Of a DNA stretch of 64,000 nucleotides, positions 1-64,000 are shown in pieces. Made by a program: the position numbers and the translations under genes. Source of the stretch: an uncultured Pirellulaceae bacterium (GTDB taxonomy: Bacteria > Planctomycetota > Planctomycetia > Pirellulales > Pirellulaceae); contig CALKCK010000009.1 in NCBI GenBank assembly GCA_938083195.1, positions 124,001 to 188,000 on the forward strand, given 5' to 3'. A model generated the notes under the pieces. That model was given only the letters and a program-made list of their open reading frames with translations, was not told the origin of the DNA and made no database searches. Within the stretch, counting starts at the first letter, position 1. Each line of letters opens with the position of its first letter.

Positions 1-29
1 ATAGTTGCGGTTGAAGCAATGAGTCCTGT

Positions 30-1409
30 ATGAACACCACCCAAAGTAATTTTCACGATACTGCTCTTGCCAGCGAACTGGTAACCGAAGAGCAATTGCG
101 GAATGCAATGAACGAATTAGCGAAATCGCAAGATAGCGATTCGTCCAGTTCAGCAACACTAAGTGAAAAGAAAATTGCCCAGCAGTTGGTCGAAATGAAA
201 GTCATTTCTGCCTATCAAGCGGATCAATTACTTACCGGTCGGACCAAATTAAACTTAGGCCCCTACATCATCACCGACTGGATCGGCCAAGGTGGAATGG
301 GGCAAGTGTTCAAAGCCGTACATGAAATGCTCGGCCGAGAATCTGCAGTCAAAGTATTACCGCTCCACAAAACAACTCCCGAGGCCATCGAAAACTTTCG
401 CCGCGAGATTCGAGCCCAAGCAAAACTGGATCACCCAAACCTTGTACGGGCTTTCGATGCAGGCGAAGATGGCAACGTCCACTACCTCGTAGTGGAATAC
501 ATTCCGGGCACTGACCTCCGGCGACTCGTGCGTTCCAAAGGCAAACTCTCAGTCCAGCAAGCAGCAAACATTATCAAGCAATCTGCTGAAGGTCTCGCCC
601 ATGCACACGAACGCGACCTAATTCATCGCGACATCAAACCGGGTAACATTCTTGTCACCCCCGATGGTGTTTCTAAGCTATCTGATCTTGGATTGGCGTT
701 TTATCTAAACGACGCGACCGATCCGAGAGCCGGGAAGATCGTGGGCACTGCCGACTATCTCTCGCCGGAACAAATCCGTACCCCGCAACACATTACCAGT
801 GCCAGTGATATTTATTCACTCGGTTGCACCCTATACTACGCCGTCACTGGCAAAGTTCCTTTTCCTGGAGGGACACCCAAAAGTAAAGCCAGAAGGCATT
901 TGGAAGAAACGCCGTGGCATCCAAGACGGTTCAACGAAGAAGTTAGCGATGACTTTGTTGACCTGATTGGCGATATGATGGAAAAAGATCCGAAGGAACG
1001 CATCCAGTCAGCCGAAGAAGTTGCCGAACGCCTCGCCCCATGGGCAGCCGATGACAGCCCACTTCTTCGCGAGGACATGGGTGACCGACCTCGTTGGATG
1101 CCCGCCCCCATTGGCTCACCTGATGCTCAAGACACCGATCCCGATGACGCCGTTACTGAAATGGCGATGCACGAAATCAGCGACACCTCGCAAAGCAGCA
1201 TTCATGGAACGATGTCCGATGACAATTCGATCTCTGGACAACACAACAAACCACCGCCGCCACTCTCCACAGTCGAGCAGTACAAAACGGCAGGCAGAAT
1301 TGACGATGTAATTACCTTTTCATTGTCAGCGATTTTTGTGACCGCAGTTGTTTGCCTCTCCATTGGCATTCTCGTTGGCTTCATCGCTGGATTCTCGATG
1401 GCCAAGTAA
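30..1409 (+). CDS. Membrane-anchored Hanks-type Ser/Thr protein kinase
   Basis: Phosphorylates Ser/Thr of protein substrates; cytoplasmic kinase domain tethered to the inner membrane. A helical, Ser-rich N-terminal segment (about 1-75) precedes the kinase domain (about 78-335). Visible: glycine loop GQGGMG (86-91), ATP-binding K108 in ESAVKVL, catalytic HRDIKPGN with D201, DLG (219-221) replacing the usual DFG, and SPEQ (245-248) in the activation segment. One hydrophobic helix (about 427-455) is followed by almost nothing, so there is no extracellular sensor domain; input must come from partners or the N-terminal segment. Acidic low-complexity linker at 340-425. No strong ribosome-binding site is seen before the ATG. 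It converges with the M24 peptidase gene 37 bp away. Kinase activity is well supported; target unknown. Confidence 0.93.
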   Translation: MNTTQSNFHDTALASELVTEEQLRNAMNELAKSQDSDSSSSATLSEKKIAQQLVEMKVISAYQADQLLTGRTKLNLGPYIITDWIGQGGMGQVFKAVHEMLGRESAVKVLPLHKTTPEAIENFRREIRAQAKLDHPNLVRAFDAGEDGNVHYLVVEYIPGTDLRRLVRSKGKLSVQQAANIIKQSAEGLAHAHERDLIHRDIKPGNILVTPDGVSKLSDLGLAFYLNDATDPRAGKIVGTADYLSPEQIRTPQHITSASDIYSLGCTLYYAVTGKVPFPGGTPKSKARRHLEETPWHPRRFNEEVSDDFVDLIGDMMEKDPKERIQSAEEVAERLAPWAADDSPLLREDMGDRPRWMPAPIGSPDAQDTDPDDAVTEMAMHEISDTSQSSIHGTMSDDNSISGQHNKPPPPLSTVEQYKTAGRIDDVITFSLSAIFVTAVVCLSIGILVGFIAGFSMAK

Positions 1410-1446
1410 ATTTCGTTTTACCTCGCGCCAACTCGACAACGTACGC

Positions 1447-2658
1447 TCAATACTGACTCAGCACCGGCGTAATCTCTTTCTGTATTCCACCAGTAACGTG
1501 CACCTCTGAGTCCGCATTGATAAAGACATTGATTTCGCTACGAATCCCAAAATCTTCTAGGTAAATCCCTGGCTCAATCGAGAAACAGGTCAGCGGCAGG
1601 ACGAGACGATCTTCTTTCGTTTCTAAATCATCCATGTGGGCACCGTTACCGTGCGTTTCTGTTCCAATGTTGTGACCCGTTCGGTGAATAAAAAACTCGC
1701 CATAACCGGCATCCTCAATCACCTGCCGAGTCGCTCGGTCCACTTCCCACCCTTGCAACTCTCGCCCTTCGGTAAAAGCTTGCTGGGCACAATCGATCCC
1801 CGCGTCACGGGCGGCAGCAACGATGTCGAAAATCTTGGTGTATTTTTCAGGGACTGTTTCTCCTATGAAACCGACCTTTGTAAGATCACTGTAGACACCT
1901 TCAGGAACATCCATCTTTGCCCACATGTCAAGCAACACAAAATCTCCCACCTTAATTTCAGAATCGGCTCCATGAACTGGACAATAATGCGGGTCGCCAC
2001 TGTTTGCATTGACACCCACAATCGGCGGGTGATACGTCGTCATTCCGTGACCCGCATAATAATCCATAACAAAGTCTTGAACCTCCGCCTCGCGAATCGA
2101 CTTTCCACTCCGAAGCCTATCGGCAATCAACTTCCAAGCTTCATCGAACGCTGCTCGATTCAGTTCATCCGCCTCCAAATGAAGCTCCCACTGCTTGTCC
2201 GTCCACCTCGCTTCAAAGTACTGAATCAGGTTCCCAGAACTAACCACTTCGGCACCGAAACCACGCACCAATTCAATCGTCCCTGCATCGACTCGGGATA
2301 TATACGGATTAGCATTGTCTGGGGAATATTCCATCGCCACGTTATGACAACCCTCAAGTATTTCTTTCAAACCAGCATGTAGCTCCTGCCATGTCAGATA
2401 GACAATTTTCTTCCCCAGTAAGTGATCCAAAGCCGAGGACTCAATCCGATGCACGAGTTTCACGGGCTCACCCTGAGCTGGAATAAAGTAAAAGAAACGG
2501 CGCGAGCCCCTTTCGGATTCTGAGATCCCCAAAACTTTTAATGCCAAAACATTTAAGCCTCGAAAATCGTATAATAGCCAACCGTCGAAACCAAATTCCT
2601 GAATTGAATTTTGAATCGAATTCAGTTGAAATTCTGGGCTAGATTTTAAATTTGTCAT
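1447..2658 (-). CDS. M24-family metallopeptidase (Xaa-Pro aminopeptidase-like)
   Basis: Cytoplasmic 'pita-bread' metallopeptidase expected to remove N-terminal residues, typically before proline. The N-terminal creatinase-like domain (about 10-150) is followed by the M24 catalytic domain (about 160-400). The five usual metal ligands can be placed: D244 in VLLDMW, D258 in VYSDLT (spacing a few residues longer than usual), H329 in HRTGHNIG, E362 in SIEPGIY and E375 in RSEINVF. The 403-residue length fits the family. The start is the ATG at 2658. It is a single-gene unit between two plus-strand genes. Prolidase is an alternative assignment within the same family. Confidence 0.88.
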   Translation of the reverse strand: MTNLKSSPEFQLNSIQNSIQEFGFDGWLLYDFRGLNVLALKVLGISESERGSRRFFYFIPAQGEPVKLVHRIESSALDHLLGKKIVYLTWQELHAGLKEILEGCHNVAMEYSPDNANPYISRVDAGTIELVRGFGAEVVSSGNLIQYFEARWTDKQWELHLEADELNRAAFDEAWKLIADRLRSGKSIREAEVQDFVMDYYAGHGMTTYHPPIVGVNANSGDPHYCPVHGADSEIKVGDFVLLDMWAKMDVPEGVYSDLTKVGFIGETVPEKYTKIFDIVAAARDAGIDCAQQAFTEGRELQGWEVDRATRQVIEDAGYGEFFIHRTGHNIGTETHGNGAHMDDLETKEDRLVLPLTCFSIEPGIYLEDFGIRSEINVFINADSEVHVTGGIQKEITPVLSQY

Positions 2659-2844
2659 ACAATCGCTCGCTAAACCATAATTTTTTTTGAATAATACCAG
2701 CTACTTTACCCCCTCCATGAAGAAGGCGGTAAAATCAAGTTGTGTTGTATCACGGATGAAACTCTGTCTCCACGAAACGTCATTGAAACCAATCGTGGAA
2801 ATACCATCTAATTGCGAAACCCTAAATTTCCACCTAGGTAAGTC

Positions 2845-3915
2845 ATGAAAGTCAATTTACTTAAATCGTACAAATTTATTGGCCTTACAATAATAACTTG
2901 TATGCTTTTCACCGCGAACACCAGGGCAGCACAGGAGATTGCTGCGACAGCATCATCCACCGGAAACCAAGCAAAAGCCACCGAGCAGGTTCCAGATAAT
3001 TTCATTCGATTTCACATGTGGGACGGCTCAATCGTTGCTGGAATGGTCACCATGGACGTCATCTCCATTCAAACTGAGTTTGGCGTACTCGAAGTTCCCG
3101 TATCACGAATTCAGAAACTGTTTCCAGGTTTAAATAGTTTTCCTGAGTTAGATAAAAAAATTAAAACCCTAATCGCTCAACTTAGCGATAAAGATTTCGC
3201 TATGCGGGAAACTGCTCATCGCGAACTGACAAACATGGGCCTTCAAATCAGGGAGCAATTACAAGACGTTAACTCCGACGGAAGTGCCGAACAAAAAAAA
3301 CGTCTCTCAGAAATTAGACAGGCGATCGAAGAAGAATTTGAAGACGCGGAAGATAATGGAGAAGCCTCTGAGCGTGCATTGATCCGAGGTGACTCCATCG
3401 ACACTCCCGAATTTAATATCGTCGGAAAAATCCTCGAGGAAACGTTCACGGTCAACAGTAAGTTTGGGCAACTAACGGTCGAGTTAAGCGATGTAAAAAT
3501 GGCAGATCGGCCAGTCAAGGAAAAGAAATTAGCGACCAAGAAAACCGTGAAGATTGCATCCGATGCATTCTTCCAACGAACGCCAGTCAACACTCGAATC
3601 AGAGTTACCAAAGGTGATAAAATTTCCATCAAAGCAGATGGGGTTGTCCAATGGACAAATTGGAGCACCTCTTCAACTCCTGATGGATTAGCCAACCAAG
3701 GACAATTCCAAGGTATCTTAAGTGGTACCTTGTGTGCGAGGATCGGTTCTTCTGGAAAGATCTTTAAAATTGGAAAAGAACATACGGGAGTGTTAAAAGA
3801 ATCAGGAACCCTCTACCTGGGAATCGCGATACAAGATTCCTATGTTCAGCAAAACTACCGTTGGACCGGAAATTACAATGCCAAAATTCGCGTCACTCCG
3901 GCCGGCGCAGAATAG
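2845..3915 (+). CDS. Secreted protein with HEAT-like segment and PA-IL (LecA)-like C-terminal domain
   Basis: Function not established. A signal peptide (1-28, ending NTRAA-QE) is followed by a beta-strand module MWDGSIVAG...VPVSRIQKL (about 53-95), a charged helical segment starting LIAQLSDKDFAMRETAHREL (109-128), a second strand module (about 185-215), and a C-terminal domain (about 245-350) with TPDGLANQG, ARIGSSGKIFKIG and GTLYLGIA. That last pattern resembles the PA-IL/LecA-like galactose-binding fold often found in secreted planctomycete proteins. AGGTAAGTC before the ATG at 2845 is a plausible ribosome-binding site. It converges with the HtrA-like cluster, 29 bp apart. The helical segment recurs in the proteins at 26469-28553 and 60196-61578. 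Confidence 0.72.
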   Translation: MKVNLLKSYKFIGLTIITCMLFTANTRAAQEIAATASSTGNQAKATEQVPDNFIRFHMWDGSIVAGMVTMDVISIQTEFGVLEVPVSRIQKLFPGLNSFPELDKKIKTLIAQLSDKDFAMRETAHRELTNMGLQIREQLQDVNSDGSAEQKKRLSEIRQAIEEEFEDAEDNGEASERALIRGDSIDTPEFNIVGKILEETFTVNSKFGQLTVELSDVKMADRPVKEKKLATKKTVKIASDAFFQRTPVNTRIRVTKGDKISIKADGVVQWTNWSTSSTPDGLANQGQFQGILSGTLCARIGSSGKIFKIGKEHTGVLKESGTLYLGIAIQDSYVQQNYRWTGNYNAKIRVTPAGAE

Positions 3916-3944
3916 AGCAACCTCTGATCTTTGTCAGATTTCAC

Positions 3945-5078
3945 CTATCTAATTTTCGGAAGCGCGAGCGGCTCCTTCGAGTTGGTCGGAGGCGGGGCAA
4001 GGGGCAATTCAAGATCCTCCTCGTTACCGCTAGATTTTCGCTTAACGGTAATTCGAATCGTTTCGCCTGCCTCAAATCGATTGATTAGTTGCTTCAAACG
4101 CAGCATATCGTTGACGCGATTATCATTGATACTTAACAGAATGTCTCCTGCTTCCAACTTCACTCGACTAGCGGGGGAGTCAGGATTGACCTTATTCACA
4201 AGAATTCCATCACCGAGTGGATTAGGACCAGACTGGATACCAATAAATGCAGGACGAATGTATTCCCCTGCTTTCAAACGGTCCAACAGCTTGTTCGCGT
4301 TGGCCAGTGGAACAGCAAAACCAATTCCTGAGTCATACCATTCCACTCCCGCCCCAACCGCTTGAGATTGAGGATTCATTGGAACGCAAATGCCAAGCAC
4401 ACGCCCCTCAACATCGACCAATGGACCGCCATAATTGGCAGGACTAATATTGGCGTCGGTCTGAATCGCACGACCGCCGATTCTATTTTTTGCACTAATA
4501 ATCCCCGTTGACATCGCGGGACTGGTATCTCCATAACCAACCCCGAGAGAAATTGCCCATTGACCAACCTTGATCTTGGACTCATCCACCATCTCTGGGA
4601 TTGGCAAATCCGTCAGGCCATCAATTTTTAAGAGACAAATTTTCCGTGTATCATCGCGGCCAACAAGCTTGGCAAAATGGCGTTCTCCACCGCTCAAAAT
4701 GACCGAGATCACCGGCGGTCTTTGAATAAAATTAAAAGTGCTCGTAAGAATAAATCCGTCAGAGGAGATTATGATCCCAGTCGTATTCCCCTCTCCCTGC
4801 TTCCGAATCCCCCCAATCCTTCCTTGCACTGCTGAAACACCACCATACGACTCAATGGTAACCAATGAAGGCGCAACGCGACTGGCAGCACTACGAAACG
4901 CTTTTGAAGTGAGCGCCATTGCTTCCATCAACTCCGCTTCAGAAAGCTCAGAGACCTCTGCGTCGACTGCATTAACCTCCACCTCATTATTGTCTGTTTG
5001 AGCAACCACAAATCCTAATGGAGTGACCAGCAGTCCACACAAGCACCCAAGTACAAATTGAAAAATTTTATCAGGCAT
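3945..5078 (-). CDS. HtrA/DegP-like pseudoprotease with PDZ domain (all three triad residues lost)
   Basis: Exported trypsin-fold protein with a C-terminal PDZ domain, third of three tandem HtrA-like genes. The protease fold is recognisable but the catalytic residues are not. Numbered from the longer possible start at 5129: the TNNHVV position reads TSTFNF (His to F132), the DLALLKI position reads KICLLKI (Asp to K163), and NPGNSGGPL reads SPANYGGPL (Ser to Y233). The PDZ region near the C-terminus (DGILVNKVNPDSPASRV...GDILLSIN) looks intact. The start is set at the ATG at 5078, giving a signal peptide MPDKIFQFVLGC...FVVAQ, with GGAG 9 nt upstream; starts at 5084, 5093 and 5129 are possible. 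It lies 88 bp after the previous gene. Binding or regulatory rather than proteolytic function is inferred. Confidence 0.85.
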   Translation of the reverse strand: MPDKIFQFVLGCLCGLLVTPLGFVVAQTDNNEVEVNAVDAEVSELSEAELMEAMALTSKAFRSAASRVAPSLVTIESYGGVSAVQGRIGGIRKQGEGNTTGIIISSDGFILTSTFNFIQRPPVISVILSGGERHFAKLVGRDDTRKICLLKIDGLTDLPIPEMVDESKIKVGQWAISLGVGYGDTSPAMSTGIISAKNRIGGRAIQTDANISPANYGGPLVDVEGRVLGICVPMNPQSQAVGAGVEWYDSGIGFAVPLANANKLLDRLKAGEYIRPAFIGIQSGPNPLGDGILVNKVNPDSPASRVKLEAGDILLSINDNRVNDMLRLKQLINRFEAGETIRITVKRKSSGNEEDLELPLAPPPTNSKEPLALPKIR

Positions 5079-5166
5079 ACACATCCACTCCATCTTCCAG
5101 ACGAACAACATGCTGTTTCTCAGTGTCAATTAATTAGTTTGTTGAAACAATCACCAACACAAACCG

Positions 5167-6183
5167 TTACTTCTTTAATCGCGGCGCAATCCTAACACGC
5201 ATCATTTCGACGCCGCGCTTAACAATCATCAAAACTTCTTCTTCTGGCCGTAAGGATTTAAGTGATTCAGCGTAGTCTTTTAAATTGCCAATTTTTTCAC
5301 CGGCAATCGACACGATCATATCATCACTTTTCAATTTTGCTTTGGCAGCGGGTGACCCTCGAACCACTCGATCAATATAGGCTGGATTGTTTCGCCCACC
5401 AAGCGTAAACAAAACGACTCCAAATTCAACATCCTGCTGTTCCAGTACAGGTTGAGTCTCACCCGTTACACTCGCCTTCCCAGTCACAAATTCAAAAAGC
5501 ACTGAACTGGGTACCGCGTAATTAAGGCGTGTATTGGTCTCCGAACTGTTAATGATCTTTCCAACAATTCCAACCAAGTTCCCACGGGGCGTCACCACGG
5601 CACCGCCAGATGCACCTGGGTTACTGGTTATTGCATCAATGAGAACCAACTCCCCTCGGTAAGCCACATCGCGTTTGGTCAACCTCGCCTCCATCGTTGT
5701 CCGCAACGAAATCACACCCAACATTGCCGAGACTGGTTCATCCTTATCAGCCACTTTGAATGCATTGCTTAACGCAATAACCCAATCCCCTTTTTCTCCA
5801 ACGGACTCTTCTGAAAGCTCAAAAAAACTAGGGGTATCAGCTTGGATTTTGAGCAATGACAACTGCGTCTCTCGATCACGTTTCAAAATGGTTGCCATGT
5901 GTTCTGCTCCATCAGCCAAGACTACCTTGACTTGCCTTCCATCAAGAAAAACGCCTTGGGATGAAAGAATTAGCCCGTCTTTCGAGACAATAATTCCAGT
6001 CGCAAAACCCTCGACTTTACCAGCCGATGCGCCAAACACTTTCACCATCTTTGGCTGTGAATTCGAAATCGCCTGATCAATAAAACTCGGCTGATCTTTC
6101 TGTTGCGCAAAGGCAAGATGATTGCCGCACACCAGCACCACGCATCCCATCAGCAAAGCCATCCCCCAACCGAATATATTCAA
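5167..6183 (-). CDS. HtrA/DegP-like protein with PDZ domain, His and Asp of the triad missing
   Basis: Exported trypsin-fold/PDZ protein, middle gene of the HtrA trio. Signal peptide 1-27 ends HLAFA-QQ. The nucleophile region NPGASGGA keeps S192, but the His site (expected TNNHVV) reads SSQGVF with G77, and the Asp site (expected DLALLKI) reads QLSLLKI with Q107. With one triad residue it is unlikely to be a normal serine protease. The PDZ domain covers about 255-335 (YIDRVVRGSPAAKAKL). The start codon is TTG at 6183, supported by GAGGAGA 7 nt upstream; no ATG lies before the signal peptide core. It sits 54 bp after the active HtrA and in the same direction, so co-expression is likely. Confidence 0.87.
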   Translation of the reverse strand: MNIFGWGMALLMGCVVLVCGNHLAFAQQKDQPSFIDQAISNSQPKMVKVFGASAGKVEGFATGIIVSKDGLILSSQGVFLDGRQVKVVLADGAEHMATILKRDRETQLSLLKIQADTPSFFELSEESVGEKGDWVIALSNAFKVADKDEPVSAMLGVISLRTTMEARLTKRDVAYRGELVLIDAITSNPGASGGAVVTPRGNLVGIVGKIINSSETNTRLNYAVPSSVLFEFVTGKASVTGETQPVLEQQDVEFGVVLFTLGGRNNPAYIDRVVRGSPAAKAKLKSDDMIVSIAGEKIGNLKDYAESLKSLRPEEEVLMIVKRGVEMMRVRIAPRLKK

Positions 6184-6237
6184 TTTAAATTCTCCTCAAA
6201 ACAGACGACGCGACCCGACCCAAGTTCACTGTGAAAT

Positions 6238-8073
6238 TCACTTCTTCTTGTTGTTTGCAAGAAAAAATTCATCGCCTACATCCTCCAGCCACTCGAAATC
6301 CGAATCGACCACTTGCAGCTTAACGCTTTCATCGAGCCCCATGATCCTCTGACGCTTAAGCGGCAATTGCACGGGGCCTACCTGTGTCCACGAAGAAAAA
6401 GTCGAACCTCCACCGATCAGACAATCTCTCTCAAGCGATGATTTGACCAAACTGACCTTTGGCTTCCCGTTTACGTCGTACATGGCAAACCAGCAATAGG
6501 CTGTGTCCCCCTGGGGTGGAACGACTTTGAAACGATACGCATTTTCACCCATTGCTTTATCGCTACCGTCTATCAGCACCTTCCCAAATAACTCTAATGG
6601 TTTTTGCCGAAAAACTGAGCCCATCATCAGCGCCTCGCCAAACCCCCATCGTGCCTGGGCTTCTCCCAAGGTCAACTCGGTCGTCTTTCCCGACTCGGTC
6701 ACCCAAAAAGAATCACCATCGTATTGATAGACGACCTCCTGATCGTCCATGACTTGATTCACACGGATTCGACCATCAGACGCCAGCCACGTTTCTTGCG
6801 TCCCTCGTCCGTTTCCGCCCTCTAAAATTTCACCCGTCAATTTAGCCACACCAACCGACGAATCTGTGCGAATACTCGCTTTCCATTCATCAAGAATTCG
6901 TTGAGCATAACCCCGATTGATTTCCGGGTGACGGATATCACCTGGATTGGCTGACAACAATGCGATCATCTCGCGCTGCCGTTCTAATTGCTTCTTTTTC
7001 TCAGGATCCTTTTCGTCTTTCCCACCCTGGCCACCGCGGAGGCGGGGCTTGGCATAAGGAAGGCCGAAAGTCCGAACGATTATTTGACGTTCAGTCCCGT
7101 CTCGCTTGCGAATCAAAAGCTCGGCAGGCCAGTCTTCAGGTAACGTGCAGATTAGATTCGTAAATTGATTGGCGTTCTTTACCTTCTCTCCCTCAAACTC
7201 CAATAATTCATCTCCAAGATCGAGACCTGCCGAAGCGACCGGCGCATCTCGGTTCAATTGAGAGCAAACCACTTTCCCACCTCGATCGGAAAAACTCGCA
7301 TCCAGCGTCGCGTGCTCCACTAACTTGGTCGCTAATAAATCGGGAATAAAGTTCTTTATTTGATTCGCAGAAATAGCGTAACCTAATCCAACATTCACAC
7401 GGCCACGCTCTTTGAAACTCCCTCGCCCATTAATTCCAATCACTTCGCCTTTGAAGTTGAATAATGGGCCACCCGAGTTTCCAGGATTAATCGACGAGTC
7501 CACCTGAATACAATTTCCATAAACCAGTTGGTTCTGCCCCGCGCCCGGTTGATACCGTTTCACCCCACTCACGATTCCCAGAGTTACTGTAGGTACTTGA
7601 TCCTCAGTCAAAATAAATGGATTCCCCATTGCCAACGCCCAGTCGCCAACCTTAACCGCGTCTGAGTCCCCCAATGGCGTCGCAGGGAATACTGCCTTGC
7701 CTTCCAATTGAATGATTGCAAGATCACCTCCCGGGTCCGTACCGATCAATTTCCAACGATACAACTGACCATCGGCCAAGCCACCCCATCCTTTGACGCC
7801 AGCCCCCATAATCACATGGTGGTTGGTTAAAACGATTCCGCTGGGGTCGATAATCACCCCCGAACCGCCGCCCTGGCGATCTTCATCGTAAATGGCCACA
7901 ACACTCTGGATTACTCGATTGATCGCATGGATTCGATAACGTTCAATCGCCGCAACTCGTTGCCGGTCTTGCAAGCTAAGATCGTCGTCAGCGACTAGAT
8001 GGCAGCAGGGGGCAATTAGAATGCACACGAGCCAAGGAAAAACAAAACGCATCCCAATGTGCTGTTTGATCAT
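6238..8073 (-). CDS. HtrA/DegP-like serine protease with PDZ domain and long C-terminal extension
   Basis: Envelope serine protease expected to degrade or process damaged exported proteins. Signal peptide about 1-28. The trypsin-like domain (about 45-250) has an intact triad: H86 in LTNHHVI, D117 in GGDLAII, S200 in NPGNSGGPL. One PDZ domain follows (about 262-345, APVASAGLDLGDELLEFEGEKV). A roughly 250-residue C-terminal part (beginning with a charged linker near 350) is predicted beta-rich and I do not recognise it. At 611 residues it is longer than a usual DegP/DegS because of this extension. An alternative ATG is at 8052. It is the only member of the trio with full catalytic potential and precedes the two degenerate paralogues. 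Confidence 0.92.
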   Translation of the reverse strand: MIKQHIGMRFVFPWLVCILIAPCCHLVADDDLSLQDRQRVAAIERYRIHAINRVIQSVVAIYDEDRQGGGSGVIIDPSGIVLTNHHVIMGAGVKGWGGLADGQLYRWKLIGTDPGGDLAIIQLEGKAVFPATPLGDSDAVKVGDWALAMGNPFILTEDQVPTVTLGIVSGVKRYQPGAGQNQLVYGNCIQVDSSINPGNSGGPLFNFKGEVIGINGRGSFKERGRVNVGLGYAISANQIKNFIPDLLATKLVEHATLDASFSDRGGKVVCSQLNRDAPVASAGLDLGDELLEFEGEKVKNANQFTNLICTLPEDWPAELLIRKRDGTERQIIVRTFGLPYAKPRLRGGQGGKDEKDPEKKKQLERQREMIALLSANPGDIRHPEINRGYAQRILDEWKASIRTDSSVGVAKLTGEILEGGNGRGTQETWLASDGRIRVNQVMDDQEVVYQYDGDSFWVTESGKTTELTLGEAQARWGFGEALMMGSVFRQKPLELFGKVLIDGSDKAMGENAYRFKVVPPQGDTAYCWFAMYDVNGKPKVSLVKSSLERDCLIGGGSTFSSWTQVGPVQLPLKRQRIMGLDESVKLQVVDSDFEWLEDVGDEFFLANNKKK

Positions 8074-8161
8074 ACTGTCACTTATCCGTTAAGCCACTTT
8101 CAAATTTCATCCAAGTTCGATGAACCAATCCTCAATCGATCAAAGCACGCAATCGAACTTT

Positions 8162-9463
8162 TTATTTTGTTTTTAAAAACCGGGCTTCGCCCCAATTCGC
8201 GTGATCTCCAAGATCGAATTCAGCCCCTGGTGAAACCACCAAAACGACTTCTTTAATCCCCTCTATATCCACATCTATTTCCAAAGGACCACCGCCGCCG
8301 GTCACTCGCTCTGACCAAAGTTCGATGCCATCACCGCGAACAATCATTTGACAATCGCCGCGTCCCTTGGTTTCGGCTGCGATCCCTGCGACAGCGGAGA
8401 ACCGGTCAAACTCCGCTTCATTCGCAAATACAAGCCTTGATGAAGCTTGCATTCCCAATCCCTTTTTGAAAGACCTGATCTCATCAGAATCCTTCAAGCG
8501 GATCTCAAGCGGATTGCCCGAAACACTCAGGTTTTTTTTCCAAGGTCGCTGAAAAGCAAAGATGGACTTTTCCTGAACCTCCAGCGGTTCTTGGTCGGAG
8601 AGATACCTTAAACGATCCGATTTAATCGCGATCGAAACTACAATCCCCGCAGGAACTGGAACAGAATTCCCGGAAGTGACTCCCACCTCAAAAACGCCAC
8701 CTTCTAATTCGAGAATTTCACCGACAACCCGAGACCCATCGATAAGCTGAATCGCAGCAGTAGCCCCTTCAGGTTTTTCTAAACCCAGATCAGCTGTGAT
8801 GATTGCCTTGACTTTTCCAAGACCAATCTTCTTCAATTCACCTTTATATTTGATCCTTACGAATTCCAAATCAACCGCTTCTAAAATCCCCTCAACTACT
8901 CTCTCACCCGAGGAAGTATCCACGACAACCATATCAAAGTCGGCCGAAGGCGTTTTAATTTTTCGATCTATCAAGGGCGAATTCGCCCATACAATCGCAC
9001 GCAACAATTCGAGCGGCAATTCAGGCGTCCCGAGGGACGAAACCGATTTAATTTTCTCATCTGCGATGGACACAGAATCTATCCACAGTTCTCCACCACC
9101 GACAAATCCCAACCTTATCTTGTCGCTTGGAATGGTGCTAAGTTTTTTTGCCGTTTTAATGGAGAGCACCTGCCGAATGTTTAAGCCCGGCGGTATTGCA
9201 TCCCCGCCAACCTGCCCCCCCGCAGCGATAGTCTTCAGCGAGGACTCGATTGTCGTGCCATTGATCAATTCCATAGACACCTTGCCCAACCCGTCTTCCT
9301 GCGTTGAAGCGTTAGCGGCGGGAAACAACCAATTGCCCTGGAAGTTCTCTGGTAAAAAACATTCGCCAAGGCAAACACCAAGCAGCATCAACCCCCAAAC
9401 CAGCAACCGATTGGGGGAAAAAGACCGACCATTCATATCATTTTTAAGCAATTGGAAAATCAT
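8162..9463 (-). CDS. Secreted beta-repeat protein of unknown function, first gene of the HtrA unit
   Basis: No family recognised with confidence. An N-terminal signal peptide (around MNGRSFSPNRLLVWGLMLLG) is followed by several copies of a strand pattern of the type LIDGSRVVGEIL...VPVPAGIVVSI, also seen as INGTTIESSL and GERVVEGILEAV...GLGKVKAI. This same 'DG-x-x-x-G' pattern occurs in the proteins at 2845 and 26469. The C-terminal 120 residues resemble a beta-sandwich binding domain (ELWSERVTGGGGPLEIDVDI). The start is uncertain: ATG at 9463 or 9436; a longer reading from 9535 would run into the terminator at 9521-9557 and is unlikely. It is transcribed 88 bp ahead of the active HtrA, so it may be a partner or substrate of the proteases (inference). 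Confidence 0.68.
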   Translation of the reverse strand: MIFQLLKNDMNGRSFSPNRLLVWGLMLLGVCLGECFLPENFQGNWLFPAANASTQEDGLGKVSMELINGTTIESSLKTIAAGGQVGGDAIPPGLNIRQVLSIKTAKKLSTIPSDKIRLGFVGGGELWIDSVSIADEKIKSVSSLGTPELPLELLRAIVWANSPLIDRKIKTPSADFDMVVVDTSSGERVVEGILEAVDLEFVRIKYKGELKKIGLGKVKAIITADLGLEKPEGATAAIQLIDGSRVVGEILELEGGVFEVGVTSGNSVPVPAGIVVSIAIKSDRLRYLSDQEPLEVQEKSIFAFQRPWKKNLSVSGNPLEIRLKDSDEIRSFKKGLGMQASSRLVFANEAEFDRFSAVAGIAAETKGRGDCQMIVRGDGIELWSERVTGGGGPLEIDVDIEGIKEVVLVVSPGAEFDLGDHANWGEARFLKTK

Positions 9464-9520
9464 GTTTCTATTGTATCTCACAGCTGGTTCAATGTCTTGA
9501 GAGCAAGTGACGAACAAGCA

Positions 9521-9557
9521 ATAAAAAAACGGCACGTCCCACGTAGGGCAGTGCCGT
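9521..9557 (-). terminator. Rho-independent terminator ending the moxR operon
   Basis: Inverted repeat with arms ACGGCAC (9529-9535) and GTGCCGT (9551-9557), extended by an inner CCC/GGG pairing, followed on the minus strand by a run of seven T residues (A-run at 9523-9529 on the plus strand). It lies about 30 nt beyond the TAA at 9588-9590 and upstream of the next minus-strand gene, dividing the moxR operon from the HtrA unit. Confidence 0.85.
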
Positions 9558-9587
9558 AATAGTTATCTAAGCTAATGGAACTGAGGC

Positions 9588-9854
9588 TTACTTTTCACCT
9601 GTGCCATTCGCAGCTTCGGTATATCTTTCGACAATGTCACGATACCTTGCAGGCAGCTTTTCTTTCACGGCGTTGTTCGCAGGATCTCGACTGCGATCTC
9701 TCAGCCGACTCCAAGGACTCGCTGGAGAGTCGTCGTAAGACTTTTTTACAACCTGTCCATTTGGATTACTACTCGTTCCACCCTTTTGGCTTTTCTTGCT
9801 TTGACTTGGCTTTGACTGAGCTTGCTTCTGACCAGAAGCTTTCTTACTCGCCTC
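9588..9854 (-). other. Open in-frame continuation of the TPR gene beyond an internal TGA
   Basis: After the TGA at 9855-9857 the same frame stays open for 88 codons to a TAA at 9588-9590. The first half is a Lys/Ser/Gln-rich linker; the second half contains SPWSRLRDRSRDPANNA followed by KEKLPARYRDIVERYTEA, an ordered, helix-like ending of a kind seen at the C-termini of planctomycete proteins in such operons. It contains no ATG and no convincing start codon, so it is not an independent gene. The terminator sits just after its TAA, not after the TGA, which suggests that this stretch was, or is, part of the TPR protein. Confidence 0.72.
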
Positions 9855-10658
9855 TCAGGTACCGCCTTTTTTACAGTTTGAACTGCACTCTTTCTTCTCC
9901 TCCTCTTTGATGAGTTTCGTCAGCATACTGACGATCTTATCTTGCTCGTCTTGAGTGACTTCATCCGTCTCAACCAATTCCAAACGCCGACGTGAGTAAT
10001 CCATTCTCTGGTAAACATCATCCAGCTTACCTTTCTGAATCGATTGAATCTGCTGAACTTGCCGCCACGCACTCACGCGTAGTCGTTCAGGCGCATCGGG
10101 GTTGAACTGAAGAAACCGCATCAATGATTCGATGGCTTCCTGATTCTTCAGCAGCCCTGCTTGCGCGACTCCTAAATAATACTGTGCACTACCTTGATGG
10201 ACCGTGTAGCTACTAAGATCGCCAACTAGTTTTTCCAAACACGGCATGGCATCTTCGAAACGCTCTTCGTTCATGAGCGTTCTTGCAAGGTAAAAACTCG
10301 CATCCCCTGCCAAGTACTTATCCTCGGACTGCTGCAGCGGAGAAAGAAGTTCAATGGCTTGTTCATAACCTCCACTAGCATCCGATGCGGCAATCGCATC
10401 TGAATATTGAGGGTACATCAGTATCAGCGACTCAGTGAGGGCATCAGAAAAATCGCTGTCGATTTCGGAAACCGTTTTTTGAATCGCTGCCTTCTGGGGC
10501 GCAGGTACGGACTTCAGCGAATTGATATGCGCCAGAAAAGATGCTTTGACCTTTTCAGAATGCTGATCGTTTGCGTCTACCGAATTCGTCACTCCGACGA
10601 ACATGACACCCATCGCCAACAGGCCGAGTGCGGTTTGGAATAATCGTCCAACTCTCAT
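9855..10658 (-). CDS. Secreted TPR-type protein, last gene of the moxR operon (possible internal stop at its end)
   Basis: Exported helical-repeat protein. From the ATG at 10658, chosen because GAGG lies 8 nt upstream, it begins with a signal peptide (MRVGRLFQ...SVDA). It then has TPR-like helical pairs: YEQAIELLSPLQQSEDKYLAGDASFYLARTL style repeats, EDAMPCLEKLV, and NQEAIESLMRFLQFNPDAP. The reading frame ends in CSSNCKKGGT at a TGA, but is followed in frame by a further 88 open codons (see 9588-9854). As annotated it is 267 residues; read through the stop it would be about 356. TPR proteins in MoxR/Bat operons commonly act as periplasmic scaffolds (family knowledge); the specific role here is unknown. 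Confidence 0.8.
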   Translation of the reverse strand: MRVGRLFQTALGLLAMGVMFVGVTNSVDANDQHSEKVKASFLAHINSLKSVPAPQKAAIQKTVSEIDSDFSDALTESLILMYPQYSDAIAASDASGGYEQAIELLSPLQQSEDKYLAGDASFYLARTLMNEERFEDAMPCLEKLVGDLSSYTVHQGSAQYYLGVAQAGLLKNQEAIESLMRFLQFNPDAPERLRVSAWRQVQQIQSIQKGKLDDVYQRMDYSRRRLELVETDEVTQDEQDKIVSMLTKLIKEEEKKECSSNCKKGGT

Positions 10659-10841
10659 TTCAATTACCTCATTGATTTCGCAAGCAATAGTACGCAATAT
10701 CAGTCTTCATCTATCTCATATTATTCAACAAAAGGCCACCGAGACCATCACCTTAAACTCGAAAAAAACCAATTCAGCCACTAAAAATCGCTTTTCAGCA
10801 ATTTAAACCGGTTTTCCTGCCCTCTATTAGAACCCCAAATA

Positions 10842-12779
10842 TCACCGATCGTTCTCTTTTTCCATGATTCGTTCGGTCATTTCCAGTAATTTAGCCTGTA
10901 ATTGGGCCGCACTGATCGCTTCTTGGTCCAATAACTTCTCCAAATCCTCTTGCCCTCGCAATTGCTCAACTTTCTTCGTCCGACGGTTGAGTCGCATCTG
11001 TTGAATCCTTAACACTTTCAATTCCGCAGATTTTTTCAACAAAGGCTGGTCACCTCCTCCACCGCCGCCTCCGCCGCCACCGCCTCCGCCGCCGCCCTCG
11101 TTTTGAGCTTCTTTCAATGCGTCGATTAGATCAGCAATGGTCGATTCTATTTCTTTTTGCAACAACTGAGTCAACTGGCCAGTGCGTTCTAAAGCCAGCA
11201 ACTCAGAAGCCCGATCTAGGTCGACTTTCAAATCTTGCACAATTTCAGGAAACACAATACTGGTACCATCCTCCAAAAGCAGATCGTAAGCCTGTTGGCC
11301 CAACTCGCTAATTTCAGCCTCTTCATTTGAAATCCGTAACATCAGCAACTGATCTCGCCGACCTAGACTTTTCAAATTAGTCAATTTGTCATCCAACTCA
11401 ACCGTCATTACACCCGCAATGACCTGGCGATCATACATTTCTTTAAATCGCGCCTCTAACCGAGCAAGTTTTTCCTGACGAGTTTCTTCACGTAATTGCT
11501 TTAACCGGTCTTCAATTTCTTCCAAAGCTTCTTCCATCTGCTTCTCAGCTTGCTTCTGTTTCTCCTGAGCTTCCTTTGGATCTTGGTTTTCCAAATCACC
11601 CGAAGCACCTTTCATCGACTCACCCGCCTGATCCATTTTACTCTGACCAGGCTGTTTCTGATTACCAGAATCAGCCTGTTCGCCGGGCTCCTCTTCTGGC
11701 TTAGGAGCCTTTTTCATCTCTTCTAGAATGTCCATCGTCTTGTCACGATTACGACGCTGCTCTTCCGCCATTTGCTGAAGCGCCTCTGGCGGCAATGTTT
11801 CAATTCGCCGCTTTTCTTTTTTGATCTCGCTAAGTGCCTGATTCATATCGGCCAACGCTTTTTCTTCTTCCGTTTTAGCATCGTCTGGCTTGCCGGTTCC
11901 TAATTTTTCTTCAGCTTTTTTCTGATGTTCAATCGCCTTATCCAATGCCTCCTGCCCCGGCTGGGCAGGTTCCGATTGACTGCTTGGCTTACCCTCACTT
12001 GGCTTGCCGTCACTTGGCTTACCATCACTTGGCTTACCATCACTCGGCTTACCATCACTTGCCGATTCAGCGTCTTCCGAGCCTGATATCTCTTTCTTAA
12101 GTGATTCTGTCTGTTTTCGAATTTCGAATTGCTCATCGGCCACACCGTCGAGCGCCCGCAAACCCGCATTGGATTTCGCATCCGTATTTTCGATCACCTC
12201 TGTTTGCTTGCCAATTAGGTTCTCTAATTTTTTGATCTGGGCTTCCAGATTTTTGATTGTCTTATCTTTTTCGGCAATCTTTTCGGTATCTTTGGTTTGA
12301 CTTTTCTGCTCCTCCAACCGCTCTTGTATTTGCTGTTTCCAGCGTTCGAGCATTTTCTCTTGGTCTTTCTTTGATGCCTTTTGATCTTTCTGCTGCGTAA
12401 GCAGCCGAATCAAGGACTCCAAATTTTGAATGACTTCATCCAGCAGTTGGTCGGCCTCCTGATACTTTTCGGTATCGAGCAGCAAACTAATCTTCGCCAT
12501 TTTCTTGGTGATTAGCCGTTCTTTAGATTGTTGATAAGCGGCAACCAAAAGCTTAGCGCGTTCGGGTTCTTTTTCGCGGAGCTTTTCAGCAATGACGGTT
12601 AGTTTCGTCTCCAATTCGGACATTTTCCGTTCGACGAGACGTTGCCGCACCCCCAACTCAGTTTTCAAGTCCGAGCGTTTTGCATCATCCTGCGCTACCA
12701 GAACGCCTAGATTTGCGACCGAAACAAGGGTGGCAATGATTGCCATTGTTAAAAAACTTAATCGGTTTTCTACTACCAT
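10842..12779 (-). CDS. Secreted, highly charged coiled-coil protein with SDGKP repeats and a poly-Gly tract
   Basis: A long, Lys/Glu/Gln-rich protein predicted to be almost entirely coiled coil. A signal peptide or N-terminal anchor (MVVENRLSFLTMAIIATLVS...VLVAQ) starts at the ATG at 12779, which has AGGAG and CAGGAGA directly upstream. The coiled coil is interrupted by five tandem SDGKP/SEGKP units (about 11985-12060), a Pro/Gln/Gly-rich linker, and a run of 15 glycines (11052-11096). No enzymatic motif is seen. It follows the large membrane protein by 66 bp and precedes the TPR gene by 183 bp. A structural or adaptor role in the envelope is inferred from composition and from its place in the MoxR/VWA operon. 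Confidence 0.8.
   Translation of the reverse strand: MVVENRLSFLTMAIIATLVSVANLGVLVAQDDAKRSDLKTELGVRQRLVERKMSELETKLTVIAEKLREKEPERAKLLVAAYQQSKERLITKKMAKISLLLDTEKYQEADQLLDEVIQNLESLIRLLTQQKDQKASKKDQEKMLERWKQQIQERLEEQKSQTKDTEKIAEKDKTIKNLEAQIKKLENLIGKQTEVIENTDAKSNAGLRALDGVADEQFEIRKQTESLKKEISGSEDAESASDGKPSDGKPSDGKPSDGKPSEGKPSSQSEPAQPGQEALDKAIEHQKKAEEKLGTGKPDDAKTEEEKALADMNQALSEIKKEKRRIETLPPEALQQMAEEQRRNRDKTMDILEEMKKAPKPEEEPGEQADSGNQKQPGQSKMDQAGESMKGASGDLENQDPKEAQEKQKQAEKQMEEALEEIEDRLKQLREETRQEKLARLEARFKEMYDRQVIAGVMTVELDDKLTNLKSLGRRDQLLMLRISNEEAEISELGQQAYDLLLEDGTSIVFPEIVQDLKVDLDRASELLALERTGQLTQLLQKEIESTIADLIDALKEAQNEGGGGGGGGGGGGGGGDQPLLKKSAELKVLRIQQMRLNRRTKKVEQLRGQEDLEKLLDQEAISAAQLQAKLLEMTERIMEKENDR
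11052..11096 (-). repeat. Poly-glycine coding tract (15 Gly codons)
   Basis: Fifteen consecutive glycine codons, mixing GGC, GGA and GGT, form a flexible hinge in the coiled-coil protein. The mixed codons make pure slippage of one trinucleotide less likely. Confidence 0.85.
11985..12060 (-). repeat. 15-bp tandem repeat encoding five SDGKP units
   Basis: Five nearly identical 15-bp units encode four SDGKP and one SEGKP in the linker of the coiled-coil protein. The units differ at only one or two bases, suggesting recent expansion. Confidence 0.9.
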
Positions 12780-12845
12780 TCTCCTGCTCCTCTTTGACCA
12801 ACCCGACTCGCAACACATAACGTCTTATTCGGCAAGTTGTTAGAT

Positions 12846-15092
12846 TTATTTATCAAAAATATCGTCGTCATCTCCGTCGAATATCCCATCGTCTGGATTA
12901 ATACGATCTTTGATACCGCCTTTTATTTCCGTCGTTTTGCTTTTCACTTCGAGGAAATCATTGATAATTTCCTGAAAGCTCTCTGAATCCGCCATCGCAC
13001 TCAGAATTCGTTTCATTTCCTCGAGAATCGCCAGCTGCAACTCGACCGACTGATCCACAATTTCCTCTAATTCGGCTTGATCTCGAATTGCTCGTCGAGC
13101 GTTATCAAATTGACGACTGGCTAATGAGATCAACTCTGAATCGAGTTGCCGAATTGGCCCAATAATCCGCTCATCAAATCGCGTTTCAATTCGTTGCTCA
13201 GGAGCCAATTGGTTTTCTGCTTCATCCAGACGATTATTTTTAACCTCGACCAAAAACTCTTCGAAACGATTTGCGACGCGATCCAATACAGTGCCCACTC
13301 CTTTTTGTTTTCGCACCAACGCAATCAATGCTGCCTCGCGTTTAGAGTCGAACTCCTCTTGGCTCACTCCCTCCGCTCGCGTTCTTGCTGCGATCGCCTG
13401 AACCTCTGTCATCAACGCCAACTGAACCTGATAGGCCTGATCATCAAATGCTTTTCGTTGCTCAATTTCTCGCCTTAACAAATCTGCCCGCAACTCTTCA
13501 TCCGAGACGACTCTCAATAGAAATTCTTGAGAACGACCGACATTCGCTGTCCCGGGGTGATTATCTCTCGCGGTGACCGAAAATCGGAAACTAGTGCCCG
13601 GAGTTAGACCCAATGGTTCGAGATCTAATTCGGCAAAATCTTTGATTTGCCTCACTGGCAGCCCATCTTCACCGGGGCGAGGTTCCGCGAACACCAACTC
13701 TCGCTGCCCAGTTTTTTCATCATTATCACCCGTTTTCCAGGTCGCATCGAAAGCCAATTGCGTCAACCCATAAGAATCAACCGCCTGATACGATGTCGGC
13801 AAATTCGCTCTGGCGGATACCAACCCGCTGATCCCTAGCAGGCTCGCTCTAATTTTAGGCACATCATCGTCTTTCACCGTCACACGAAACTTAGATCGAC
13901 GCGCGCCCTTCATGCCAGCGCTGTCGACCAATTCAAATTCGTATTCGCCACCAACTAATGCCTGCCCCTCCCCCGGTATAGTCAAAGTAAATTCGGTATC
14001 ATTCTCGCCAACCTGCATCGCATAAACTTCTTCATCAAGTTTCAAGCTGGCGGCGGATAAGGATTTATTCGTCTTAATTCCAATCTCCAACCGACTGCCG
14101 ACTAAAACCGAATGCGGCCCCGCGCCCTGCAATTCCTTGTGTGTAATCCCCGTATAGGCCGGCATCAGCACATTCAAATCTAATTGAATTACGCTGGGTG
14201 GCTCAACGAGTTTAACGTCGACCCAGGAAGTCACATCATCGCCACCGCTTGCCCGGAATCGAAATGGAGATGAAACATTATGAAACACGAAAACATGTTC
14301 GCGTCCGTTTAATTTCCCCGTCGGTTTCATCTGGTGTAATGTTTTCCCACCTGGATGGCTGATTTCTAAAGAAACCGACACGTCTGTTTCAAGACTGTCT
14401 TCGCTCACGCGAACCAACTGACGATGATCTCCACCGCGAGGCAAGATCAACTCACCATCGACGGCGCCAACTATTTCGAGATACGTCGCTTGCGGCCACT
14501 GATCTTCAAGTAGCAAAATATTTCGATTGAACCAAGTTCTCAGAAAGTCCGTTTGCGAAACACCAACGCCTACCCCCGCAGTCATTGCAATCCCGGCTAT
14601 TAACAACAACCAATTTTGAAAATGCCGGCTAAGGTCGAGTGCTTTGGAGAAATCAACTGACTTCGATTTTTCGATTCCTTGCTCAATCGTCGCCGCTGCC
14701 AATTCCGCAGAGGTTCCCCATTGCTTCCATTCTTCCTCTCGAGACAACTGAACGCTTGAGAGCAAACTCTCCTTCAACTGGGGATTTTTATTTTCAACTT
14801 CGTAAATCAAGGCATCATCACTGAGTCGCGACAACAATGGTTTCAGCACCCGCAAACCAAAATACACAACCGCCACAATGGCCATCACAATCAGCATCAC
14901 TACCCGCTGAGCGAAGTCCATTTTAAAAAGGCGATCCAGAGCGACATCAAATGCAAGAACCGCCAAGATGGCGATCAACCATCGCCCCAGCCCATGGATT
15001 AAAATCCAACGCGTTAATTTACTCCGCATGCGAAGCAGTTTTTCCATGACCAATTTGGGCATGTTTTTAGAGGTTGTCGTGACCGATGTCAT
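12846..15092 (-). CDS. Large membrane protein, DUF4175-like plan, moxR operon
   Basis: Integral membrane protein of unknown biochemical role. Two transmembrane helices near residues 33-52 and 60-82 are followed by a cytoplasmic motif NPQLKESLLSSVQLS, a third helix near 155-175, then an exported beta-rich stretch (about 200-540, Ig/Cadherin-like: PPSVIQLDLNVLMPAYTG), a charged helical region, and an acidic tail ending DGDDDDIFDK. The arrangement resembles the DUF4175-type proteins of MoxR/Bat operons (tentative). AAGGTAAG lies about 10 nt before the ATG at 15092. It precedes the coiled-coil gene; together these two correspond in plan to the single fused protein at 30399-32108. Confidence 0.78.
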   Translation of the reverse strand: MTSVTTTSKNMPKLVMEKLLRMRSKLTRWILIHGLGRWLIAILAVLAFDVALDRLFKMDFAQRVVMLIVMAIVAVVYFGLRVLKPLLSRLSDDALIYEVENKNPQLKESLLSSVQLSREEEWKQWGTSAELAAATIEQGIEKSKSVDFSKALDLSRHFQNWLLLIAGIAMTAGVGVGVSQTDFLRTWFNRNILLLEDQWPQATYLEIVGAVDGELILPRGGDHRQLVRVSEDSLETDVSVSLEISHPGGKTLHQMKPTGKLNGREHVFVFHNVSSPFRFRASGGDDVTSWVDVKLVEPPSVIQLDLNVLMPAYTGITHKELQGAGPHSVLVGSRLEIGIKTNKSLSAASLKLDEEVYAMQVGENDTEFTLTIPGEGQALVGGEYEFELVDSAGMKGARRSKFRVTVKDDDVPKIRASLLGISGLVSARANLPTSYQAVDSYGLTQLAFDATWKTGDNDEKTGQRELVFAEPRPGEDGLPVRQIKDFAELDLEPLGLTPGTSFRFSVTARDNHPGTANVGRSQEFLLRVVSDEELRADLLRREIEQRKAFDDQAYQVQLALMTEVQAIAARTRAEGVSQEEFDSKREAALIALVRKQKGVGTVLDRVANRFEEFLVEVKNNRLDEAENQLAPEQRIETRFDERIIGPIRQLDSELISLASRQFDNARRAIRDQAELEEIVDQSVELQLAILEEMKRILSAMADSESFQEIINDFLEVKSKTTEIKGGIKDRINPDDGIFDGDDDDIFDK

Positions 15093-15184
15093 TGAAAACG
15101 CTTACCTTGAATTCGCCGATTTCTAAATCGTCTATTAGTTCTTAACTGTGAGAGTCGAGACCAGTCTCAACATCAACCATTTCG

Positions 15185-17749
15185 CTACAGCAACTTGTAC
15201 CATTTACGTAAAATCCACTCGATGGAAAGTAACACGACTGGCAATCCATAAAACAACCACCGCAGATAGGGATTCACATCCCAAAGCGGTTTCGGAGGAC
15301 TGTTAAATTCGGCCCGTGTTACCAACGTTGGCAACGCATCCGGCACACTAGCAAGTTGCTCCAATCGAAAATACTTTCCGCCTGATTGACCCGCGATTTC
15401 TGTCAATAATTTTTCGTTTAACCAATAAGCCCCCGACTCAGCGCTGGGAGGAACGACGCGAAAAGCGATCGGATCGATTAACTTACCCTCCGCATCCCCC
15501 GCCGCGAATGAAACCGTGCCTTCAAAATTACCAATTCGTTGGGCGACAAAAGTACCTTCATAACTGCCTTCTTGATTGGGAAGCATCTTCAACTCAACTG
15601 TCTGCGTTCGTCCGTCTTCCGCTCGCACGATTGCTTTTTGGACCGGAGCAGTCGATGGTTTGAACTGCTCATCCAACACTCTCGCAACCAATAATACGCG
15701 ATCTCCAAGCTCGAATTCAGATTTCTCAGTATCAATGAATCCCCGCCGTGAACCTTGTAAAGAACGCGTCTCTACAAGATATCGCACTACCTGTATCCAA
15801 AATCGGTCAAAGTACTGTGCTTGTACACCAACCGGTCGCCATCGAAAGGACTCCTGAAACCCAAGATATAAAACCGACCCAGCCCCATAACGGCCTGCAA
15901 CCATCAATGGTTGGTTACCCTCCGCGTTGACTTGATCTCCACTCTCCAACAGCACTCGCGCTGTCGGTTTGGCGGCAATCGCTGGAAAACTCCACAACAC
16001 ACTGGGAATCAAATCCCATATCTTTGCATTGTCTCCTGGATCACTGCGAAAACTCATTACCGGATGATCAAGGTTGTGATTGACCACTAACATCTGTCCA
16101 GAACGCATCTCTTTGGCAGACGCAAGGGCCTCCACTGTGTCGATAAACTCAGTATCTCCAAATCGGACGGGGAGTAAGTCGCGAATCGATTTTAAACGAT
16201 TCATCGTGACAAATTCACTGGTGTGTTGAGGGCCAGCCATAAACAAAACACCGCCTGCTTTAAACTTACAAAAGTCCTTCAGCAGATCCATCCAATTTTC
16301 ATCAAACTCCTCGGGATTGGGATCAAACATCATCACGACGTTATAAGCTCCCAATTCATCAATCGTTCGTGGCAACCGCGAGATGGGGGCATTTCCCTCT
16401 TGAGGCCGCGTTTCATCCATAGTCTGAAGCCAGCAGCTTAACGAAATGGTTTGATCCCGTTGAAGCAACTTATAAACATGCTGGTAATCCCAACTTGCTT
16501 CACCAGCAACCAACAGGACTTTCACCTTCTCATCGACAACTTCCATCTCAGAAGTAACACGTGCGTTATCTGCGACTTCGGTTTCATCTTCCAATTCTTT
16601 AACCTGCACCGTAAAAACATACTTGCCAGAACGGTTAAGAATGTGATCAAAATCAACTCGAATACGGCCACCATTGTCAGGAATCGGAACGTTTTTCGAT
16701 TTTACTTTTTCAGGTAATCCGGGCTTACCAGTTCGTGCATCCACTTGTTGCTGAATCAATTCCACTTCAATTTGAGCAGGCATACCCTCGCCGCCACCCT
16801 GCGAAGTCTGTAAAACCGCTTCAATTTCGAACGGCTCGTCCGGGTAAGCTCGATCCCGCACATAGACTTCAGTTACCGCTATATTTTTTGGTGGATTCGG
16901 ATCACCGACGCCGACAACAAAGATTGGCACACCTTGATCCGCTGCCTTCTGAGCAATCTCAATCGGATCTTCACTTCCATTGTGCTGCCCATCGCTGATC
17001 AAAAGTATCGCAGACAACCGACTCGCATCATCGAGCGACTCCCGCAACGCTTGCCAAATATCAGTCCCTAACCCACTCGCTTCAAGATCTGGAATCGTCT
17101 TTCGGATAAGGCCTTCTGCTTCTTCACCTTCCAAATCATCCGACGAATCCGGGGCATCTTGTTTTTCACTTTCAGTCTGTTTTTTAACATTGGCAGGTAT
17201 GACTGCGATTGGCACATTACCATCAGAAAAGTTGATAACTCGCAGTGCACCTTTGTCTTTTAGCTGTTCCAACAAGTCTGGATTTTTTGCAAAAGCCTCA
17301 TTAACGAGTGCAGAACGCTTTACCTGCCCATCGCCAATCGAAGCGACGGGCAGACCGGTGAGCTCGGCCAACTTCTTCTGCTGATCTTCACTGCGATAAC
17401 TGTCACCACGATCGAACGAAAGAGAACTATCTCGTAACATTGCGATCGTTGGCTTGATTTCATTTACCTGTTGATAAAATACCGAGGGCTTCAAGAACAT
17501 CATTATTAGCAGCAGCAACACACACAGCCGCAACGCCGCCATCGCCAATTTGATGGGCATTGGGCAAGTATTGATCTCCCTGCGATACATCCAAAAAACA
17601 CCAAACACCACCGCCGCTAAAATCGCAACTAAAACAAAGACGCCCCAAGATTCCGGCATGTTCGACCACTGCAATCTGGGAGTACCAGCGCGATCGGGGT
17701 CGGCACCCACCAACCATTCCAACAATCTACTTTCGGCAATAAAATTCAA
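15185..17749 (-). CDS. Membrane protein with VWA and glutamine-amidotransferase-like domains
   Basis: Has two N-terminal transmembrane helices (about 34-54 and 67-87), a VWA-like domain with the MIDAS pattern DSSLS in IAMLRDSSLSF and a later LLISDGQHNG, beta-sandwich domains, a class-I-glutamine-amidotransferase-like segment (KVKVLLVAGEASWDYQHVYK ... GGVLFMAGPQH) lacking an obvious catalytic cysteine in a nucleophile elbow, and a C-terminal helix near 830-850. This plan is shared with the protein at 20304-22616, so the two look like ancient paralogues. The start is TTG at 17749 preceded by GAGAAAACG; the next Met would remove conserved sequence. Spacing of 92-112 bp to both neighbours supports one transcript. 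VWA/MIDAS proteins bind metal-dependent partners, and here the MoxR ATPase is a likely one. Confidence 0.82.
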   Translation of the reverse strand: MNFIAESRLLEWLVGADPDRAGTPRLQWSNMPESWGVFVLVAILAAVVFGVFWMYRREINTCPMPIKLAMAALRLCVLLLLIMMFLKPSVFYQQVNEIKPTIAMLRDSSLSFDRGDSYRSEDQQKKLAELTGLPVASIGDGQVKRSALVNEAFAKNPDLLEQLKDKGALRVINFSDGNVPIAVIPANVKKQTESEKQDAPDSSDDLEGEEAEGLIRKTIPDLEASGLGTDIWQALRESLDDASRLSAILLISDGQHNGSEDPIEIAQKAADQGVPIFVVGVGDPNPPKNIAVTEVYVRDRAYPDEPFEIEAVLQTSQGGGEGMPAQIEVELIQQQVDARTGKPGLPEKVKSKNVPIPDNGGRIRVDFDHILNRSGKYVFTVQVKELEDETEVADNARVTSEMEVVDEKVKVLLVAGEASWDYQHVYKLLQRDQTISLSCWLQTMDETRPQEGNAPISRLPRTIDELGAYNVVMMFDPNPEEFDENWMDLLKDFCKFKAGGVLFMAGPQHTSEFVTMNRLKSIRDLLPVRFGDTEFIDTVEALASAKEMRSGQMLVVNHNLDHPVMSFRSDPGDNAKIWDLIPSVLWSFPAIAAKPTARVLLESGDQVNAEGNQPLMVAGRYGAGSVLYLGFQESFRWRPVGVQAQYFDRFWIQVVRYLVETRSLQGSRRGFIDTEKSEFELGDRVLLVARVLDEQFKPSTAPVQKAIVRAEDGRTQTVELKMLPNQEGSYEGTFVAQRIGNFEGTVSFAAGDAEGKLIDPIAFRVVPPSAESGAYWLNEKLLTEIAGQSGGKYFRLEQLASVPDALPTLVTRAEFNSPPKPLWDVNPYLRWLFYGLPVVLLSIEWILRKWYKLL

Positions 17750-17861
17750 CGTTTTCTCAATTCTTACAATGATCTATTTCGTTGGCGAAGAACTCGCGAT
17801 TCGCTATCGAACCACCGCCCCGCTAACCCTCGAAAGCGTGACAACACGCCTTTCCAAACTA

Positions 17862-20273
17862 CTAGTCAACCTGTTTTGCATCCAACATGTAAAGTCGGTT
17901 CGCACCGTGAACCCAAAATCTCTCACCATCACTATATAAATTACCAACAGGCGCGCTAGTTCCTAAATCAACATGCACTTGTTTAAGCACTTCTGCACGA
18001 CCATTTTTACCCTTGAGTGACAGTTGATAAATACGATCTTCTACCGGCAAATAAATCCCTTTGGGCGTCACAATCCCCCGGCCCAATGACTGCCGTCCGT
18101 CAAACATCTGCTCCGTACCCCAAATCATCCGCCCCTGTCCTTTGAGATCGTACGCAACGACCGTTTCAAACCCACCGGCATACAGTACGTCCTCGTAGAC
18201 GCCGATTATATAATCAACCTTAAATCCGACTGGACTCATTTCTGTCCGCCAAATCAGTTCTCCTGTGTTACGGTCAAAAGCTTCAATGGAGTCGGTATCC
18301 GAACTAAAACAGACCATCTGTTTTCCATACGGAATTACAATGTCACTCGACCAACCATCAAAATTCAATCGGTTTACCGTCCAACCGCTGCGACGTCCAA
18401 AATTATCCGCCTGCCCCACTCTCTGATAACGCTTGGCAAATCGGACGGTTCCGGTCGCTGGATCCAACACAAACACAACGCCCATCCCGCAACTGACAAA
18501 TAAATCACTTCCCTCAAGCGAAAGCTCAATCGCGGCCCAAGGGACCGATCCCGTTTCTGGTTCGTCACACAAAAACGACTGCCATACCGTTTTTCCTTCG
18601 CGTTTGGGATCCAGAGCATAAATTGAAATCGCGCCACCATTATTGACGGGAACAATCACAACATCTCCAAATCCAACGGGCGCCGCCATAAACCCACCAC
18701 TCTCAAGCCACTCAGGCTCGCCCCCTTCATCATTAAAGGCGGCGACTTCTTCTGCTGATTCTTCACGAGGCAATTTCCACAAAACGTTACCCGACTCTGC
18801 ATCGTAGGCCGTCAGAAAATTCTCCCTCGTCCTCCGAAATGTTGCATTCCACTGAGGGGCAACCTTGGGCTGCTTATGGATATTAGACTCATCGAAAGAT
18901 TTACCCTCGATAGAATATGCAATGTCTTGATAAATCGACATCTGTTGAAAAACTCGGTCGCCAAACAGATTTATCTCGGCAGATTTTTCAGGGAATTTCG
19001 ACGCACCATTTGCCTGCCCAGTAATTCGACCGCCCCAATTACGGCGAATCGTGGACATCATCATCGTCGCATCATCGATTTGAAATGCGTTGTTCCATAC
19101 GCTCCGCCAAGCGATCGCAGCATCCACAGAATCTTGCAAGCCGCCAGCTTTCGCAAGCTCTTCCACTTTCTGGCGACTCCAAACTGCAAGATCAGCACCC
19201 GTTTTAAAAAACACACGATCTCCGTCCATCAACAACTCACCAGCTGGCCTCCAGCTCTTATTTCTCCAAGCATCAATCAGCCGCACCTCAGCTGGGTCCA
19301 AGGTCTCGAGGACGCTTTCTCCAGAAGCCTTTCGGCCTGTCAAGAGCTTCCCCTCAATATCAGCCCTGCGGTTGTACCGCTCCTTAGGTTCAAAATAAAA
19401 CTGCCAACTCGCTTCCAAGTCCCCCTCCATCATCTCGTCGGGAACCGACTGCATAACACCGTATCGGTGAGAATTACCGAGCGCCATCTGCCAATCCAAA
19501 TTGACTTCGTCCCGCTCGTCGGAGACCGCCAATTCCTCTAGCGAGCGACTGACCAACACTGCTTTATCTGATTTTCGATCAATGGCCAGCGCTTCGGCAA
19601 TCGCAATTTTCGCCGCCGGCACATCCCCTAAAAATGCCTGGCAGAGTGCAATTTTTGCATAAACCTGATCCATGGGAACGGTCGGATCTGGATACTGATT
19701 GGCGATTTTTTCAAACATCCGCCGGGCACCAATGAAATCAAATTGGTCGAGATAAATACTACCAAGATTAAACGCCGCTTCGTCACCAAGAGAACTAATG
19801 AAATAATTGCGCACAACGCTATTTAATGCCGTCACATTGGAATCGTCAGCCGCTTCCGCCAGAATCTCTTTCGCAGCGGCATCAGCAATTACGCGATAAG
19901 CCACCAATCCATCCGGCGGGAGATCGGCGAGGATCGCCTCAACTTGTTCGACAAGCGAATAATAGATTTCACCATCACTGGAAAACAATGCATCCCCACT
20001 CCGATTCAGGACGGCCTGCCACAGCGTACAAGCAACCCGATACTGCCCGTCCTTTCGCATCCGCTCGGCTTTTTCTAGCACGTCTTCAAGTTCTGGATCC
20101 GTCTTTAACACAGCTCCAGATTCCGCCACGTCATCTTGCCCCGCAGGGGCCATTGGCCGCCCAAAAATCATCTGCTTAGCAAAACTACCTTCAGGAAACG
20201 CCGCGGCCACCGTTGACCAAACACCAATGATCACGGCAACCGACAGGGTTTTATTAATGAGTAAATTCGTCAT
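17862..20273 (-). CDS. Secreted TPR plus PQQ-like beta-propeller protein
   Basis: Signal peptide (about 1-25) followed by TPR-like helical repeats (about 60-260: DGQYRVACTLWQAVLN, LGSIYLDQFDFIGARRMFEKI) and then a beta-propeller from about 330 to the end. The blades show the PQQ-repeat signature, e.g. AYDAESGNVLWKL, VLDPATGTVRFAK, AFDRNTGELIWRT and AYDLKGQGRMIWG. Such repeats form binding or scaffold propellers; enzymatic use with PQQ would need metal and quinone ligands that I cannot identify, so a dehydrogenase is not proposed. ATG at 20273; 30 bp after the BatA-like gene, a tight fit for translational coupling. Resembles the BamB-like propellers used in envelope assembly, but with an added TPR half. 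Confidence 0.82.
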   Translation of the reverse strand: MTNLLINKTLSVAVIIGVWSTVAAAFPEGSFAKQMIFGRPMAPAGQDDVAESGAVLKTDPELEDVLEKAERMRKDGQYRVACTLWQAVLNRSGDALFSSDGEIYYSLVEQVEAILADLPPDGLVAYRVIADAAAKEILAEAADDSNVTALNSVVRNYFISSLGDEAAFNLGSIYLDQFDFIGARRMFEKIANQYPDPTVPMDQVYAKIALCQAFLGDVPAAKIAIAEALAIDRKSDKAVLVSRSLEELAVSDERDEVNLDWQMALGNSHRYGVMQSVPDEMMEGDLEASWQFYFEPKERYNRRADIEGKLLTGRKASGESVLETLDPAEVRLIDAWRNKSWRPAGELLMDGDRVFFKTGADLAVWSRQKVEELAKAGGLQDSVDAAIAWRSVWNNAFQIDDATMMMSTIRRNWGGRITGQANGASKFPEKSAEINLFGDRVFQQMSIYQDIAYSIEGKSFDESNIHKQPKVAPQWNATFRRTRENFLTAYDAESGNVLWKLPREESAEEVAAFNDEGGEPEWLESGGFMAAPVGFGDVVIVPVNNGGAISIYALDPKREGKTVWQSFLCDEPETGSVPWAAIELSLEGSDLFVSCGMGVVFVLDPATGTVRFAKRYQRVGQADNFGRRSGWTVNRLNFDGWSSDIVIPYGKQMVCFSSDTDSIEAFDRNTGELIWRTEMSPVGFKVDYIIGVYEDVLYAGGFETVVAYDLKGQGRMIWGTEQMFDGRQSLGRGIVTPKGIYLPVEDRIYQLSLKGKNGRAEVLKQVHVDLGTSAPVGNLYSDGERFWVHGANRLYMLDAKQVD

Positions 20274-20303
20274 TTAATTACCAGAATTTAATCCTGCAAA
20301 GGA

Positions 20304-22616
20304 CTATCGTTTCTTGCCCCAATACCAACCTAAAACCTGCTCAAGCACGAGCACTGCAAATAGCAGCAAGAGAATCTGAAGCCAAATCTCAGTTTCTCCA
20401 CCCGAAACCTGCTGACCGACCAATCCACCCGCTGCCACCATTGTTACCTTTTCACCCAAAAAGTCACCTTCTAAGGCACTCGCTGGGATGCGTTTCAATT
20501 GACTTTCCCGGGGGTCGACATTGGCCGCAAACAACACCATCTCCTCTTCACCGGTATGACGACTTAAACCGAGTTCGTAAAACCCTCGCCGCTGGACACC
20601 ATCGAAATTCACACGGTACAAAACACTCGCTCCGTCACCGTCCGACTCGTCACTCTTGGCATTGGGTTTGGCATTGGGCTTGGCAATCGATTCTACTTTT
20701 TCGTTTTGTGGATCCCGCAAACTAACTCGACTGTCATAAGCCGACATGTCAACTGGATAAGAAACTTGACCTCCCAGTTCAACGACGCCCCCCTCCGCCC
20801 CCGAACCTACCAAATAATCAACTAAATCAATCATCACCGGAGGAAAGGTCGGACTACTTGGCCACATCGTCCAATCGCCATCGCCCGGAATTGTAAACAC
20901 AATGACATTCCCCGCCCCATAACTTAAATCAACCATCGCGGGCGAATTATCCTTGTCGCTTAAACGAAGCGGGACGGACAACGTCTTTCCAATCAAATCC
21001 GAATTCAAATTTGAAGTCCACCAACTGAACACATCAACATTGGACAAGCTTGAAGCATCGCTCTCAACAACTACCGCCAACGCCGGATGAATCTGTGGAT
21101 CAATTTCGAAATTCACCCACTTCGACATCGTCGGATCACCCATCATGCGATCCAAGGCCAAAGGGGAAAGTCCTTCACCATTCTGATAAAATGTGTCGTT
21201 AAAGGTACTCGCACGAACTCGATTGCCCGGCATAAAAACCAATGCCCCGCCATCTTGAACCCACTGCTCAAGAGACTTCACGCGATCTGTCGAGGCCTCA
21301 TCGACGTTGCAAAGAAAAATAACTTCAAAATCCGAAAGCGATTCCGACTCCAACTCGCTGGCCGTTACTACTTTCATATTCATTCCAGTACCAGCCACCT
21401 GAAGACTTCGCAAATAATGCGTTTCGCTTCGCTCCGAGGCCGAAGACGGATCTCCATCCACCAACAAAACCGAAATCCCATCTTTAACGCGGGAAGCGTA
21501 ATAACCAACGCTGTCCTCTAGCAACTGATCTGCCATCAGGCCGTCTTCTCCTAGAGACTGCCGATCTATTTCAGCCTTCACGCGGTAACTCTTAAATCGG
21601 GGCTTTACCTGGTCACCCTCCAACATCTCCGAATCGCCATCCTCTTCCGACGGGAATACATAACGAAACGCCAACTCAGTTTCCTGCCCTGGCGCGAGGG
21701 AGGGGATGACCTCATAATCCGGTTGGCCTTCATCTATTTGCAACAGCACGCGAACCTGACTTACCGTCTGCGTCCCATAGTTGGCAACCGAGACATTAAA
21801 CTGAATAACCTTGTCCGCAACTTGAAGATTCTCGGGACGCACTCCTGTGATCGCAAGGTTCTGGTCATTCGCTCCGCCGACATCCACGAGAAAACAATCG
21901 ACTGTCTGCTCAGAAATATCCGTCAACAACCGGTTAGGGGCTGAATCGGTATCGGCATTGAGTGCATTAAACCAATCCCGCTCACGCATATCAGAGAACG
22001 CATAGACAATTCGCCCGCCGGCCTCTCGCTGCCCACTTACGTACCGCTTTAGTTCCAGTAATGACACCGTGTAATCCGCACTCGAATCGGCACACTCCAA
22101 GTCATCAATCGCCTCGACCAGCGAGGGCAATGTACTTTTCGTCAATGGCTCATTTGCCAAAAGTGGCTGCTCGGGATTACTCGTCAACATGAGCGTCAAC
22201 CAATCTTCCGTACGATCCGACTCCGCCAGTTCGCCAAGCATCTCTTTGATCTGACGTTTCGTCACATCGAACGCTGGCTCAGCATCCAACAAAACTCTTT
22301 GACTTAATGAATCGTCAACAAGAATCACCCGCTCAATTTTTTGTGCTTGCTGAAGAACACGCGTTACGCTCGACGGGAGGAACGGCCGAGAGAACATCAG
22401 CGCCACTAGCAGCATCGCGAGACACCGCAGCATCAGCAAAATTAAATTCTCAAGCTGTACCCGCCGCCGGTTTTTCTTGTCAGCCTCAAACAAAAAATCC
22501 ATCGCTGCCCACTGGACGATCTTAAATCGCCGCTTATTAAGCAGATGAATAATGATGGGCGACGCAATTGCGAGACCGCCCAACAACATCCATGGATTTA
22601 AAAACCAACTTAACAT
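20304..22616 (-). CDS. BatA-like membrane protein with VWA and GATase-like domains
   Basis: The N-terminus is the BatA/aerotolerance-type module: a first helix in FLNPWMLLGGLAIASPIII, the phrase HLLNKRRFKIVQWAAMDFL, and a second helix in MLRCLAMLLVALMFSRPF. A VWA-like domain follows with VILVDDSLSQ (MIDAS-like DxSxS), then a beta domain, a GATase-like segment (ISVLLVDGDPSSASERSE ... GGALVFMPGNRV), and a C-terminal helix (LQILLLLFAVLVLEQVLGW). The start at ATG 22616 is preferred over 22655 because AAGGA lies about 10 nt upstream and it puts the canonical BatA N-terminus first. A 12-bp tandem repeat (20656-20687) encodes NAKP units. It follows DUF58 by 138 bp and is likely part of the MoxR-controlled complex. 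Confidence 0.86.
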   Translation of the reverse strand: MLSWFLNPWMLLGGLAIASPIIIHLLNKRRFKIVQWAAMDFLFEADKKNRRRVQLENLILLMLRCLAMLLVALMFSRPFLPSSVTRVLQQAQKIERVILVDDSLSQRVLLDAEPAFDVTKRQIKEMLGELAESDRTEDWLTLMLTSNPEQPLLANEPLTKSTLPSLVEAIDDLECADSSADYTVSLLELKRYVSGQREAGGRIVYAFSDMRERDWFNALNADTDSAPNRLLTDISEQTVDCFLVDVGGANDQNLAITGVRPENLQVADKVIQFNVSVANYGTQTVSQVRVLLQIDEGQPDYEVIPSLAPGQETELAFRYVFPSEEDGDSEMLEGDQVKPRFKSYRVKAEIDRQSLGEDGLMADQLLEDSVGYYASRVKDGISVLLVDGDPSSASERSETHYLRSLQVAGTGMNMKVVTASELESESLSDFEVIFLCNVDEASTDRVKSLEQWVQDGGALVFMPGNRVRASTFNDTFYQNGEGLSPLALDRMMGDPTMSKWVNFEIDPQIHPALAVVVESDASSLSNVDVFSWWTSNLNSDLIGKTLSVPLRLSDKDNSPAMVDLSYGAGNVIVFTIPGDGDWTMWPSSPTFPPVMIDLVDYLVGSGAEGGVVELGGQVSYPVDMSAYDSRVSLRDPQNEKVESIAKPNAKPNAKSDESDGDGASVLYRVNFDGVQRRGFYELGLSRHTGEEEMVLFAANVDPRESQLKRIPASALEGDFLGEKVTMVAAGGLVGQQVSGGETEIWLQILLLLFAVLVLEQVLGWYWGKKR
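20656..20687 (-). repeat. 12-bp intragenic tandem repeat (AKPN units)
   Basis: Two near-identical 12-bp units plus a partial third encode AKPNAKPNAK in the BatA-like protein. Confidence 0.75.
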
Positions 22617-22699
22617 CTTTGTCTTTTCCTTTTGTCGCCCGTGCCACCTGAACAATCACCTACCGCGTCCAAAGTGAGCCATAAAATATTTCGCTTACC

Positions 22700-22735
22700 C
22701 CCAACGGCTCACTTAAGCCCAACGGCCCACTTAAG
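22700..22735. repeat. 18-bp intergenic tandem repeat
   Basis: Two copies of an 18-bp unit (22700-22717 and 22718-22735) differing at one base, in the spacer between the DUF58 and BatA-like genes; a short third fragment follows. No binding site is recognised. Confidence 0.85.
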
Positions 22736-22754
22736 CCCCAAGAAGCAATTTTCG

Positions 22755-23672
22755 TTAGAGATTCTTCCTTCGTGACTTTGACCGAAAATTGAGATAGCTC
22801 GAAAGCACCCCATCCAACGGCTTCGAGGTGTCAAGCAAAACGTGGTCGACCCCCGCTGTAGCACAAACTTTCTTGACTCGTGTCATATACCGTTCCACCG
22901 CTTCCATATACGACTTCCGCAACGAACGGGGTTCAGCATGCAATTCTCCAGCAGACTCCATTCCCTGAAAAAGAGTATTATCTTGAAACGGGAACTCTAA
23001 CTCGTCGTGGTGCATTACATGAAAAACAACAACCTCATGTCGCCGCAAGCGAAACTGAGCTAGTGCTTTGGCTAATTCTTCAGGATCGATAAACAAATCG
23101 GAAAACAAAGCAATGACACCACGTTTTCGAATTTGAGAACCCAAGGCAATAAACGGATCACTGACATCCGTCGTATTGGCCGGTTCCGTCTGCTCAAGTT
23201 CATGCAGCAAAAGCTTTAAATGAGACGGATGAGACGAGGATTTCAGATTTTTGTCAATCTTATCACTGTACAACACCAAGCCAACCGAATCCTGTTGCTG
23301 CTGCATCAAGTACCCCAAACTGGCTGCAGCCGTTGCAGCATAATCAAACTTACTCCAACCTGTTTCCTCGCCGTAACGCATTGACTTGCTGCAGTCCACG
23401 ATGAGATGACACTTCAGATTGGTCTCCTCTTCATATTCCTTAATGTACAATCGGTCGGTTTTAGACCAGACTTTCCAATCGATATGCCGCAGATCGTCAC
23501 CCGGCGAGTACTCACGATGAGCAGCGAATTCGATGGCAAACCCATTAAACGGACTGCGATGCTGTCCAGATATAAAACCCTCAACAACCAACCGAGCGCG
23601 AACCTCTAGACGTTTGATTTTGTCGAGTGTTTTGGAATCCAGATATTTGTTTGCCGGACTATCAGTCGCCAT
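22755..23672 (-). CDS. DUF58 domain protein (VWA-like, MoxR partner)
   Basis: A 305-residue DUF58 protein. The family hallmark SPGDDLRHIDWKVWSKTDRL lies at 56-75, followed by YIKEYEEE, and the degenerate VWA site IVDCSKSM (D93, S95, S97). No transmembrane helix is evident, so it should be cytoplasmic. DUF58 genes are almost always next to moxR and bat genes, and the encoded proteins are thought to work with the MoxR ATPase in assembly or metal insertion (family knowledge). Starts at ATG 23672, 85 bp after moxR. Confidence 0.93.
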   Translation of the reverse strand: MATDSPANKYLDSKTLDKIKRLEVRARLVVEGFISGQHRSPFNGFAIEFAAHREYSPGDDLRHIDWKVWSKTDRLYIKEYEEETNLKCHLIVDCSKSMRYGEETGWSKFDYAATAAASLGYLMQQQQDSVGLVLYSDKIDKNLKSSSHPSHLKLLLHELEQTEPANTTDVSDPFIALGSQIRKRGVIALFSDLFIDPEELAKALAQFRLRRHEVVVFHVMHHDELEFPFQDNTLFQGMESAGELHAEPRSLRKSYMEAVERYMTRVKKVCATAGVDHVLLDTSKPLDGVLSSYLNFRSKSRRKNL

Positions 23673-23757
23673 AAACGATCATTCTTTTGAACTAAGCAAT
23701 TAGATTTTCAACAAGTCTTCACTCAGCCGAAGGCCAAATTTCAGCTCCAGGCCTCGC

Positions 23758-24828
23758 TCAACTAAACGCCTTTACAAGCTCAGGCGATATTTGATCCCCA
23801 TCGCTACGCTCTGGAATTTCATTGAGAAGACGGTCGATAATATCATCCGACGTCACTCCCGTTGAATCCGCATTGAAATTCGTAATCACTCGATGCCGCA
23901 AAACAGGCTTGGCAACGGCCCGCAGATCTTCGGTCGTCGCGTAACTTCTACCCTCAAGCACAGCTCTCGCCTTGGCACCCAAAAGCAAGTTCTGCACACC
24001 TCGTGGACCCGCACCCCACGAAATCGCTTCTTTAACAAACTCGGGACATTCATCCTCAAGCACCCTCGTTGCCCGAACAATACGCAGTGCAAAGTGAATC
24101 AGATGAGGAGCAACTGGAACGCGGCGAACCAACTGCTGCAACCGCAAGATATCATCGCCCGACAAAACCTGCTCGACAGTCTGATTGACATCGGCCGTAG
24201 TGGTCGCAGCAATCTGAAACTCCTCTTCATAGCTAGGATACTTTACAAATATCTTAAACATGAATCGGTCTTGCTGAGCCTCGGGAAGGGTGTAGGTCCC
24301 TTCCTGCTCGATAGGGTTTTGGGTCGCCAGCACAAAGAACGGCGCCGGCAGCTGATTTCGCTCACCTCCGATAGTCACCTGTTTCTCTTGCATCGCTTCC
24401 AGCAATGCCGCCTGAGTCTTGGGAGGGGTTCGATTAATTTCATCCGCCAAAACAATATTGGCAAACACTGGCCCTTTGAGAAACTTAAACTCTCGCTTAC
24501 CCGATGCCTTATCCTCCTGAATCACTTCCGTACCTACAATATCACTCGGCATCAGGTCAGGCGTGAACTGAATACGGTTGAAGTCAAGATTAAGCGTATC
24601 AGCCAAAGTACTGACCATTAACGTCTTCGCCAGTCCCGGCACTCCCTCCAGCAAACAATGGCCTTGTGCAAAAATCGCGATCATCAATTGCTCGATTACC
24701 TCGTTCTGACCAACAATGACTTTCCCTAACTGCTCGCGAACCGCTCGATAAGATTCACTTAGTTTTTCCAGTGCCTTAATTTCGTCGCCACTCAATTCAG
24801 CTTGGCCACTAGAAACGCGATCGTTCAT
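23758..24828 (-). CDS. MoxR-family AAA+ ATPase
   Basis: AAA+ ATPase of the MoxR group, a chaperone-like motor for assembly of protein complexes. Visible motifs: Walker A GVPGLAKT (62-69), Walker B IVLADEIN (D129, E130), sensor region [12 protein letters not shown], and the arginine-finger stretch [11 protein letters not shown]. The 356-residue length is normal. AGGAA sits 7 nt before the ATG at 24828. It is the first gene of the eight-gene minus-strand operon and is divergent from the VWA gene at 25466; the 0.6 kb between them carries a palindrome and a tandem repeat that may control it. Confidence 0.95.
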
Positions 24829-25010
24829 ACTATTTTCCTGACTCGGTAATAAATTTTTTCAAAAACGGAAGTCTGTCTCACGGGAAGCCCACCCCTCTTA
24901 AATACAACCGCAGTTCCGCTGTCCGGAATACCGAAACCAGATCCCTGCCATTCGCAATCTAAAGTGCCGACTCTATCCTTCGCGAAACCCCTTCAGCTTA
25001 GCGCTGTGTT

Positions 25011-25044
25011 TTAATCTTAACAAAAAGTTAATCTTAACAAAAAG
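25011..25044. repeat. Perfect 17-bp tandem repeat upstream of moxR
   Basis: TTAATCTTAACAAAAAG occurs twice head to tail (25011-25027 and 25028-25044) with no mismatch, about 185 bp upstream of the moxR start. Confidence 0.9.
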
Positions 25045-25119
25045 TTGATCCATCCCGCCAAAACCGCGGCAAGCGGAGCCGCATTTACCCGGCACACTCA
25101 CTTCGATTAGACTCTAATT

Positions 25120-25139
25120 CTAACCCATGAATGGGTTAG
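25120..25139. promoter_or_regulatory. Perfect palindrome, candidate operator
   Basis: Arms CTAACCCAT and ATGGGTTAG separated by GA. The 2-nt centre is too short for an RNA hairpin and there is no T-run, so a dimeric DNA-binding protein site is more likely than a terminator. It lies in the divergent region, 292 bp from moxR and 326 bp from the VWA gene. Confidence 0.6.
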
Positions 25140-25465
25140 TGTTCCACCTTCCATCCAAAACGAATCCAAAACTTCGTTTCTTAAGAAATGTTTCATTATT
25201 TTGACCAATTGGGATTTTTTTGCCCATCTCAAATAACTGTCCAGCAAATTGAAATTTTCATTCTTTGCATGATAACTAACCAAACTTTGTGTCGACCCAT
25301 AATATTAGATGCCAAAAATTAGCATTCCGAGTTCTTTCTCGCCACAATTGCACTTTAGCGAATGCTTCCCCCATGAAACCATGGAGCCAAACAACATGGT
25401 CAATCACCTCAACAACGAATCACCTAAAAACCAAATCACCTTTTTTTAACAACAATAAAGCCTAC

Positions 25466-26497
25466 ATGGTCGAGCAAACCACAATCCAACCACCGCACCA
25501 AAAATGGCGCCCCCTTGGAATGTCGTTCTTGAGCCATAGCTTATTAGTAATTCTAGTCATTGTTTTTGGTATTTTTTCAAGAACACCCCAACCTGAAACC
25601 GGCCAATTGCGTCGTGCGGGTGTCGTCCTGGCCGTTCAATCAGAAACCGACACAACCGAGTACCTCGACGAATCTGATTTTCCCGAAGAAAGCCAAACGG
25701 AAACCCAGACTAACCAGTCCGATCCATCTGCCCTGCCGCCCCCAGCGATGGCCGCCTCGCCCGCATTACCCGACATCCCTGATCTTGCGGGACCTCCTGC
25801 TGTACCCGAGGCTCTCATCGATGCCAACGACATGTCTGAATCAATTATGCAAGGCAACGCCGATTCACACTACGAACTTTCCAAAGACGATTTGAAACTG
25901 ATCGCCGCCGATCAAAAACTAATTAAATCCCGAGCCCCCGTTGGCGATCCGACCACCATCAGTGTCTTCGGAAGTGGAGGCATCTCAGGCAGATCTTTTG
26001 TTTTCCTGATCGATAGGTCTTTCAGCATGGGCACCCAAGGCCTCGGTGTGATTGAAGCTGCAAAACAGGAACTCACAGAAGCTATCAACCAACTCGAGTC
26101 TTACCACAAATTCCAAATCGTCGGCTATCACCGACGAACCCACACGATGCTTCGACGGCAACTACTCTCCGCCAGCGAAATCAATAAAGCAAAAGTCCCG
26201 GAGCATATCCAAAGCATGGCAGCTTTTGGATCAACAAACCACGAAAATGGACTCTTCGCAGCCCTGGCATTTAAACCGGATGCGATCATTTTCATGACCG
26301 ATGGAGGTTATCCCGAGCTTAATAGTGGCCAACTAAAAACAATACAAAAACTTGCTCCTCCGGGCTGCGAGATTCACTGCATCCAGTTCGGAATTGGCAC
26401 TTTGCAATCCACCAAGAATTTCATGACCGAACTTGCACAACAAAATGATGGATCTTTCCGTTATATTGATGTGTCCAAATGGAAACAAGAAAACTAG
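25466..26497 (+). CDS. Membrane-anchored VWA-domain protein
   Basis: A single N-terminal transmembrane helix (SFLSHSLLVILVIVFGIFS) preceded by basic residues, then a Pro/Ala/Asp-rich linker and a C-terminal VWA domain of about 170 residues. The MIDAS is complete: DRSFS in FVFLIDRSFSM, a Thr/Asn region near STNHENG, and FMTDGGYPE. The start is set at ATG 25466, which puts a short charged N-terminus before the helix; in-frame starts at 25373 and 25289 would add an unusual 31-59 residue leader. It faces away from the moxR operon across the shared control region, suggesting a link to that system. The next gene overlaps or abuts its stop. Confidence 0.83.
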   Translation: MVEQTTIQPPHQKWRPLGMSFLSHSLLVILVIVFGIFSRTPQPETGQLRRAGVVLAVQSETDTTEYLDESDFPEESQTETQTNQSDPSALPPPAMAASPALPDIPDLAGPPAVPEALIDANDMSESIMQGNADSHYELSKDDLKLIAADQKLIKSRAPVGDPTTISVFGSGGISGRSFVFLIDRSFSMGTQGLGVIEAAKQELTEAINQLESYHKFQIVGYHRRTHTMLRRQLLSASEINKAKVPEHIQSMAAFGSTNHENGLFAALAFKPDAIIFMTDGGYPELNSGQLKTIQKLAPPGCEIHCIQFGIGTLQSTKNFMTELAQQNDGSFRYIDVSKWKQEN

Positions 26498-28553
26498 GGA
26501 GAAAACCATTACCAACTCAACTCTCTTTGCCTTTGCAAATCTACTCCAGGTTCGTGCAACAACGCTCTTTCTCTTAGGATTGGCTATCCTCCCAACGATT
26601 CCGGAACAGGCCGTTGTCAATGCACAAGAATTTAAAATCAGTCTGCAAACAGGGACCGTTATTACTGTCGATGTAAAAACTCCCACACTGAAGTGGACAC
26701 GGGTTTCCGACAGTGGAGAGAGCAGTGACGAGACGATTGAAATTGCTAATCTCAATCGAATCATTCTGAGTGAATCTCCAGTCGGGCGGAAAGTGGAAAC
26801 CATCAGGCAATTAATCACCAATCTTGCAGATGATAGTTTTCACAAGCGAGAAGCGGCGGAAGAAAAACTGTCGGAAGCTGAGACGGCAGGGCAATTCATG
26901 GAAATGCTTCAGTCCAACTTGGATCACCCGAAATTTGAAGTTCGCTATCGCATCCAACGGATCTTGAAAAAGCTGGAGGATCAGGATTCCACGATGAAAG
27001 AAAATCAATTTGACAGACTCTTTTTCAACAACGGTACGATTGCCGAAGGAGACCTGGGAGATCTAAGCCTCGAGCTATCCTACCGTGGGCGACCATTGAC
27101 TCTTAAACGAGAACAGATCGCAATGATTTCAACCCCTTCTCATGCCCCCGCTCTGAAAGCAAACGATAAAAAAATTGATGTCGAAATTTTCCACAAGCCG
27201 CTAAACATTTTTTATCGAGTTGATCAGACGATAATCAATTTTGAAAAATCTCCCGACGGTGAAGAACTTCGTCGCCCCGCAGATGTTAGCAAGACCTTCG
27301 TTCCCGTCGGACTTAAGCTGGGCACCGAGCAAAAGGGATTCATTGGCATTTCCGGATACGGATTCAAATTTGGACCTGAAAAACGTGCAAGTGGAAATTC
27401 CATTTGCGTCTACGAAACGGTAGGAACTTATTCCAAACGCTTCAAAGGGATCATGGAGATTAGTTTCTGCATGCCTAACCAAGAGTCCGTTGCTGCAGGC
27501 GTTATGGAGTTTGGCATGCAAATGGCCCGCGTCAATCACAGTCGCGATTTCATTGTAGAAGCCTACAACGCCGACAACCAACTCCTCGCTTCTGTAGAAT
27601 CATCAGACGAACCGTGCGTGTTTTCAGGAATCAAATCAACCCAACCGATTGCGAAAATCAGGATCCTTTCTAATCCGTACTTATTTCGAATAGACCGCGC
27701 GATCGATGAAGATTACGCGGTTGATTCCATCTGTTTTTCACCACCCGTTCCAATTGACTCGCTAACTCCCAAAGACCAACCATCGGTAACATTAAACAAT
27801 GGTGATTTGCTAAAAACAAACAAAATCAAACTTTCAGGCCCCGACGCAATCTCAATCAATCCAGTAGGCGAACAGAATTACAAAATTGGATTCGACGAAA
27901 TTCGATCAATTAACTTCAATCACAGTTTTCAGAAAGATCCCCAATCTTTTGCTCGCCTGCGACCAAAGCGAGTTCTAGAAACGTGGACGGCCATGATTAG
28001 CGATGGCAGCATTCTTTTCACTGAGCCTGGCAATCCAATGATCAGCAAACTGTTCCCCGAAGTCGAGCTTCCACTCGACACGATCACAGGCATGTGGCTG
28101 ACCCGGAATCCATCGCGATTCCCAATGAAGTCCGATTTTGAAAAAGGTAAGAACGTAATCGTCTTTCCAACCTGTCGAATTATCCCTGACTTAATCTCAT
28201 TTACCGATTATGGTTTTCTGTGGGATAAGTCTGCGGAAAAAATCACACAAGATCTCCAGATCGAAGGGGATGAGAAAGACCAGGATGACCCCACACCCGA
28301 CGTGGATCGCGTCACTTACGAGACAGCATCAGCTGAAAGCAGCCCGACGGTATGGACCCAACCACCTCGCTCAACTAAGGCCAGCCAGGGGCGAATCATT
28401 TTGGCCGATGGGCAGCAATTAGTCCTCAATGGAAATTTGAAATTCCAGCTCGCTGAAATCCAAGAGGATAAAATTACAATCTCCATTGGAAAACAAATTG
28501 CCACAATCCCTATCGATCAGGTTCAAATCATTGAGTTTCCAGAACGCCCGTGA
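26469..28553 (+). CDS. Large secreted protein with HEAT-like and beta-repeat modules; start uncertain
   Basis: Unknown function. A signal peptide (hydrophobic ATTLFLLGLAILPTI, ending VVNA-QE) is followed by a charged helical segment (LITNLADDSFHKREAAEEKL), copies of the 'DG/NG-x-x-x-G' strand pattern (FFNNGTIAEGDL, LNNGDLLKTNKI, LADGQQLVLNG), and a central beta-sandwich region (about 265-430 from this start, GTEQKGFIGISGYGFKFG). Start choice is open: ATG 26469 overlaps the VWA gene by 29 nt and has no ribosome-binding site, whereas an in-frame ATT at 26508 has AGGGAG ending 6 nt upstream. Likely co-transcribed with the VWA gene. The helical segment matches those at 2845 and 60196. Confidence 0.7.
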   Translation: MCPNGNKKTREKTITNSTLFAFANLLQVRATTLFLLGLAILPTIPEQAVVNAQEFKISLQTGTVITVDVKTPTLKWTRVSDSGESSDETIEIANLNRIILSESPVGRKVETIRQLITNLADDSFHKREAAEEKLSEAETAGQFMEMLQSNLDHPKFEVRYRIQRILKKLEDQDSTMKENQFDRLFFNNGTIAEGDLGDLSLELSYRGRPLTLKREQIAMISTPSHAPALKANDKKIDVEIFHKPLNIFYRVDQTIINFEKSPDGEELRRPADVSKTFVPVGLKLGTEQKGFIGISGYGFKFGPEKRASGNSICVYETVGTYSKRFKGIMEISFCMPNQESVAAGVMEFGMQMARVNHSRDFIVEAYNADNQLLASVESSDEPCVFSGIKSTQPIAKIRILSNPYLFRIDRAIDEDYAVDSICFSPPVPIDSLTPKDQPSVTLNNGDLLKTNKIKLSGPDAISINPVGEQNYKIGFDEIRSINFNHSFQKDPQSFARLRPKRVLETWTAMISDGSILFTEPGNPMISKLFPEVELPLDTITGMWLTRNPSRFPMKSDFEKGKNVIVFPTCRIIPDLISFTDYGFLWDKSAEKITQDLQIEGDEKDQDDPTPDVDRVTYETASAESSPTVWTQPPRSTKASQGRIILADGQQLVLNGNLKFQLAEIQEDKITISIGKQIATIPIDQVQIIEFPERP

Positions 28554-28671
28554 TTGGTACCTGCCGAACCGGCTTAACGCGCTATCAAAACTGTTTTTTT
28601 GAATCAACTCCCCAAGTCCACCCCGAACAAAGCACGTTCCAGTGGACATCACTCCTTGGTTTGGCCAATCT

Positions 28672-29412
28672 ATGAATACAGAAGCATCTACGATGGAACT
28701 GGACGTGATAGCCGTCGGTGCCCACCCAGATGATTGCGAAATCGGTTGCGGGGGAACACTTGCAAGCCTTGCTGCTCAAGGACTTCGTGTCGGCATCATT
28801 GATTTAACCAATGGCGAACCAACTCCCCGATGCCCCAGCCCTGAGATTCGAATCGCCGAGGCCGAAAGAGCGGCAGAAGCACTTGGAATAAAAAAACGAG
28901 TTATTCTGGATTTACCAAACCGCCAACTCTTCGATAATTTTGAGTCCCGCATTGCACTGGCAACTCAATTCCGCCTCTATCGCCCTAAGATCATTTTTTG
29001 CATCGAAGGCAAAACCCCAATGGCTTCGCCCGACCACTGGCAAGCCATGCAAATCACCGAGGCCGCGATTTTCTACAGCCGCTTAACTAAGTGGGAAGAA
29101 CACTTTGACGGCCTACCGGTTCATACGATTTCACGGCAAGTAAACTATTCCCTCTTCTTTGAATCAGAGTGGAGCGGATCGGGGCCGAGGCAATTTGTGT
29201 TTGACATCGCCGATTCCATCGATAAAAAAATCGAGGCCGTTCGCTGTTACACCACTCAATTTCCACCGGAAAAAGAATATATTTATGACCGCATTCGTGC
29301 CATGGCCAGCGCTGTCGGTTTGTCCGCGGGGTTTGACTATGGCGAAGTCCTCAGCTCAACAAGAACAATTGGCTCTCGAAATCTAATCGCAACGCTAATG
29401 CTGGATGACTGA
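28672..29412 (+). CDS. PIG-L/LmbE-family N-acetylglucosaminyl deacetylase (BshB1-like)
   Basis: Zinc-dependent deacetylase of N-acetylglucosamine-type substrates. The zinc-binding AHPDD motif is at residues 17-21, the second His is in SPDHWQ, and the C-terminal AGFDYGEVL stretch resembles BshB1, the deacetylase of bacillithiol synthesis. No other bacillithiol gene is nearby, so the substrate is open. The start is ATG 28672; ATG 28693 and GTG 28642 are alternatives. It lies 118 bp after the large secreted protein and 68 bp before the hydrolase gene. Confidence 0.86.
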
Positions 29413-29480
29413 AAAAAAGTGCATCAAAGCCACCCGACCACCCAGTTAAATTCCGCCTCTACTCTCTAAAATCATCGACC

Positions 29481-30269
29481 ATGCCTAGTTCTCGTATCAA
29501 TTTCATGAATGCCGCCGGCAAACAAATCGCTGGAATCATGGAGCTCCCATCGCCTTTAGCTACCGGGGAAGAGAATCCTGACACCTTCGCGCTATTTGCC
29601 CATTGCTTCACCTGCACAAAAGATCTAAAAGCGATCGTCCGAATTAGTCGAGCCCTCGCAAAGCGAAATATAGGCGTGCTCCGATTCGACTTTACAGGGC
29701 TTGGTGATAGTCAGGGAAATTTCGCTGATACCAATATCGAATCCAACCTCGCGGATATTCAATCTGCCAGCCATTGGCTTGCGGAACACCACCATGCCCC
29801 CTCTCTATTGATCGGACACTCTCTTGGCGGCGCTGCGATGATGGCGGCGGTCGAGTCAATTCCATCAAGTCGGGCACTAGTGACTCTCGCTTCTCCCTCG
29901 TGTACGCGGCACCTTGCCGAATTCCTTGGAAGCCAGAATCCAGAAATCAATTCTACTGGCAGCGGCACTGTCACGATCGGAGGCAGAACCCACATCATCA
30001 AAAAACAGATGCTCGATAGCTTAAGAAACTTCGATCTGAAGGAGCGAATTCAGCGGATCAATGTGCCTCATATGATCCTGCATTCGCCGGCCGATGAAAC
30101 TTTGGATTTCCGACACGCCGTCGATATTTTTGAAAATACTGCAGGAGCAAAATCGCTGATTACGCTCGTGGACTCCGACCACCTGTTTGTCAATCGCGTG
30201 AACGACGCAACCTATGTTGCGGACCTGATCGCAACCTGGGGAAGCCGTTTTTTGCCCGCAATCAAATAG
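29481..30269 (+). CDS. Alpha/beta hydrolase of the OsmC-associated type, without an OsmC domain
   Basis: A 262-residue alpha/beta hydrolase. FAHCFTCTKDLKAIVRIS and VLRFDFTGLGDSQGNFA match the hydrolase half of the widespread hydrolase-OsmC fusion proteins. The nucleophile elbow is GHSLGG with S114; the acid is likely in SPADETLD and the His in DSDHLFV. The protein stops where the OsmC domain would normally begin, and no OsmC gene follows. A 16-bp tandem repeat begins immediately after the stop codon. Likely esterase or peroxide-related hydrolase; substrate unknown. Confidence 0.85.
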   Translation: MPSSRINFMNAAGKQIAGIMELPSPLATGEENPDTFALFAHCFTCTKDLKAIVRISRALAKRNIGVLRFDFTGLGDSQGNFADTNIESNLADIQSASHWLAEHHHAPSLLIGHSLGGAAMMAAVESIPSSRALVTLASPSCTRHLAEFLGSQNPEINSTGSGTVTIGGRTHIIKKQMLDSLRNFDLKERIQRINVPHMILHSPADETLDFRHAVDIFENTAGAKSLITLVDSDHLFVNRVNDATYVADLIATWGSRFLPAIK

Positions 30270-30310
30270 ACCGTCAACGAATTCAACCGTCAACGAATTC
30301 AACCGTCAAC
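30270..30310. repeat. 16-bp intergenic tandem repeat after the hydrolase gene
   Basis: ACCGTCAACGAATTCA occurs at 30270-30285 and 30286-30301, with a 9-bp partial third copy to 30310. It starts at the base after the TAG. Confidence 0.9.
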
Positions 30311-30398
30311 GTCGACGAATTTGAATAGCCAGCCGTCTCAGCGGTTCGCGAGAGAATGACTGGTACCAAGATTTGCACTCCCGAGAGCCGCTTAATTT

Positions 30399-32108
30399 TT
30401 AGTTATCACGCAGCGATTTAAAGTATTGCTGAGCGTGCTCTCGCTGAATCCGCGACATTTTCTGATTCTCAAGTGGGTCCGATTCCTGACTAATCGAAGC
30501 CTGAATCAGATCGCGGGTTTCGCTCACAGAACGACCCACCAAATTTTTTCCATCAGCGGTGCCCGTGACGACCGTCTGTCCCTGCTGAAGCTTTCCCTTC
30601 ACCTTCGACTTAAACGTTCCCGTATCACCTTTTTCCAAGTCTCGCTGACCAGCACCTCTCCCGCCACCCTTTGCCCAATCCTGCCATTTCGGTGGCCCAT
30701 CACCCTTGCCCTGCCCATTTTTACCGCCTTCAGCCAGGCCATCCTTGCAGTCATTCGCCATCTGCTCAAGATCTTCCAAGGCTTCCATCTCACCCATTTC
30801 TTGCTGCATCTGCTCCATTTGTTTCGCAAGATCTTCGAGAGCCTCGCCAGCCTGTTTTGCAGCATCCTGTTGCTGAGGGTCTCCCTGCTCACCTTTCTGG
30901 CCAGGTTTTTGACCAGGTTTCGGAGCTCCGGGCTTGCCTCCAGGCTTCATGCAGTCAGCACAGTCTGCAAGTTTCTGCCCCATCTGCTTGAGCTTCTCCT
31001 GCTGCTGATCCATCGCCTTTTTTTCATCGAGCTTTTGTTGCAATTGAGCAGCCTTATCAAGATCTCCTTCTTTGACTGCTTTTTTAATTTGCTCTTCTAA
31101 CTTCTTTTTTTCCGCCTGATGCTCCTGAGCAGCCTTCTTTAATTCCTCTGCCATCTTTTTAAGATCTTTGACCAACTTTTTCTTTTCGATTTCGCTGAGC
31201 TCGCCCGCCTTTAGCTTATTGACCAAATCTTTGACTGCCTTTTTCGCCTCCGCCATATCTCCCTTGCTCATCGCATCGGCAAGCTCTTTGGCAGGACCTT
31301 CGCCAGCGTCTTTTAATTTATTAAGACTCTCTTTGAGCTCTTTGCTACTTCCAAGCTCTTTCTGGCGTTCAGCAATTTGTTTTTTGATGTCGTTCAGTTT
31401 AATCAAAGTATCTTTTTTACCAGAGTCTTTTTCGTCGATTAACTTGTCAAACTTTTTCTCAAGCGCTTTGACCTTACCATCGGCGTCTTTTAACCCTTTG
31501 GTTATACGCTCCTTCCGCTTTTGCTCAATCTGCTTTTTCAATTCCTTGATCGCAATTTCGACTTGCTTGGAATCCGTCCGGTCGGGCTCCGATGCACCCG
31601 CTTTCTTCTCGGCGTTTGGAATCATCATAATTCCAAACAAAAGTAAAACGGGGATGATTGGCAGAAAGGCGCGAGCCGTGGGTTGGTAACGAAATTCATC
31701 TCGAACATCGATTATCTCCGCTTGGTCAGCCGCATCATTTAACAAAGCCTGGCCGACGCTTGTTTCGGCAATTTTATCTTCTAGTGTTAACGCACTCGAC
31801 AGTCGCTCTTTTAAACCAAATCGTCGATCCACTTCGATTGCCGCACTCAGCTGCGAAGCAGTTTTTCGCCAAGTAACAAGCAAGGGAATCAGAATGCCCA
31901 AAAGTGCACCTCCGGCAATCCATGAATAAACCCAATTCTGATAGCTAGACTCCGATTGAAGGAAACTTAAATACCAAATTTTAGGAACTGCCAAGCCAAT
32001 CGCAGCCAAGAGAAGGCAGGAAAATACCCACCAGGTAAGCACGTTGAAGAAATAGCCGATCACAATGCGACGACGAGCCTGTGCTACTTTTTGACGGATT
32101 TTGTTCAC
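30399..32108 (-). CDS. Membrane protein with long Lys/Glu-rich coiled coil
   Basis: Two N-terminal transmembrane helices (about 17-42 and 58-80), a motif RFGLKERLSSALTLED, a third helix (about 148-165), then about 270 residues of Lys/Glu/Gln coiled coil, a Gly/Pro/Gln-rich linker, and an ordered C-terminus (TGTADGKNLVGRSVSETRD ... REHAQQYFKSLRDN). The first half mirrors the N-terminus of the protein at 12846-15092, including the LKExLxSAxxL motif before the third helix, while the second half resembles the coiled-coil protein at 10842-12779. It therefore looks like a compact version of two genes of the moxR operon. It stands alone here. Starts at ATG 32108. Confidence 0.8.
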   Translation of the reverse strand: MNKIRQKVAQARRRIVIGYFFNVLTWWVFSCLLLAAIGLAVPKIWYLSFLQSESSYQNWVYSWIAGGALLGILIPLLVTWRKTASQLSAAIEVDRRFGLKERLSSALTLEDKIAETSVGQALLNDAADQAEIIDVRDEFRYQPTARAFLPIIPVLLLFGIMMIPNAEKKAGASEPDRTDSKQVEIAIKELKKQIEQKRKERITKGLKDADGKVKALEKKFDKLIDEKDSGKKDTLIKLNDIKKQIAERQKELGSSKELKESLNKLKDAGEGPAKELADAMSKGDMAEAKKAVKDLVNKLKAGELSEIEKKKLVKDLKKMAEELKKAAQEHQAEKKKLEEQIKKAVKEGDLDKAAQLQQKLDEKKAMDQQQEKLKQMGQKLADCADCMKPGGKPGAPKPGQKPGQKGEQGDPQQQDAAKQAGEALEDLAKQMEQMQQEMGEMEALEDLEQMANDCKDGLAEGGKNGQGKGDGPPKWQDWAKGGGRGAGQRDLEKGDTGTFKSKVKGKLQQGQTVVTGTADGKNLVGRSVSETRDLIQASISQESDPLENQKMSRIQREHAQQYFKSLRDN

Positions 32109-32443
32109 AACCGACTCCCTGTATCAATTACCCAAAACACTCAATGCCCGCGGCCTGGTTATAAAATAGGCTTTCATTCCCAGTATCTGCACGCCCTGCG
32201 ATATAATCTACCCCGACGATTAACCTCTAAGTTTCATTATATGAGCCATTTTTAAGACAAGGCTATTGCCAATCCCGCGATCCAACCGAAAAAAGCAACA
32301 TATATTTTCATTTTTTGGTTAGCCCCCCAGTTTTACCTCGGTAAAAAACGGGGGTAAGCAACAACAACTCCTCGCAAATTTCAATCGACATCTTGGATTT
32401 TATGACAGCACGAATGCTCGCAATTGGTTCTTAGGTCAAAAAC
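32109..32443. other. Intergenic region with a stem-loop (32324-32354)
   Basis: 335 bp between divergent genes. The only structure I see is an imperfect hairpin: CCCCC (32324-32328) pairs with GGGGG (32350-32354), and GTTTTACC (32330-32337) with GGTAAAA (32340-32346), with small bulges and a short loop. No T-run follows on either strand, so it is not a typical intrinsic terminator; a leader-RNA element is possible. Confidence 0.5.
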
Positions 32444-32932
32444 ATGGTTGAAAAAAGAGTCATCGACAAGGAGTTGGACCCACCCCCGGGAGGCCTGCCG
32501 TCACCTCGTTGCTTCCCCGAAGCCGATTTAGTCATCTATGACGGCTCGTGTAATTTTTGCTCGTCCCAAGTGATGAACCTCGCCCGCTTGGATGGTAAGC
32601 ATCGCCTTGCGTTTATCTCCCTCCACGATCCATTCGTTACCGAGCAGTTCACTGACCTGACCCACCAGCAACTGATGGAACAAATGTTCTTAATCCCAAA
32701 TCGTGACGGAGCGTATTCCGATCGCCGTCTCGGCGGCGCCGTCGCCATCAAGTATCTGACATTACGATTGCCAAAACTGTGGATCCTCGCGCCCCTTTTT
32801 CACCTGCCGTTGACGGGCGGTATCCAGCAATGGGCTTATCGCCAAATTGCAAAACGCCGTTACAAAATTGCTGGCAAGAAAGAAGATCCCTGTGATGATC
32901 AGGGCTCCTGCGATTTACACTTTCGCGATTAG
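32444..32932 (+). CDS. DCC-family (DUF393) thiol-disulfide oxidoreductase-like protein
   Basis: A 162-residue DCC protein. The family motif YDGSCNFCSSQV gives the redox pair C36/C39, followed by the conserved ALKYL-like segment (AVAIKYLTLRLPK). The extra C-terminal tail carries three more cysteines/acidic residues (EDPCDDQGSCD). Members are predicted thioredoxin-like oxidoreductases of unknown partner. The last codons run into a 15-bp tandem repeat. Confidence 0.87.
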   Translation: MVEKRVIDKELDPPPGGLPSPRCFPEADLVIYDGSCNFCSSQVMNLARLDGKHRLAFISLHDPFVTEQFTDLTHQQLMEQMFLIPNRDGAYSDRRLGGAVAIKYLTLRLPKLWILAPLFHLPLTGGIQQWAYRQIAKRRYKIAGKKEDPCDDQGSCDLHFRD

Positions 32933-32986
32933 CGCATTTTTGATTAGCGAATTTTTGATTAGCGCATTTTTGATTAGCGAATTCGC
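32927..32986. repeat. 15-bp tandem repeat across the stop of the DCC gene
   Basis: Three full units of the type GATTAGCGMATTTTT (32927-32941, 32942-32956, 32957-32971) and a diverging fourth. C and A alternate at one position, so the real duplication may be of a 30-bp dimer. The first unit contains the TAG at 32930-32932. Confidence 0.9.
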
Positions 32987-33061
32987 AATTGACAAGTCCG
33001 TCTCCAGTGGCAATTTTGCCAGCGCGAGCACGCGCCGGTCACGGCGCCAAGATCTCGGCGA

Positions 33062-34588
33062 TCAGAGCGACATGAATGGCAATAACACCCACAGCAATGC
33101 TGCCAATAAAAAACCAAGGACGGAAACGACGGTCGATATTACGGTCCAGGTCTGAAACGTCTGCTTCTCGGTCATCATCATGTAGCGACTAACAAGCCAA
33201 AAACCACTGTCGTTGACGTGGGAAACAGCTGATGCACCCGCGGCAATCGCAACAACAATCAACGCTAATTGAGCTTGAGACAGTCCCTCTACCATGGCAG
33301 TCACTAGCCCTGCAGCGGTCACCATTGCAACCGTCGCCGAGCCTTGTGCAATGCGAACGAACAACGCGAACAAATAGGCAAGCAACAAAACTGGAATTCC
33401 CCAACCCTGACAAACCTCTCGCAGCGCATCGCTCACACCACTCGCTCCCATTACACCTTTAAAAACTCCCCCAGCACCCGTGATCAGAATAATAATTCCC
33501 GCTGGCCCCAACGCCTTGGTCGTCACTTCCATCAATTCGTTCTTATCGTAGCCGCGAAGATAGCCAAAGAAAATTAACGCCATCACTGTCGCAATTAGCA
33601 GGGCGATGATTGGGTGTCCAACAAAATAGAGCACTTTCATTCCCAATGGCGCTCCAGCAACTGCATTCGAAACCGCCGCTGCATACTCGCTGCGACTCAA
33701 CCCTGTATCGATGTCGTAAACAAGATACTCTTTGACAATCGTACCGATCAAAATCAATAAAATTGGCAACCCAATCATAACCAACACGGAAGAAAAGCTC
33801 GGCAAATTTGCCTCTCCATCAATCGGCCCTTCATCAAAATCAGCTGGTGGAGCAATGTATAACTTCTCAGCCATTCGCCGGGGGAGCCACACACCACAAA
33901 CAATGGCAGTCGGCAAACCAACAATGCTACCGAACAGAATCACCCAACCGAGTCCGACTCCCAACTCGTAGGCAACCCACACCGGTCCCGGCGTCGGTGG
34001 CACGAACGCATGAGTCACCATCAATCCTGCCAACAGAGGCAGACCGAACGCTAACACGGACTTACCCGTCTTTTTGGAAAGCGCATACAAAATTGGTGCC
34101 AAAATCACCAAGGCAACATCCAAAAAAACGGGGATCGAAATAATGAACCCCGTTAGAACCATGGCCCAGGAAGCCCGCTTTTCGCCAAATAATTTCAATA
34201 AGGATTTAGCCAAGCTCTGTGCGCCGCCCGAATGTTCAAGCAGCGATCCAAAGATTGCCCCCAACCCGATGATGGTCGCAATAAAACCAAGACTAGATCC
34301 CATTCCGTTTTGTATCTCAGCACCAATTTTTGCGAGCTCTAATTCTCCAGCACCTCCGGTAAATTCCTGAGAGGAACCCACTGCAACAAACAAACTGGCC
34401 AAAATTAGTGCAAGAAACGCCTGCACCCTCAATTTCAAAATCAAAAATAACAGCACCGCCACAGCGCCGACCAGCAAACACAATAAATAGGTAAGCGAAA
34501 GCGACGCTTCGCCACCTGCCGCTCCCAGTAAACGGCCTTGTTGCCCAATTAACAAAAATAAATCGGGCTGGTTATTGAGCTCTGACAT
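33062..34588 (-). CDS. GntP-family gluconate/sugar-acid permease
   Basis: Polytopic inner-membrane proton symporter of about 508 residues with 12 or more hydrophobic helices. Typical GntP sequence is visible in the GAIFGSLLEHSGGAQSLAKS region, HAFVPPTPGPVWVAYELG, GAGGVFKGVMGASGVSDAL and SHVNDSGFWLVSRYM. It imports sugar acids such as gluconate; E. coli YjhF, a relative, sits beside the YjhG dehydratase. Here a KdaD-like gene is divergent 61 bp away and a YjhG-like gene lies 3.7 kb further on, so a pentonate substrate is a reasonable inference. An ATG at 34627 is an alternative start. Confidence 0.9.
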   Translation of the reverse strand: MSELNNQPDLFLLIGQQGRLLGAAGGEASLSLTYLLCLLVGAVAVLLFLILKLRVQAFLALILASLFVAVGSSQEFTGGAGELELAKIGAEIQNGMGSSLGFIATIIGLGAIFGSLLEHSGGAQSLAKSLLKLFGEKRASWAMVLTGFIISIPVFLDVALVILAPILYALSKKTGKSVLAFGLPLLAGLMVTHAFVPPTPGPVWVAYELGVGLGWVILFGSIVGLPTAIVCGVWLPRRMAEKLYIAPPADFDEGPIDGEANLPSFSSVLVMIGLPILLILIGTIVKEYLVYDIDTGLSRSEYAAAVSNAVAGAPLGMKVLYFVGHPIIALLIATVMALIFFGYLRGYDKNELMEVTTKALGPAGIIILITGAGGVFKGVMGASGVSDALREVCQGWGIPVLLLAYLFALFVRIAQGSATVAMVTAAGLVTAMVEGLSQAQLALIVVAIAAGASAVSHVNDSGFWLVSRYMMMTEKQTFQTWTVISTVVSVLGFLLAALLWVLLPFMSL

Positions 34589-34649
34589 GAGGATCTCAGC
34601 TTTGGGGCGGGTTGGTTCATGAGTCAAGTTAACTTAAATTACTACTACT

Positions 34650-35492
34650 ATGATAAAGATCTATCGCGACCACGACGACTACGTTCTGCAAAATTTAAAT
34701 CAGATAATTCGCGTCCAGGGTTTTTCATTAGACGCCCTCTTTCAATCAACCAACCCCGTTGAATATCTCACACCTTTCTTTGGCTCAACTGATTCTGAGC
34801 CCATTCAGCAAAAGGTGATAAGTATCGAGACTCCATGGCAGGCTCCCGTTGAAAATCAGGAAATATGGGCGGCGGGCGTAACCTACATGCGCAGTAAATC
34901 CGCCCGCATGGAAGAGAGCGAACAATCAGGTGGAGACCATTTTTATGATTTAGTTTACGAAGCCGAGCGGCCGGAACTATTTTTCAAATCGACTGGCTCC
35001 CGCGCCCGAGGACACTTATCGCTCGTACGCATACGCGACGATTCAGCTTGGAATGTACCAGAACCAGAACTGACACTCGCCATCAATTCCGGAGGGCACA
35101 TTTTTGGTTACACCATTGGTAACGACATGAGTTCCCGGTCGATCGAAGGTGAAAATCCGCTTTACCTTCCCCAAGCGAAAATTTATCGAGGTTCGTGCGC
35201 GATAGGCCCCTGCTTGGTTGTGGGAAATGTCATAACGCCCGAATCCAAAATTTCTATCACCGTCACCCGCCAATCCAAGGTTGAATTCCATGGTGACACG
35301 TCTGTTTCTCAATTAAAACGAAGATTTAACGAGTTAGCAGATTATCTTTACCGAGAAAATGAGTTCCCGTGTGGAGCCTACCTAATGACAGGAACTGGGA
35401 TCGTTCCAGACGCTGGATTTACCTTGCAATCGGGCGATCGCATTCAAATCCAAATCGAGGGACTAGGGGTTCTGGAGAACGATGTTGAGTGA
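34650..35492 (+). CDS. FAH-superfamily 2-dehydro-3-deoxy-pentonate dehydratase (KdaD-like)
   Basis: A 280-residue fumarylacetoacetate-hydrolase-fold protein. The segments [37 protein letters not shown] (metal ligands E138, E140), [11 protein letters not shown] (D159) and [12 protein letters not shown] closely follow the archaeal 2-dehydro-3-deoxy-D-arabinonate dehydratase KdaD, as I recall that sequence. That enzyme removes water from 2-keto-3-deoxy-pentonates to give 2-oxoglutarate semialdehyde. Divergent from the GntP permease and in the same region as a xylonate-type dehydratase, supporting a pathway role. Other FAH activities cannot be excluded. Confidence 0.82.
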
Positions 35493-35625
35493 TTCCCCAC
35501 GTAAACATGCCTGTTAAACAGAATAAAATAATTTGATCGCCGATTGCAATTCGCTAAAATTAGGATCCTACCTCTCCTCCTAACGAATCCCCTCGTAACA
35601 ACTCCCTCTTCCCCCGGCAATCGCG

Positions 35626-36306
35626 ATGAGAAACTCCCTACTGCCACGAGCGCTATCGTCAATTCATGCTCCGCTTCTGTTGATACTCCTTGGCATTCAT
35701 TTTGCTTGCCTGGGATGCAGTAAAAAAGAGATGGACGAGATGGTCAGCAAGGCCAAAGAATCAGCCTCTGAACTTTCTGACAAATCGGGCAATCTGTTTG
35801 AAAAAGCAAAAACAGGTGCCAACGACGCGGCAACTTCTATCAAACAGACCACCGCTGAAATAACAAACAAGACGGCTGAATTAACCCAAGCCGCGGGCAA
35901 CTTAATTCAACTCAATGGATCTGCGGTGATTCAACTCGACAAGGAAACGACTTTCACTGCGAGCTACGTGAGTATCGTACCTCTCAGCAACGGACAATCG
36001 ATCGTCCAAGTAAAAAGCTATCCCGACCTCAATGCCGCCCCCGTTTTCCCCGCGTTTCTTTTACAAGGCACCGCCGAACTTTCTTCGGGGATACTGGATG
36101 GGCAATCGGTTGCCTGTCGCTTGTTTGCTCAGCAACAACCCGACAGTCAAGTCTGGACCAACGATCCAGGCGAGTTGGTTTTGCTAAATTTTAAAAAACG
36201 AGGAAAGACTTTGACGGCAAATTTTTCCAAGTCTACGGTTGTAAATCAAGACGCCGAAACAACGCTCGAAGCTTCCGGTGTTTTTGAATGCGTGATTCTC
36301 AATTAG
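35626..36306 (+). CDS. Probable lipoprotein with amphipathic helical N-terminal half
   Basis: Not recognised. An N-terminal hydrophobic segment (PLLLILLGIHFACLGC) ends in a cysteine followed by SKKEMDE, consistent with a lipoprotein although the lipobox is imperfect. A 60-residue amphipathic helical stretch rich in Ala, Lys, Glu and Thr (about 33-90) resembles apolipoprotein- or LEA-like repeats, and a beta-rich domain of about 120 residues follows. It lies between the KdaD-like gene and another secreted protein gene; no functional link is evident. Confidence 0.65.
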   Translation: MRNSLLPRALSSIHAPLLLILLGIHFACLGCSKKEMDEMVSKAKESASELSDKSGNLFEKAKTGANDAATSIKQTTAEITNKTAELTQAAGNLIQLNGSAVIQLDKETTFTASYVSIVPLSNGQSIVQVKSYPDLNAAPVFPAFLLQGTAELSSGILDGQSVACRLFAQQQPDSQVWTNDPGELVLLNFKKRGKTLTANFSKSTVVNQDAETTLEASGVFECVILN

Positions 36307-36358
36307 CGATTCGGTCGTAAATTGAACATTTTCTACTGTGTCTTATTTGAGAGCTACC

Positions 36359-38140
36359 ATGAATCGTCTTCTGACTTTTTTTCCACAAACACTTTGGCTC
36401 ATTTTCTGTTTCGGATCGTTCGCGTTTCTCAATTCTGGATCGCCGAGCCTATTCGCTCAGACTGACTTCATGGCAATTCCTGCCAATGGATTTACAGAAG
36501 AAGCCAAAGCTTTAACTACCCAATGCAGAGAGAGTTATGCAACGCTTCGCCCTTCAATTCTCAAGATGGAAAAGTTGATCCGGGCAGGAAAAACAGACAA
36601 CATCAACATGAAGAATCTTGGAGAAAATGCAGCTTTAGCCAATAAGATCGTGCGAATCAGTAGACGTCTCAATACTTTACGCGAGCCAAATTCGGTGGAT
36701 TACGCGATCAAGGGAGAGTCGTCTCTACAATTCATTCGAGACACAATCGCCGCGGCAAAAACGACGAAGCCTGGCATGACTTACACTGTCAAAGCTGAAA
36801 AATACAAAATCAGCAGCAGCGCCAGACGCACCAAGTCGATTGAAAAAGTAAAACAGTGGCTGGAAAAAGGGAGGCCTGAAACTGCAGAAAAAGAATTTGA
36901 GAAGGTAATCATGGACGTTGATACTTTCTTGATGTGGTTAAATCCAAATTCAACGAGACAAGTTTTAGAACAAATCAGTTCGGTCCACCGACAAATCATT
37001 CAATTGATGACGGAAAAACGCGAAATGGCTGCCACAGAGGATCTGTCCACTGCACTCAAACTCGGCAAACCCGAAATCGATAAACTAATCTCCCAAATCC
37101 AGAAATCGACTGAGGATATCCAACGATCCGGCACAACGAATATTGACGGCACCTCACTCAATGGCCCCGAAGTAATGAAAGAGTTTTTATTACTTTGGCA
37201 AAAAGCGCATGTAAAATTAATTCGCTGTATGACCATTTCGAATTTGGGAACTCCACTCACACTCACGGTGACACCTGCCGATTGTATCGGGACTCAACTA
37301 GAAACCGATGACTGGACAACCGCAGCGGAACGTTTGGACCAGAAGATGATTGAATTGCTCCCCAAGCTAATTCGAATCGATGGCCAACGCTCGGAAAACC
37401 CGCAATCTGCCAGGAAAGTCTATCTGATGTACCTAACAACATTAGCGAATGTAGCCGACCCGAACTCGACCCAATTTCTCGATGCCTGCCAAAAAGAACT
37501 TAATCTTTTTGCAGATCGCAGGGACGAATTGGGAGACTCCATCCGCCGCTATCAAAGCGCTACCGGCGATCTACTAATGTGGCGCCAACGGTCTGCCGAG
37601 GCCGCGGCGGAAAAACAGAAAACAAATTCTCAAGCTCGTTCTCCTGGAACTCTACAGAAATCTACATTTATTCCTAACCTTACCGAAAGGCTTGACAGCC
37701 TCTCACCAGCACTCGAACAGTCAATTTCTGGACGAGAGTTTTTCGCCGAAAATGTCAGTACCGTGAATGGGGCCAACGGTTACTCCCATTTCAATGACCA
37801 CGCCTGGACTGCGATGCCAACCGTTTTCGATATTAACGCAGAAATACTCTCACTCGAAAAAGACTTATTGGTCACCCCTCAATCGCCCCCTTTGTCCCTC
37901 GCCGCAGCGCAGGCGATCGCAACCGCAAAACAAGGGAAATATTCGGCGGTCGGCGGCAGTGCATCGACTGTAAAGATTGAGGCTTTTGGGGTTCGGTTTG
38001 CAAAATTGCCCGAAGCGATGGACGCGATTGTGCCAACCGCTCAACTCCCACCGACAAACGGGGAACTTGGAAACATGTTGATGCGTGTCAATTTGAATCC
38101 AACATGGGTTCAACATCGTTATTTCTTTAAAAAGTTCTAG
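36359..38140 (+). CDS. Secreted helical protein of unknown function
   Basis: No family recognised. A signal peptide (MNRLLTFFPQTLWLIFCFGS ... LFAQ-TD) is followed by a largely alpha-helical, charged body of about 560 residues with no catalytic motif that I can see; short serine- and proline-containing stretches occur near 425-445. The start at ATG 36359 is chosen because GAGAG lies about 6 nt upstream; a GTG at 36338 is possible. It precedes the YjhG-type gene by 190 bp on the same strand. Confidence 0.65.
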   Translation: MNRLLTFFPQTLWLIFCFGSFAFLNSGSPSLFAQTDFMAIPANGFTEEAKALTTQCRESYATLRPSILKMEKLIRAGKTDNINMKNLGENAALANKIVRISRRLNTLREPNSVDYAIKGESSLQFIRDTIAAAKTTKPGMTYTVKAEKYKISSSARRTKSIEKVKQWLEKGRPETAEKEFEKVIMDVDTFLMWLNPNSTRQVLEQISSVHRQIIQLMTEKREMAATEDLSTALKLGKPEIDKLISQIQKSTEDIQRSGTTNIDGTSLNGPEVMKEFLLLWQKAHVKLIRCMTISNLGTPLTLTVTPADCIGTQLETDDWTTAAERLDQKMIELLPKLIRIDGQRSENPQSARKVYLMYLTTLANVADPNSTQFLDACQKELNLFADRRDELGDSIRRYQSATGDLLMWRQRSAEAAAEKQKTNSQARSPGTLQKSTFIPNLTERLDSLSPALEQSISGREFFAENVSTVNGANGYSHFNDHAWTAMPTVFDINAEILSLEKDLLVTPQSPPLSLAAAQAIATAKQGKYSAVGGSASTVKIEAFGVRFAKLPEAMDAIVPTAQLPPTNGELGNMLMRVNLNPTWVQHRYFFKKF

Positions 38141-38332
38141 CCTCCGACAACCTTCGCTGATTGTCGGTTGCCCCTTCAAAATCGACAATTTTTGTCTCAT
38201 CTGATTTGGCTGACAACAAGTATTGACCAATTCTATTGGCTTGAAATCATTCGCCCTCGCTGCAGACCCATGCGCTAAACCGCTATCATGATGGACTGGC
38301 AAATCCTCCACTACATCAGTTAATGGCAATCC

Positions 38333-40231
38333 ATGCTTGAATCTGCAAACGAAAAAATCTACGACCTTCGCACCACCGCCCCTGGCCCTCGTGGTCAACT
38401 TCCATTTGCCGGCGAACAATTAAAGACCTCAGCCAGTGGCGATATCTTTGGATGGACTCAAAACGCAGGAATGGGGTGGGATCCGCAAAGCATGCGACGC
38501 CCCAATTTTTTGATCCTTTCAACGCAGGGAGGAATTCGTCGAGAGGATGGTTCTCCTATCGCACTTGGATATCACACTGGCCACTGGGAAGTTGGGCTGT
38601 TGATGGAAAAAGCAGCAATGGCCATCGCAGCGACCGGTGGAATTCCCTTTGCAGGCTTTTGCAGCGATCCTTGTGATGGCAGAACACAAGGCACCCGCGG
38701 AATGTTTGACTCACTCGCCTACCGCAACGATGCTGCGATTATTTTTCGTCGACTCACTCGCTCGCTGCCAACCGCCAAAGGAGTCGTAGGGGTCGCGACG
38801 TGCGACAAAGGACTACCAGCAATGATGATGGCTCTCGCTGGACTTGGACAACTTCCGTCCGTCCTCGTACCCGGAGGCGTCACGTTGTTAACCCAAAATG
38901 GAGAAGACCTTGGGAAAATACAATCGATTGGGCCACGCTACGCGCATGGTGAAATCAGTCTCAAAGAGGCAGCGGAGCTTGGATGTAAAGCCTGTGGCAC
39001 TCCAGGGGGAGGTTGTCAGTTCTTAGGGACCGCTGCCACTGCTCAGGTCGTTGGAGAAGCACTCGGTTTGTCATTGCCGCACTCTGCCCTGAGCCCATCC
39101 GGTTCAGAAATCTGGCTCGACTTGGCCTACAGGAGCGGAGCTACCCTCGCTCAACTTCATCAATCTAAAATAAACACCAGCGATATTCTAACCGATGAGT
39201 CAATTGAAAATGCCATGATTACCCACGCGGCGTTTGGAGGCTCGACCAATCTCGTTCTGCATATTCCCGCCATCGCTCACGCTGCGAAACTCAGAAGACC
39301 TAATGTATCTGATTGGCAGCGTATTAACTCACGGGTTCCTCGACTGGTTGATTCGTTACCTAACGGGCCCGTCGGATACGCTACGGTTCAAGTCTTTCTC
39401 GCTGGAGGAGTTCCCGAAGTGATGCTCCGCCTTCGTGACCTAAAACTGCTTAACTTAAATGTAATGACTGTTTCAGGAAAAACGCTCGGCGACAATCTGG
39501 ATTGGTGGGAACACTCGGAGCGACGAAAACGGCTTCAGGAAAAACTAATGGAACTCGATGCGATCGACCCGAGCAACGTCATCCGAGATCTCGGAAAGGG
39601 ATTTCCGAGCACCGTCACCTTTCCCATGGGAAACCTCGCCACCGAAGGTTCGATCGTCAAGAGTACCGCAATCGCTCCCGAAGTCATCGACGACGATGGA
39701 GTTTACCGCCACTGTGGACCAGCACGGGTTTTCTGCAGTGAAGCCGAAGCCATCGCCGCGGTCAAATCCCAAGGAAATGACCGGATCCGAGAAGGGGACG
39801 TCATGGTCTTGATTGGAATTGGCGCCTTAGGAGCGGGGATGCCAGAGACAGCTCAAATCACCTTCGCTCTCAAATATTTGCCTTATGGTAAACACGTCGC
39901 TTTACTGACCGATGGCCGGTTTTCCGGTGTTTCAACCGGCCCCTGCGTGGGACACATTAGCCCCGAGGCACTTGCTGGCGGACGGATCGGTAAAATCCAA
40001 GAAGGGGATCGAATCCGTATCGAAATTGACACCGTCAATCTAACGGGCTCTCTGGAGTTTGATGGAGAGCTCAGCCAGCTGGACGCCAGAGAACTTAACC
40101 CCCATTTAAAACAGCACCCCGAACTTCCTGACGACACGAAATTATGGGCGGCGCTTCAACATGTTAGCGGCGGCACTTGGGGAGGCTGCGTCTACGATGT
40201 CGACGCAATCACAAAAAAGTTAATTGACTGA
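38333..40231 (+). CDS. YjhG/YagF-type D-xylonate (sugar-acid) dehydratase, IlvD/EDD family
   Basis: Fe-S dehydratase of 632 residues converting an aldonate (D-xylonate in the E. coli homologues YjhG and YagF) to the 2-keto-3-deoxy acid. Conserved cysteines can be placed: C114 in [11 protein letters not shown]157 in ATCDKGLP, C221/C228 in [11 protein letters not shown]. Family phrases include [42 protein letters not shown]-like (here [14 protein letters not shown]), [16 protein letters not shown] and [19 protein letters not shown], closer to YjhG than to IlvD or Edd by my recollection. With the KdaD-like and GntP genes nearby it suggests pentonate catabolism. The aldehyde dehydrogenase that would complete the route is not in the window. 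Confidence 0.9.
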
Positions 40232-40311
40232 TTCGAGCAGTCGCGCAACCAAAACCTTTCCCATGCACCTGCAAACGGTTCTGTTAATGGTTCTTTTTTC
40301 AAAACTTATGG

Positions 40312-40551
40312 CTACGGAGGATCGTGGCCACCGCGATGAAACGGATGACATCGACAAATTCGCATTGTCCCCTTCCACGCCCCACGTATGGCACCATACT
40401 TGCGAACAGACTGAATGAAATAATTGCTACACGTGGGAGTGAATCGACAGTTTCTCCCAAGAAGCGGACTGAGACCAACCTGATACATTCGCACGCAGAA
40501 AATCATTCCGGCGGCAGGAATCTGCAACAACATTCGGATTGAATTTTTCAT
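40312..40551 (-). CDS. yidD: Membrane protein insertion efficiency factor YidD
   Basis: A 79-residue YidD protein. Characteristic IRMYQVGLSPLLGRNCRF-type sequence (here VRMYQVGLSPLLGRNCRF) and PTCSNYFIQSVRKYGAIRG are present, with an N-terminal amphipathic or hydrophobic segment. YidD assists membrane protein insertion by YidC. GGAG lies 9 nt before the ATG at 40551. It follows rnpA by 165 bp; yidC and rpmH, usual neighbours, are not found beside it. Confidence 0.94.
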   Translation of the reverse strand: MKNSIRMLLQIPAAGMIFCVRMYQVGLSPLLGRNCRFTPTCSNYFIQSVRKYGAIRGAWKGTMRICRCHPFHRGGHDPP

Positions 40552-40716
40552 CTACATCAACTCCACTCCGCGGATTCAAAACGAATTAAGGCAACCGACT
40601 GCCGAGCATCCGTTCAAAAACGGAGGGTAAGATCTTAGTAAGGGTATTTATTGACTCTGCAACAATCTAGCGAATTGGCGTCCACTTAACCAACCGTCCA
40701 GTCTCAGCTAAGGTTT

Positions 40717-41073
40717 CTAAAGGCGGCTCAAGTTCTTTTCAATTCTCTGCAGTAGCCGTGGAATCGACCGTTCAATCGCAGCATAATCACAAGCCGCACC
40801 TTTCTTGGGACGCACCACGAAATCAATACCAGAGGGAAGGGCGGATTGATGTTTTCGGAATGCCTCTCGAATTCGTCGCTTCCAGCGGTTGCGGACGACG
40901 GCATTCCCTACTTTGCGACTAACCGAGAGGCCCAAACGAGATACCGATAGACCATTTTTCGCTCCCTTAATGACAAGGATATTGTCAGCGGCAAAAACAT
41001 CACCACCATAAACCCGGTCAAACTCCGATTGACGACGAAGGCGAACGGATTTTGGAAATCGATTACCAGTCAT
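40717..41073 (-). CDS. rnpA: Ribonuclease P protein component
   Basis: Protein subunit of RNase P, which matures tRNA 5' ends. From ATG 41073, supported by AAGGG about 7 nt upstream, the protein has 118 residues, the usual size. It carries FPKSVRLRRQSEFDRVY at the N-terminus and the RNA-binding signature VVRNRWKRRIREAFR. A longer reading to 41199 adds an unrelated leader and is unlikely. Upstream is a DnaJ-like gene (173 bp) instead of rpmH. Confidence 0.94.
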   Translation of the reverse strand: MTGNRFPKSVRLRRQSEFDRVYGGDVFAADNILVIKGAKNGLSVSRLGLSVSRKVGNAVVRNRWKRRIREAFRKHQSALPSGIDFVVRPKKGAACDYAAIERSIPRLLQRIEKNLSRL

Positions 41074-41246
41074 TTCGATCCCTTTCCGTTTCAAAATTGA
41101 ATTTAAGTAATTTGCGATAAAGTCAATTGCCACCGTCTGCAGACGACGCCTAATAATTCGAGTCTTTTCCGGCGGTTCACCAGCGACTCCCGTCAACAAT
41201 CCAAAATCTAATCTGATCGTTTTTTATACCAAAGCGACCTTACCGG

Positions 41247-42215
41247 CTACCAAGTCAGTTCGGATCGAACGGCACATTGATCCCAAGCTTCACTTAACTC
41301 AGAAATTTTCTCAAGATCCGAATCTGGAATTTCCTTGGGAATAGCAATTTGTAACATTGCAATTAAATCGCCCGACTTACTCGCCGCCTTCACGCCCATT
41401 CCCTTCAACCGCAATGATTTTCCACTTGAAGTTCCCGCTGGAACTTTTAACGCCACAGTTCCGTGAGGTGTCGGCAAATCAATCGTTGACCCGTCCGCCG
41501 CCTCCCTTAAAGTAATAGGGATGGTGATCTGTAAATTCAGCCCCTTTCGAGCGTAATTCGGGTGCGGTGCAATCTTAACAGTAATGAAGAGATCACCGGA
41601 GGGACCTCCCACTGACTGCCCCTGACCTCTCAAGCGAATCTTCTTTCCAGATTCAATTCCAGCTGGAATTTTTACATCTATTTTATCGACCTTGCTTTTG
41701 GTTCTCTGCAGGCTGACCTGATGTTGCCCCCCGACAACCGATGTTGCAAATGGGATAGTGATCTCTTTTTCAATGTCACTCCCTCGCCTCGGTGGAGCTT
41801 GCTGTCGACCGCCCATAGGACCACCGCCACCCCCCATCTGTCGCAAGATGTCTTCAAACCCTCCTCCAGCGCCTCCTCCACCTCCGCCTCCAAACATCTG
41901 ACTCAAATCAATTCCGCCCGCACCTCCACCGAATGGGTTACCACCTGCACCACCTCCAAATGGATTGCCCCCACCCGCCTGACCAAAACTTGGCCCCATG
42001 TCATACATTTGGCGCTTTTTTTCATCGCTGAGGACATCGTACGCTTGCTGGACTTTTTGAAATTGCTGCTTTGCCTTCTCACGATCCTTTTCTTCTTTGT
42101 CTGCGTGAAGATCCGGATGGTACTTCCGTGCTAATTTTCGATACGCCTTTTGAATCTCGTCGGCGCTGGCATCCTTGGAAACGCCAAGAATTTTGTAATA
42201 GTCTTCATCCGCCAT
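41247..42215 (-). CDS. DnaJ/CbpA-type co-chaperone without zinc finger
   Basis: Type II J-protein that stimulates DnaK. The J-domain (about 5-70) has the HPD motif in [12 protein letters not shown] Gly/Phe-rich linker follows, with two [10 protein letters not shown] repeats and long glycine runs, then the C-terminal substrate-binding beta domains ([42 protein letters not shown]). The four CxxCxGxG zinc-finger repeats of DnaJ are absent, so CbpA-like is the better name. Start ATG 42215; a GTG at 42245 is possible. The length of 322 residues fits CbpA. Confidence 0.92.
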
Positions 42216-42658
42216 AAGGGGGGTGTCACTTTCGTTTTTGCACAAATCCAGGATTCAAATTTCACTTTTAACAGAGTGCCGCATTCTACGATTTTGCGGT
42301 AGCGATGATCAACCGTTAAACGCTGCTTCTCACTCCGCTACCGCCCGTATTTGACAGATTTTTCATACAAACGGGCATTTTGCCCGTTTCATGAATGCTC
42401 CAGTATTTTTCTAAAGCTGGAAACGCTTGGCGAGTATCTCGGCTCCGGCACGACAACGATGTTGCTTTTCGACCACATGAAACAAATTTCCAACAATGCC
42501 GTTGGTATTTTGCAACATTTTGAGGGAACGCAAATCAGTGGAATAACGTCAAAAGCTTGGTTTCCGCGGGAAAAAATGGATTCTCCCAATAATCTTTGCC
42601 TTTTGGCACTAGGGCTGCATTAGGGGTTCGCAGAGAAACTAACACCTAAGGAAACATC
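42216..42658. promoter_or_regulatory. Divergent region upstream of the primary sigma factor, with inverted repeat
   Basis: About 440 bp between the CbpA-like gene and the sigma factor gene. An exact inverted repeat (arms AAACGGGCA at 42369-42377 and TGCCCGTTT at 42381-42389, 3-nt centre) is the only clear structure. It has no following T-run. Open frames in this stretch have no ribosome-binding site or recognisable sequence and I treat them as noise. Confidence 0.5.
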
Positions 42659-44167
42659 ATGGCCCAGGCAAAAGAACCCCAACGAGAGTTTGCTGACTCC
42701 CAAGAAGATCTATTGGAAAAACCCATGCGTCGCTCCGCCCCCCGACTCGGCGAGAACGCGATTGACGATCCTGTCCGAATGTACCTCATGCAAATGGGGC
42801 GGATTCCACTGTTAACTAGAGACGAAGAAGTCTCAGCCGCAGTGCAAATTGACAAAGCAAGGTTTGTCTTTCGAAACACCATGTTGGCAACTGACTTTAT
42901 GCTCCGCGGAGCGATTGACCTCCTTCAAAAAGTCCATGACAAACGACTTCGTCTTGATCGCACCATCGAAGTTTCCGTCACCAACAAAGCCGAAAAGAAA
43001 AGGATTCTTTTACGCTTAGTTCCTAATTTAAAAACCCTAAAGTTGCTGATGGCAGAAAATCGCAAAGATTTTCACTTCGCAGTCAATCGCAACCAACCGA
43101 TCACAGAGCGACATCGTGCCTGGCGACGACTCACGCGACGCCGTAATAAGTGCGTCGTCCTCGTGGAAGAGTTAAACCTTCGATACAGTCGCCTCGCCCC
43201 CCTGTTTGATCAGTTAGATGAGATCAACACCAGAATGCAAGCTCTCAAGCGGCAACTCGCTGAAGCTGAAACGAGCGGATTTGAAGGGGCAATGGGCGTC
43301 AATGAACTTCGTGCCGAACTTCACTATCTTATGCAACAAACTTCTGAAACTCCAGCTACGCTCCAACGCCGGGTCCGAAAGACCAAAAAACTACATCATC
43401 AACAGGATGCAGCCAAACGTATTCTCTCAGCAGGAAACCTCCGCCTCGTCGTCTCTATCGCGAAAAAATATCGCAATCGCGGGCTAAGTTTTCTTGACCT
43501 GATTCAAGAAGGCAATACTGGATTGATGCGGGCGGTAGACAAGTTCGAACACATTCGAGGCTATAAATTCTCAACCTATGCTACGTGGTGGATTCGTCAG
43601 GCAATCACTCGGGCTATCGCCGATCAAAGCCGAACTATCCGCGTGCCCGTGCACATGATTGACACGATGAGCAAAGTCAGAAATGTAATGCGTGAACTTG
43701 TGCAAGAACTTGGTCGTGAACCTTCCCCCGAAGAAACTGCCGAACGTGCCCAACTATCAATCGATGACACCCGTGTCATTATGAAAATGGCACGCACGCC
43801 GCTCTCACTCGACCAGCCAGTTGGCGACCATGACGACAGTTATTTTGGTGAGTTCCTGGAAGACCACCGTGACGATGATCCACTCTACGAAACCAATCAA
43901 GCCGCATTGAAGAGTCGAATTGAAGAGGCGATGGAGCATCTCAATTATCGGGAACGTGAAATCCTTCGACTTCGCTACGGACTTGCTGACGGGTATTCTT
44001 ACACGCTCGAAGAAGTTGGAAAGATTTTTTCGGTCACTCGTGAACGAGTTCGACAAATCGAATCAAAAGCGGTTCGCAAACTTCAGCAGCCTTACCGCAA
44101 TCGCTCACTCTCCAGCTTCCTTGACGGCTATGAACCGACCTTCGATGGCCCTGTCGTGGAAAGCTAA
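42659..44167 (+). CDS. rpoD: Primary RNA polymerase sigma factor (RpoD/SigA)
   Basis: Sigma-70 group 1 factor. Region 1.2 begins at [17 protein letters not shown] (about 36-52), followed by a non-conserved insert (about 95-240) and regions 2.1-2.4 from about 259 ([55 protein letters not shown]), region 3 ([15 protein letters not shown]) and region 4 with the [23 protein letters not shown]. At 502 residues it is complete. AAGGAAACATC gives a good ribosome-binding site before ATG 42659. A strong intrinsic terminator follows at 44291. Confidence 0.95.
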
Positions 44168-44201
44168 AGAGTCTAGCACTGCTGGTGCTATCTAAACTAC
44201 T

Positions 44202-44237
44202 TCCGCGAATCCACTTCCTCGGATCCACTTCCGCGAA
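44202..44237. repeat. 14-bp imperfect tandem repeat downstream of rpoD
   Basis: Units at 44202-44215 and 44216-44229 (CCGCGAATCCACTT and CCTCGGATCCACTT) plus a partial third to 44237, within the 3' region of the sigma factor gene. Confidence 0.7.
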
Positions 44238-44290
44238 TTTGAATTCTCAGATTCGCAAACTCGTGATGTTGTGTATGTTTCTCTAAAAGA

Positions 44291-44321
44291 CACCCGCCGA
44301 TTGTTCGGTGGGTGTTTTTTT
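44291..44321 (+). terminator. Rho-independent terminator of rpoD
   Basis: Stem CACCCGCCGA (44291-44300) pairs with TCGGTGGGTG (44305-44314) through one G-U pair, followed by seven T residues (44315-44321). Confidence 0.93.
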
Positions 44322-44465
44322 GTTACCCATCAAATTTTCCTTTGCGTTGTTATCGAACACCGGCGTTAAAAACCAAGAAGCTTCCCCAGCCAAGATGAAT
44401 ATTTGGAGATAGAATCGGTCAGCGCTCACTGCTAAAATATCATCGCAATTACGTCTATTGAAAGA

Positions 44466-45752
44466 TTGACCGTGTGGGCTCGCAAACGAATTGACATTGG
44501 CATCCTCAATTTGATGATTGCTCTCTGGCATTGCCTACGCCCCCCCTCGAAAAGAGCTGCCGCTTCACTCGCAGCGAGGCAACTCCCATCTCACAATTCC
44601 TTTATCTGTCTTTCAGTGCGTAGTGGATTCGACCTCTTTCTTTCGGAACAGGATTGGCCAAAGAATTCTGAGATCATTTTTACGGGCTTAACGATTCCCG
44701 ATATGCCACGCATTGCCCGAAAACACCAGTTTCAACCGGTCGGAGTCGATCTCGACCTATCCAAACTTGAACCCACCGTTAACCAGATCCAACGTCTCCT
44801 CACACCGCACACCAAAGCGATTGTTGTTGCACACTTATTGGGAGGCAGGCTACCAACAAACGAAATTTCCCAGATTACGAAAAAGCATGGCCTACTTCTT
44901 ATTGAAGATTTCGCCCAGTCCTACAAAGGGCAATTAATTTCATCGGGCGACGTCGCAATGTTTAGTTTTGGCACCATCAAGACCAACACCGCACTTGGAG
45001 GTGCGGTCATGGTAATCGCCGATTCAAAATTACGTAAAAAAATGGTCAGCCGCCAAAATCAATGGCCCCAACAATCGCGTTCTCAATACGCGAGACGAAT
45101 TCTGAAATATAGCCTCGTCAAATTTATCTCGACACGGCCAGTAGCAGGTGCCGTTCGCCGCTTATGTCAGTTTTTACCGGGTCAACACGACGCGTTTGCC
45201 TCCGGAATGGCGAAGAGTTTTTCTGGAGGTGATTTTTTTAAAAAAATTCGCCAGCGGCCCTCATCTCCACTCAACTATACACTCATCAACCGAATTTCAA
45301 ATTTCCAACCAGAATCCATCGATTGTCGAATTCGGCGTGGAAAACTACTGGTTGATACCATTAGAAACGGCAACCCAAAAATCAGGATTCTTGGAGATGA
45401 GATCGAGCAAGCCAGTTATTGGATTTTTGGAATTCTCGTTGATAATCCTCGCAATTTAACCGGGATACTCTGGCATCACGGATTTGACGCAACCACCCAA
45501 TCGAGTCTTCGATCCTTGGCATCCCCCGACGATAAAAACTCGCCGCCCATCGTAGGTCAAACCGCCTGTCTACCGCCCGCTGGAAAGCAGGGAAAATTAC
45601 CAAACATCGATTTCATGCTGTCCCACCTCGTATTTTTGCCGCTAGACCGGCCAATGCCCAATTCCGAAATCACAAGAATGGGAGACGTAGTTACACGCTA
45701 CGCAATTCCAACCACAGGCATCGATGAACAACAAACCGAGTATCAATGCTAG
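44466..45752 (+). CDS. DegT/DnrJ/EryC1-type PLP-dependent aminotransferase-like protein
   Basis: Fold-type I PLP enzyme of the group that aminates nucleotide-sugars. The PLP-phosphate/pyridine Asp is in LLIEDFAQSYKG (D148) and the Schiff-base Lys is K172 in FSFGTIKTNTALGGAV. The N-terminal substrate loop is less typical, and the C-terminal region is divergent from well-known members, so the substrate and even aminotransferase activity are uncertain. Start codon is TTG 44466 or GTG 44472; the latter has AAAGA 6 nt upstream. No sugar-nucleotide pathway genes are adjacent. Confidence 0.78.
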   Translation: MTVWARKRIDIGILNLMIALWHCLRPPSKRAAASLAARQLPSHNSFICLSVRSGFDLFLSEQDWPKNSEIIFTGLTIPDMPRIARKHQFQPVGVDLDLSKLEPTVNQIQRLLTPHTKAIVVAHLLGGRLPTNEISQITKKHGLLLIEDFAQSYKGQLISSGDVAMFSFGTIKTNTALGGAVMVIADSKLRKKMVSRQNQWPQQSRSQYARRILKYSLVKFISTRPVAGAVRRLCQFLPGQHDAFASGMAKSFSGGDFFKKIRQRPSSPLNYTLINRISNFQPESIDCRIRRGKLLVDTIRNGNPKIRILGDEIEQASYWIFGILVDNPRNLTGILWHHGFDATTQSSLRSLASPDDKNSPPIVGQTACLPPAGKQGKLPNIDFMLSHLVFLPLDRPMPNSEITRMGDVVTRYAIPTTGIDEQQTEYQC

Positions 45753-45931
45753 AAAGTTAGCCACCGAGACAAAACCATTTCACTCAGGCAAGGCTGCCAG
45801 CAAAAGATGTGCGAAGGCATCAAAACCAATTTCACCCATTTTAATAATTGAGTATTTTGAATTTCCAAGTTAGGCTTACTGACTTCAATTCATGGGCGGC
45901 TACTTTTCGCCTGACTTAGACTCAGAGCAGC

Positions 45932-46996
45932 ATGTCGAAATCGTCGGTAAAACCAGTTTCCCACAGAAAAAACAATTCTGTTTCTCAAGCTGACTGGGTC
46001 AGCATGAAAGACGAGCAATTGTTGGACATGCGCATGTGCGATCTGAATCTTTCGATTGAGAATTCATTTCTTGCCGACATGCGACAGCAGCTTTACGCTG
46101 AACTTGCCGAAAGAAACTTGCGCCTTAAACCACATTGTTGGCTGAGTGATGATTGGTTTTCTCCAGATGGAGTTCCAGGAATTGCGATTCCGTTTTATCT
46201 AGCCCATCCAAGACTGATCCGACTCGAGCGTCGAAAAATGCTAGAAGTCGAGGGCGGAACAAAAACATGGTGCATGCGAATCCTTCGTCACGAAACAGGC
46301 CATGCATTTGATACCGCTTTTCGCCTGCACCGAAAAAAGAAATACAAACAAGTCTTTGGCAATTACTTTTCGCCATATCCCGAATCCTACAAACCCAAAC
46401 CGCGCAGCAAGAACTTCGTATTGCACCTTGAGCCGTGGTATGCCCAGAGTCATCCTTCTGAAGATTTTGCGGAGACCTTTGCCGTGTGGCTCAAACGAGG
46501 GGCAGGGTGGAAACAGAAATACAAAGGCTGGCAGGCCTTAAAAAAAGTCGAGCTTGTCGACGAAATGATGCATCAAATTTCCGGGACAGCAGCGAAGGTA
46601 AAATCTCGCGCAAAAATCGAACCCATCCATCGAATTAAAAAAACTTTACGACAACACTATACCGAGAGGCACGCTGCTTACGCAGTCGGAGAACCAAGTG
46701 TTTTCGACGAAGATCTTAAAAAGCTGTTTCCCCAAACCCCCAAAACTCGCTCAACTCAATCTGCTGCTGCATTTCTCAGAAAAAATCGTCAAGATTTATG
46801 TGTCACCGTCGCGCAATGGACTGGAGAATACCGATACAATACGAATCAAGTCCTAAGAGAGATGATTGATCGCTGCCGGACTTTGAATCTACGTGTATCA
46901 GAAACTCACGAATCGCAACTGCGACAAAATCTGATGATCGTGCTCACCGTCCATACGATGAATAACCTCCATGGAGTTCATCGTGTCGCTTTGTAA
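45932..46996 (+). CDS. Putative zinc metallopeptidase (HETGH), paired with an ATP-grasp gene
   Basis: A 354-residue cytoplasmic protein with the gluzincin-like zinc motif HETGH (H120, E121, H124) in MRILRHETGHAFDTAF and a probable third ligand in HPSEDFAETFAVWLK (E177/D178 or E181). Long, well-ordered segments (YFSPYPESYKPKPRSKNFVLH) suggest a conserved family, but I do not know a characterised member. No signal peptide. The last third is helical. It is followed on the same strand, 140 bp on, by an ATP-grasp ligase gene, and this coupling suggests a shared pathway, possibly making and trimming or modifying a peptide (inference). Confidence 0.78.
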   Translation: MSKSSVKPVSHRKNNSVSQADWVSMKDEQLLDMRMCDLNLSIENSFLADMRQQLYAELAERNLRLKPHCWLSDDWFSPDGVPGIAIPFYLAHPRLIRLERRKMLEVEGGTKTWCMRILRHETGHAFDTAFRLHRKKKYKQVFGNYFSPYPESYKPKPRSKNFVLHLEPWYAQSHPSEDFAETFAVWLKRGAGWKQKYKGWQALKKVELVDEMMHQISGTAAKVKSRAKIEPIHRIKKTLRQHYTERHAAYAVGEPSVFDEDLKKLFPQTPKTRSTQSAAAFLRKNRQDLCVTVAQWTGEYRYNTNQVLREMIDRCRTLNLRVSETHESQLRQNLMIVLTVHTMNNLHGVHRVAL

Positions 46997-47136
46997 TTTT
47001 CGGATACGATCTTTCTCTCCCTTGGGAATGGCAAACTTGTAAACTGTCGCTGAACAATCCCCGGCATTTCGCAAACTTCGCCGCGCTACGGCGCAACTGT
47101 GTCAAACGATAAACGACAATTTTTCTGTACGGATTT

Positions 47137-48165
47137 ATGAAAAAACTACGAGTGCTTGTGCTAATGCACGAAGCACTGATTCCTCCGGATAACCTCGTAG
47201 GCTATTCACCAGAGGAAATTCTTGAGTGGAAAACCGAATTTGACGTCGTAACAACGCTGCGGGAAATGGGGCACGAAGTCCTTCCTTTGGGTGTCTATGA
47301 CGATCTGGGGGATCTTCGTCGAGCAACCGAGGACTTTCGCCCCCATATCTGGTTCAATCTGTTAGAAGAATTTCACGGAGTCTGTGTTTATGATCATCAC
47401 GTCGTCAGTTATCTCGAACTGATGAAGCAGCAATATACCGGCTGCAATCCACGCGGCCTCCTCTTAGCTCACGATAAACCACTCGCCAAAAAGATCCTCT
47501 CCTTTCATCAAATTCGCTCTCCAGGTTTTTTCGTTGTGCCCCGCGGGAAAAAAACCAAACTCCCTCAAGCACTCGATTATCCCCTGTTGGTAAAATCCGC
47601 CTCGGAGGACGCTTCTAATGGAATATCCGATGCCTCGATTGTCTATGACTTGGATCACCTCATCGATCGGGTCGATTACATTCACTCATCTACGAACACC
47701 GACGCTCTCGTCGAGACCTTCATCGAGGGCCGAGAACTATACGTCGGCATCATCGGTAATCGACAACTCAAAGTCTATCCAACTTGGGAGATGATTTTTG
47801 AAAATGCGAAACCGGGTGATCCGCGCATTGCGACATCAAGAGTGAAATGGGACGTCAAGCATCAGGACAAACTAGGCATCAAGACCGAACGTGCACAGGG
47901 GATTCCACGCAGCGTCGAAAATCGGATCAAAGACGTTTGCACACGGGCTTACAAAGCACTCAGCTTGAGTGGCTATGCAAGAATCGACTTGAGGCTACGG
48001 GACGATGGCGAGATTTTTGTAATCGAAGCCAATCCCAATCCCAATCTTTCCTTTGGAGAAGATTTCGCAGAATCGGCGGAAAGTATTGGAATTGGTTACG
48101 ACCAGCTTTTGAAAAAGATAATCTCTCTTGGCCTTGGCTATCAGGCCGAGTGGCGATTGGTTTAG
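47137..48165 (+). CDS. ATP-grasp ligase, D-alanine-D-alanine-ligase-like
   Basis: A 342-residue ATP-grasp protein resembling D-Ala-D-Ala ligase. Seen: an N-terminal Rossmann-like half (LRVLVLMHEALIPPD), LLVKSASEDASNGIS with the nucleotide lysine, VETFIEGRELYVGIIG, and metal ligands in IDLRLRDDGEIFVIEANPNPNLS. It lacks features needed to call it Ddl itself: the substrate-binding region and the flanking cell-wall genes are missing. It most likely joins a carboxylate to an amine in a peptide or peptide-like compound. It follows the metallopeptidase gene. Confidence 0.82.
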   Translation: MKKLRVLVLMHEALIPPDNLVGYSPEEILEWKTEFDVVTTLREMGHEVLPLGVYDDLGDLRRATEDFRPHIWFNLLEEFHGVCVYDHHVVSYLELMKQQYTGCNPRGLLLAHDKPLAKKILSFHQIRSPGFFVVPRGKKTKLPQALDYPLLVKSASEDASNGISDASIVYDLDHLIDRVDYIHSSTNTDALVETFIEGRELYVGIIGNRQLKVYPTWEMIFENAKPGDPRIATSRVKWDVKHQDKLGIKTERAQGIPRSVENRIKDVCTRAYKALSLSGYARIDLRLRDDGEIFVIEANPNPNLSFGEDFAESAESIGIGYDQLLKKIISLGLGYQAEWRLV

Positions 48166-48204
48166 CCAACCTAAATATTCAGCCATCCGGCCGAGCACAC
48201 GCTC

Positions 48205-50316
48205 TCATTTCTTAACCGGCTTTTCGTCTTGCTTATTCTTTCCGTTTAACCACAGATCAAGCTGGCGACGCTGTTCTTTGGAGGGCCGAGAAACGAATCT
48301 CAATCGGTAACTGCTGGACTCCAACTGACCAATCGTGAGGTTCAAGGTCATCAACTGGCCACGCCGAGATATTAAAATCTCAAGTTCATCTCCCACCTCG
48401 TACTGCGACAAGCGAGAATCAACGCTGCTAGTGATTCGAAAGCCATTAACGGCAATCACTTCATCTTCAATATTAATTCCAACGTCCGACGCTGGCGAAT
48501 TTGGTTTTACCGAAGTAACTTTTACGATTCCGTCCGCAGCGGAAGTACGAAACCCTAGATAAGGCCTCCCCCGAGATGTGGATGTCCGAGCCTTCACGCC
48601 CACAGCACTTGCCAAACGATCTTTGAGCCCCGACAGACCAGCCAATACTTTCGTTCCTTCGTCTTTCTTGTCTGACTCTTTCTTGTCTGACTCTTTCTTG
48701 TCTGACTCTTTCTTGTCCGAATCTTTCTTGTCCAACTCTTTCTTGTCCAACTCTTTCTTGTCTGACTCTTTCTTGTCTGACTCTTTCTTGTCCGACTCTT
48801 TCTTGTCCGACTCTTTCGTCGCTTTTGTCGCCGACTTTTTATAAGGCGGGATCACACCAATTGCTTCGATATCCGAATAGTCCAGTTCATCGGTCGAATC
48901 GATCACACTGGCAAACCAATCACTCAAATCCTCACCTGCAAGTTCACTTGCGGCTGCCCGAAATTCATCAGTGGTGTATCCAGTCGTCACGTAATCGGCA
49001 AACAACTTTCGCATCAAGTCATCTAGGCTTTTTTCACCTTTTGTTAGTTTCCGAATTCTCGCGTCCAGTAAAAAGGCAGCCACAGCGCCTTTTGAATAGT
49101 AACTGATTCGCGTGTTAGATGAATTTTCATCAGGTCGATAGTACTTAATCCATGCATCGTATGAAGAATCTTTTAAACTTTGCAGCTTCCGCCCACCGGT
49201 TCGCTGAACGCCCTCGACATCCCCAGAAAGTCGCGAGAGGAATTCACTTCGAGAAAGCAGACCTGCTCGCAAGAGTGCAAGATCCTCATAGTAACTTGTA
49301 ATCCCTTCTGCGATCCAAAGACTATCGGTATAGACTTCGTTTTCATAATCGTAAGTGACCAAAGATTTAGGCCTCAACCGCCGAATATTCCACGTGTGAA
49401 AGAATTCATGGCTCGCGAGACTCAACCAGCTTTTATATCGGCCACGATCGCGGAAGGACCAGCGACTGGTCATTAGCACCGAAGAATTATCGTGCTCTAG
49501 TCCACCACCACTCTCAACGATCATGTTGATGAACATGTACCGGTCGTACGGCACAACACCCCACATTTCCTGATGAGCTTCTACGATCTTCTTTAGATCG
49601 GTTGCGGCTTTCGTACCATCCCAATACCCCGACTCACCAACATTGACCAGTTGATGCTCAATTCCACCAACCACGAATGGGTAGACACTAACATTTCCTG
49701 CGACGATCGGACTATCGACTAATTCATCGAAATTTTCAGCGACAAATCGATGCGGATTATCTCCAACCGATTTTAAACTCGTCGCACTTCGTGTCCAATT
49801 CCTTGGCAACAACAATTGCACTTCGTGCTGTTGGTCCAAACGATCTGGAACCGTAATGAATGTAGGAGCACCGTTGATCATTGCATACTGATTGCCGACC
49901 CAATTCGTTCGAACCGACATCTCATTGCAATACAGACGATAACTAACCTCGAATGATTTAATCCCTTTGGTTTCGACTAACCATCGATTCTTGCGAATTT
50001 TTTCAAATTCCAATTCACGATCCCCCGAAGTGACCGTCATTGAATCGATGTTGCGTGCGTACTCACGAACCAAATAGGAACCTGGAGTCCAAACGGCCAT
50101 CATCAATTCGGTCGTATCTGAAACAACGGGTACGACTACCTTGATTGTCAGATAATGATTTCTGGCATCTTCAAGATCGACTGTGTATTGGAGAGCAGTT
50201 TTCTCGTCGTCCGTCACGGCAAAGACTTCGGAGGCCCCCAGGAACAGCAGCGCCCATAAGATGGCGCTAAGAATTTTAAAAGTCTTGGTTTTAACTTTGG
50301 TTTTAATAGGCTTCAT
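48205..50316 (-). CDS. M61 (glycyl aminopeptidase-type) metallopeptidase with PDZ domain
   Basis: Exported M61 peptidase of 703 residues. Signal peptide about 15-33. N-terminal beta domain (about 40-240), catalytic domain with GGGLEHDNSS (substrate-binding region), HEFFHTW (H303, E304, H307) and IAEGITSYYE (third ligand E337), then a low-complexity linker of ten five-residue repeats (501-550, K-E/D-S/L-D-K), then a PDZ domain (about 580-680, PYLGFRTSA ... DEVIAVNGFRI). Releases N-terminal residues, typically Gly or Ala, from peptides. Standard M61 proteins have the PDZ domain but not this repeat linker. Convergent with the ATP-grasp gene. Confidence 0.9.
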   Translation of the reverse strand: MKPIKTKVKTKTFKILSAILWALLFLGASEVFAVTDDEKTALQYTVDLEDARNHYLTIKVVVPVVSDTTELMMAVWTPGSYLVREYARNIDSMTVTSGDRELEFEKIRKNRWLVETKGIKSFEVSYRLYCNEMSVRTNWVGNQYAMINGAPTFITVPDRLDQQHEVQLLLPRNWTRSATSLKSVGDNPHRFVAENFDELVDSPIVAGNVSVYPFVVGGIEHQLVNVGESGYWDGTKAATDLKKIVEAHQEMWGVVPYDRYMFINMIVESGGGLEHDNSSVLMTSRWSFRDRGRYKSWLSLASHEFFHTWNIRRLRPKSLVTYDYENEVYTDSLWIAEGITSYYEDLALLRAGLLSRSEFLSRLSGDVEGVQRTGGRKLQSLKDSSYDAWIKYYRPDENSSNTRISYYSKGAVAAFLLDARIRKLTKGEKSLDDLMRKLFADYVTTGYTTDEFRAAASELAGEDLSDWFASVIDSTDELDYSDIEAIGVIPPYKKSATKATKESDKKESDKKESDKKESDKKELDKKELDKKDSDKKESDKKESDKKESDKKDEGTKVLAGLSGLKDRLASAVGVKARTSTSRGRPYLGFRTSAADGIVKVTSVKPNSPASDVGINIEDEVIAVNGFRITSSVDSRLSQYEVGDELEILISRRGQLMTLNLTIGQLESSSYRLRFVSRPSKEQRRQLDLWLNGKNKQDEKPVKK
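48667..48816 (-). repeat. 15-bp x 10 tandem repeat in the M61 peptidase
   Basis: Ten in-frame 15-bp units encode KESDK-type pentapeptides between the catalytic and PDZ domains. Units differ at only a few positions (ESDKK, ELDKK, DSDKK). Copy-number change would alter linker length without breaking the frame. Confidence 0.95.
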
Positions 50317-50820
50317 TATTAATCGCTAAAAAAAATTCACTTCTAACTGAGACCGACAAAATAACTCCGCACCAGAACCGATCATGAATCGCAATGGCCA
50401 CTGCGGAGAGCGGGAGCCACATCGGCCCAAACTGCCTCCCATTCCTCTATCCCTCAATCCTAACACGGAGAATCGCCGGATCATGAATTTACATGAAATT
50501 GTGGTCAGGAACGGTAAAACGAGACCTCAGTTATGCTAAATATGTGGGATGCTACTCATATTTCTAAGTTTCGGATCTGCAGGAGAACGCCCCGCCTGGT
50601 TTTGGAGACTTTTAGCAAGTTCCAATTTGCCATCCGCCGTGTCTATACGTCGATCAGAAACACGTGTTCATGGATTCAATCATCAAATTCTCACCCCGCA
50701 ATGGCTGGTTAGAAATTTCGTGAATCATCCATTTTTAGCTTGTGAGGTACAACCGCCCTCGACACAATAGACCAGCATATCCCACCCCTAACACCATCAT
50801 GTTTTGACCGGAGGCGTCCC
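50317..50820. other. Intergenic region, no feature recognised
   Basis: 504 bp between divergent genes. A 73-codon open frame at 50549-50770 has no ribosome-binding site and an unconvincing composition, so I do not call it. No hairpin with a T-run or repeat stands out; promoters for both flanking genes must lie here. Confidence 0.5.
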
Positions 50821-51447
50821 ATGGATGATTCTACACGTTATCGCTCAATCTTACTCTTTGGCCCTCCGGGAGCAGGGAAGGGGACCCAGGGGAAAATTCT
50901 TGGATCTGTCCCAGGATTTTTCCACCTCTCTGTTGGAGATGTTTTTCGATCTATTGATATCGGCTCCCCAACCGGACAGCAGATCTATAAATACACTTCT
51001 AACGGACAGCTGGTCCCCGACGAATTGACGGTCCAGATTTGGAAGAAAACAGTCGACGCTTACGTCGCTCTCTCCACTTACAAGCCTCGCGAAGACTTAC
51101 TTGTGCTCGATGGGATTCCTCGAAACGTCGCACAAACCGAACTTGTGAAAGACCACCTCGACATCCTCCAAGTTGTCAGCCTAACCTGTGAATCCGAGGA
51201 GGATATGATCTTGAGGATGCGACGACGAGCCATTCGGGAAAACCGGGCCGACGACGCAAATGAAGATGTTATTCGGAGTCGATTTCGGATTTTCCACAGC
51301 GTTTCCAAACCAGTACTCGAATGTTATTCCGATGAAATCATCTCTACCGTCGAAGCCAATGGTTCACCGGCAGAAGTCTTTCAGCAAATACTAACCGCCG
51401 TCGTTCCTATTCAAAACAAACATTTTCAAGATCAATACAATTCGTAG
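50821..51447 (+). CDS. Adenylate kinase-family nucleoside monophosphate kinase
   Basis: Transfers phosphate between ATP and a nucleoside monophosphate, normally AMP. P-loop GPPGAGKGTQ (residues 14-23), NMP-binding VGDVFR, LDGIPRNVAQTE (usual form GFPRTxxQ), and RRRAIRENRADDANEDVIRSR as a short LID. The 208-residue length fits short-LID adenylate kinases. GGAGG lies 6 nt before the ATG at 50821. Divergent from the M61 gene and convergent with serS. Another adk copy elsewhere is possible, since the context is not the usual ribosomal operon. Confidence 0.87.
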   Translation: MDDSTRYRSILLFGPPGAGKGTQGKILGSVPGFFHLSVGDVFRSIDIGSPTGQQIYKYTSNGQLVPDELTVQIWKKTVDAYVALSTYKPREDLLVLDGIPRNVAQTELVKDHLDILQVVSLTCESEEDMILRMRRRAIRENRADDANEDVIRSRFRIFHSVSKPVLECYSDEIISTVEANGSPAEVFQQILTAVVPIQNKHFQDQYNS

Positions 51448-51465
51448 AGACAAATTTCAGACAGG

Positions 51466-52758
51466 TCAAATTGCTGGCACTTGGCCAATAACTGATTTAC
51501 CTACCCATGCTTGCAAACACTCGGGAACATTCACGCTCCCATCCGCGTTCTGATGATTCTCAAGAATTGAAATTAGTGCACGACTTAATGCGAAAGCCGT
51601 TCCATTGAGCGTATGAACGAAATGGGTGCCCTTCTTATCCTTGACCTTGTAACGGATGTTCAATCTTCGTGACTGGTAGTCGGTGCAATTCGAGGTGCTA
51701 GTTACCTCTCCCCACTCCCCGCTCTCGCCTCGACCGGGCATCCACGCCTCAAGATCGTATTTCCGATAGGCCGGGCCACCCAAGTCACCTGTCGCAGTAT
51801 CAACCACGCGATAGGGAACACCTATCGCATCAAAAAGATCACACTCAATCTGCCGCAATTCTTCATGCATGGAATCACTTTGCTCCGGACTGGCAAATAC
51901 GAACATCTCAATTTTCGTAAATTGGTGAACGCGATATAACCCTCGTGAAGCTCGGCCGGCGGCGCCTGCTTCGGTTCGATAGCAGTGGCTAATACCACAT
52001 AAACGAATAGGCAAGTCTGTCTCGGCGATCGTCTTTCCGCTGTACAATCCCCCCAAGGTAATTTCAGAAGTCCCAATCAGCGACAAGTTCATATTTTCAA
52101 TGCTGTAAATCTGGGTCTCAGGCCCTCGCGGCATAAAACCGATCCCCTCCAGCACCGAATCTTGAGCAAGATCCGGAGTAATTGTCGGCGTAAACCCTCG
52201 CTTACTCAACTCAACCATTGCGAACTGTTGGATCGCCAAATCAAGCATTACCAAATCACCTTTAAGGAAATAGAAACCATTTCCGGTCGTCCGCGATCCT
52301 CCTTCGAAATCAATCCAATCATGTTTCTCACCAATCTCGAGATGGTCCAGCGGGGAGAAATCAAATTCCCGACAGGTATGCTTTCCACGAGCAAGCTCCA
52401 AATTTGATTTATCATCAACACCCACGGGACATTCCGCATGCGCCATATTGGGAACCTGCAACTGAATCTCTTTTATCTCACGATCGATAAGATCATGTTC
52501 TGCTTGAGCCGAATCCTTTTGTTCTCGCAACGCACGAGCGCTAACCTTGAGTGATTCACGCTCCTCGCTATCTTTCGCTTGTCCAATTTTTTTCGACTCT
52601 GCATTAGATTGAGTGTTTAAATCTTGGACGAGCTGTAGCTTCCCTCGCCGCTGCACCTCAAGTTCAACTAACCGATCAACATCGACGGTTATATTGCGAT
52701 TAGCGCAATTTTGCTTCACAGCTTCGACGTTTTCAACAATGTATTTTCGATCAAGCAT
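51466..52758 (-). CDS. serS: Seryl-tRNA synthetase
   Basis: Charges tRNA-Ser and tRNA-Sec with serine. N-terminal coiled-coil tRNA-binding arm (about 1-110), then the class II core: motif 2 FRTEAGAAGRASRGLYRVHQ-like segment (here YRTEAGAAGRASRGLYRVHQ) and motif 3 ALSRALISILENHQ with the VPECLQ ending. The 430-residue length is normal. ATG 52758. Single gene on this strand, convergent with the kinase gene. Confidence 0.96.
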   Translation of the reverse strand: MLDRKYIVENVEAVKQNCANRNITVDVDRLVELEVQRRGKLQLVQDLNTQSNAESKKIGQAKDSEERESLKVSARALREQKDSAQAEHDLIDREIKEIQLQVPNMAHAECPVGVDDKSNLELARGKHTCREFDFSPLDHLEIGEKHDWIDFEGGSRTTGNGFYFLKGDLVMLDLAIQQFAMVELSKRGFTPTITPDLAQDSVLEGIGFMPRGPETQIYSIENMNLSLIGTSEITLGGLYSGKTIAETDLPIRLCGISHCYRTEAGAAGRASRGLYRVHQFTKIEMFVFASPEQSDSMHEELRQIECDLFDAIGVPYRVVDTATGDLGGPAYRKYDLEAWMPGRGESGEWGEVTSTSNCTDYQSRRLNIRYKVKDKKGTHFVHTLNGTAFALSRALISILENHQNADGSVNVPECLQAWVGKSVIGQVPAI

Positions 52759-52885
52759 GGCGTAAATTTAGATTTTGGTTTTTAAAAAATGTGAAACGGC
52801 AACATCCCAATGCCGTTCATTGAATGTCACTAAAATAGATCTCTCAGAAATCAATCGCCTATTTCAACGATTCAATTCTGCCGTG

Positions 52886-54277
52886 TCAATTTGCAATCTT
52901 GGCAACTTCATCCCAAAGACAGCAACTCGATTTAATTCCTCGGTGGAAGTCTTCAAGAGAAAACTTTTCATTGGGGCTATGCAGATTATCGTCGTCTTGC
53001 CCCCAGCCCAACAGCAACGTGTCAATTCCTAGCATTTCTGTGAATGCGTTCACGACCGGAATACTTCCCCCCGAACGCACAAAGACTGGGCGAACCCCGA
53101 AGCCCTGCTCAATCGCATCCGCGGCAGCCTCCATATATGGACTGTCAAGTGAAAGCACAAACCCTGGTGCTCCATGCAAGGCTATGAATTCCATTTCAAT
53201 CGATTCGGGACACAACGCCTCGAGCATCTTCCTCATTCCCTCCTGGATGACCTCCGGATTTTGATTGGGCACCAATCGGCAACTAAATTTAGCACCCGCT
53301 TTGGCAGGCAACACCGTTTTGGCTCCCTCGCCTTGATATCCGCTCCACAGTCCATTGATATCAAATGTAGGTCGCGCCCACCGTCGTTCTAAGGTTGTGT
53401 AACCTTTCTCTCCGGCGAGAGCCTTTACCCCTAACTCCTTCTGGTAGTCTTCATCAGAAAACCCTAACTTCGAAAATTGCTCACGCTCACGCTCACTTAA
53501 CTCTTCGACATCATCATAAAATCCAGGAACCTGCACGCGTCCATTTTCGTCAATGAGCGCCGCCATCATTTTACATAAAACATTTGCGGGATTAGCAACG
53601 GTTCCACCAAATCCGCCAGAATGCAAATCTCGATTTGGCCCAGTCAAATTAACCTGATAGTAGGTTATCCCCTTGAGGCCGTAGGTGATCGCCGGTTGAC
53701 CAGGCCCGTACTGAGAGCAATCGCTGATCACGGCAATGTCCGCACTTATTTTCTCTTTCACAGGCAACTCAACGTCGTATTCGCCATTCAGGAAAGCCTT
53801 GAGTCCAGCACCACCAGATTCCTCTTCACCTTCGATTAGAAACTTGACCTGAATCGGCAATGCTCCCTTAGTTTTTAAATACGCCTCAACGCCAAAGACA
53901 TGGGTAATCATCTGGCCTTTGTCATCGGTCGCTCCCCTCGCAAACACCTTGCCATCGCGAACAGTTGGCTCAAAGGGAGGGGTTTCCCAAAGCTCCAATG
54001 GATCTGGTGGTTGGACATCATAGTGTCCGTAAACCAAAACCGTCGGCGCACCTTCGATCTTTGGAGATTCCGCATAAATTAACGGATGTCCACAGGTCTC
54101 GATTGTTTCTGTTTTCAACCCCATGTCGATAAACTTTTGTGCCAGCCACTCCGCCGTCTTCCGCACGTCAGCATCGTAGGCGCTGTCTGTACCAATGCTT
54201 GGCATTCGCAACCACTCAAACAAATCGGACTCAAACCGGTCGTGGTTCTCACTTAAGTAGCTATCGAATTCGGACAT
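52886..54277 (-). CDS. M20-family dipeptidase
   Basis: Di-zinc peptidase of the M20/M25/M40 family, 463 residues, cytoplasmic. Metal-site residues are H85/D87 in VYGHYDVQPPD, the bridging Asp in ARGATDDKGQ (118-119), E151/E152 in EGEEESGG, and the C-terminal His in the LHSPNEKF segment. The phrase VQPPDPLELW and the long form are typical of dipeptidases (PepV/carnosinase-like) rather than deacylases. Starts at ATG 54277. Lies 127 bp upstream of serS on the same strand. Confidence 0.92.
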   Translation of the reverse strand: MSEFDSYLSENHDRFESDLFEWLRMPSIGTDSAYDADVRKTAEWLAQKFIDMGLKTETIETCGHPLIYAESPKIEGAPTVLVYGHYDVQPPDPLELWETPPFEPTVRDGKVFARGATDDKGQMITHVFGVEAYLKTKGALPIQVKFLIEGEEESGGAGLKAFLNGEYDVELPVKEKISADIAVISDCSQYGPGQPAITYGLKGITYYQVNLTGPNRDLHSGGFGGTVANPANVLCKMMAALIDENGRVQVPGFYDDVEELSEREREQFSKLGFSDEDYQKELGVKALAGEKGYTTLERRWARPTFDINGLWSGYQGEGAKTVLPAKAGAKFSCRLVPNQNPEVIQEGMRKMLEALCPESIEMEFIALHGAPGFVLSLDSPYMEAAADAIEQGFGVRPVFVRSGGSIPVVNAFTEMLGIDTLLLGWGQDDDNLHSPNEKFSLEDFHRGIKSSCCLWDEVAKIAN

Positions 54278-54651
54278 AACAGATCCTCTGATTTAATATG
54301 GCAACCACTTATCAGTTGCGGTTTTTTTAAAAACGATGCAAAACCTATTTTCTGATTCCTCGGAAACGCTAGCTCCATGAAGCAGATTGGCAAACAGGCT
54401 GATTTCGAAACAAGCTCAAATAGCGAAGCGAAATCGTTGTCTGTGACTCCAATATAGCCCTGACCCGCGATTGCGACCACGGACCCTGACCACAACTCGC
54501 CCGCGGAGCTCCCTGATGAGCGAATAAAAATACAAGAAATGCTGACGGTTTCTACAATACGCAAAAAAATTTACTTGAATCCTAAGAGATTTTCAGTCAA
54601 AGTAGGCAAAATTCGAAGTGGAATGGTGTCCAAGAATTTAGAGAAACGATA
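54278..54651. other. Intergenic region, weak stem-loop
   Basis: 374 bp between the divergent dipeptidase and clpS genes. A short stem GCAAC/GTTGC near 54301-54320 is followed by a T-run on the plus strand, but no plus-strand gene ends here, so it is probably not a functional terminator. No gene recognised. Confidence 0.45.
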
Positions 54652-55005
54652 ATGTCCGACAAGGATTCAGCAACACTTACTGCCGAACCGGTAGTAAAGC
54701 CAAAAAATAAAAAAGACCAACGGCCAAAGCGTCAACCAAGGTTTCACGTCATTCTCTGGGACGATGACGATCACTCCTACGAGTACGTCATCTTGATGAT
54801 GCGACAGATCTTTGGACACACGATCGATCGGGGTTTTAAAATTGCCAACGCCGTCGATTCTGACGGAAGAAGCGTTTGCCTGACAACCACGCGCGAACAT
54901 GCTGAACTCAAAGTCGAGCAAATCCATTCATTCGGAAAAGACTTCCTGATTCCTCGCTGCCAAGGATCGATGTCGGCCACCATCGAAGCCGAAGCGAGTG
55001 ACTAG
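54652..55005 (+). CDS. clpS: ATP-dependent Clp protease adaptor ClpS
   Basis: N-end-rule adaptor delivering substrates to ClpAP. Core (about 28-112) shows FHVILWDDDDHSYEYVILMM (usual motif xVxLxNDDxTPMEFV; here with Asp-rich DDDDHS), a hydrophobic helix pair and the TTTREHAELKVEQIHSFG stretch. A 117-residue form with a Lys-rich N-terminal tail is normal for the family. AGAGAAACGATA precedes the ATG at 54652. Confidence 0.93.
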   Translation: MSDKDSATLTAEPVVKPKNKKDQRPKRQPRFHVILWDDDDHSYEYVILMMRQIFGHTIDRGFKIANAVDSDGRSVCLTTTREHAELKVEQIHSFGKDFLIPRCQGSMSATIEAEASD

Positions 55006-55020
55006 CTGACGCTCGCTTTT
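54992..55020 (+). terminator. Possible terminator after clpS
   Basis: Arms AAGCGAG (54992-54998) and CTCGCTT (55012-55018) overlap the clpS stop codon, followed by only TTTT. Modest evidence for a terminator. Confidence 0.45.
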
Positions 55021-55203
55021 CGAAGTTCACCAAGAGTTAAACTGAATTTCGTCTAGGTTCTAAAAAATCAAGCGTGCCCCTCACGCATCCCCACTTGGCC
55101 TCTTGAGCCTACCTGCTTGAAAGTCGAAATTTCACGTTGCAGAAGTACCGCAATAGTGTCCAATGGTAACGGCAGGTGTACTTGATTCGAAAAGAGACAT
55201 GGC

Positions 55204-56478
55204 GTGGGTGCGAAACTAAAAACAGCGACTCTCGGTTGCAAAGTCAATCAATACGAGACCCAACTAGTACGAGAAGGCCTGTTGGGGGCGGGCTTTTCGG
55301 ATGCTGAACCCGATCAACCCGCCGACCTTTGCATTGTCAACACTTGCACGATTACGGGAGAAGGCGATTCCAAAAGTCGGCAAATCATCCGCCGGATGAA
55401 TCGCAACAACCCCGATGCGAGAATCGTGGTCATGGGATGCTATGCCACACGGGAACCGCAAGAAGTTGCTGACCTGCCAGGGGTTGCCGAAGTCGTCACT
55501 GACAAACGCGAAATCCCTGATTTGCTTGGAAGATTTGGAGTCGTCGATATTCCAAACGGCATTTCAGGACTCAACAATCGCCACCGGGCTTATGTCAAAG
55601 TTCAAGACGGCTGTTTACTACGCTGCAGCTATTGCATCATTCCGACGGTTCGACCTGACATGTTCAGCCGACCTCTCCAAGACGTTCTCGATGAAGTTCG
55701 AGTCTTAATTGACAACGGATTTAGCGAAGTCATTTTGACGGGGATTCATCTCGGACATTACGGAGTTGACTTTAATCAGGGGAAACCTAAACGTGATTGG
55801 GTCAGGCTCTCCCATCTAGTTCGCGCCATCTGTAAGCTTTCCCCTACGGTGCGTGTGCGGCTTTCAAGTATTGAGGCGACGGAGGTCACCCGGGAACTAA
55901 TTGAGGTCATGAAAGATTTTTCATCCCAGGTCTGTCCTCACCTCCATGTCTGTCTGCAAAGCGGCAGTGATAGAATTCTCCGTGGAATGAAAAGAAGATG
56001 GACGCGCAGACACATCATTGATCGCTGCCAACTCGTCAAAAGCGAACTTCACTTGCCAGCCTTCACGACCGATGTAATCGTTGGTTTCCCGGGGGAAACC
56101 GAAGATGATTTTGCAGACACAATCGATGCCTGTCGACAAATTGGTTTTTCAAAAATCCATATGTTTCCCTTCAGTCCAAGAAAGGGAACTCCGGCGGCAG
56201 GCATGGAAGAACAAATCTCCAAAAAAATCAAATCCGAACGAGGCGCGAGAATTGCGGCCCTGGAAAAAGACCTGAAACGAGAATACTTTCAGAATCTTGT
56301 TGGAGAAGAACTGCAGTTGTTGGTTGAAAAAGTAAATGACGACAAAACGGTAACTGGCACTTCCTGCCGATACGCCACCGTCAACGCCATTGCGGCCAAC
56401 GCGTCAGAAAACGAACTCATTACCGTGAAAATAGAAACCGCGGGAGATACGCTTTCGGGACGAGCAATCGAAAGCTAA
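55204..56478 (+). CDS. mtaB: tRNA t6A37 methylthiotransferase MtaB
   Basis: Radical-SAM methylthiotransferase that converts t6A to ms2t6A at position 37 of tRNAs. N-terminal UPF0004 domain with three Cys (TLGCKVNQYE, VNTCTITGEGDSKSRQ, VMGCYATREP), then the radical-SAM triad CLLRCSYC (C137, C141, C144), and a C-terminal TRAM-like domain (about 350-420). The CKVNQYE start and GEGDSKSRQIIRR sequence favour MtaB over MiaB or RimO. 424 residues. The start is GTG 55204 with AAGAGA upstream. Confidence 0.94.
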   Translation: MGAKLKTATLGCKVNQYETQLVREGLLGAGFSDAEPDQPADLCIVNTCTITGEGDSKSRQIIRRMNRNNPDARIVVMGCYATREPQEVADLPGVAEVVTDKREIPDLLGRFGVVDIPNGISGLNNRHRAYVKVQDGCLLRCSYCIIPTVRPDMFSRPLQDVLDEVRVLIDNGFSEVILTGIHLGHYGVDFNQGKPKRDWVRLSHLVRAICKLSPTVRVRLSSIEATEVTRELIEVMKDFSSQVCPHLHVCLQSGSDRILRGMKRRWTRRHIIDRCQLVKSELHLPAFTTDVIVGFPGETEDDFADTIDACRQIGFSKIHMFPFSPRKGTPAAGMEEQISKKIKSERGARIAALEKDLKREYFQNLVGEELQLLVEKVNDDKTVTGTSCRYATVNAIAANASENELITVKIETAGDTLSGRAIES

Positions 56479-56503
56479 ACCGGCAAGCAGTGGAGTGATT
56501 TCG

Positions 56504-57925
56504 TTACCACTCGGTAGCAACAGCACGTGGGTTCTCGAGACCCAACTTCTTCATTTTCTTGTACAGAGTCGTTCGATTGACACCGAGTTGTTCCGCTGTT
56601 TCGTTCCGGTTCCAGTTATTCTCACGCAACGATTGCAAGATAATCTGCCGCTCTGGCCCCTCCAAAGCAGCCTTAAGAGTCTGCCGTTGAGCTAATGGTG
56701 AGATCGTTAAGGTCTCCGTTTGGCAAGCACTAATATGGGACGGAAGGTCTTGAATCCCAAGTTGTGGGCCACTGCCCAAAAGAACCGCCCGTTCAACAAT
56801 ATTCTGAAGTTCTCGAACGTTACCGGGCCATTTGTACTGCTGCATTGCCTGCAACGAAGCCTGGTCAAATCCTGTAATTTGCTTTCCTTCCTCCTCGCAA
56901 ACTTTTTCAAGAAAATGCTTTGCCAATGTTGGTATGTCCGAGGGACGTTGGTGAAGTGAAGGTAACTCAATGTTGATTACATTCACCCGATAGTAGAGAT
57001 CCTGTCGAAATCGATCTTCGGCGACTGCCTTGGCTAAGTCTTCATTGGTCGCCAGAATAATGCGTGTGTTTACACGAAAGGTCTCTGTGCCGCCAACCTG
57101 CTCAAATTCCAACTCCTGCAAGACGCGTAATAACTTGACCTGCAAGGACGGCGACGCTGTACCAATTTCATCTAAAAAAATGGTTCCGCCATCCGCTTGT
57201 TTAAATTTCCCAACCTTATTTCCAGTTGCTCCAGTAAAAGAGCCGGCAACATGCCCAAACAACTCGCTCTCAAGAAGATTGTCAGGCAACGCTCCGCAAG
57301 CCACTTCCACAAAGGGAGCCTTGCGTCGATTGGATCGCTGATGAATCGCTCTGGCAATCAATGACTTTCCCGTTCCGCTTTCGCCAGTAATCATCACAGT
57401 TGCTTTGGTATCAGCAATGTTGTCTACCATGTCAAACGTCTTCTGCATCCGATGATCATTGCCAATGATGCTATGCCGACCGAATCGTTTATCTAATTGT
57501 GTTTTTAACTGCTCATTTTCTTCAATGACTTTTTGCTGCGACAATGCGCGATCGAAACAGATTAATATTTCGTCATCAATCAAGGGCTTCGTAACCAGAT
57601 CAAAGGCTCCCGCACGAATCGCCTCAATTCCCGTATCTACCGTGGCATACCCAGTCATTAAAACGACGACGACATTAGGGTGATGTTTCTTGCATTCAGC
57701 AAGTAATTCGAAACCATCGTCATGCCCAATTCGGACATCAAACAATGCGAGGTCAAATGTGGTCTCATTTAATCGCTGACGGGCCGATTCCCCATCAGCT
57801 GCAAGAGAAACTTGAAACCCCTGGTCTGCTAACCATGCGCCCATTGATTCCAACAGGTGCTTATCATCATCAACGAGGAGGATCTTCGAATTCTTCGGGT
57901 TTCTCATGTTCATCTTCAAAATCAT
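56504..57925 (-). CDS. NtrC-type sigma-54-dependent response regulator
   Basis: Activator of sigma-54 promoters with an N-terminal receiver (about 12-125, phosphoacceptor D63 in LALFDVRIG), a central AAA+ domain with Walker A GESGTGKS, the loop GSFTGA in place of the usual GAFTGA, GGTIFLDEIG, and a C-terminal Fis-type HTH (NRNETAEQLGVNRTTLYKK). No histidine kinase gene adjoins it. Starts possible at ATG 57925, 57913 or 57907. Divergent from the NarL-type gene. The Ala-to-Ser change in the loop that contacts sigma-54 is conservative. Confidence 0.94.
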   Translation of the reverse strand: MILKMNMRNPKNSKILLVDDDKHLLESMGAWLADQGFQVSLAADGESARQRLNETTFDLALFDVRIGHDDGFELLAECKKHHPNVVVVLMTGYATVDTGIEAIRAGAFDLVTKPLIDDEILICFDRALSQQKVIEENEQLKTQLDKRFGRHSIIGNDHRMQKTFDMVDNIADTKATVMITGESGTGKSLIARAIHQRSNRRKAPFVEVACGALPDNLLESELFGHVAGSFTGATGNKVGKFKQADGGTIFLDEIGTASPSLQVKLLRVLQELEFEQVGGTETFRVNTRIILATNEDLAKAVAEDRFRQDLYYRVNVINIELPSLHQRPSDIPTLAKHFLEKVCEEEGKQITGFDQASLQAMQQYKWPGNVRELQNIVERAVLLGSGPQLGIQDLPSHISACQTETLTISPLAQRQTLKAALEGPERQIILQSLRENNWNRNETAEQLGVNRTTLYKKMKKLGLENPRAVATEW

Positions 57926-58248
57926 TTCTTATTAATCTTGGCAGTTCAGATACCGCAGTACCAAACGTGCCGCAGGTGATTAAATACAACGCCTATGTTT
58001 ATTTAGGTCACCGTTGCCGCAGTAATGCCTGATTCTGTTAAGAACCCTGAATTTGAGGGAAATTTTCGATTGTTAAGATTGCGCGGTACTTTCCGATAAA
58101 ATTGACGTTGCACAAGATTTCTTTCCCCATCTAGAGTATAAATGATTTGTCTCTTCCCGATCTTACTTCCAATAAGCAATTCTTTTGCTAATAGCCGCAA
58201 TTCTTACTTTAAACAGGCTCATCAAGGTTTAACTGCATCAAATTGCCC
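57926..58248. other. Divergent intergenic region between two response regulators
   Basis: 323 bp. No gene, repeat or convincing hairpin recognised; small open frames here lack a ribosome-binding site. It should contain the promoters of both regulators. Confidence 0.5.
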
Positions 58249-58875
58249 ATGACGTCGAAAATACTGCTCGCAGACGATCACCCCATTATTGGTCTCAGCC
58301 TCTTCAATCTCGCGAAAGAAGCCGGGATGGATGTCGTAGATCAAATTCGAAGTCCTGCCCAAATTGTGCCCTCGATCGAAATTCATCGCCCGCAAATCCT
58401 GATTACGGAAGTTCGACTCGGCAGGCAAGACGCTCTGAAATCACTCGAGAAAATAGAACCCGAGTTGAAATTAAAGGTGATCGTTTTTACCTCCCATTCC
58501 AACCCAACCAATATTGCGAGAGCAAGCGCTCTGGGCTGTTTTGAATTCATTCAAAAAACATCCCCCATTGAGAATTTGATTACCTCTCTTCGGAGTGCTG
58601 CAGCTGGCGAAGCCACGCCACCTACGAGCTTGCTGGCGACAACAAAGACAAGGATGAAGCGAATCGGATCAGGCCCCGCAGAGAGCCCACTTACCAAACG
58701 CGAATCCCAAGTCTTGCAACATGTCGCCATGGGCTTGAGTAACCGGGAAATTGGAAAATCACTTGGAATCAGTGTCGAAACCGTCAAAGAACACGTCCAA
58801 AATATTTTACGCAAATTAGATGTCAATGACCGCACACAGGCAGCGGTATGGGCACTTAAAAATGGAATGATTTAG
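58249..58875 (+). CDS. NarL/LuxR-type response regulator with Glu at the phosphoacceptor position
   Basis: Receiver (about 1-115) plus LuxR-type HTH (about 143-205: TKRESQVLQHVAMGLSNREI, VETVKEHVQNILRKLDV). The acid pair D9/D10 (ILLADDHP), T81 in FTSHS and K103 are present, but the phosphoacceptor position in the 51-54 strand (LITEVRLG) is E54 instead of Asp. Glu can mimic phospho-Asp, so the protein may be constitutively active or regulated without phosphorylation. Start at ATG 58249 (a TTG lies two codons upstream). No kinase gene nearby. Confidence 0.9.
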   Translation: MTSKILLADDHPIIGLSLFNLAKEAGMDVVDQIRSPAQIVPSIEIHRPQILITEVRLGRQDALKSLEKIEPELKLKVIVFTSHSNPTNIARASALGCFEFIQKTSPIENLITSLRSAAAGEATPPTSLLATTKTRMKRIGSGPAESPLTKRESQVLQHVAMGLSNREIGKSLGISVETVKEHVQNILRKLDVNDRTQAAVWALKNGMI

Positions 58876-58922
58876 AGATGAACAAGCAGTCTTCACTCTC
58901 TTGGTAAACTAGTTTTACTGCG

Positions 58923-60038
58923 TTAATCCGGTTGCTTCAGCTCTTGATAGAAACGCTGCATACGCGCTTCCAGTTCCTTTAAGTTGCTGCCGAATGCTTT
59001 GGCAAAATCAGCGGACCGCTGCTTCTTTGAATAAGAAGAGAAATCAGTCCGTGCAGCGTCATTTTTCAGAAACTGCTTGTAATCGCTCGGCATTGCTTCA
59101 CTAAAATAGAACGTCATGCCCCAAGAAATCGCATAGGCAGCCTGGGCATCGGTTCGAAATAAGTCGTCACTGACAACTAATTCAGCCATCTTTCCACGAA
59201 CCTTGCCCTCCCGATATAGCTTCTTCAATTGCGCCAATCGAGACGCATGAATCCGGTCCTCCTGTCGTGGAAAATTCTGACTATTGTTCACACCACGGGC
59301 CTCAAATAGCATTGCGAGTCCCTCACTCTCCCAACGAACGACCGGGCCAAAACGACTGTGCAAGCCGGTATTGAAAGCCGTTTGATGGGTGGCTTCATGC
59401 AGAATTGTCCCCGCATTGAATAACCATAACTTGTCTTTGGAACGGCCTTCGGTCTGATCGTAGGTGATAATTCGATTGCTCTTGGGTGAGTAGTAACCAA
59501 GAATCGAAGGATCATAATCATGAAACGCCCTTAACATTCGATCGAATTCACCGCGCGTTCTTAGCACAACCGCAACCATCGGAAATTCAGGATCCTGCAA
59601 ATTAAATCCCCGCGTTGAAAAGTAAGCTTGAAACCGAGCGTACAACTGCTGAAAGGGCGTCGCCCAAACCTGAGGACTTCCCGGGGGGTGCACGACAACA
59701 AAATCATGGGTCAAAGACACATCGTACTTATTTCCAAACTCTACCTGCAAACGCCTTCGCATCTCCGATGCCGAGTAAGGCTTAAAGTCAGAACTGACAG
59801 TCGAATAATCGCGGTCAGTTTTGACCGGCAATAGACTGACTTTGCCATCGCGGCGAAGCAGCATCATTTCACGACCATCCCACGCCAAAGGCCTACCGAG
59901 ATAGGTCTTCTGTTTATACGGAACTTCAATGGTGATTTCAGGCTGACTTGATTGCCCATTTCCGTCTTCGACAACCAACAAAATCATGACACAGGAGAGG
60001 CTTACCATGAGAATTTTCTTAATTGGATTTACCCGCAT
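58923..60038 (-). CDS. Secreted DUF1570 protein, HExxH metallopeptidase-like
   Basis: Signal peptide (about 1-29), a short beta module (TYLGRPLAWDGREMMLLRRD), then a DUF1570-type domain with LHEATHQTAFN (H214, E215, H218), the zinc-binding motif of gluzincins, and a following acidic helix (RWESEGLAMLFEA). DUF1570 is common in planctomycetes and is considered a putative protease; no substrate is known. ATG 60038. Convergent with the NarL-type gene, 47 bp apart. Confidence 0.87.
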   Translation of the reverse strand: MRVNPIKKILMVSLSCVMILLVVEDGNGQSSQPEITIEVPYKQKTYLGRPLAWDGREMMLLRRDGKVSLLPVKTDRDYSTVSSDFKPYSASEMRRRLQVEFGNKYDVSLTHDFVVVHPPGSPQVWATPFQQLYARFQAYFSTRGFNLQDPEFPMVAVVLRTRGEFDRMLRAFHDYDPSILGYYSPKSNRIITYDQTEGRSKDKLWLFNAGTILHEATHQTAFNTGLHSRFGPVVRWESEGLAMLFEARGVNNSQNFPRQEDRIHASRLAQLKKLYREGKVRGKMAELVVSDDLFRTDAQAAYAISWGMTFYFSEAMPSDYKQFLKNDAARTDFSSYSKKQRSADFAKAFGSNLKELEARMQRFYQELKQPD

Positions 60039-60195
60039 CTCGATGTCCCTCCATTCAAATGTCCATCAAAATCTACGTCACCTCACTCCTTTCGCAAACG
60101 GATTCCCGAATGAATACTAATCAAAGCAAATTTTCCACCCACCAAATGGTCCAAATTGTTAGGATAGTGAGTGTTAATGAACTCAAGGAATTAAT

Positions 60196-61578
60196 ATGCA
60201 ACGTTCTCCCCTTCAATTTGCCGCCGCATTGCTCTTGGCCATCTGTTTCGTCTCCCCCTTAGCTCTCGTCGGTCAGGAAAAGTTACCCCAAGACACGCCC
60301 CCAGCTAAACCAGCGAGGGTGCTCGGTGATATGGAACTCATTGATCGCGTGGACACGCTTAGGCCGCAACTTGAATCACCCTCTATTCCTCAGCGTGATA
60401 AAGCGCAGCAGGAATTAATAGATCTTGGAATTCGCGTCCTTGATCATCTCGATCCCGCTGAACCCACCGCAGCCACTGATGTGATTCAGCGTATCAGCAA
60501 GATCCGAACGGAACTTGAAAAAATCGTTGCATCAATTGCTACGAGGTCTTCCCGTGCCACCCTCACCGGAAAGATGACCGTTGGCGAAGCACTTGCCGCA
60601 TTGAAAAAACAAACTGGAAATGATGTCGCCTTAACAGAAACGACCGCTGACATTTTTAGCAAACGAGAAATTGACCTGAAAATTGAAAATGGCACGTTTT
60701 GGACGGCGCTTAACAGCATCGCTCAACAGGGAGAGATCACGATCTCCCCCTACGCAGCCGCCCCCGGTCAGCTGCGTCTCGACCCGACTCAGTCGGCAAT
60801 GCAGCAGGCTGTTGCCCCCAATACAAACAAGCCAAAAGTTCCGGCCAGCTTGCCTCCGAACTGTGTTTCTGGAATTTTTGGAATTTCCGTTACTCAGGTA
60901 AATGCATCCCGCAACCTCGTTAATCCCAAACTCAACTTTTGTAATATTAGTACGGTGGTTCGCTGGGAACCCCGAATCACTCCCATCTCTTTTCAACTTC
61001 CCGCCGCAAGTATCAAGGCTGTTGACGAGCAAAACCAACCGATCGAACTCACCAACAGCGAAGCCGTATTTTATGGAACCGTCCAATCAGAAATTGCTGA
61101 GATCGAGTTTTTCATCCCGGTCGAACTGACCGATCGCTCGACCAAAAAAATCAAAACACTCACGGGTACCGGCGAAGCAATGATCGCCGGACGCGTCGAA
61201 ACTTTTCGTTTTAAAAAGCTAGGCCGTTTAAACGATGGCTATCAACAAACCCGCGCAGGCGCCACAGTCACTTATCAAGGTATTCAAAAGAATGAAGAAC
61301 TGTTCGGTCTCGCGATCAAGCTCGGATTCGATGCCCAACACAACGCACTGGAGTCCTATCATAGCTGGGTCTACGATAACAAAATCTTTCTTGAGGACGA
61401 AAAGGGTGAGCCAATCGCTCCCATTGCCTACGATGGGATCGGGCAAACCAAAAATGAAATTACTGTTCGCTACTATTTTGACACCGACCCAAGCGCATTA
61501 ACCCTCGTTTATCAAACGCCTGCTTCGATTGTCAAAGTTCCAATAAAGATTGAATTGACTGAAATCCCACTGCCTTAA
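60196..61578 (+). CDS. Secreted protein with STN-like segment, unknown function
   Basis: Signal peptide (MQRSPLQFAAALLLAICFVS ... LVGQ-EK) followed by a helical segment (DTLRPQLESPSIPQRDKAQQ) like those at 2845 and 26469, and a segment with LTGKMTVGEALAALKKQTGN that resembles STN/secretin-type short domains. A beta-rich C-terminal half (about 220-455) follows. No catalytic motif seen. AAGGA lies 7 nt before ATG 60196. Followed 46 bp on by a PpiC gene on the same strand, which may help fold it (inference). Confidence 0.72.
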   Translation: MQRSPLQFAAALLLAICFVSPLALVGQEKLPQDTPPAKPARVLGDMELIDRVDTLRPQLESPSIPQRDKAQQELIDLGIRVLDHLDPAEPTAATDVIQRISKIRTELEKIVASIATRSSRATLTGKMTVGEALAALKKQTGNDVALTETTADIFSKREIDLKIENGTFWTALNSIAQQGEITISPYAAAPGQLRLDPTQSAMQQAVAPNTNKPKVPASLPPNCVSGIFGISVTQVNASRNLVNPKLNFCNISTVVRWEPRITPISFQLPAASIKAVDEQNQPIELTNSEAVFYGTVQSEIAEIEFFIPVELTDRSTKKIKTLTGTGEAMIAGRVETFRFKKLGRLNDGYQQTRAGATVTYQGIQKNEELFGLAIKLGFDAQHNALESYHSWVYDNKIFLEDEKGEPIAPIAYDGIGQTKNEITVRYYFDTDPSALTLVYQTPASIVKVPIKIELTEIPLP

Positions 61579-61624
61579 CACGAGCTCAAGAACACGATTT
61601 TCGCTTTCAATTTGGAGTGCGCAT

Positions 61625-62599
61625 TTGACTTCACCTACCCGTCGATACATTTTTGCCATTTCGGCAAACGCAAAAATTATCACCTGTTGGTTGACATTTG
61701 GATTTTTGAGTCTTACGACAAACCATGCTTACGGACTTCAAGAATTCGAGGCGGCTGAATCGGTTTCCTCAAAAATCCTTGCAACCATCAACGGCCAAGC
61801 CATTACGCGAGACCAAGTTACCCGCGACCTCTTACGAACTGTAGGCGATCGACAACTCTCAGCCATCGAGAATGAAAAAGCGATAGAGCTGACAATTCAA
61901 AAACTGATCAACCAGCATATCGCGATCGACTTCCTATCAAACCGGGGATTAGCAGCCAATCCATCTGAAGTCGATTTCCAAATCGAGAATTTGAAATCTG
62001 AGTTGAAAAGGATGGATTTGAGTTTTACAGAATTCCTCAAAGAAACTTACCAGACAAGCGACGAGTTGAGATTTCAGACGAAGTGGCAGCTCAGCTGGGA
62101 GCGCTATCTTAAGAACAAACTGACAGATGAATTCCTTAAGTCCTATTTCGAGCGAAGCAAGCGACGGTTTAATGGGACTGAAATCAAAGCAGCGCATCTG
62201 CTGATCAAACTGCCCGCAAACAATTCTCAAGCACAAGAGGAACGCACCAACCAACAACTGCTTGAAATTCGAAAACAAGTCCTTGCAAAAACTGTTTCCT
62301 GGCAGGAAGCCGTGAAAGAACACTCAGAGGCTCCAACTCGACTCTCAGGCGGCTCCATCGGCTGGATCGCACGCGAAGGCCCCATGGCCCCCTCATTTAC
62401 AAATGCTGCTTTTCAACTTTCAGAGAATGAGATTAGCTTGCCGGTAAAAACTAAATTTGGCTTCCACCTGATTCGCTGTGAAGCTATCCGTGATTCTGCA
62501 TTAGGGTGGAAAGATGTCAGGACCGAGCTTGAAAAAAATGCGGCCCGCGACCTTTTGCAAGCGATCGTCAAGCAACATAAAATTCAAAAGGCAAATTAA
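61625..62599 (+). CDS. PpiC/SurA-like peptidyl-prolyl isomerase
   Basis: Exported foldase with a signal peptide (about 1-40), a SurA-like helical N-terminal domain (about 45-180) and a parvulin domain (about 195-310): KAAHLLIKLPAN, SGGSIGWIAREGPMAPSF, and FGFHLIRCE. The start is TTG 61625 with GGAG 7 nt upstream; there is no ATG before the signal sequence. At 324 residues it is typical of single-parvulin SurA relatives. Convergent, 12 bp apart, with the acyltransferase gene. Confidence 0.88.
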   Translation: MTSPTRRYIFAISANAKIITCWLTFGFLSLTTNHAYGLQEFEAAESVSSKILATINGQAITRDQVTRDLLRTVGDRQLSAIENEKAIELTIQKLINQHIAIDFLSNRGLAANPSEVDFQIENLKSELKRMDLSFTEFLKETYQTSDELRFQTKWQLSWERYLKNKLTDEFLKSYFERSKRRFNGTEIKAAHLLIKLPANNSQAQEERTNQQLLEIRKQVLAKTVSWQEAVKEHSEAPTRLSGGSIGWIAREGPMAPSFTNAAFQLSENEISLPVKTKFGFHLIRCEAIRDSALGWKDVRTELEKNAARDLLQAIVKQHKIQKAN

Positions 62600-62611
62600 A
62601 CTGAGTCATTT

Positions 62612-64000
62612 TCACTGCGAACCTTTGCTCCAAATATATAGTTGCTGCATTTTTGCATTGCGTGGACCTTTATTCACTTCCGCGAACCCGCGACCCTTTT
62701 CAAAAAAACCAATCGCAATTTTTTCTACACCCTTCAGATCGTCACGCTCAATTTTCACCCGATCAATCACCGTTTCTTGAGGCTCCAAATTCGAGAACAC
62801 AACTTGATTGGCACTTCCTCGCTTCAAGATCTTATTCTCAACACTCAAAAGATTTAAAAAACGAATCTCTCGCCGGTCCGAATTCAATTTCCACACAGCC
62901 TCTATCTGCAATCCATCGTTTTCTTCGCGAGTCACTCGTACTCCACGAAGAACAGCATCGCCACCAAATTGAACATCTTTAAATTCACTCGATGAGGCTG
63001 CAACAATCGCATCAGCTAACTTGCTACTATTTAAGTTGAATCGGGTTTGTTGGATGCCCCCCCAACACGCCAAAAAGAGAACAGAAATTATCACAATTTT
63101 TTTAACTGCGATCTCATTGGTTAAAGCATGGACCAAGGTCTTAACAAACGGCGCGGGAGTTTTTTTATCGAACCGAGCCACAATCGCTTTGCGAAACGGG
63201 ACTTCAACCAGATGATAAAGCAGTGACGACACGGCGATTGAAAGACCAAGGCAACAGACTATTTGCAGTGGCGTGACCCAACTCCCTTCAATTCGGTCAT
63301 GCCGTGCAACCATCAACAGCACACTCATGTGTACCATATAAAACGAATAACTTATTTCTCCTAGATAAACAAACAATCGACTCGATAAAAGCAATGCCCC
63401 CCAACCCCGACTACGGGCAAAGATAAAAATCAAAATCACAAATACGGGCGCTGCACCTGAGAACCGATACCAATAATTGAACCCGGCACTTATCCCCGGC
63501 GGCTGATCATGCCTGTACAACCCAAGCCGATTCGAAGAGTAGAAAAATATAACAATGAGTAAAACGCTAAATAACTCAACAACCGTATCGAAAGCCGGTG
63601 AGTGTTCAGACCTCTGAGACCGTGACAAGAAAAAAATGCCGCAGGCTATTCCCGAGGCGAATTCAAAACAGCGCATTGGCGGTAAATTTCTAATTAAAGC
63701 ATCGAATTGAATTCCTCTGCTTTGCCAGGCCGGCCCATAAACACCAATCAAAAAGACGAGAAGAATCGTGAAAAGCAGGACGCTCAAATACTTAAAAACA
63801 AACCTCTTCGGCCAACCAATCAGAAACCATGGGAAGACTGCATAAAAAAATGCTTCGACAGATAAACTCCAGGCAGGGCCATTCAAAAAATATCCCCATT
63901 TGTGAATGGGAATCCAAGCCTGCAGAAGAAAAACATTGGCAAATGACTTCAGAAAGACATGATCTTGTTTTTGAAATATCTGCCAACCGAAAACCGCAAA
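62612..64000 (-). CDS. Acyltransferase 3 family membrane protein (partial, N-terminus beyond window)
   Basis: OafA/YrhL-type acyltransferase that modifies a surface glycan or lipid. The frame stays open to the window edge, so the N-terminus is missing; the visible 462 residues begin FAVFGWQIFQKQDHVFLKS. Family signature WSLSVEAFFYAVFPW is present, with about 8 transmembrane helices and a C-terminal segment of about 130 residues that is not membrane-embedded (EVPFRKAIV onwards). The usual His of the active site would lie upstream of the cut. Confidence 0.85.
   Translation of the reverse strand, partial: FAVFGWQIFQKQDHVFLKSFANVFLLQAWIPIHKWGYFLNGPAWSLSVEAFFYAVFPWFLIGWPKRFVFKYLSVLLFTILLVFLIGVYGPAWQSRGIQFDALIRNLPPMRCFEFASGIACGIFFLSRSQRSEHSPAFDTVVELFSVLLIVIFFYSSNRLGLYRHDQPPGISAGFNYWYRFSGAAPVFVILIFIFARSRGWGALLLSSRLFVYLGEISYSFYMVHMSVLLMVARHDRIEGSWVTPLQIVCCLGLSIAVSSLLYHLVEVPFRKAIVARFDKKTPAPFVKTLVHALTNEIAVKKIVIISVLFLACWGGIQQTRFNLNSSKLADAIVAASSSEFKDVQFGGDAVLRGVRVTREENDGLQIEAVWKLNSDRREIRFLNLLSVENKILKRGSANQVVFSNLEPQETVIDRVKIERDDLKGVEKIAIGFFEKGRGFAEVNKGPRNAKMQQLYIWSKGSQ

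Follow-up and report, generated by a model that had tools for sequence, protein, structure and literature searches.

The window analysed here (the whole stretch of 64,000 nucleotides, positions 124,001 to 188,000 of contig CALKCK010000009.1 from an uncultured Pirellulaceae bacterium) carries three neighbouring genes for HtrA-like proteins, all on the minus strand and transcribed in the order HtrA_A, HtrA_B, HtrA_C (A, B and C below). A (6238..8073, 611 aa) has an intact triad, H86/D117/S200; the pseudoprotease B (5167..6183, 338 aa) has G77/Q107/S192 at the triad sites and the pseudoprotease C (3945..5057, 370 aa from the ATG at 5057) has F108/K139/Y209. These ORFs and residue states had been proposed in an initial annotation of the window and were confirmed by script; the F132/K163/Y233 that it gave for the third copy are the same residues numbered from a TTG at 5129. 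Gene starts are predicted (longest or nearest in-frame start), and C would have 394 aa if the TTG were taken, but the ATG is the more likely start because a signal-peptide-like stretch (judged by eye) follows it directly and because of the ORF lengths in the five closest orthologues (377 aa in four, 379 aa in one). The N-terminus of A is likewise signal-peptide-like by eye.

The Pfam Trypsin_2 model matched all three proteins over its cut-off (A 107, B 66 and C 77 bits), and PDZ did so in B (residues 265-332) and C (one domain, 296-368 in the 394-aa numbering). In A the PDZ match (residues 260-331) reached only 21.4 bits against a cut-off of 27, and the region from about 345 to 611 had no Pfam match. 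The common trypsin fold and PDZ domain of the initial annotation are thus borne out, with the PDZ weak in A. Trypsin_2 plus PDZ_2 was found in all 41 members of an alignment of B relatives (A2). The order of a trypsin-like domain followed by PDZ that marks HtrA/Do proteins is seen throughout the trio (in A with its PDZ below cut-off), and the NCBIfam model TIGR02037 matched all three, below its cut-off of 416.2 bits (A 208.7, B 124.6, C 161). In one alignment of 261 domains the triad sites of A, B and C share columns. An AlphaFold2 model of C (370 aa, 43-row alignment; mean pLDDT 87.8, pTM 0.83) had DegS, DegQ and HhoA as its best PDB matches (DegS 4rqy: E 1.8e-26, TM 0.72 by target length).

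The trio lies at the end of a MoxR-DUF58-BatA/VWA gene row, every member of which is on the minus strand. Directly upstream of A is a gene for an NPCBM-domain protein (8162..9535), followed by genes for a TPR protein (9855..10697, Pfam TPR matches below cut-offs) and a protein that is coiled-coil-like by eye (10842..12818, no Pfam match), these three being conserved neighbours. Beyond them come a large protein without a Pfam match that we take to be 'DUF4175-like' (12846..15092), a VWA-domain protein (15185..17749), a PQQ-repeat/TPR protein (17862..20273), a BatA-like protein (aerotolerance regulator N-terminal; 20304..22655), a DUF58/VWA protein (22755..23672) and, at the apparent head of the row, an AAA+ ATPase that is presumably of MoxR type (23758..24828). 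From the common strand and the spacing we infer that the row from MoxR to the trio would form a single transcript. None of the eleven row proteins of the window that were scanned with Pfam matched a family named VMAP or iSTAND.

Among 123 loci with more than 1.4 kb of sequence before A, the nearest match there was NPCBM in 108, TPR in four and DUF58 in one, with none in ten. The rest of the row is less constant. Stretches 61-73% identical to the presumed MoxR gene occur in L156, L159, L166 and L243; in the first three of these, MoxR, DUF58, BatA-like and VWA stretches lie farther upstream of the trio, and in L243 MoxR and DUF58 directly precede A-B-C. Only the middle of the row was seen in L157, while L158, L165 and L167, stretches upstream of three trios of the window's type, yielded no gene of the MoxR row. 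The 'DUF4175-like' gene has matches in 116/118 genomes of the class, including genomes that have no trio, and has only weak ones in family f23, a family that carries the trio. The close-knit unit is thus formed by the three HtrA genes, which the MoxR row often accompanies but is less firmly tied to: row genes are absent from those three stretches, and the distribution of the 'DUF4175-like' gene is out of step with that of the trio. MoxR and DUF58 proteins are expected in the cytosol, which, set against the signal-peptide-like N-termini of the trio, makes direct contact between them doubtful.

The recurrence of the three-gene order elsewhere, which the initial annotation had raised as a point to check, was assessed by searching 296 genomes of the order with B and C of the window (a search in which any HtrA may match) and fetching the matching stretches. 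By tblastn, A, B and C lie side by side in most of these. All three genes are present in 138/151 locus entries, the window counted, and 137 loci besides the window, among them 20 from other classes, have the genes together on the same strand; it should be noted that loci were picked from B or C matches, so that these gene-order counts are conditional on that choice. The one-strand arrangement in 137 other loci, with the same pattern of residues, argues that the trio is not a chance assembly. The other 13 entries are without one or two of the genes. Two of them are cut, by the contig start (L074) or the contig end (L100), and in L099, L117, L145, L150, L151, L160, L204, L208, L210, L211 and L237 a gene is absent at its expected place in the fetched stretch, so that these 11 loci have either lost the linkage or lack a gene. 

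Profile searches of a class sample of 118 genomes found A in 86, B in 87 and C in 86; all three were present in 86 genomes, none in 31, and B only in one (G308, a borderline case). A gene was called present on the strength of a gap in the scores (for A, 452 or more versus 226; for B, 196 or more versus 130; for C, 276 or more versus 235), and the three lists were matched up visually; the margin is narrow for C and for the B of G308. The counts are not independent, as 29 of the 31 trio-less genomes belong to one family, f21 (the others being G300 and G017). In G267, which belongs to the same genus as the window, nothing of the A class was matched (the best score was 154 bits), and matches to B and C were only weak. 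Judged by these absences, the module is dispensable. In a phylum sample of 199 genomes searched with B, scores of at least 192 bits were obtained in 21/187 genomes outside the class, and in all 20 of those that were fetched (chosen, therefore, for the presence of B) A, B and C follow in order, judged by ORF ends. When the C profile was run against public genome contigs, the best 80 of 572 matches all had planctomycetal titles bar one 'bacterium'; the five closest among these 80 (84-91% over C) include three titled Mariniblastus.

Seven genomes have two copies of the trio: one is of the window's type, its C being short (359-429 aa), while in the other, which is the commoner type, C is long (mostly 647-768 aa). 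Short C forms also occur in further loci, for example L124 and L153, and each of three long C proteins scanned has two PDZ_2 stretches. The genes need not be adjacent: in G313 (a single contig) all are kept but unlinked, A at 4.06, B at 3.73 and C at 6.61 Mb (0.3 to 2.9 Mb apart), and in G310, G385, G352, G370 and G361 at least one of them is far off or on another contig. At the other extreme, A and B are fused in a single ORF in L076, L077, L145, L146, L147, L248, L258 and L302, and B and C in L288, L292 and L294 (L293 and L296 were left out of the count, since they agree with L076 and L077 in both contig and ORF length; within fused ORFs, H-D-S rows were assigned to A by preference and other rows to B). 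Because two of the A-B fusions (L248 and L258) are from other classes, it is probable that fusion has more than one origin. If the closest in-frame start is taken, a 4-base start/stop overlap joins A to B in 48/137 loci and B to C in 42/137. These overlaps and the natural A-B and B-C fusions make the hetero-oligomerisation suggested by the initial annotation plausible. An AlphaFold2 model of the A-B fusion of L147 (928 aa; pLDDT 71, pTM 0.57; folded with alignment A5, which holds fused and B rows only) has protease and PDZ strands as expected in both halves and a poor linker, and at that pTM no A-B interface could be read from the single-chain model.

Across the loci the three proteins have distinct and consistent residue states. 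An intact His-Asp-Ser triad, as required of an active HtrA/Do protease, is present in A in all 138 readable cases of 144 (unreadable in L115, L126, L127, L144, L256 and L257), in B in 0/148 and in C in 0/141, and orthologues with full triads, which would have told against the initial annotation, are therefore absent among these B and C domains. At the His column of B there is no His in any of the 148 (Ser 112, Gly 15, Asn 12, Thr 6, Gln 2, Ala 1). Its Ser column has Ala in 101, Pro and Gln in nine each, Gly and Tyr in five each, Ser (the window's own B counted) and Thr in four each, His and Phe in three each, and Val, Cys, Asn, Asp and Glu once each. Ala at this site is the rule within the class and was seen in 0/20 loci of other classes. 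In C the Ser column holds Tyr in 140 of the 141 domains readable (of 142, L137 being unreadable), with Val in L086, and the His column holds Phe in 100, Tyr in 14, Ile in 12, Trp in six and others in nine (one of them His). For B the five closest orthologues all read G-Q-S at the triad sites, and for C they read F-K-Y. Ser192 of the window's B was considered as a retained nucleophile and rejected: the five closest orthologues share this Ser, but in wider relatives the site is Ala, Gly or Ser, and it looks like a labile site rather than the last remnant of a decaying triad. Within the order the loop of B keeps NPG-x-x-GG and that of C is mostly xN-[Y]-GG. A loop arginine, which we take to correspond to R178 of DegS, is present in C in 87/87 and in A in 85/86 (one gap) and is not among the five commonest states of B in the order. 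C is also strongly conserved at non-catalytic positions.

In a tree of the protease domains (141 rows) A, B and C are each set apart from the other rows by a single branch (SH-aLRT 97, 96 and 99), the tree being a quick one with a single outgroup sequence and hence without a fixed root. Ka/Ks values (Nei-Gojobori) of the window genes against five close orthologues, whose ORFs are full-length, were 0.060-0.087 for A, 0.043-0.075 for B and 0.058-0.100 for C, far from the value near 1 that would have spoken for neutral decay. Within genera, on the protease plus PDZ stretches, medians were 0.074 (A, range 0.019-0.56), 0.105 (B, 0.038-0.418) and 0.145 (C, 0.043-0.441), with B above A in 25/29 pairs and C above A in 28/30; here dS was often about 1 or above, pairs with identity of 0.5 or less were left out, and saturated dS gave no ratio in 4/38 pairs for A, 8/41 for B and 5/41 for C. 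The A pair at 0.56 (L073/L084) is a comparison across two operon types. B and C, by these ratios, are under purifying selection that is looser than that on A. The separate clades and low Ka/Ks values led us to reject a stepwise decay, and the 'stepwise-degenerated' of the initial annotation is not supported, B and C being separate old clades each with its own residue states. Its remark on good reading frames holds: fetched B ORFs are at least 331 aa and C ORFs at least 355 aa, with none short. Flags of '1 stop inside' on some B matches were considered as signs of a pseudogene and discarded, as the fetched ORFs, among which there is no short one, span at least 97% of each best tblastn match above 100 bits; it seems that alignments overrunning a gene end gave rise to the flags.

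One active and two inactive HtrA proteins are therefore an old co-inherited set under purifying selection. Ka/Ks far below 1, the lack of short ORFs and the co-occurrence in the class sample strongly support a retained function for both dead copies, as the initial annotation had argued, and since the set recurs across many Planctomycetota it is very likely that they do a real job. As to what this job is, we think it probable, if only just, that the trio serves envelope proteolysis as an old module, inherited together, in which the active HtrA A works with B and C as dedicated pseudoprotease partners. We infer that B and C associate physically with A and control it, and prefer this to independent adaptors because of the fusions and the tight co-occurrence. 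HtrA-HtrA contacts would tie B and C to A, the two probably being subunits of a mixed oligomer, and B and C would supply non-catalytic functions, their PDZ domains reading substrate C-termini or an envelope signal. The pocket of B may bind peptides without cutting them (NPG-x-x-GG is kept and the Ser site is mostly Ala in the class) and that of C may be closed by the bulky Tyr, with the loop arginine common to A kept. The outcome would be that the single type of active site, that of A, is switched on, targeted or restrained, and the MoxR, DUF58 and VWA proteins of the row might act in the assembly or remodelling of membrane clients, or of the HtrA complex. Against a mixed complex it must be said that fusions and gene order are also compatible with a shared pathway lacking contact, that B and C change faster than A, that the module is dispensable and that the tie to MoxR is looser.

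A more ambitious version, which we put forward tentatively and would sooner doubt than assert, is an obligate heteromeric HtrA machine in several Planctomycetota classes, in which one oligomer contains a peptide-holding B and an allosteric, Tyr-plugged C and works with the MoxR AAA+/VWA membrane assembly system. Such a machine, if real, would be a counterpart of proteases with active and inactive subunits such as ClpP/ClpR. Alternatively, B and C may be free-standing PDZ/peptide-binding chaperones or adaptors that form separate homo-oligomers and act in the same pathway without contacting A. The loop of B, kept as in a Ser-to-Ala HtrA, fits this, as do the PDZ domains kept in both proteins (with two PDZ_2 stretches in each long C scanned) and the unlinked genes of some genomes, but the A-B and B-C fusions and the near-perfect co-occurrence suggest a closer coupling, and we regard this alternative as rather unlikely. 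Less probable again is that B and/or C have been co-opted to bind a new ligand and play no part in the control of A: the metal binding of MamO (PMC4794232) is a precedent and the conserved non-catalytic positions of C would be accounted for, but the tie to A would be left unexplained. That B and/or C are still catalytic through other residues is very improbable; the occasional Ser (4/148) and single Cys at the nucleophile column of B could be cited for it, but that column is Ala in 101/148 and otherwise chiefly P, Q, G, Y, T, H, F, V, N, D or E, the His column is without His in 148/148 B and 140/141 C, and C has no Ser. Decaying pseudogenes kept in frame by chance are hardly credible, for although the triads are lost and change is faster than in A in most within-genus pairs, Ka/Ks of 0.04-0.10 against close orthologues, single clades and the absence of short ORFs already contradict them.

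HtrA proteases are usually treated as homo-oligomers in which the switch operates within identical subunits. A widely conserved set with two dedicated dead relatives would offer a natural system for non-catalytic HtrA roles, with fused, split and unlinked trios and short and long C forms as built-in comparisons, and the trio links envelope proteolysis to the poorly understood MoxR/BatA rows in a phylum of unusual envelope biology. Searches of the open-licence literature listed no paper on this HtrA trio; PDZ proteins were counted in five Planctomycetes in PMC6411480, the main text of which does not use the word 'inactive'.

With DegS, DegQ and DegP (Do/HtrA) the trio shares its fold and domain order and the match of all three proteins to TIGR02037, but B and C are without the triad and the whole trio is below the cut-off of that model. 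The plant proteins Deg5/Deg8 form mixed HtrA oligomers and in this resemble the trio as proposed, but they are not known as active/dead pairs. The MoxR-vWA ternary conflict systems (eLife 2020, PMC7159879) combine MoxR and vWA genes with trypsin-like domains, as here, and in the effector position nearly all of these domains are inactive; there, however, the inactive trypsin is fused to vWA as effector, whereas here mostly separate HtrA genes follow a BatA-type row. The nearest precedent is MamE/MamO of magnetotactic bacteria, an active and a degenerate HtrA in one gene cluster (PLoS Biol 2016, PMC4794232), for which it is reported that MamO is needed for cleavage by MamE while its own triad is not, and that the effect needs the TauE domain, the protease domain alone being insufficient. 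MamO differs in that Thr occupies its nucleophile site and in its TauE domain and metal binding (PMC4794232), and it is one dead partner against the two here; scores of the window proteins with the NCBIfam models are at most 108 (MamE) and 39.1 bits (MamO) against a cut-off of 800. The dependence on TauE weakens a simple transfer of the MamE/MamO model to the trio, but the pair does establish that a dead HtrA can be required for cleavage by an active one.

In each of seven genomes (locus pairs L080/L072, L081/L075, L082/L071, L083/L077, L084/L074, L085/L076 and L086/L073) the trio occurs twice, as paralogous sets whose third member, C, is short (359-429 aa) in one and long (mostly 647-768 aa) in the other; L074 is without A, the active protease, because its contig begins there. 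In G267, a genome of the same genus as that of the window and listed as 95% complete, no A-class match was found (the top score was 154 bits) and the matches to the pseudoproteases B and C were weak, which reflects either loss of the trio as a unit or a gap in the assembly.

Downstream of its PDZ domain, A continues for a C-terminal stretch of about 265 aa (window 6238-7041) that has no Pfam match and may be a separate binding domain.

Outside the trio locus the window's genome holds two more tandem HtrA-like pairs, in the fetched loci L078 (locus positions 7115-9833, minus strand) and L079 (8465-10765, plus strand). The first member of each is HtrA-like, with a His-site motif (TAAHV/TAGHV) and GGDSGG present; in the second, Ser takes the place of the His and Cys that of the catalytic-site Ser (TCGGP/DCGGP). 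Judged by eye, PDZ seems to be inserted into the trypsin-like domain of this partner protein, splitting it.
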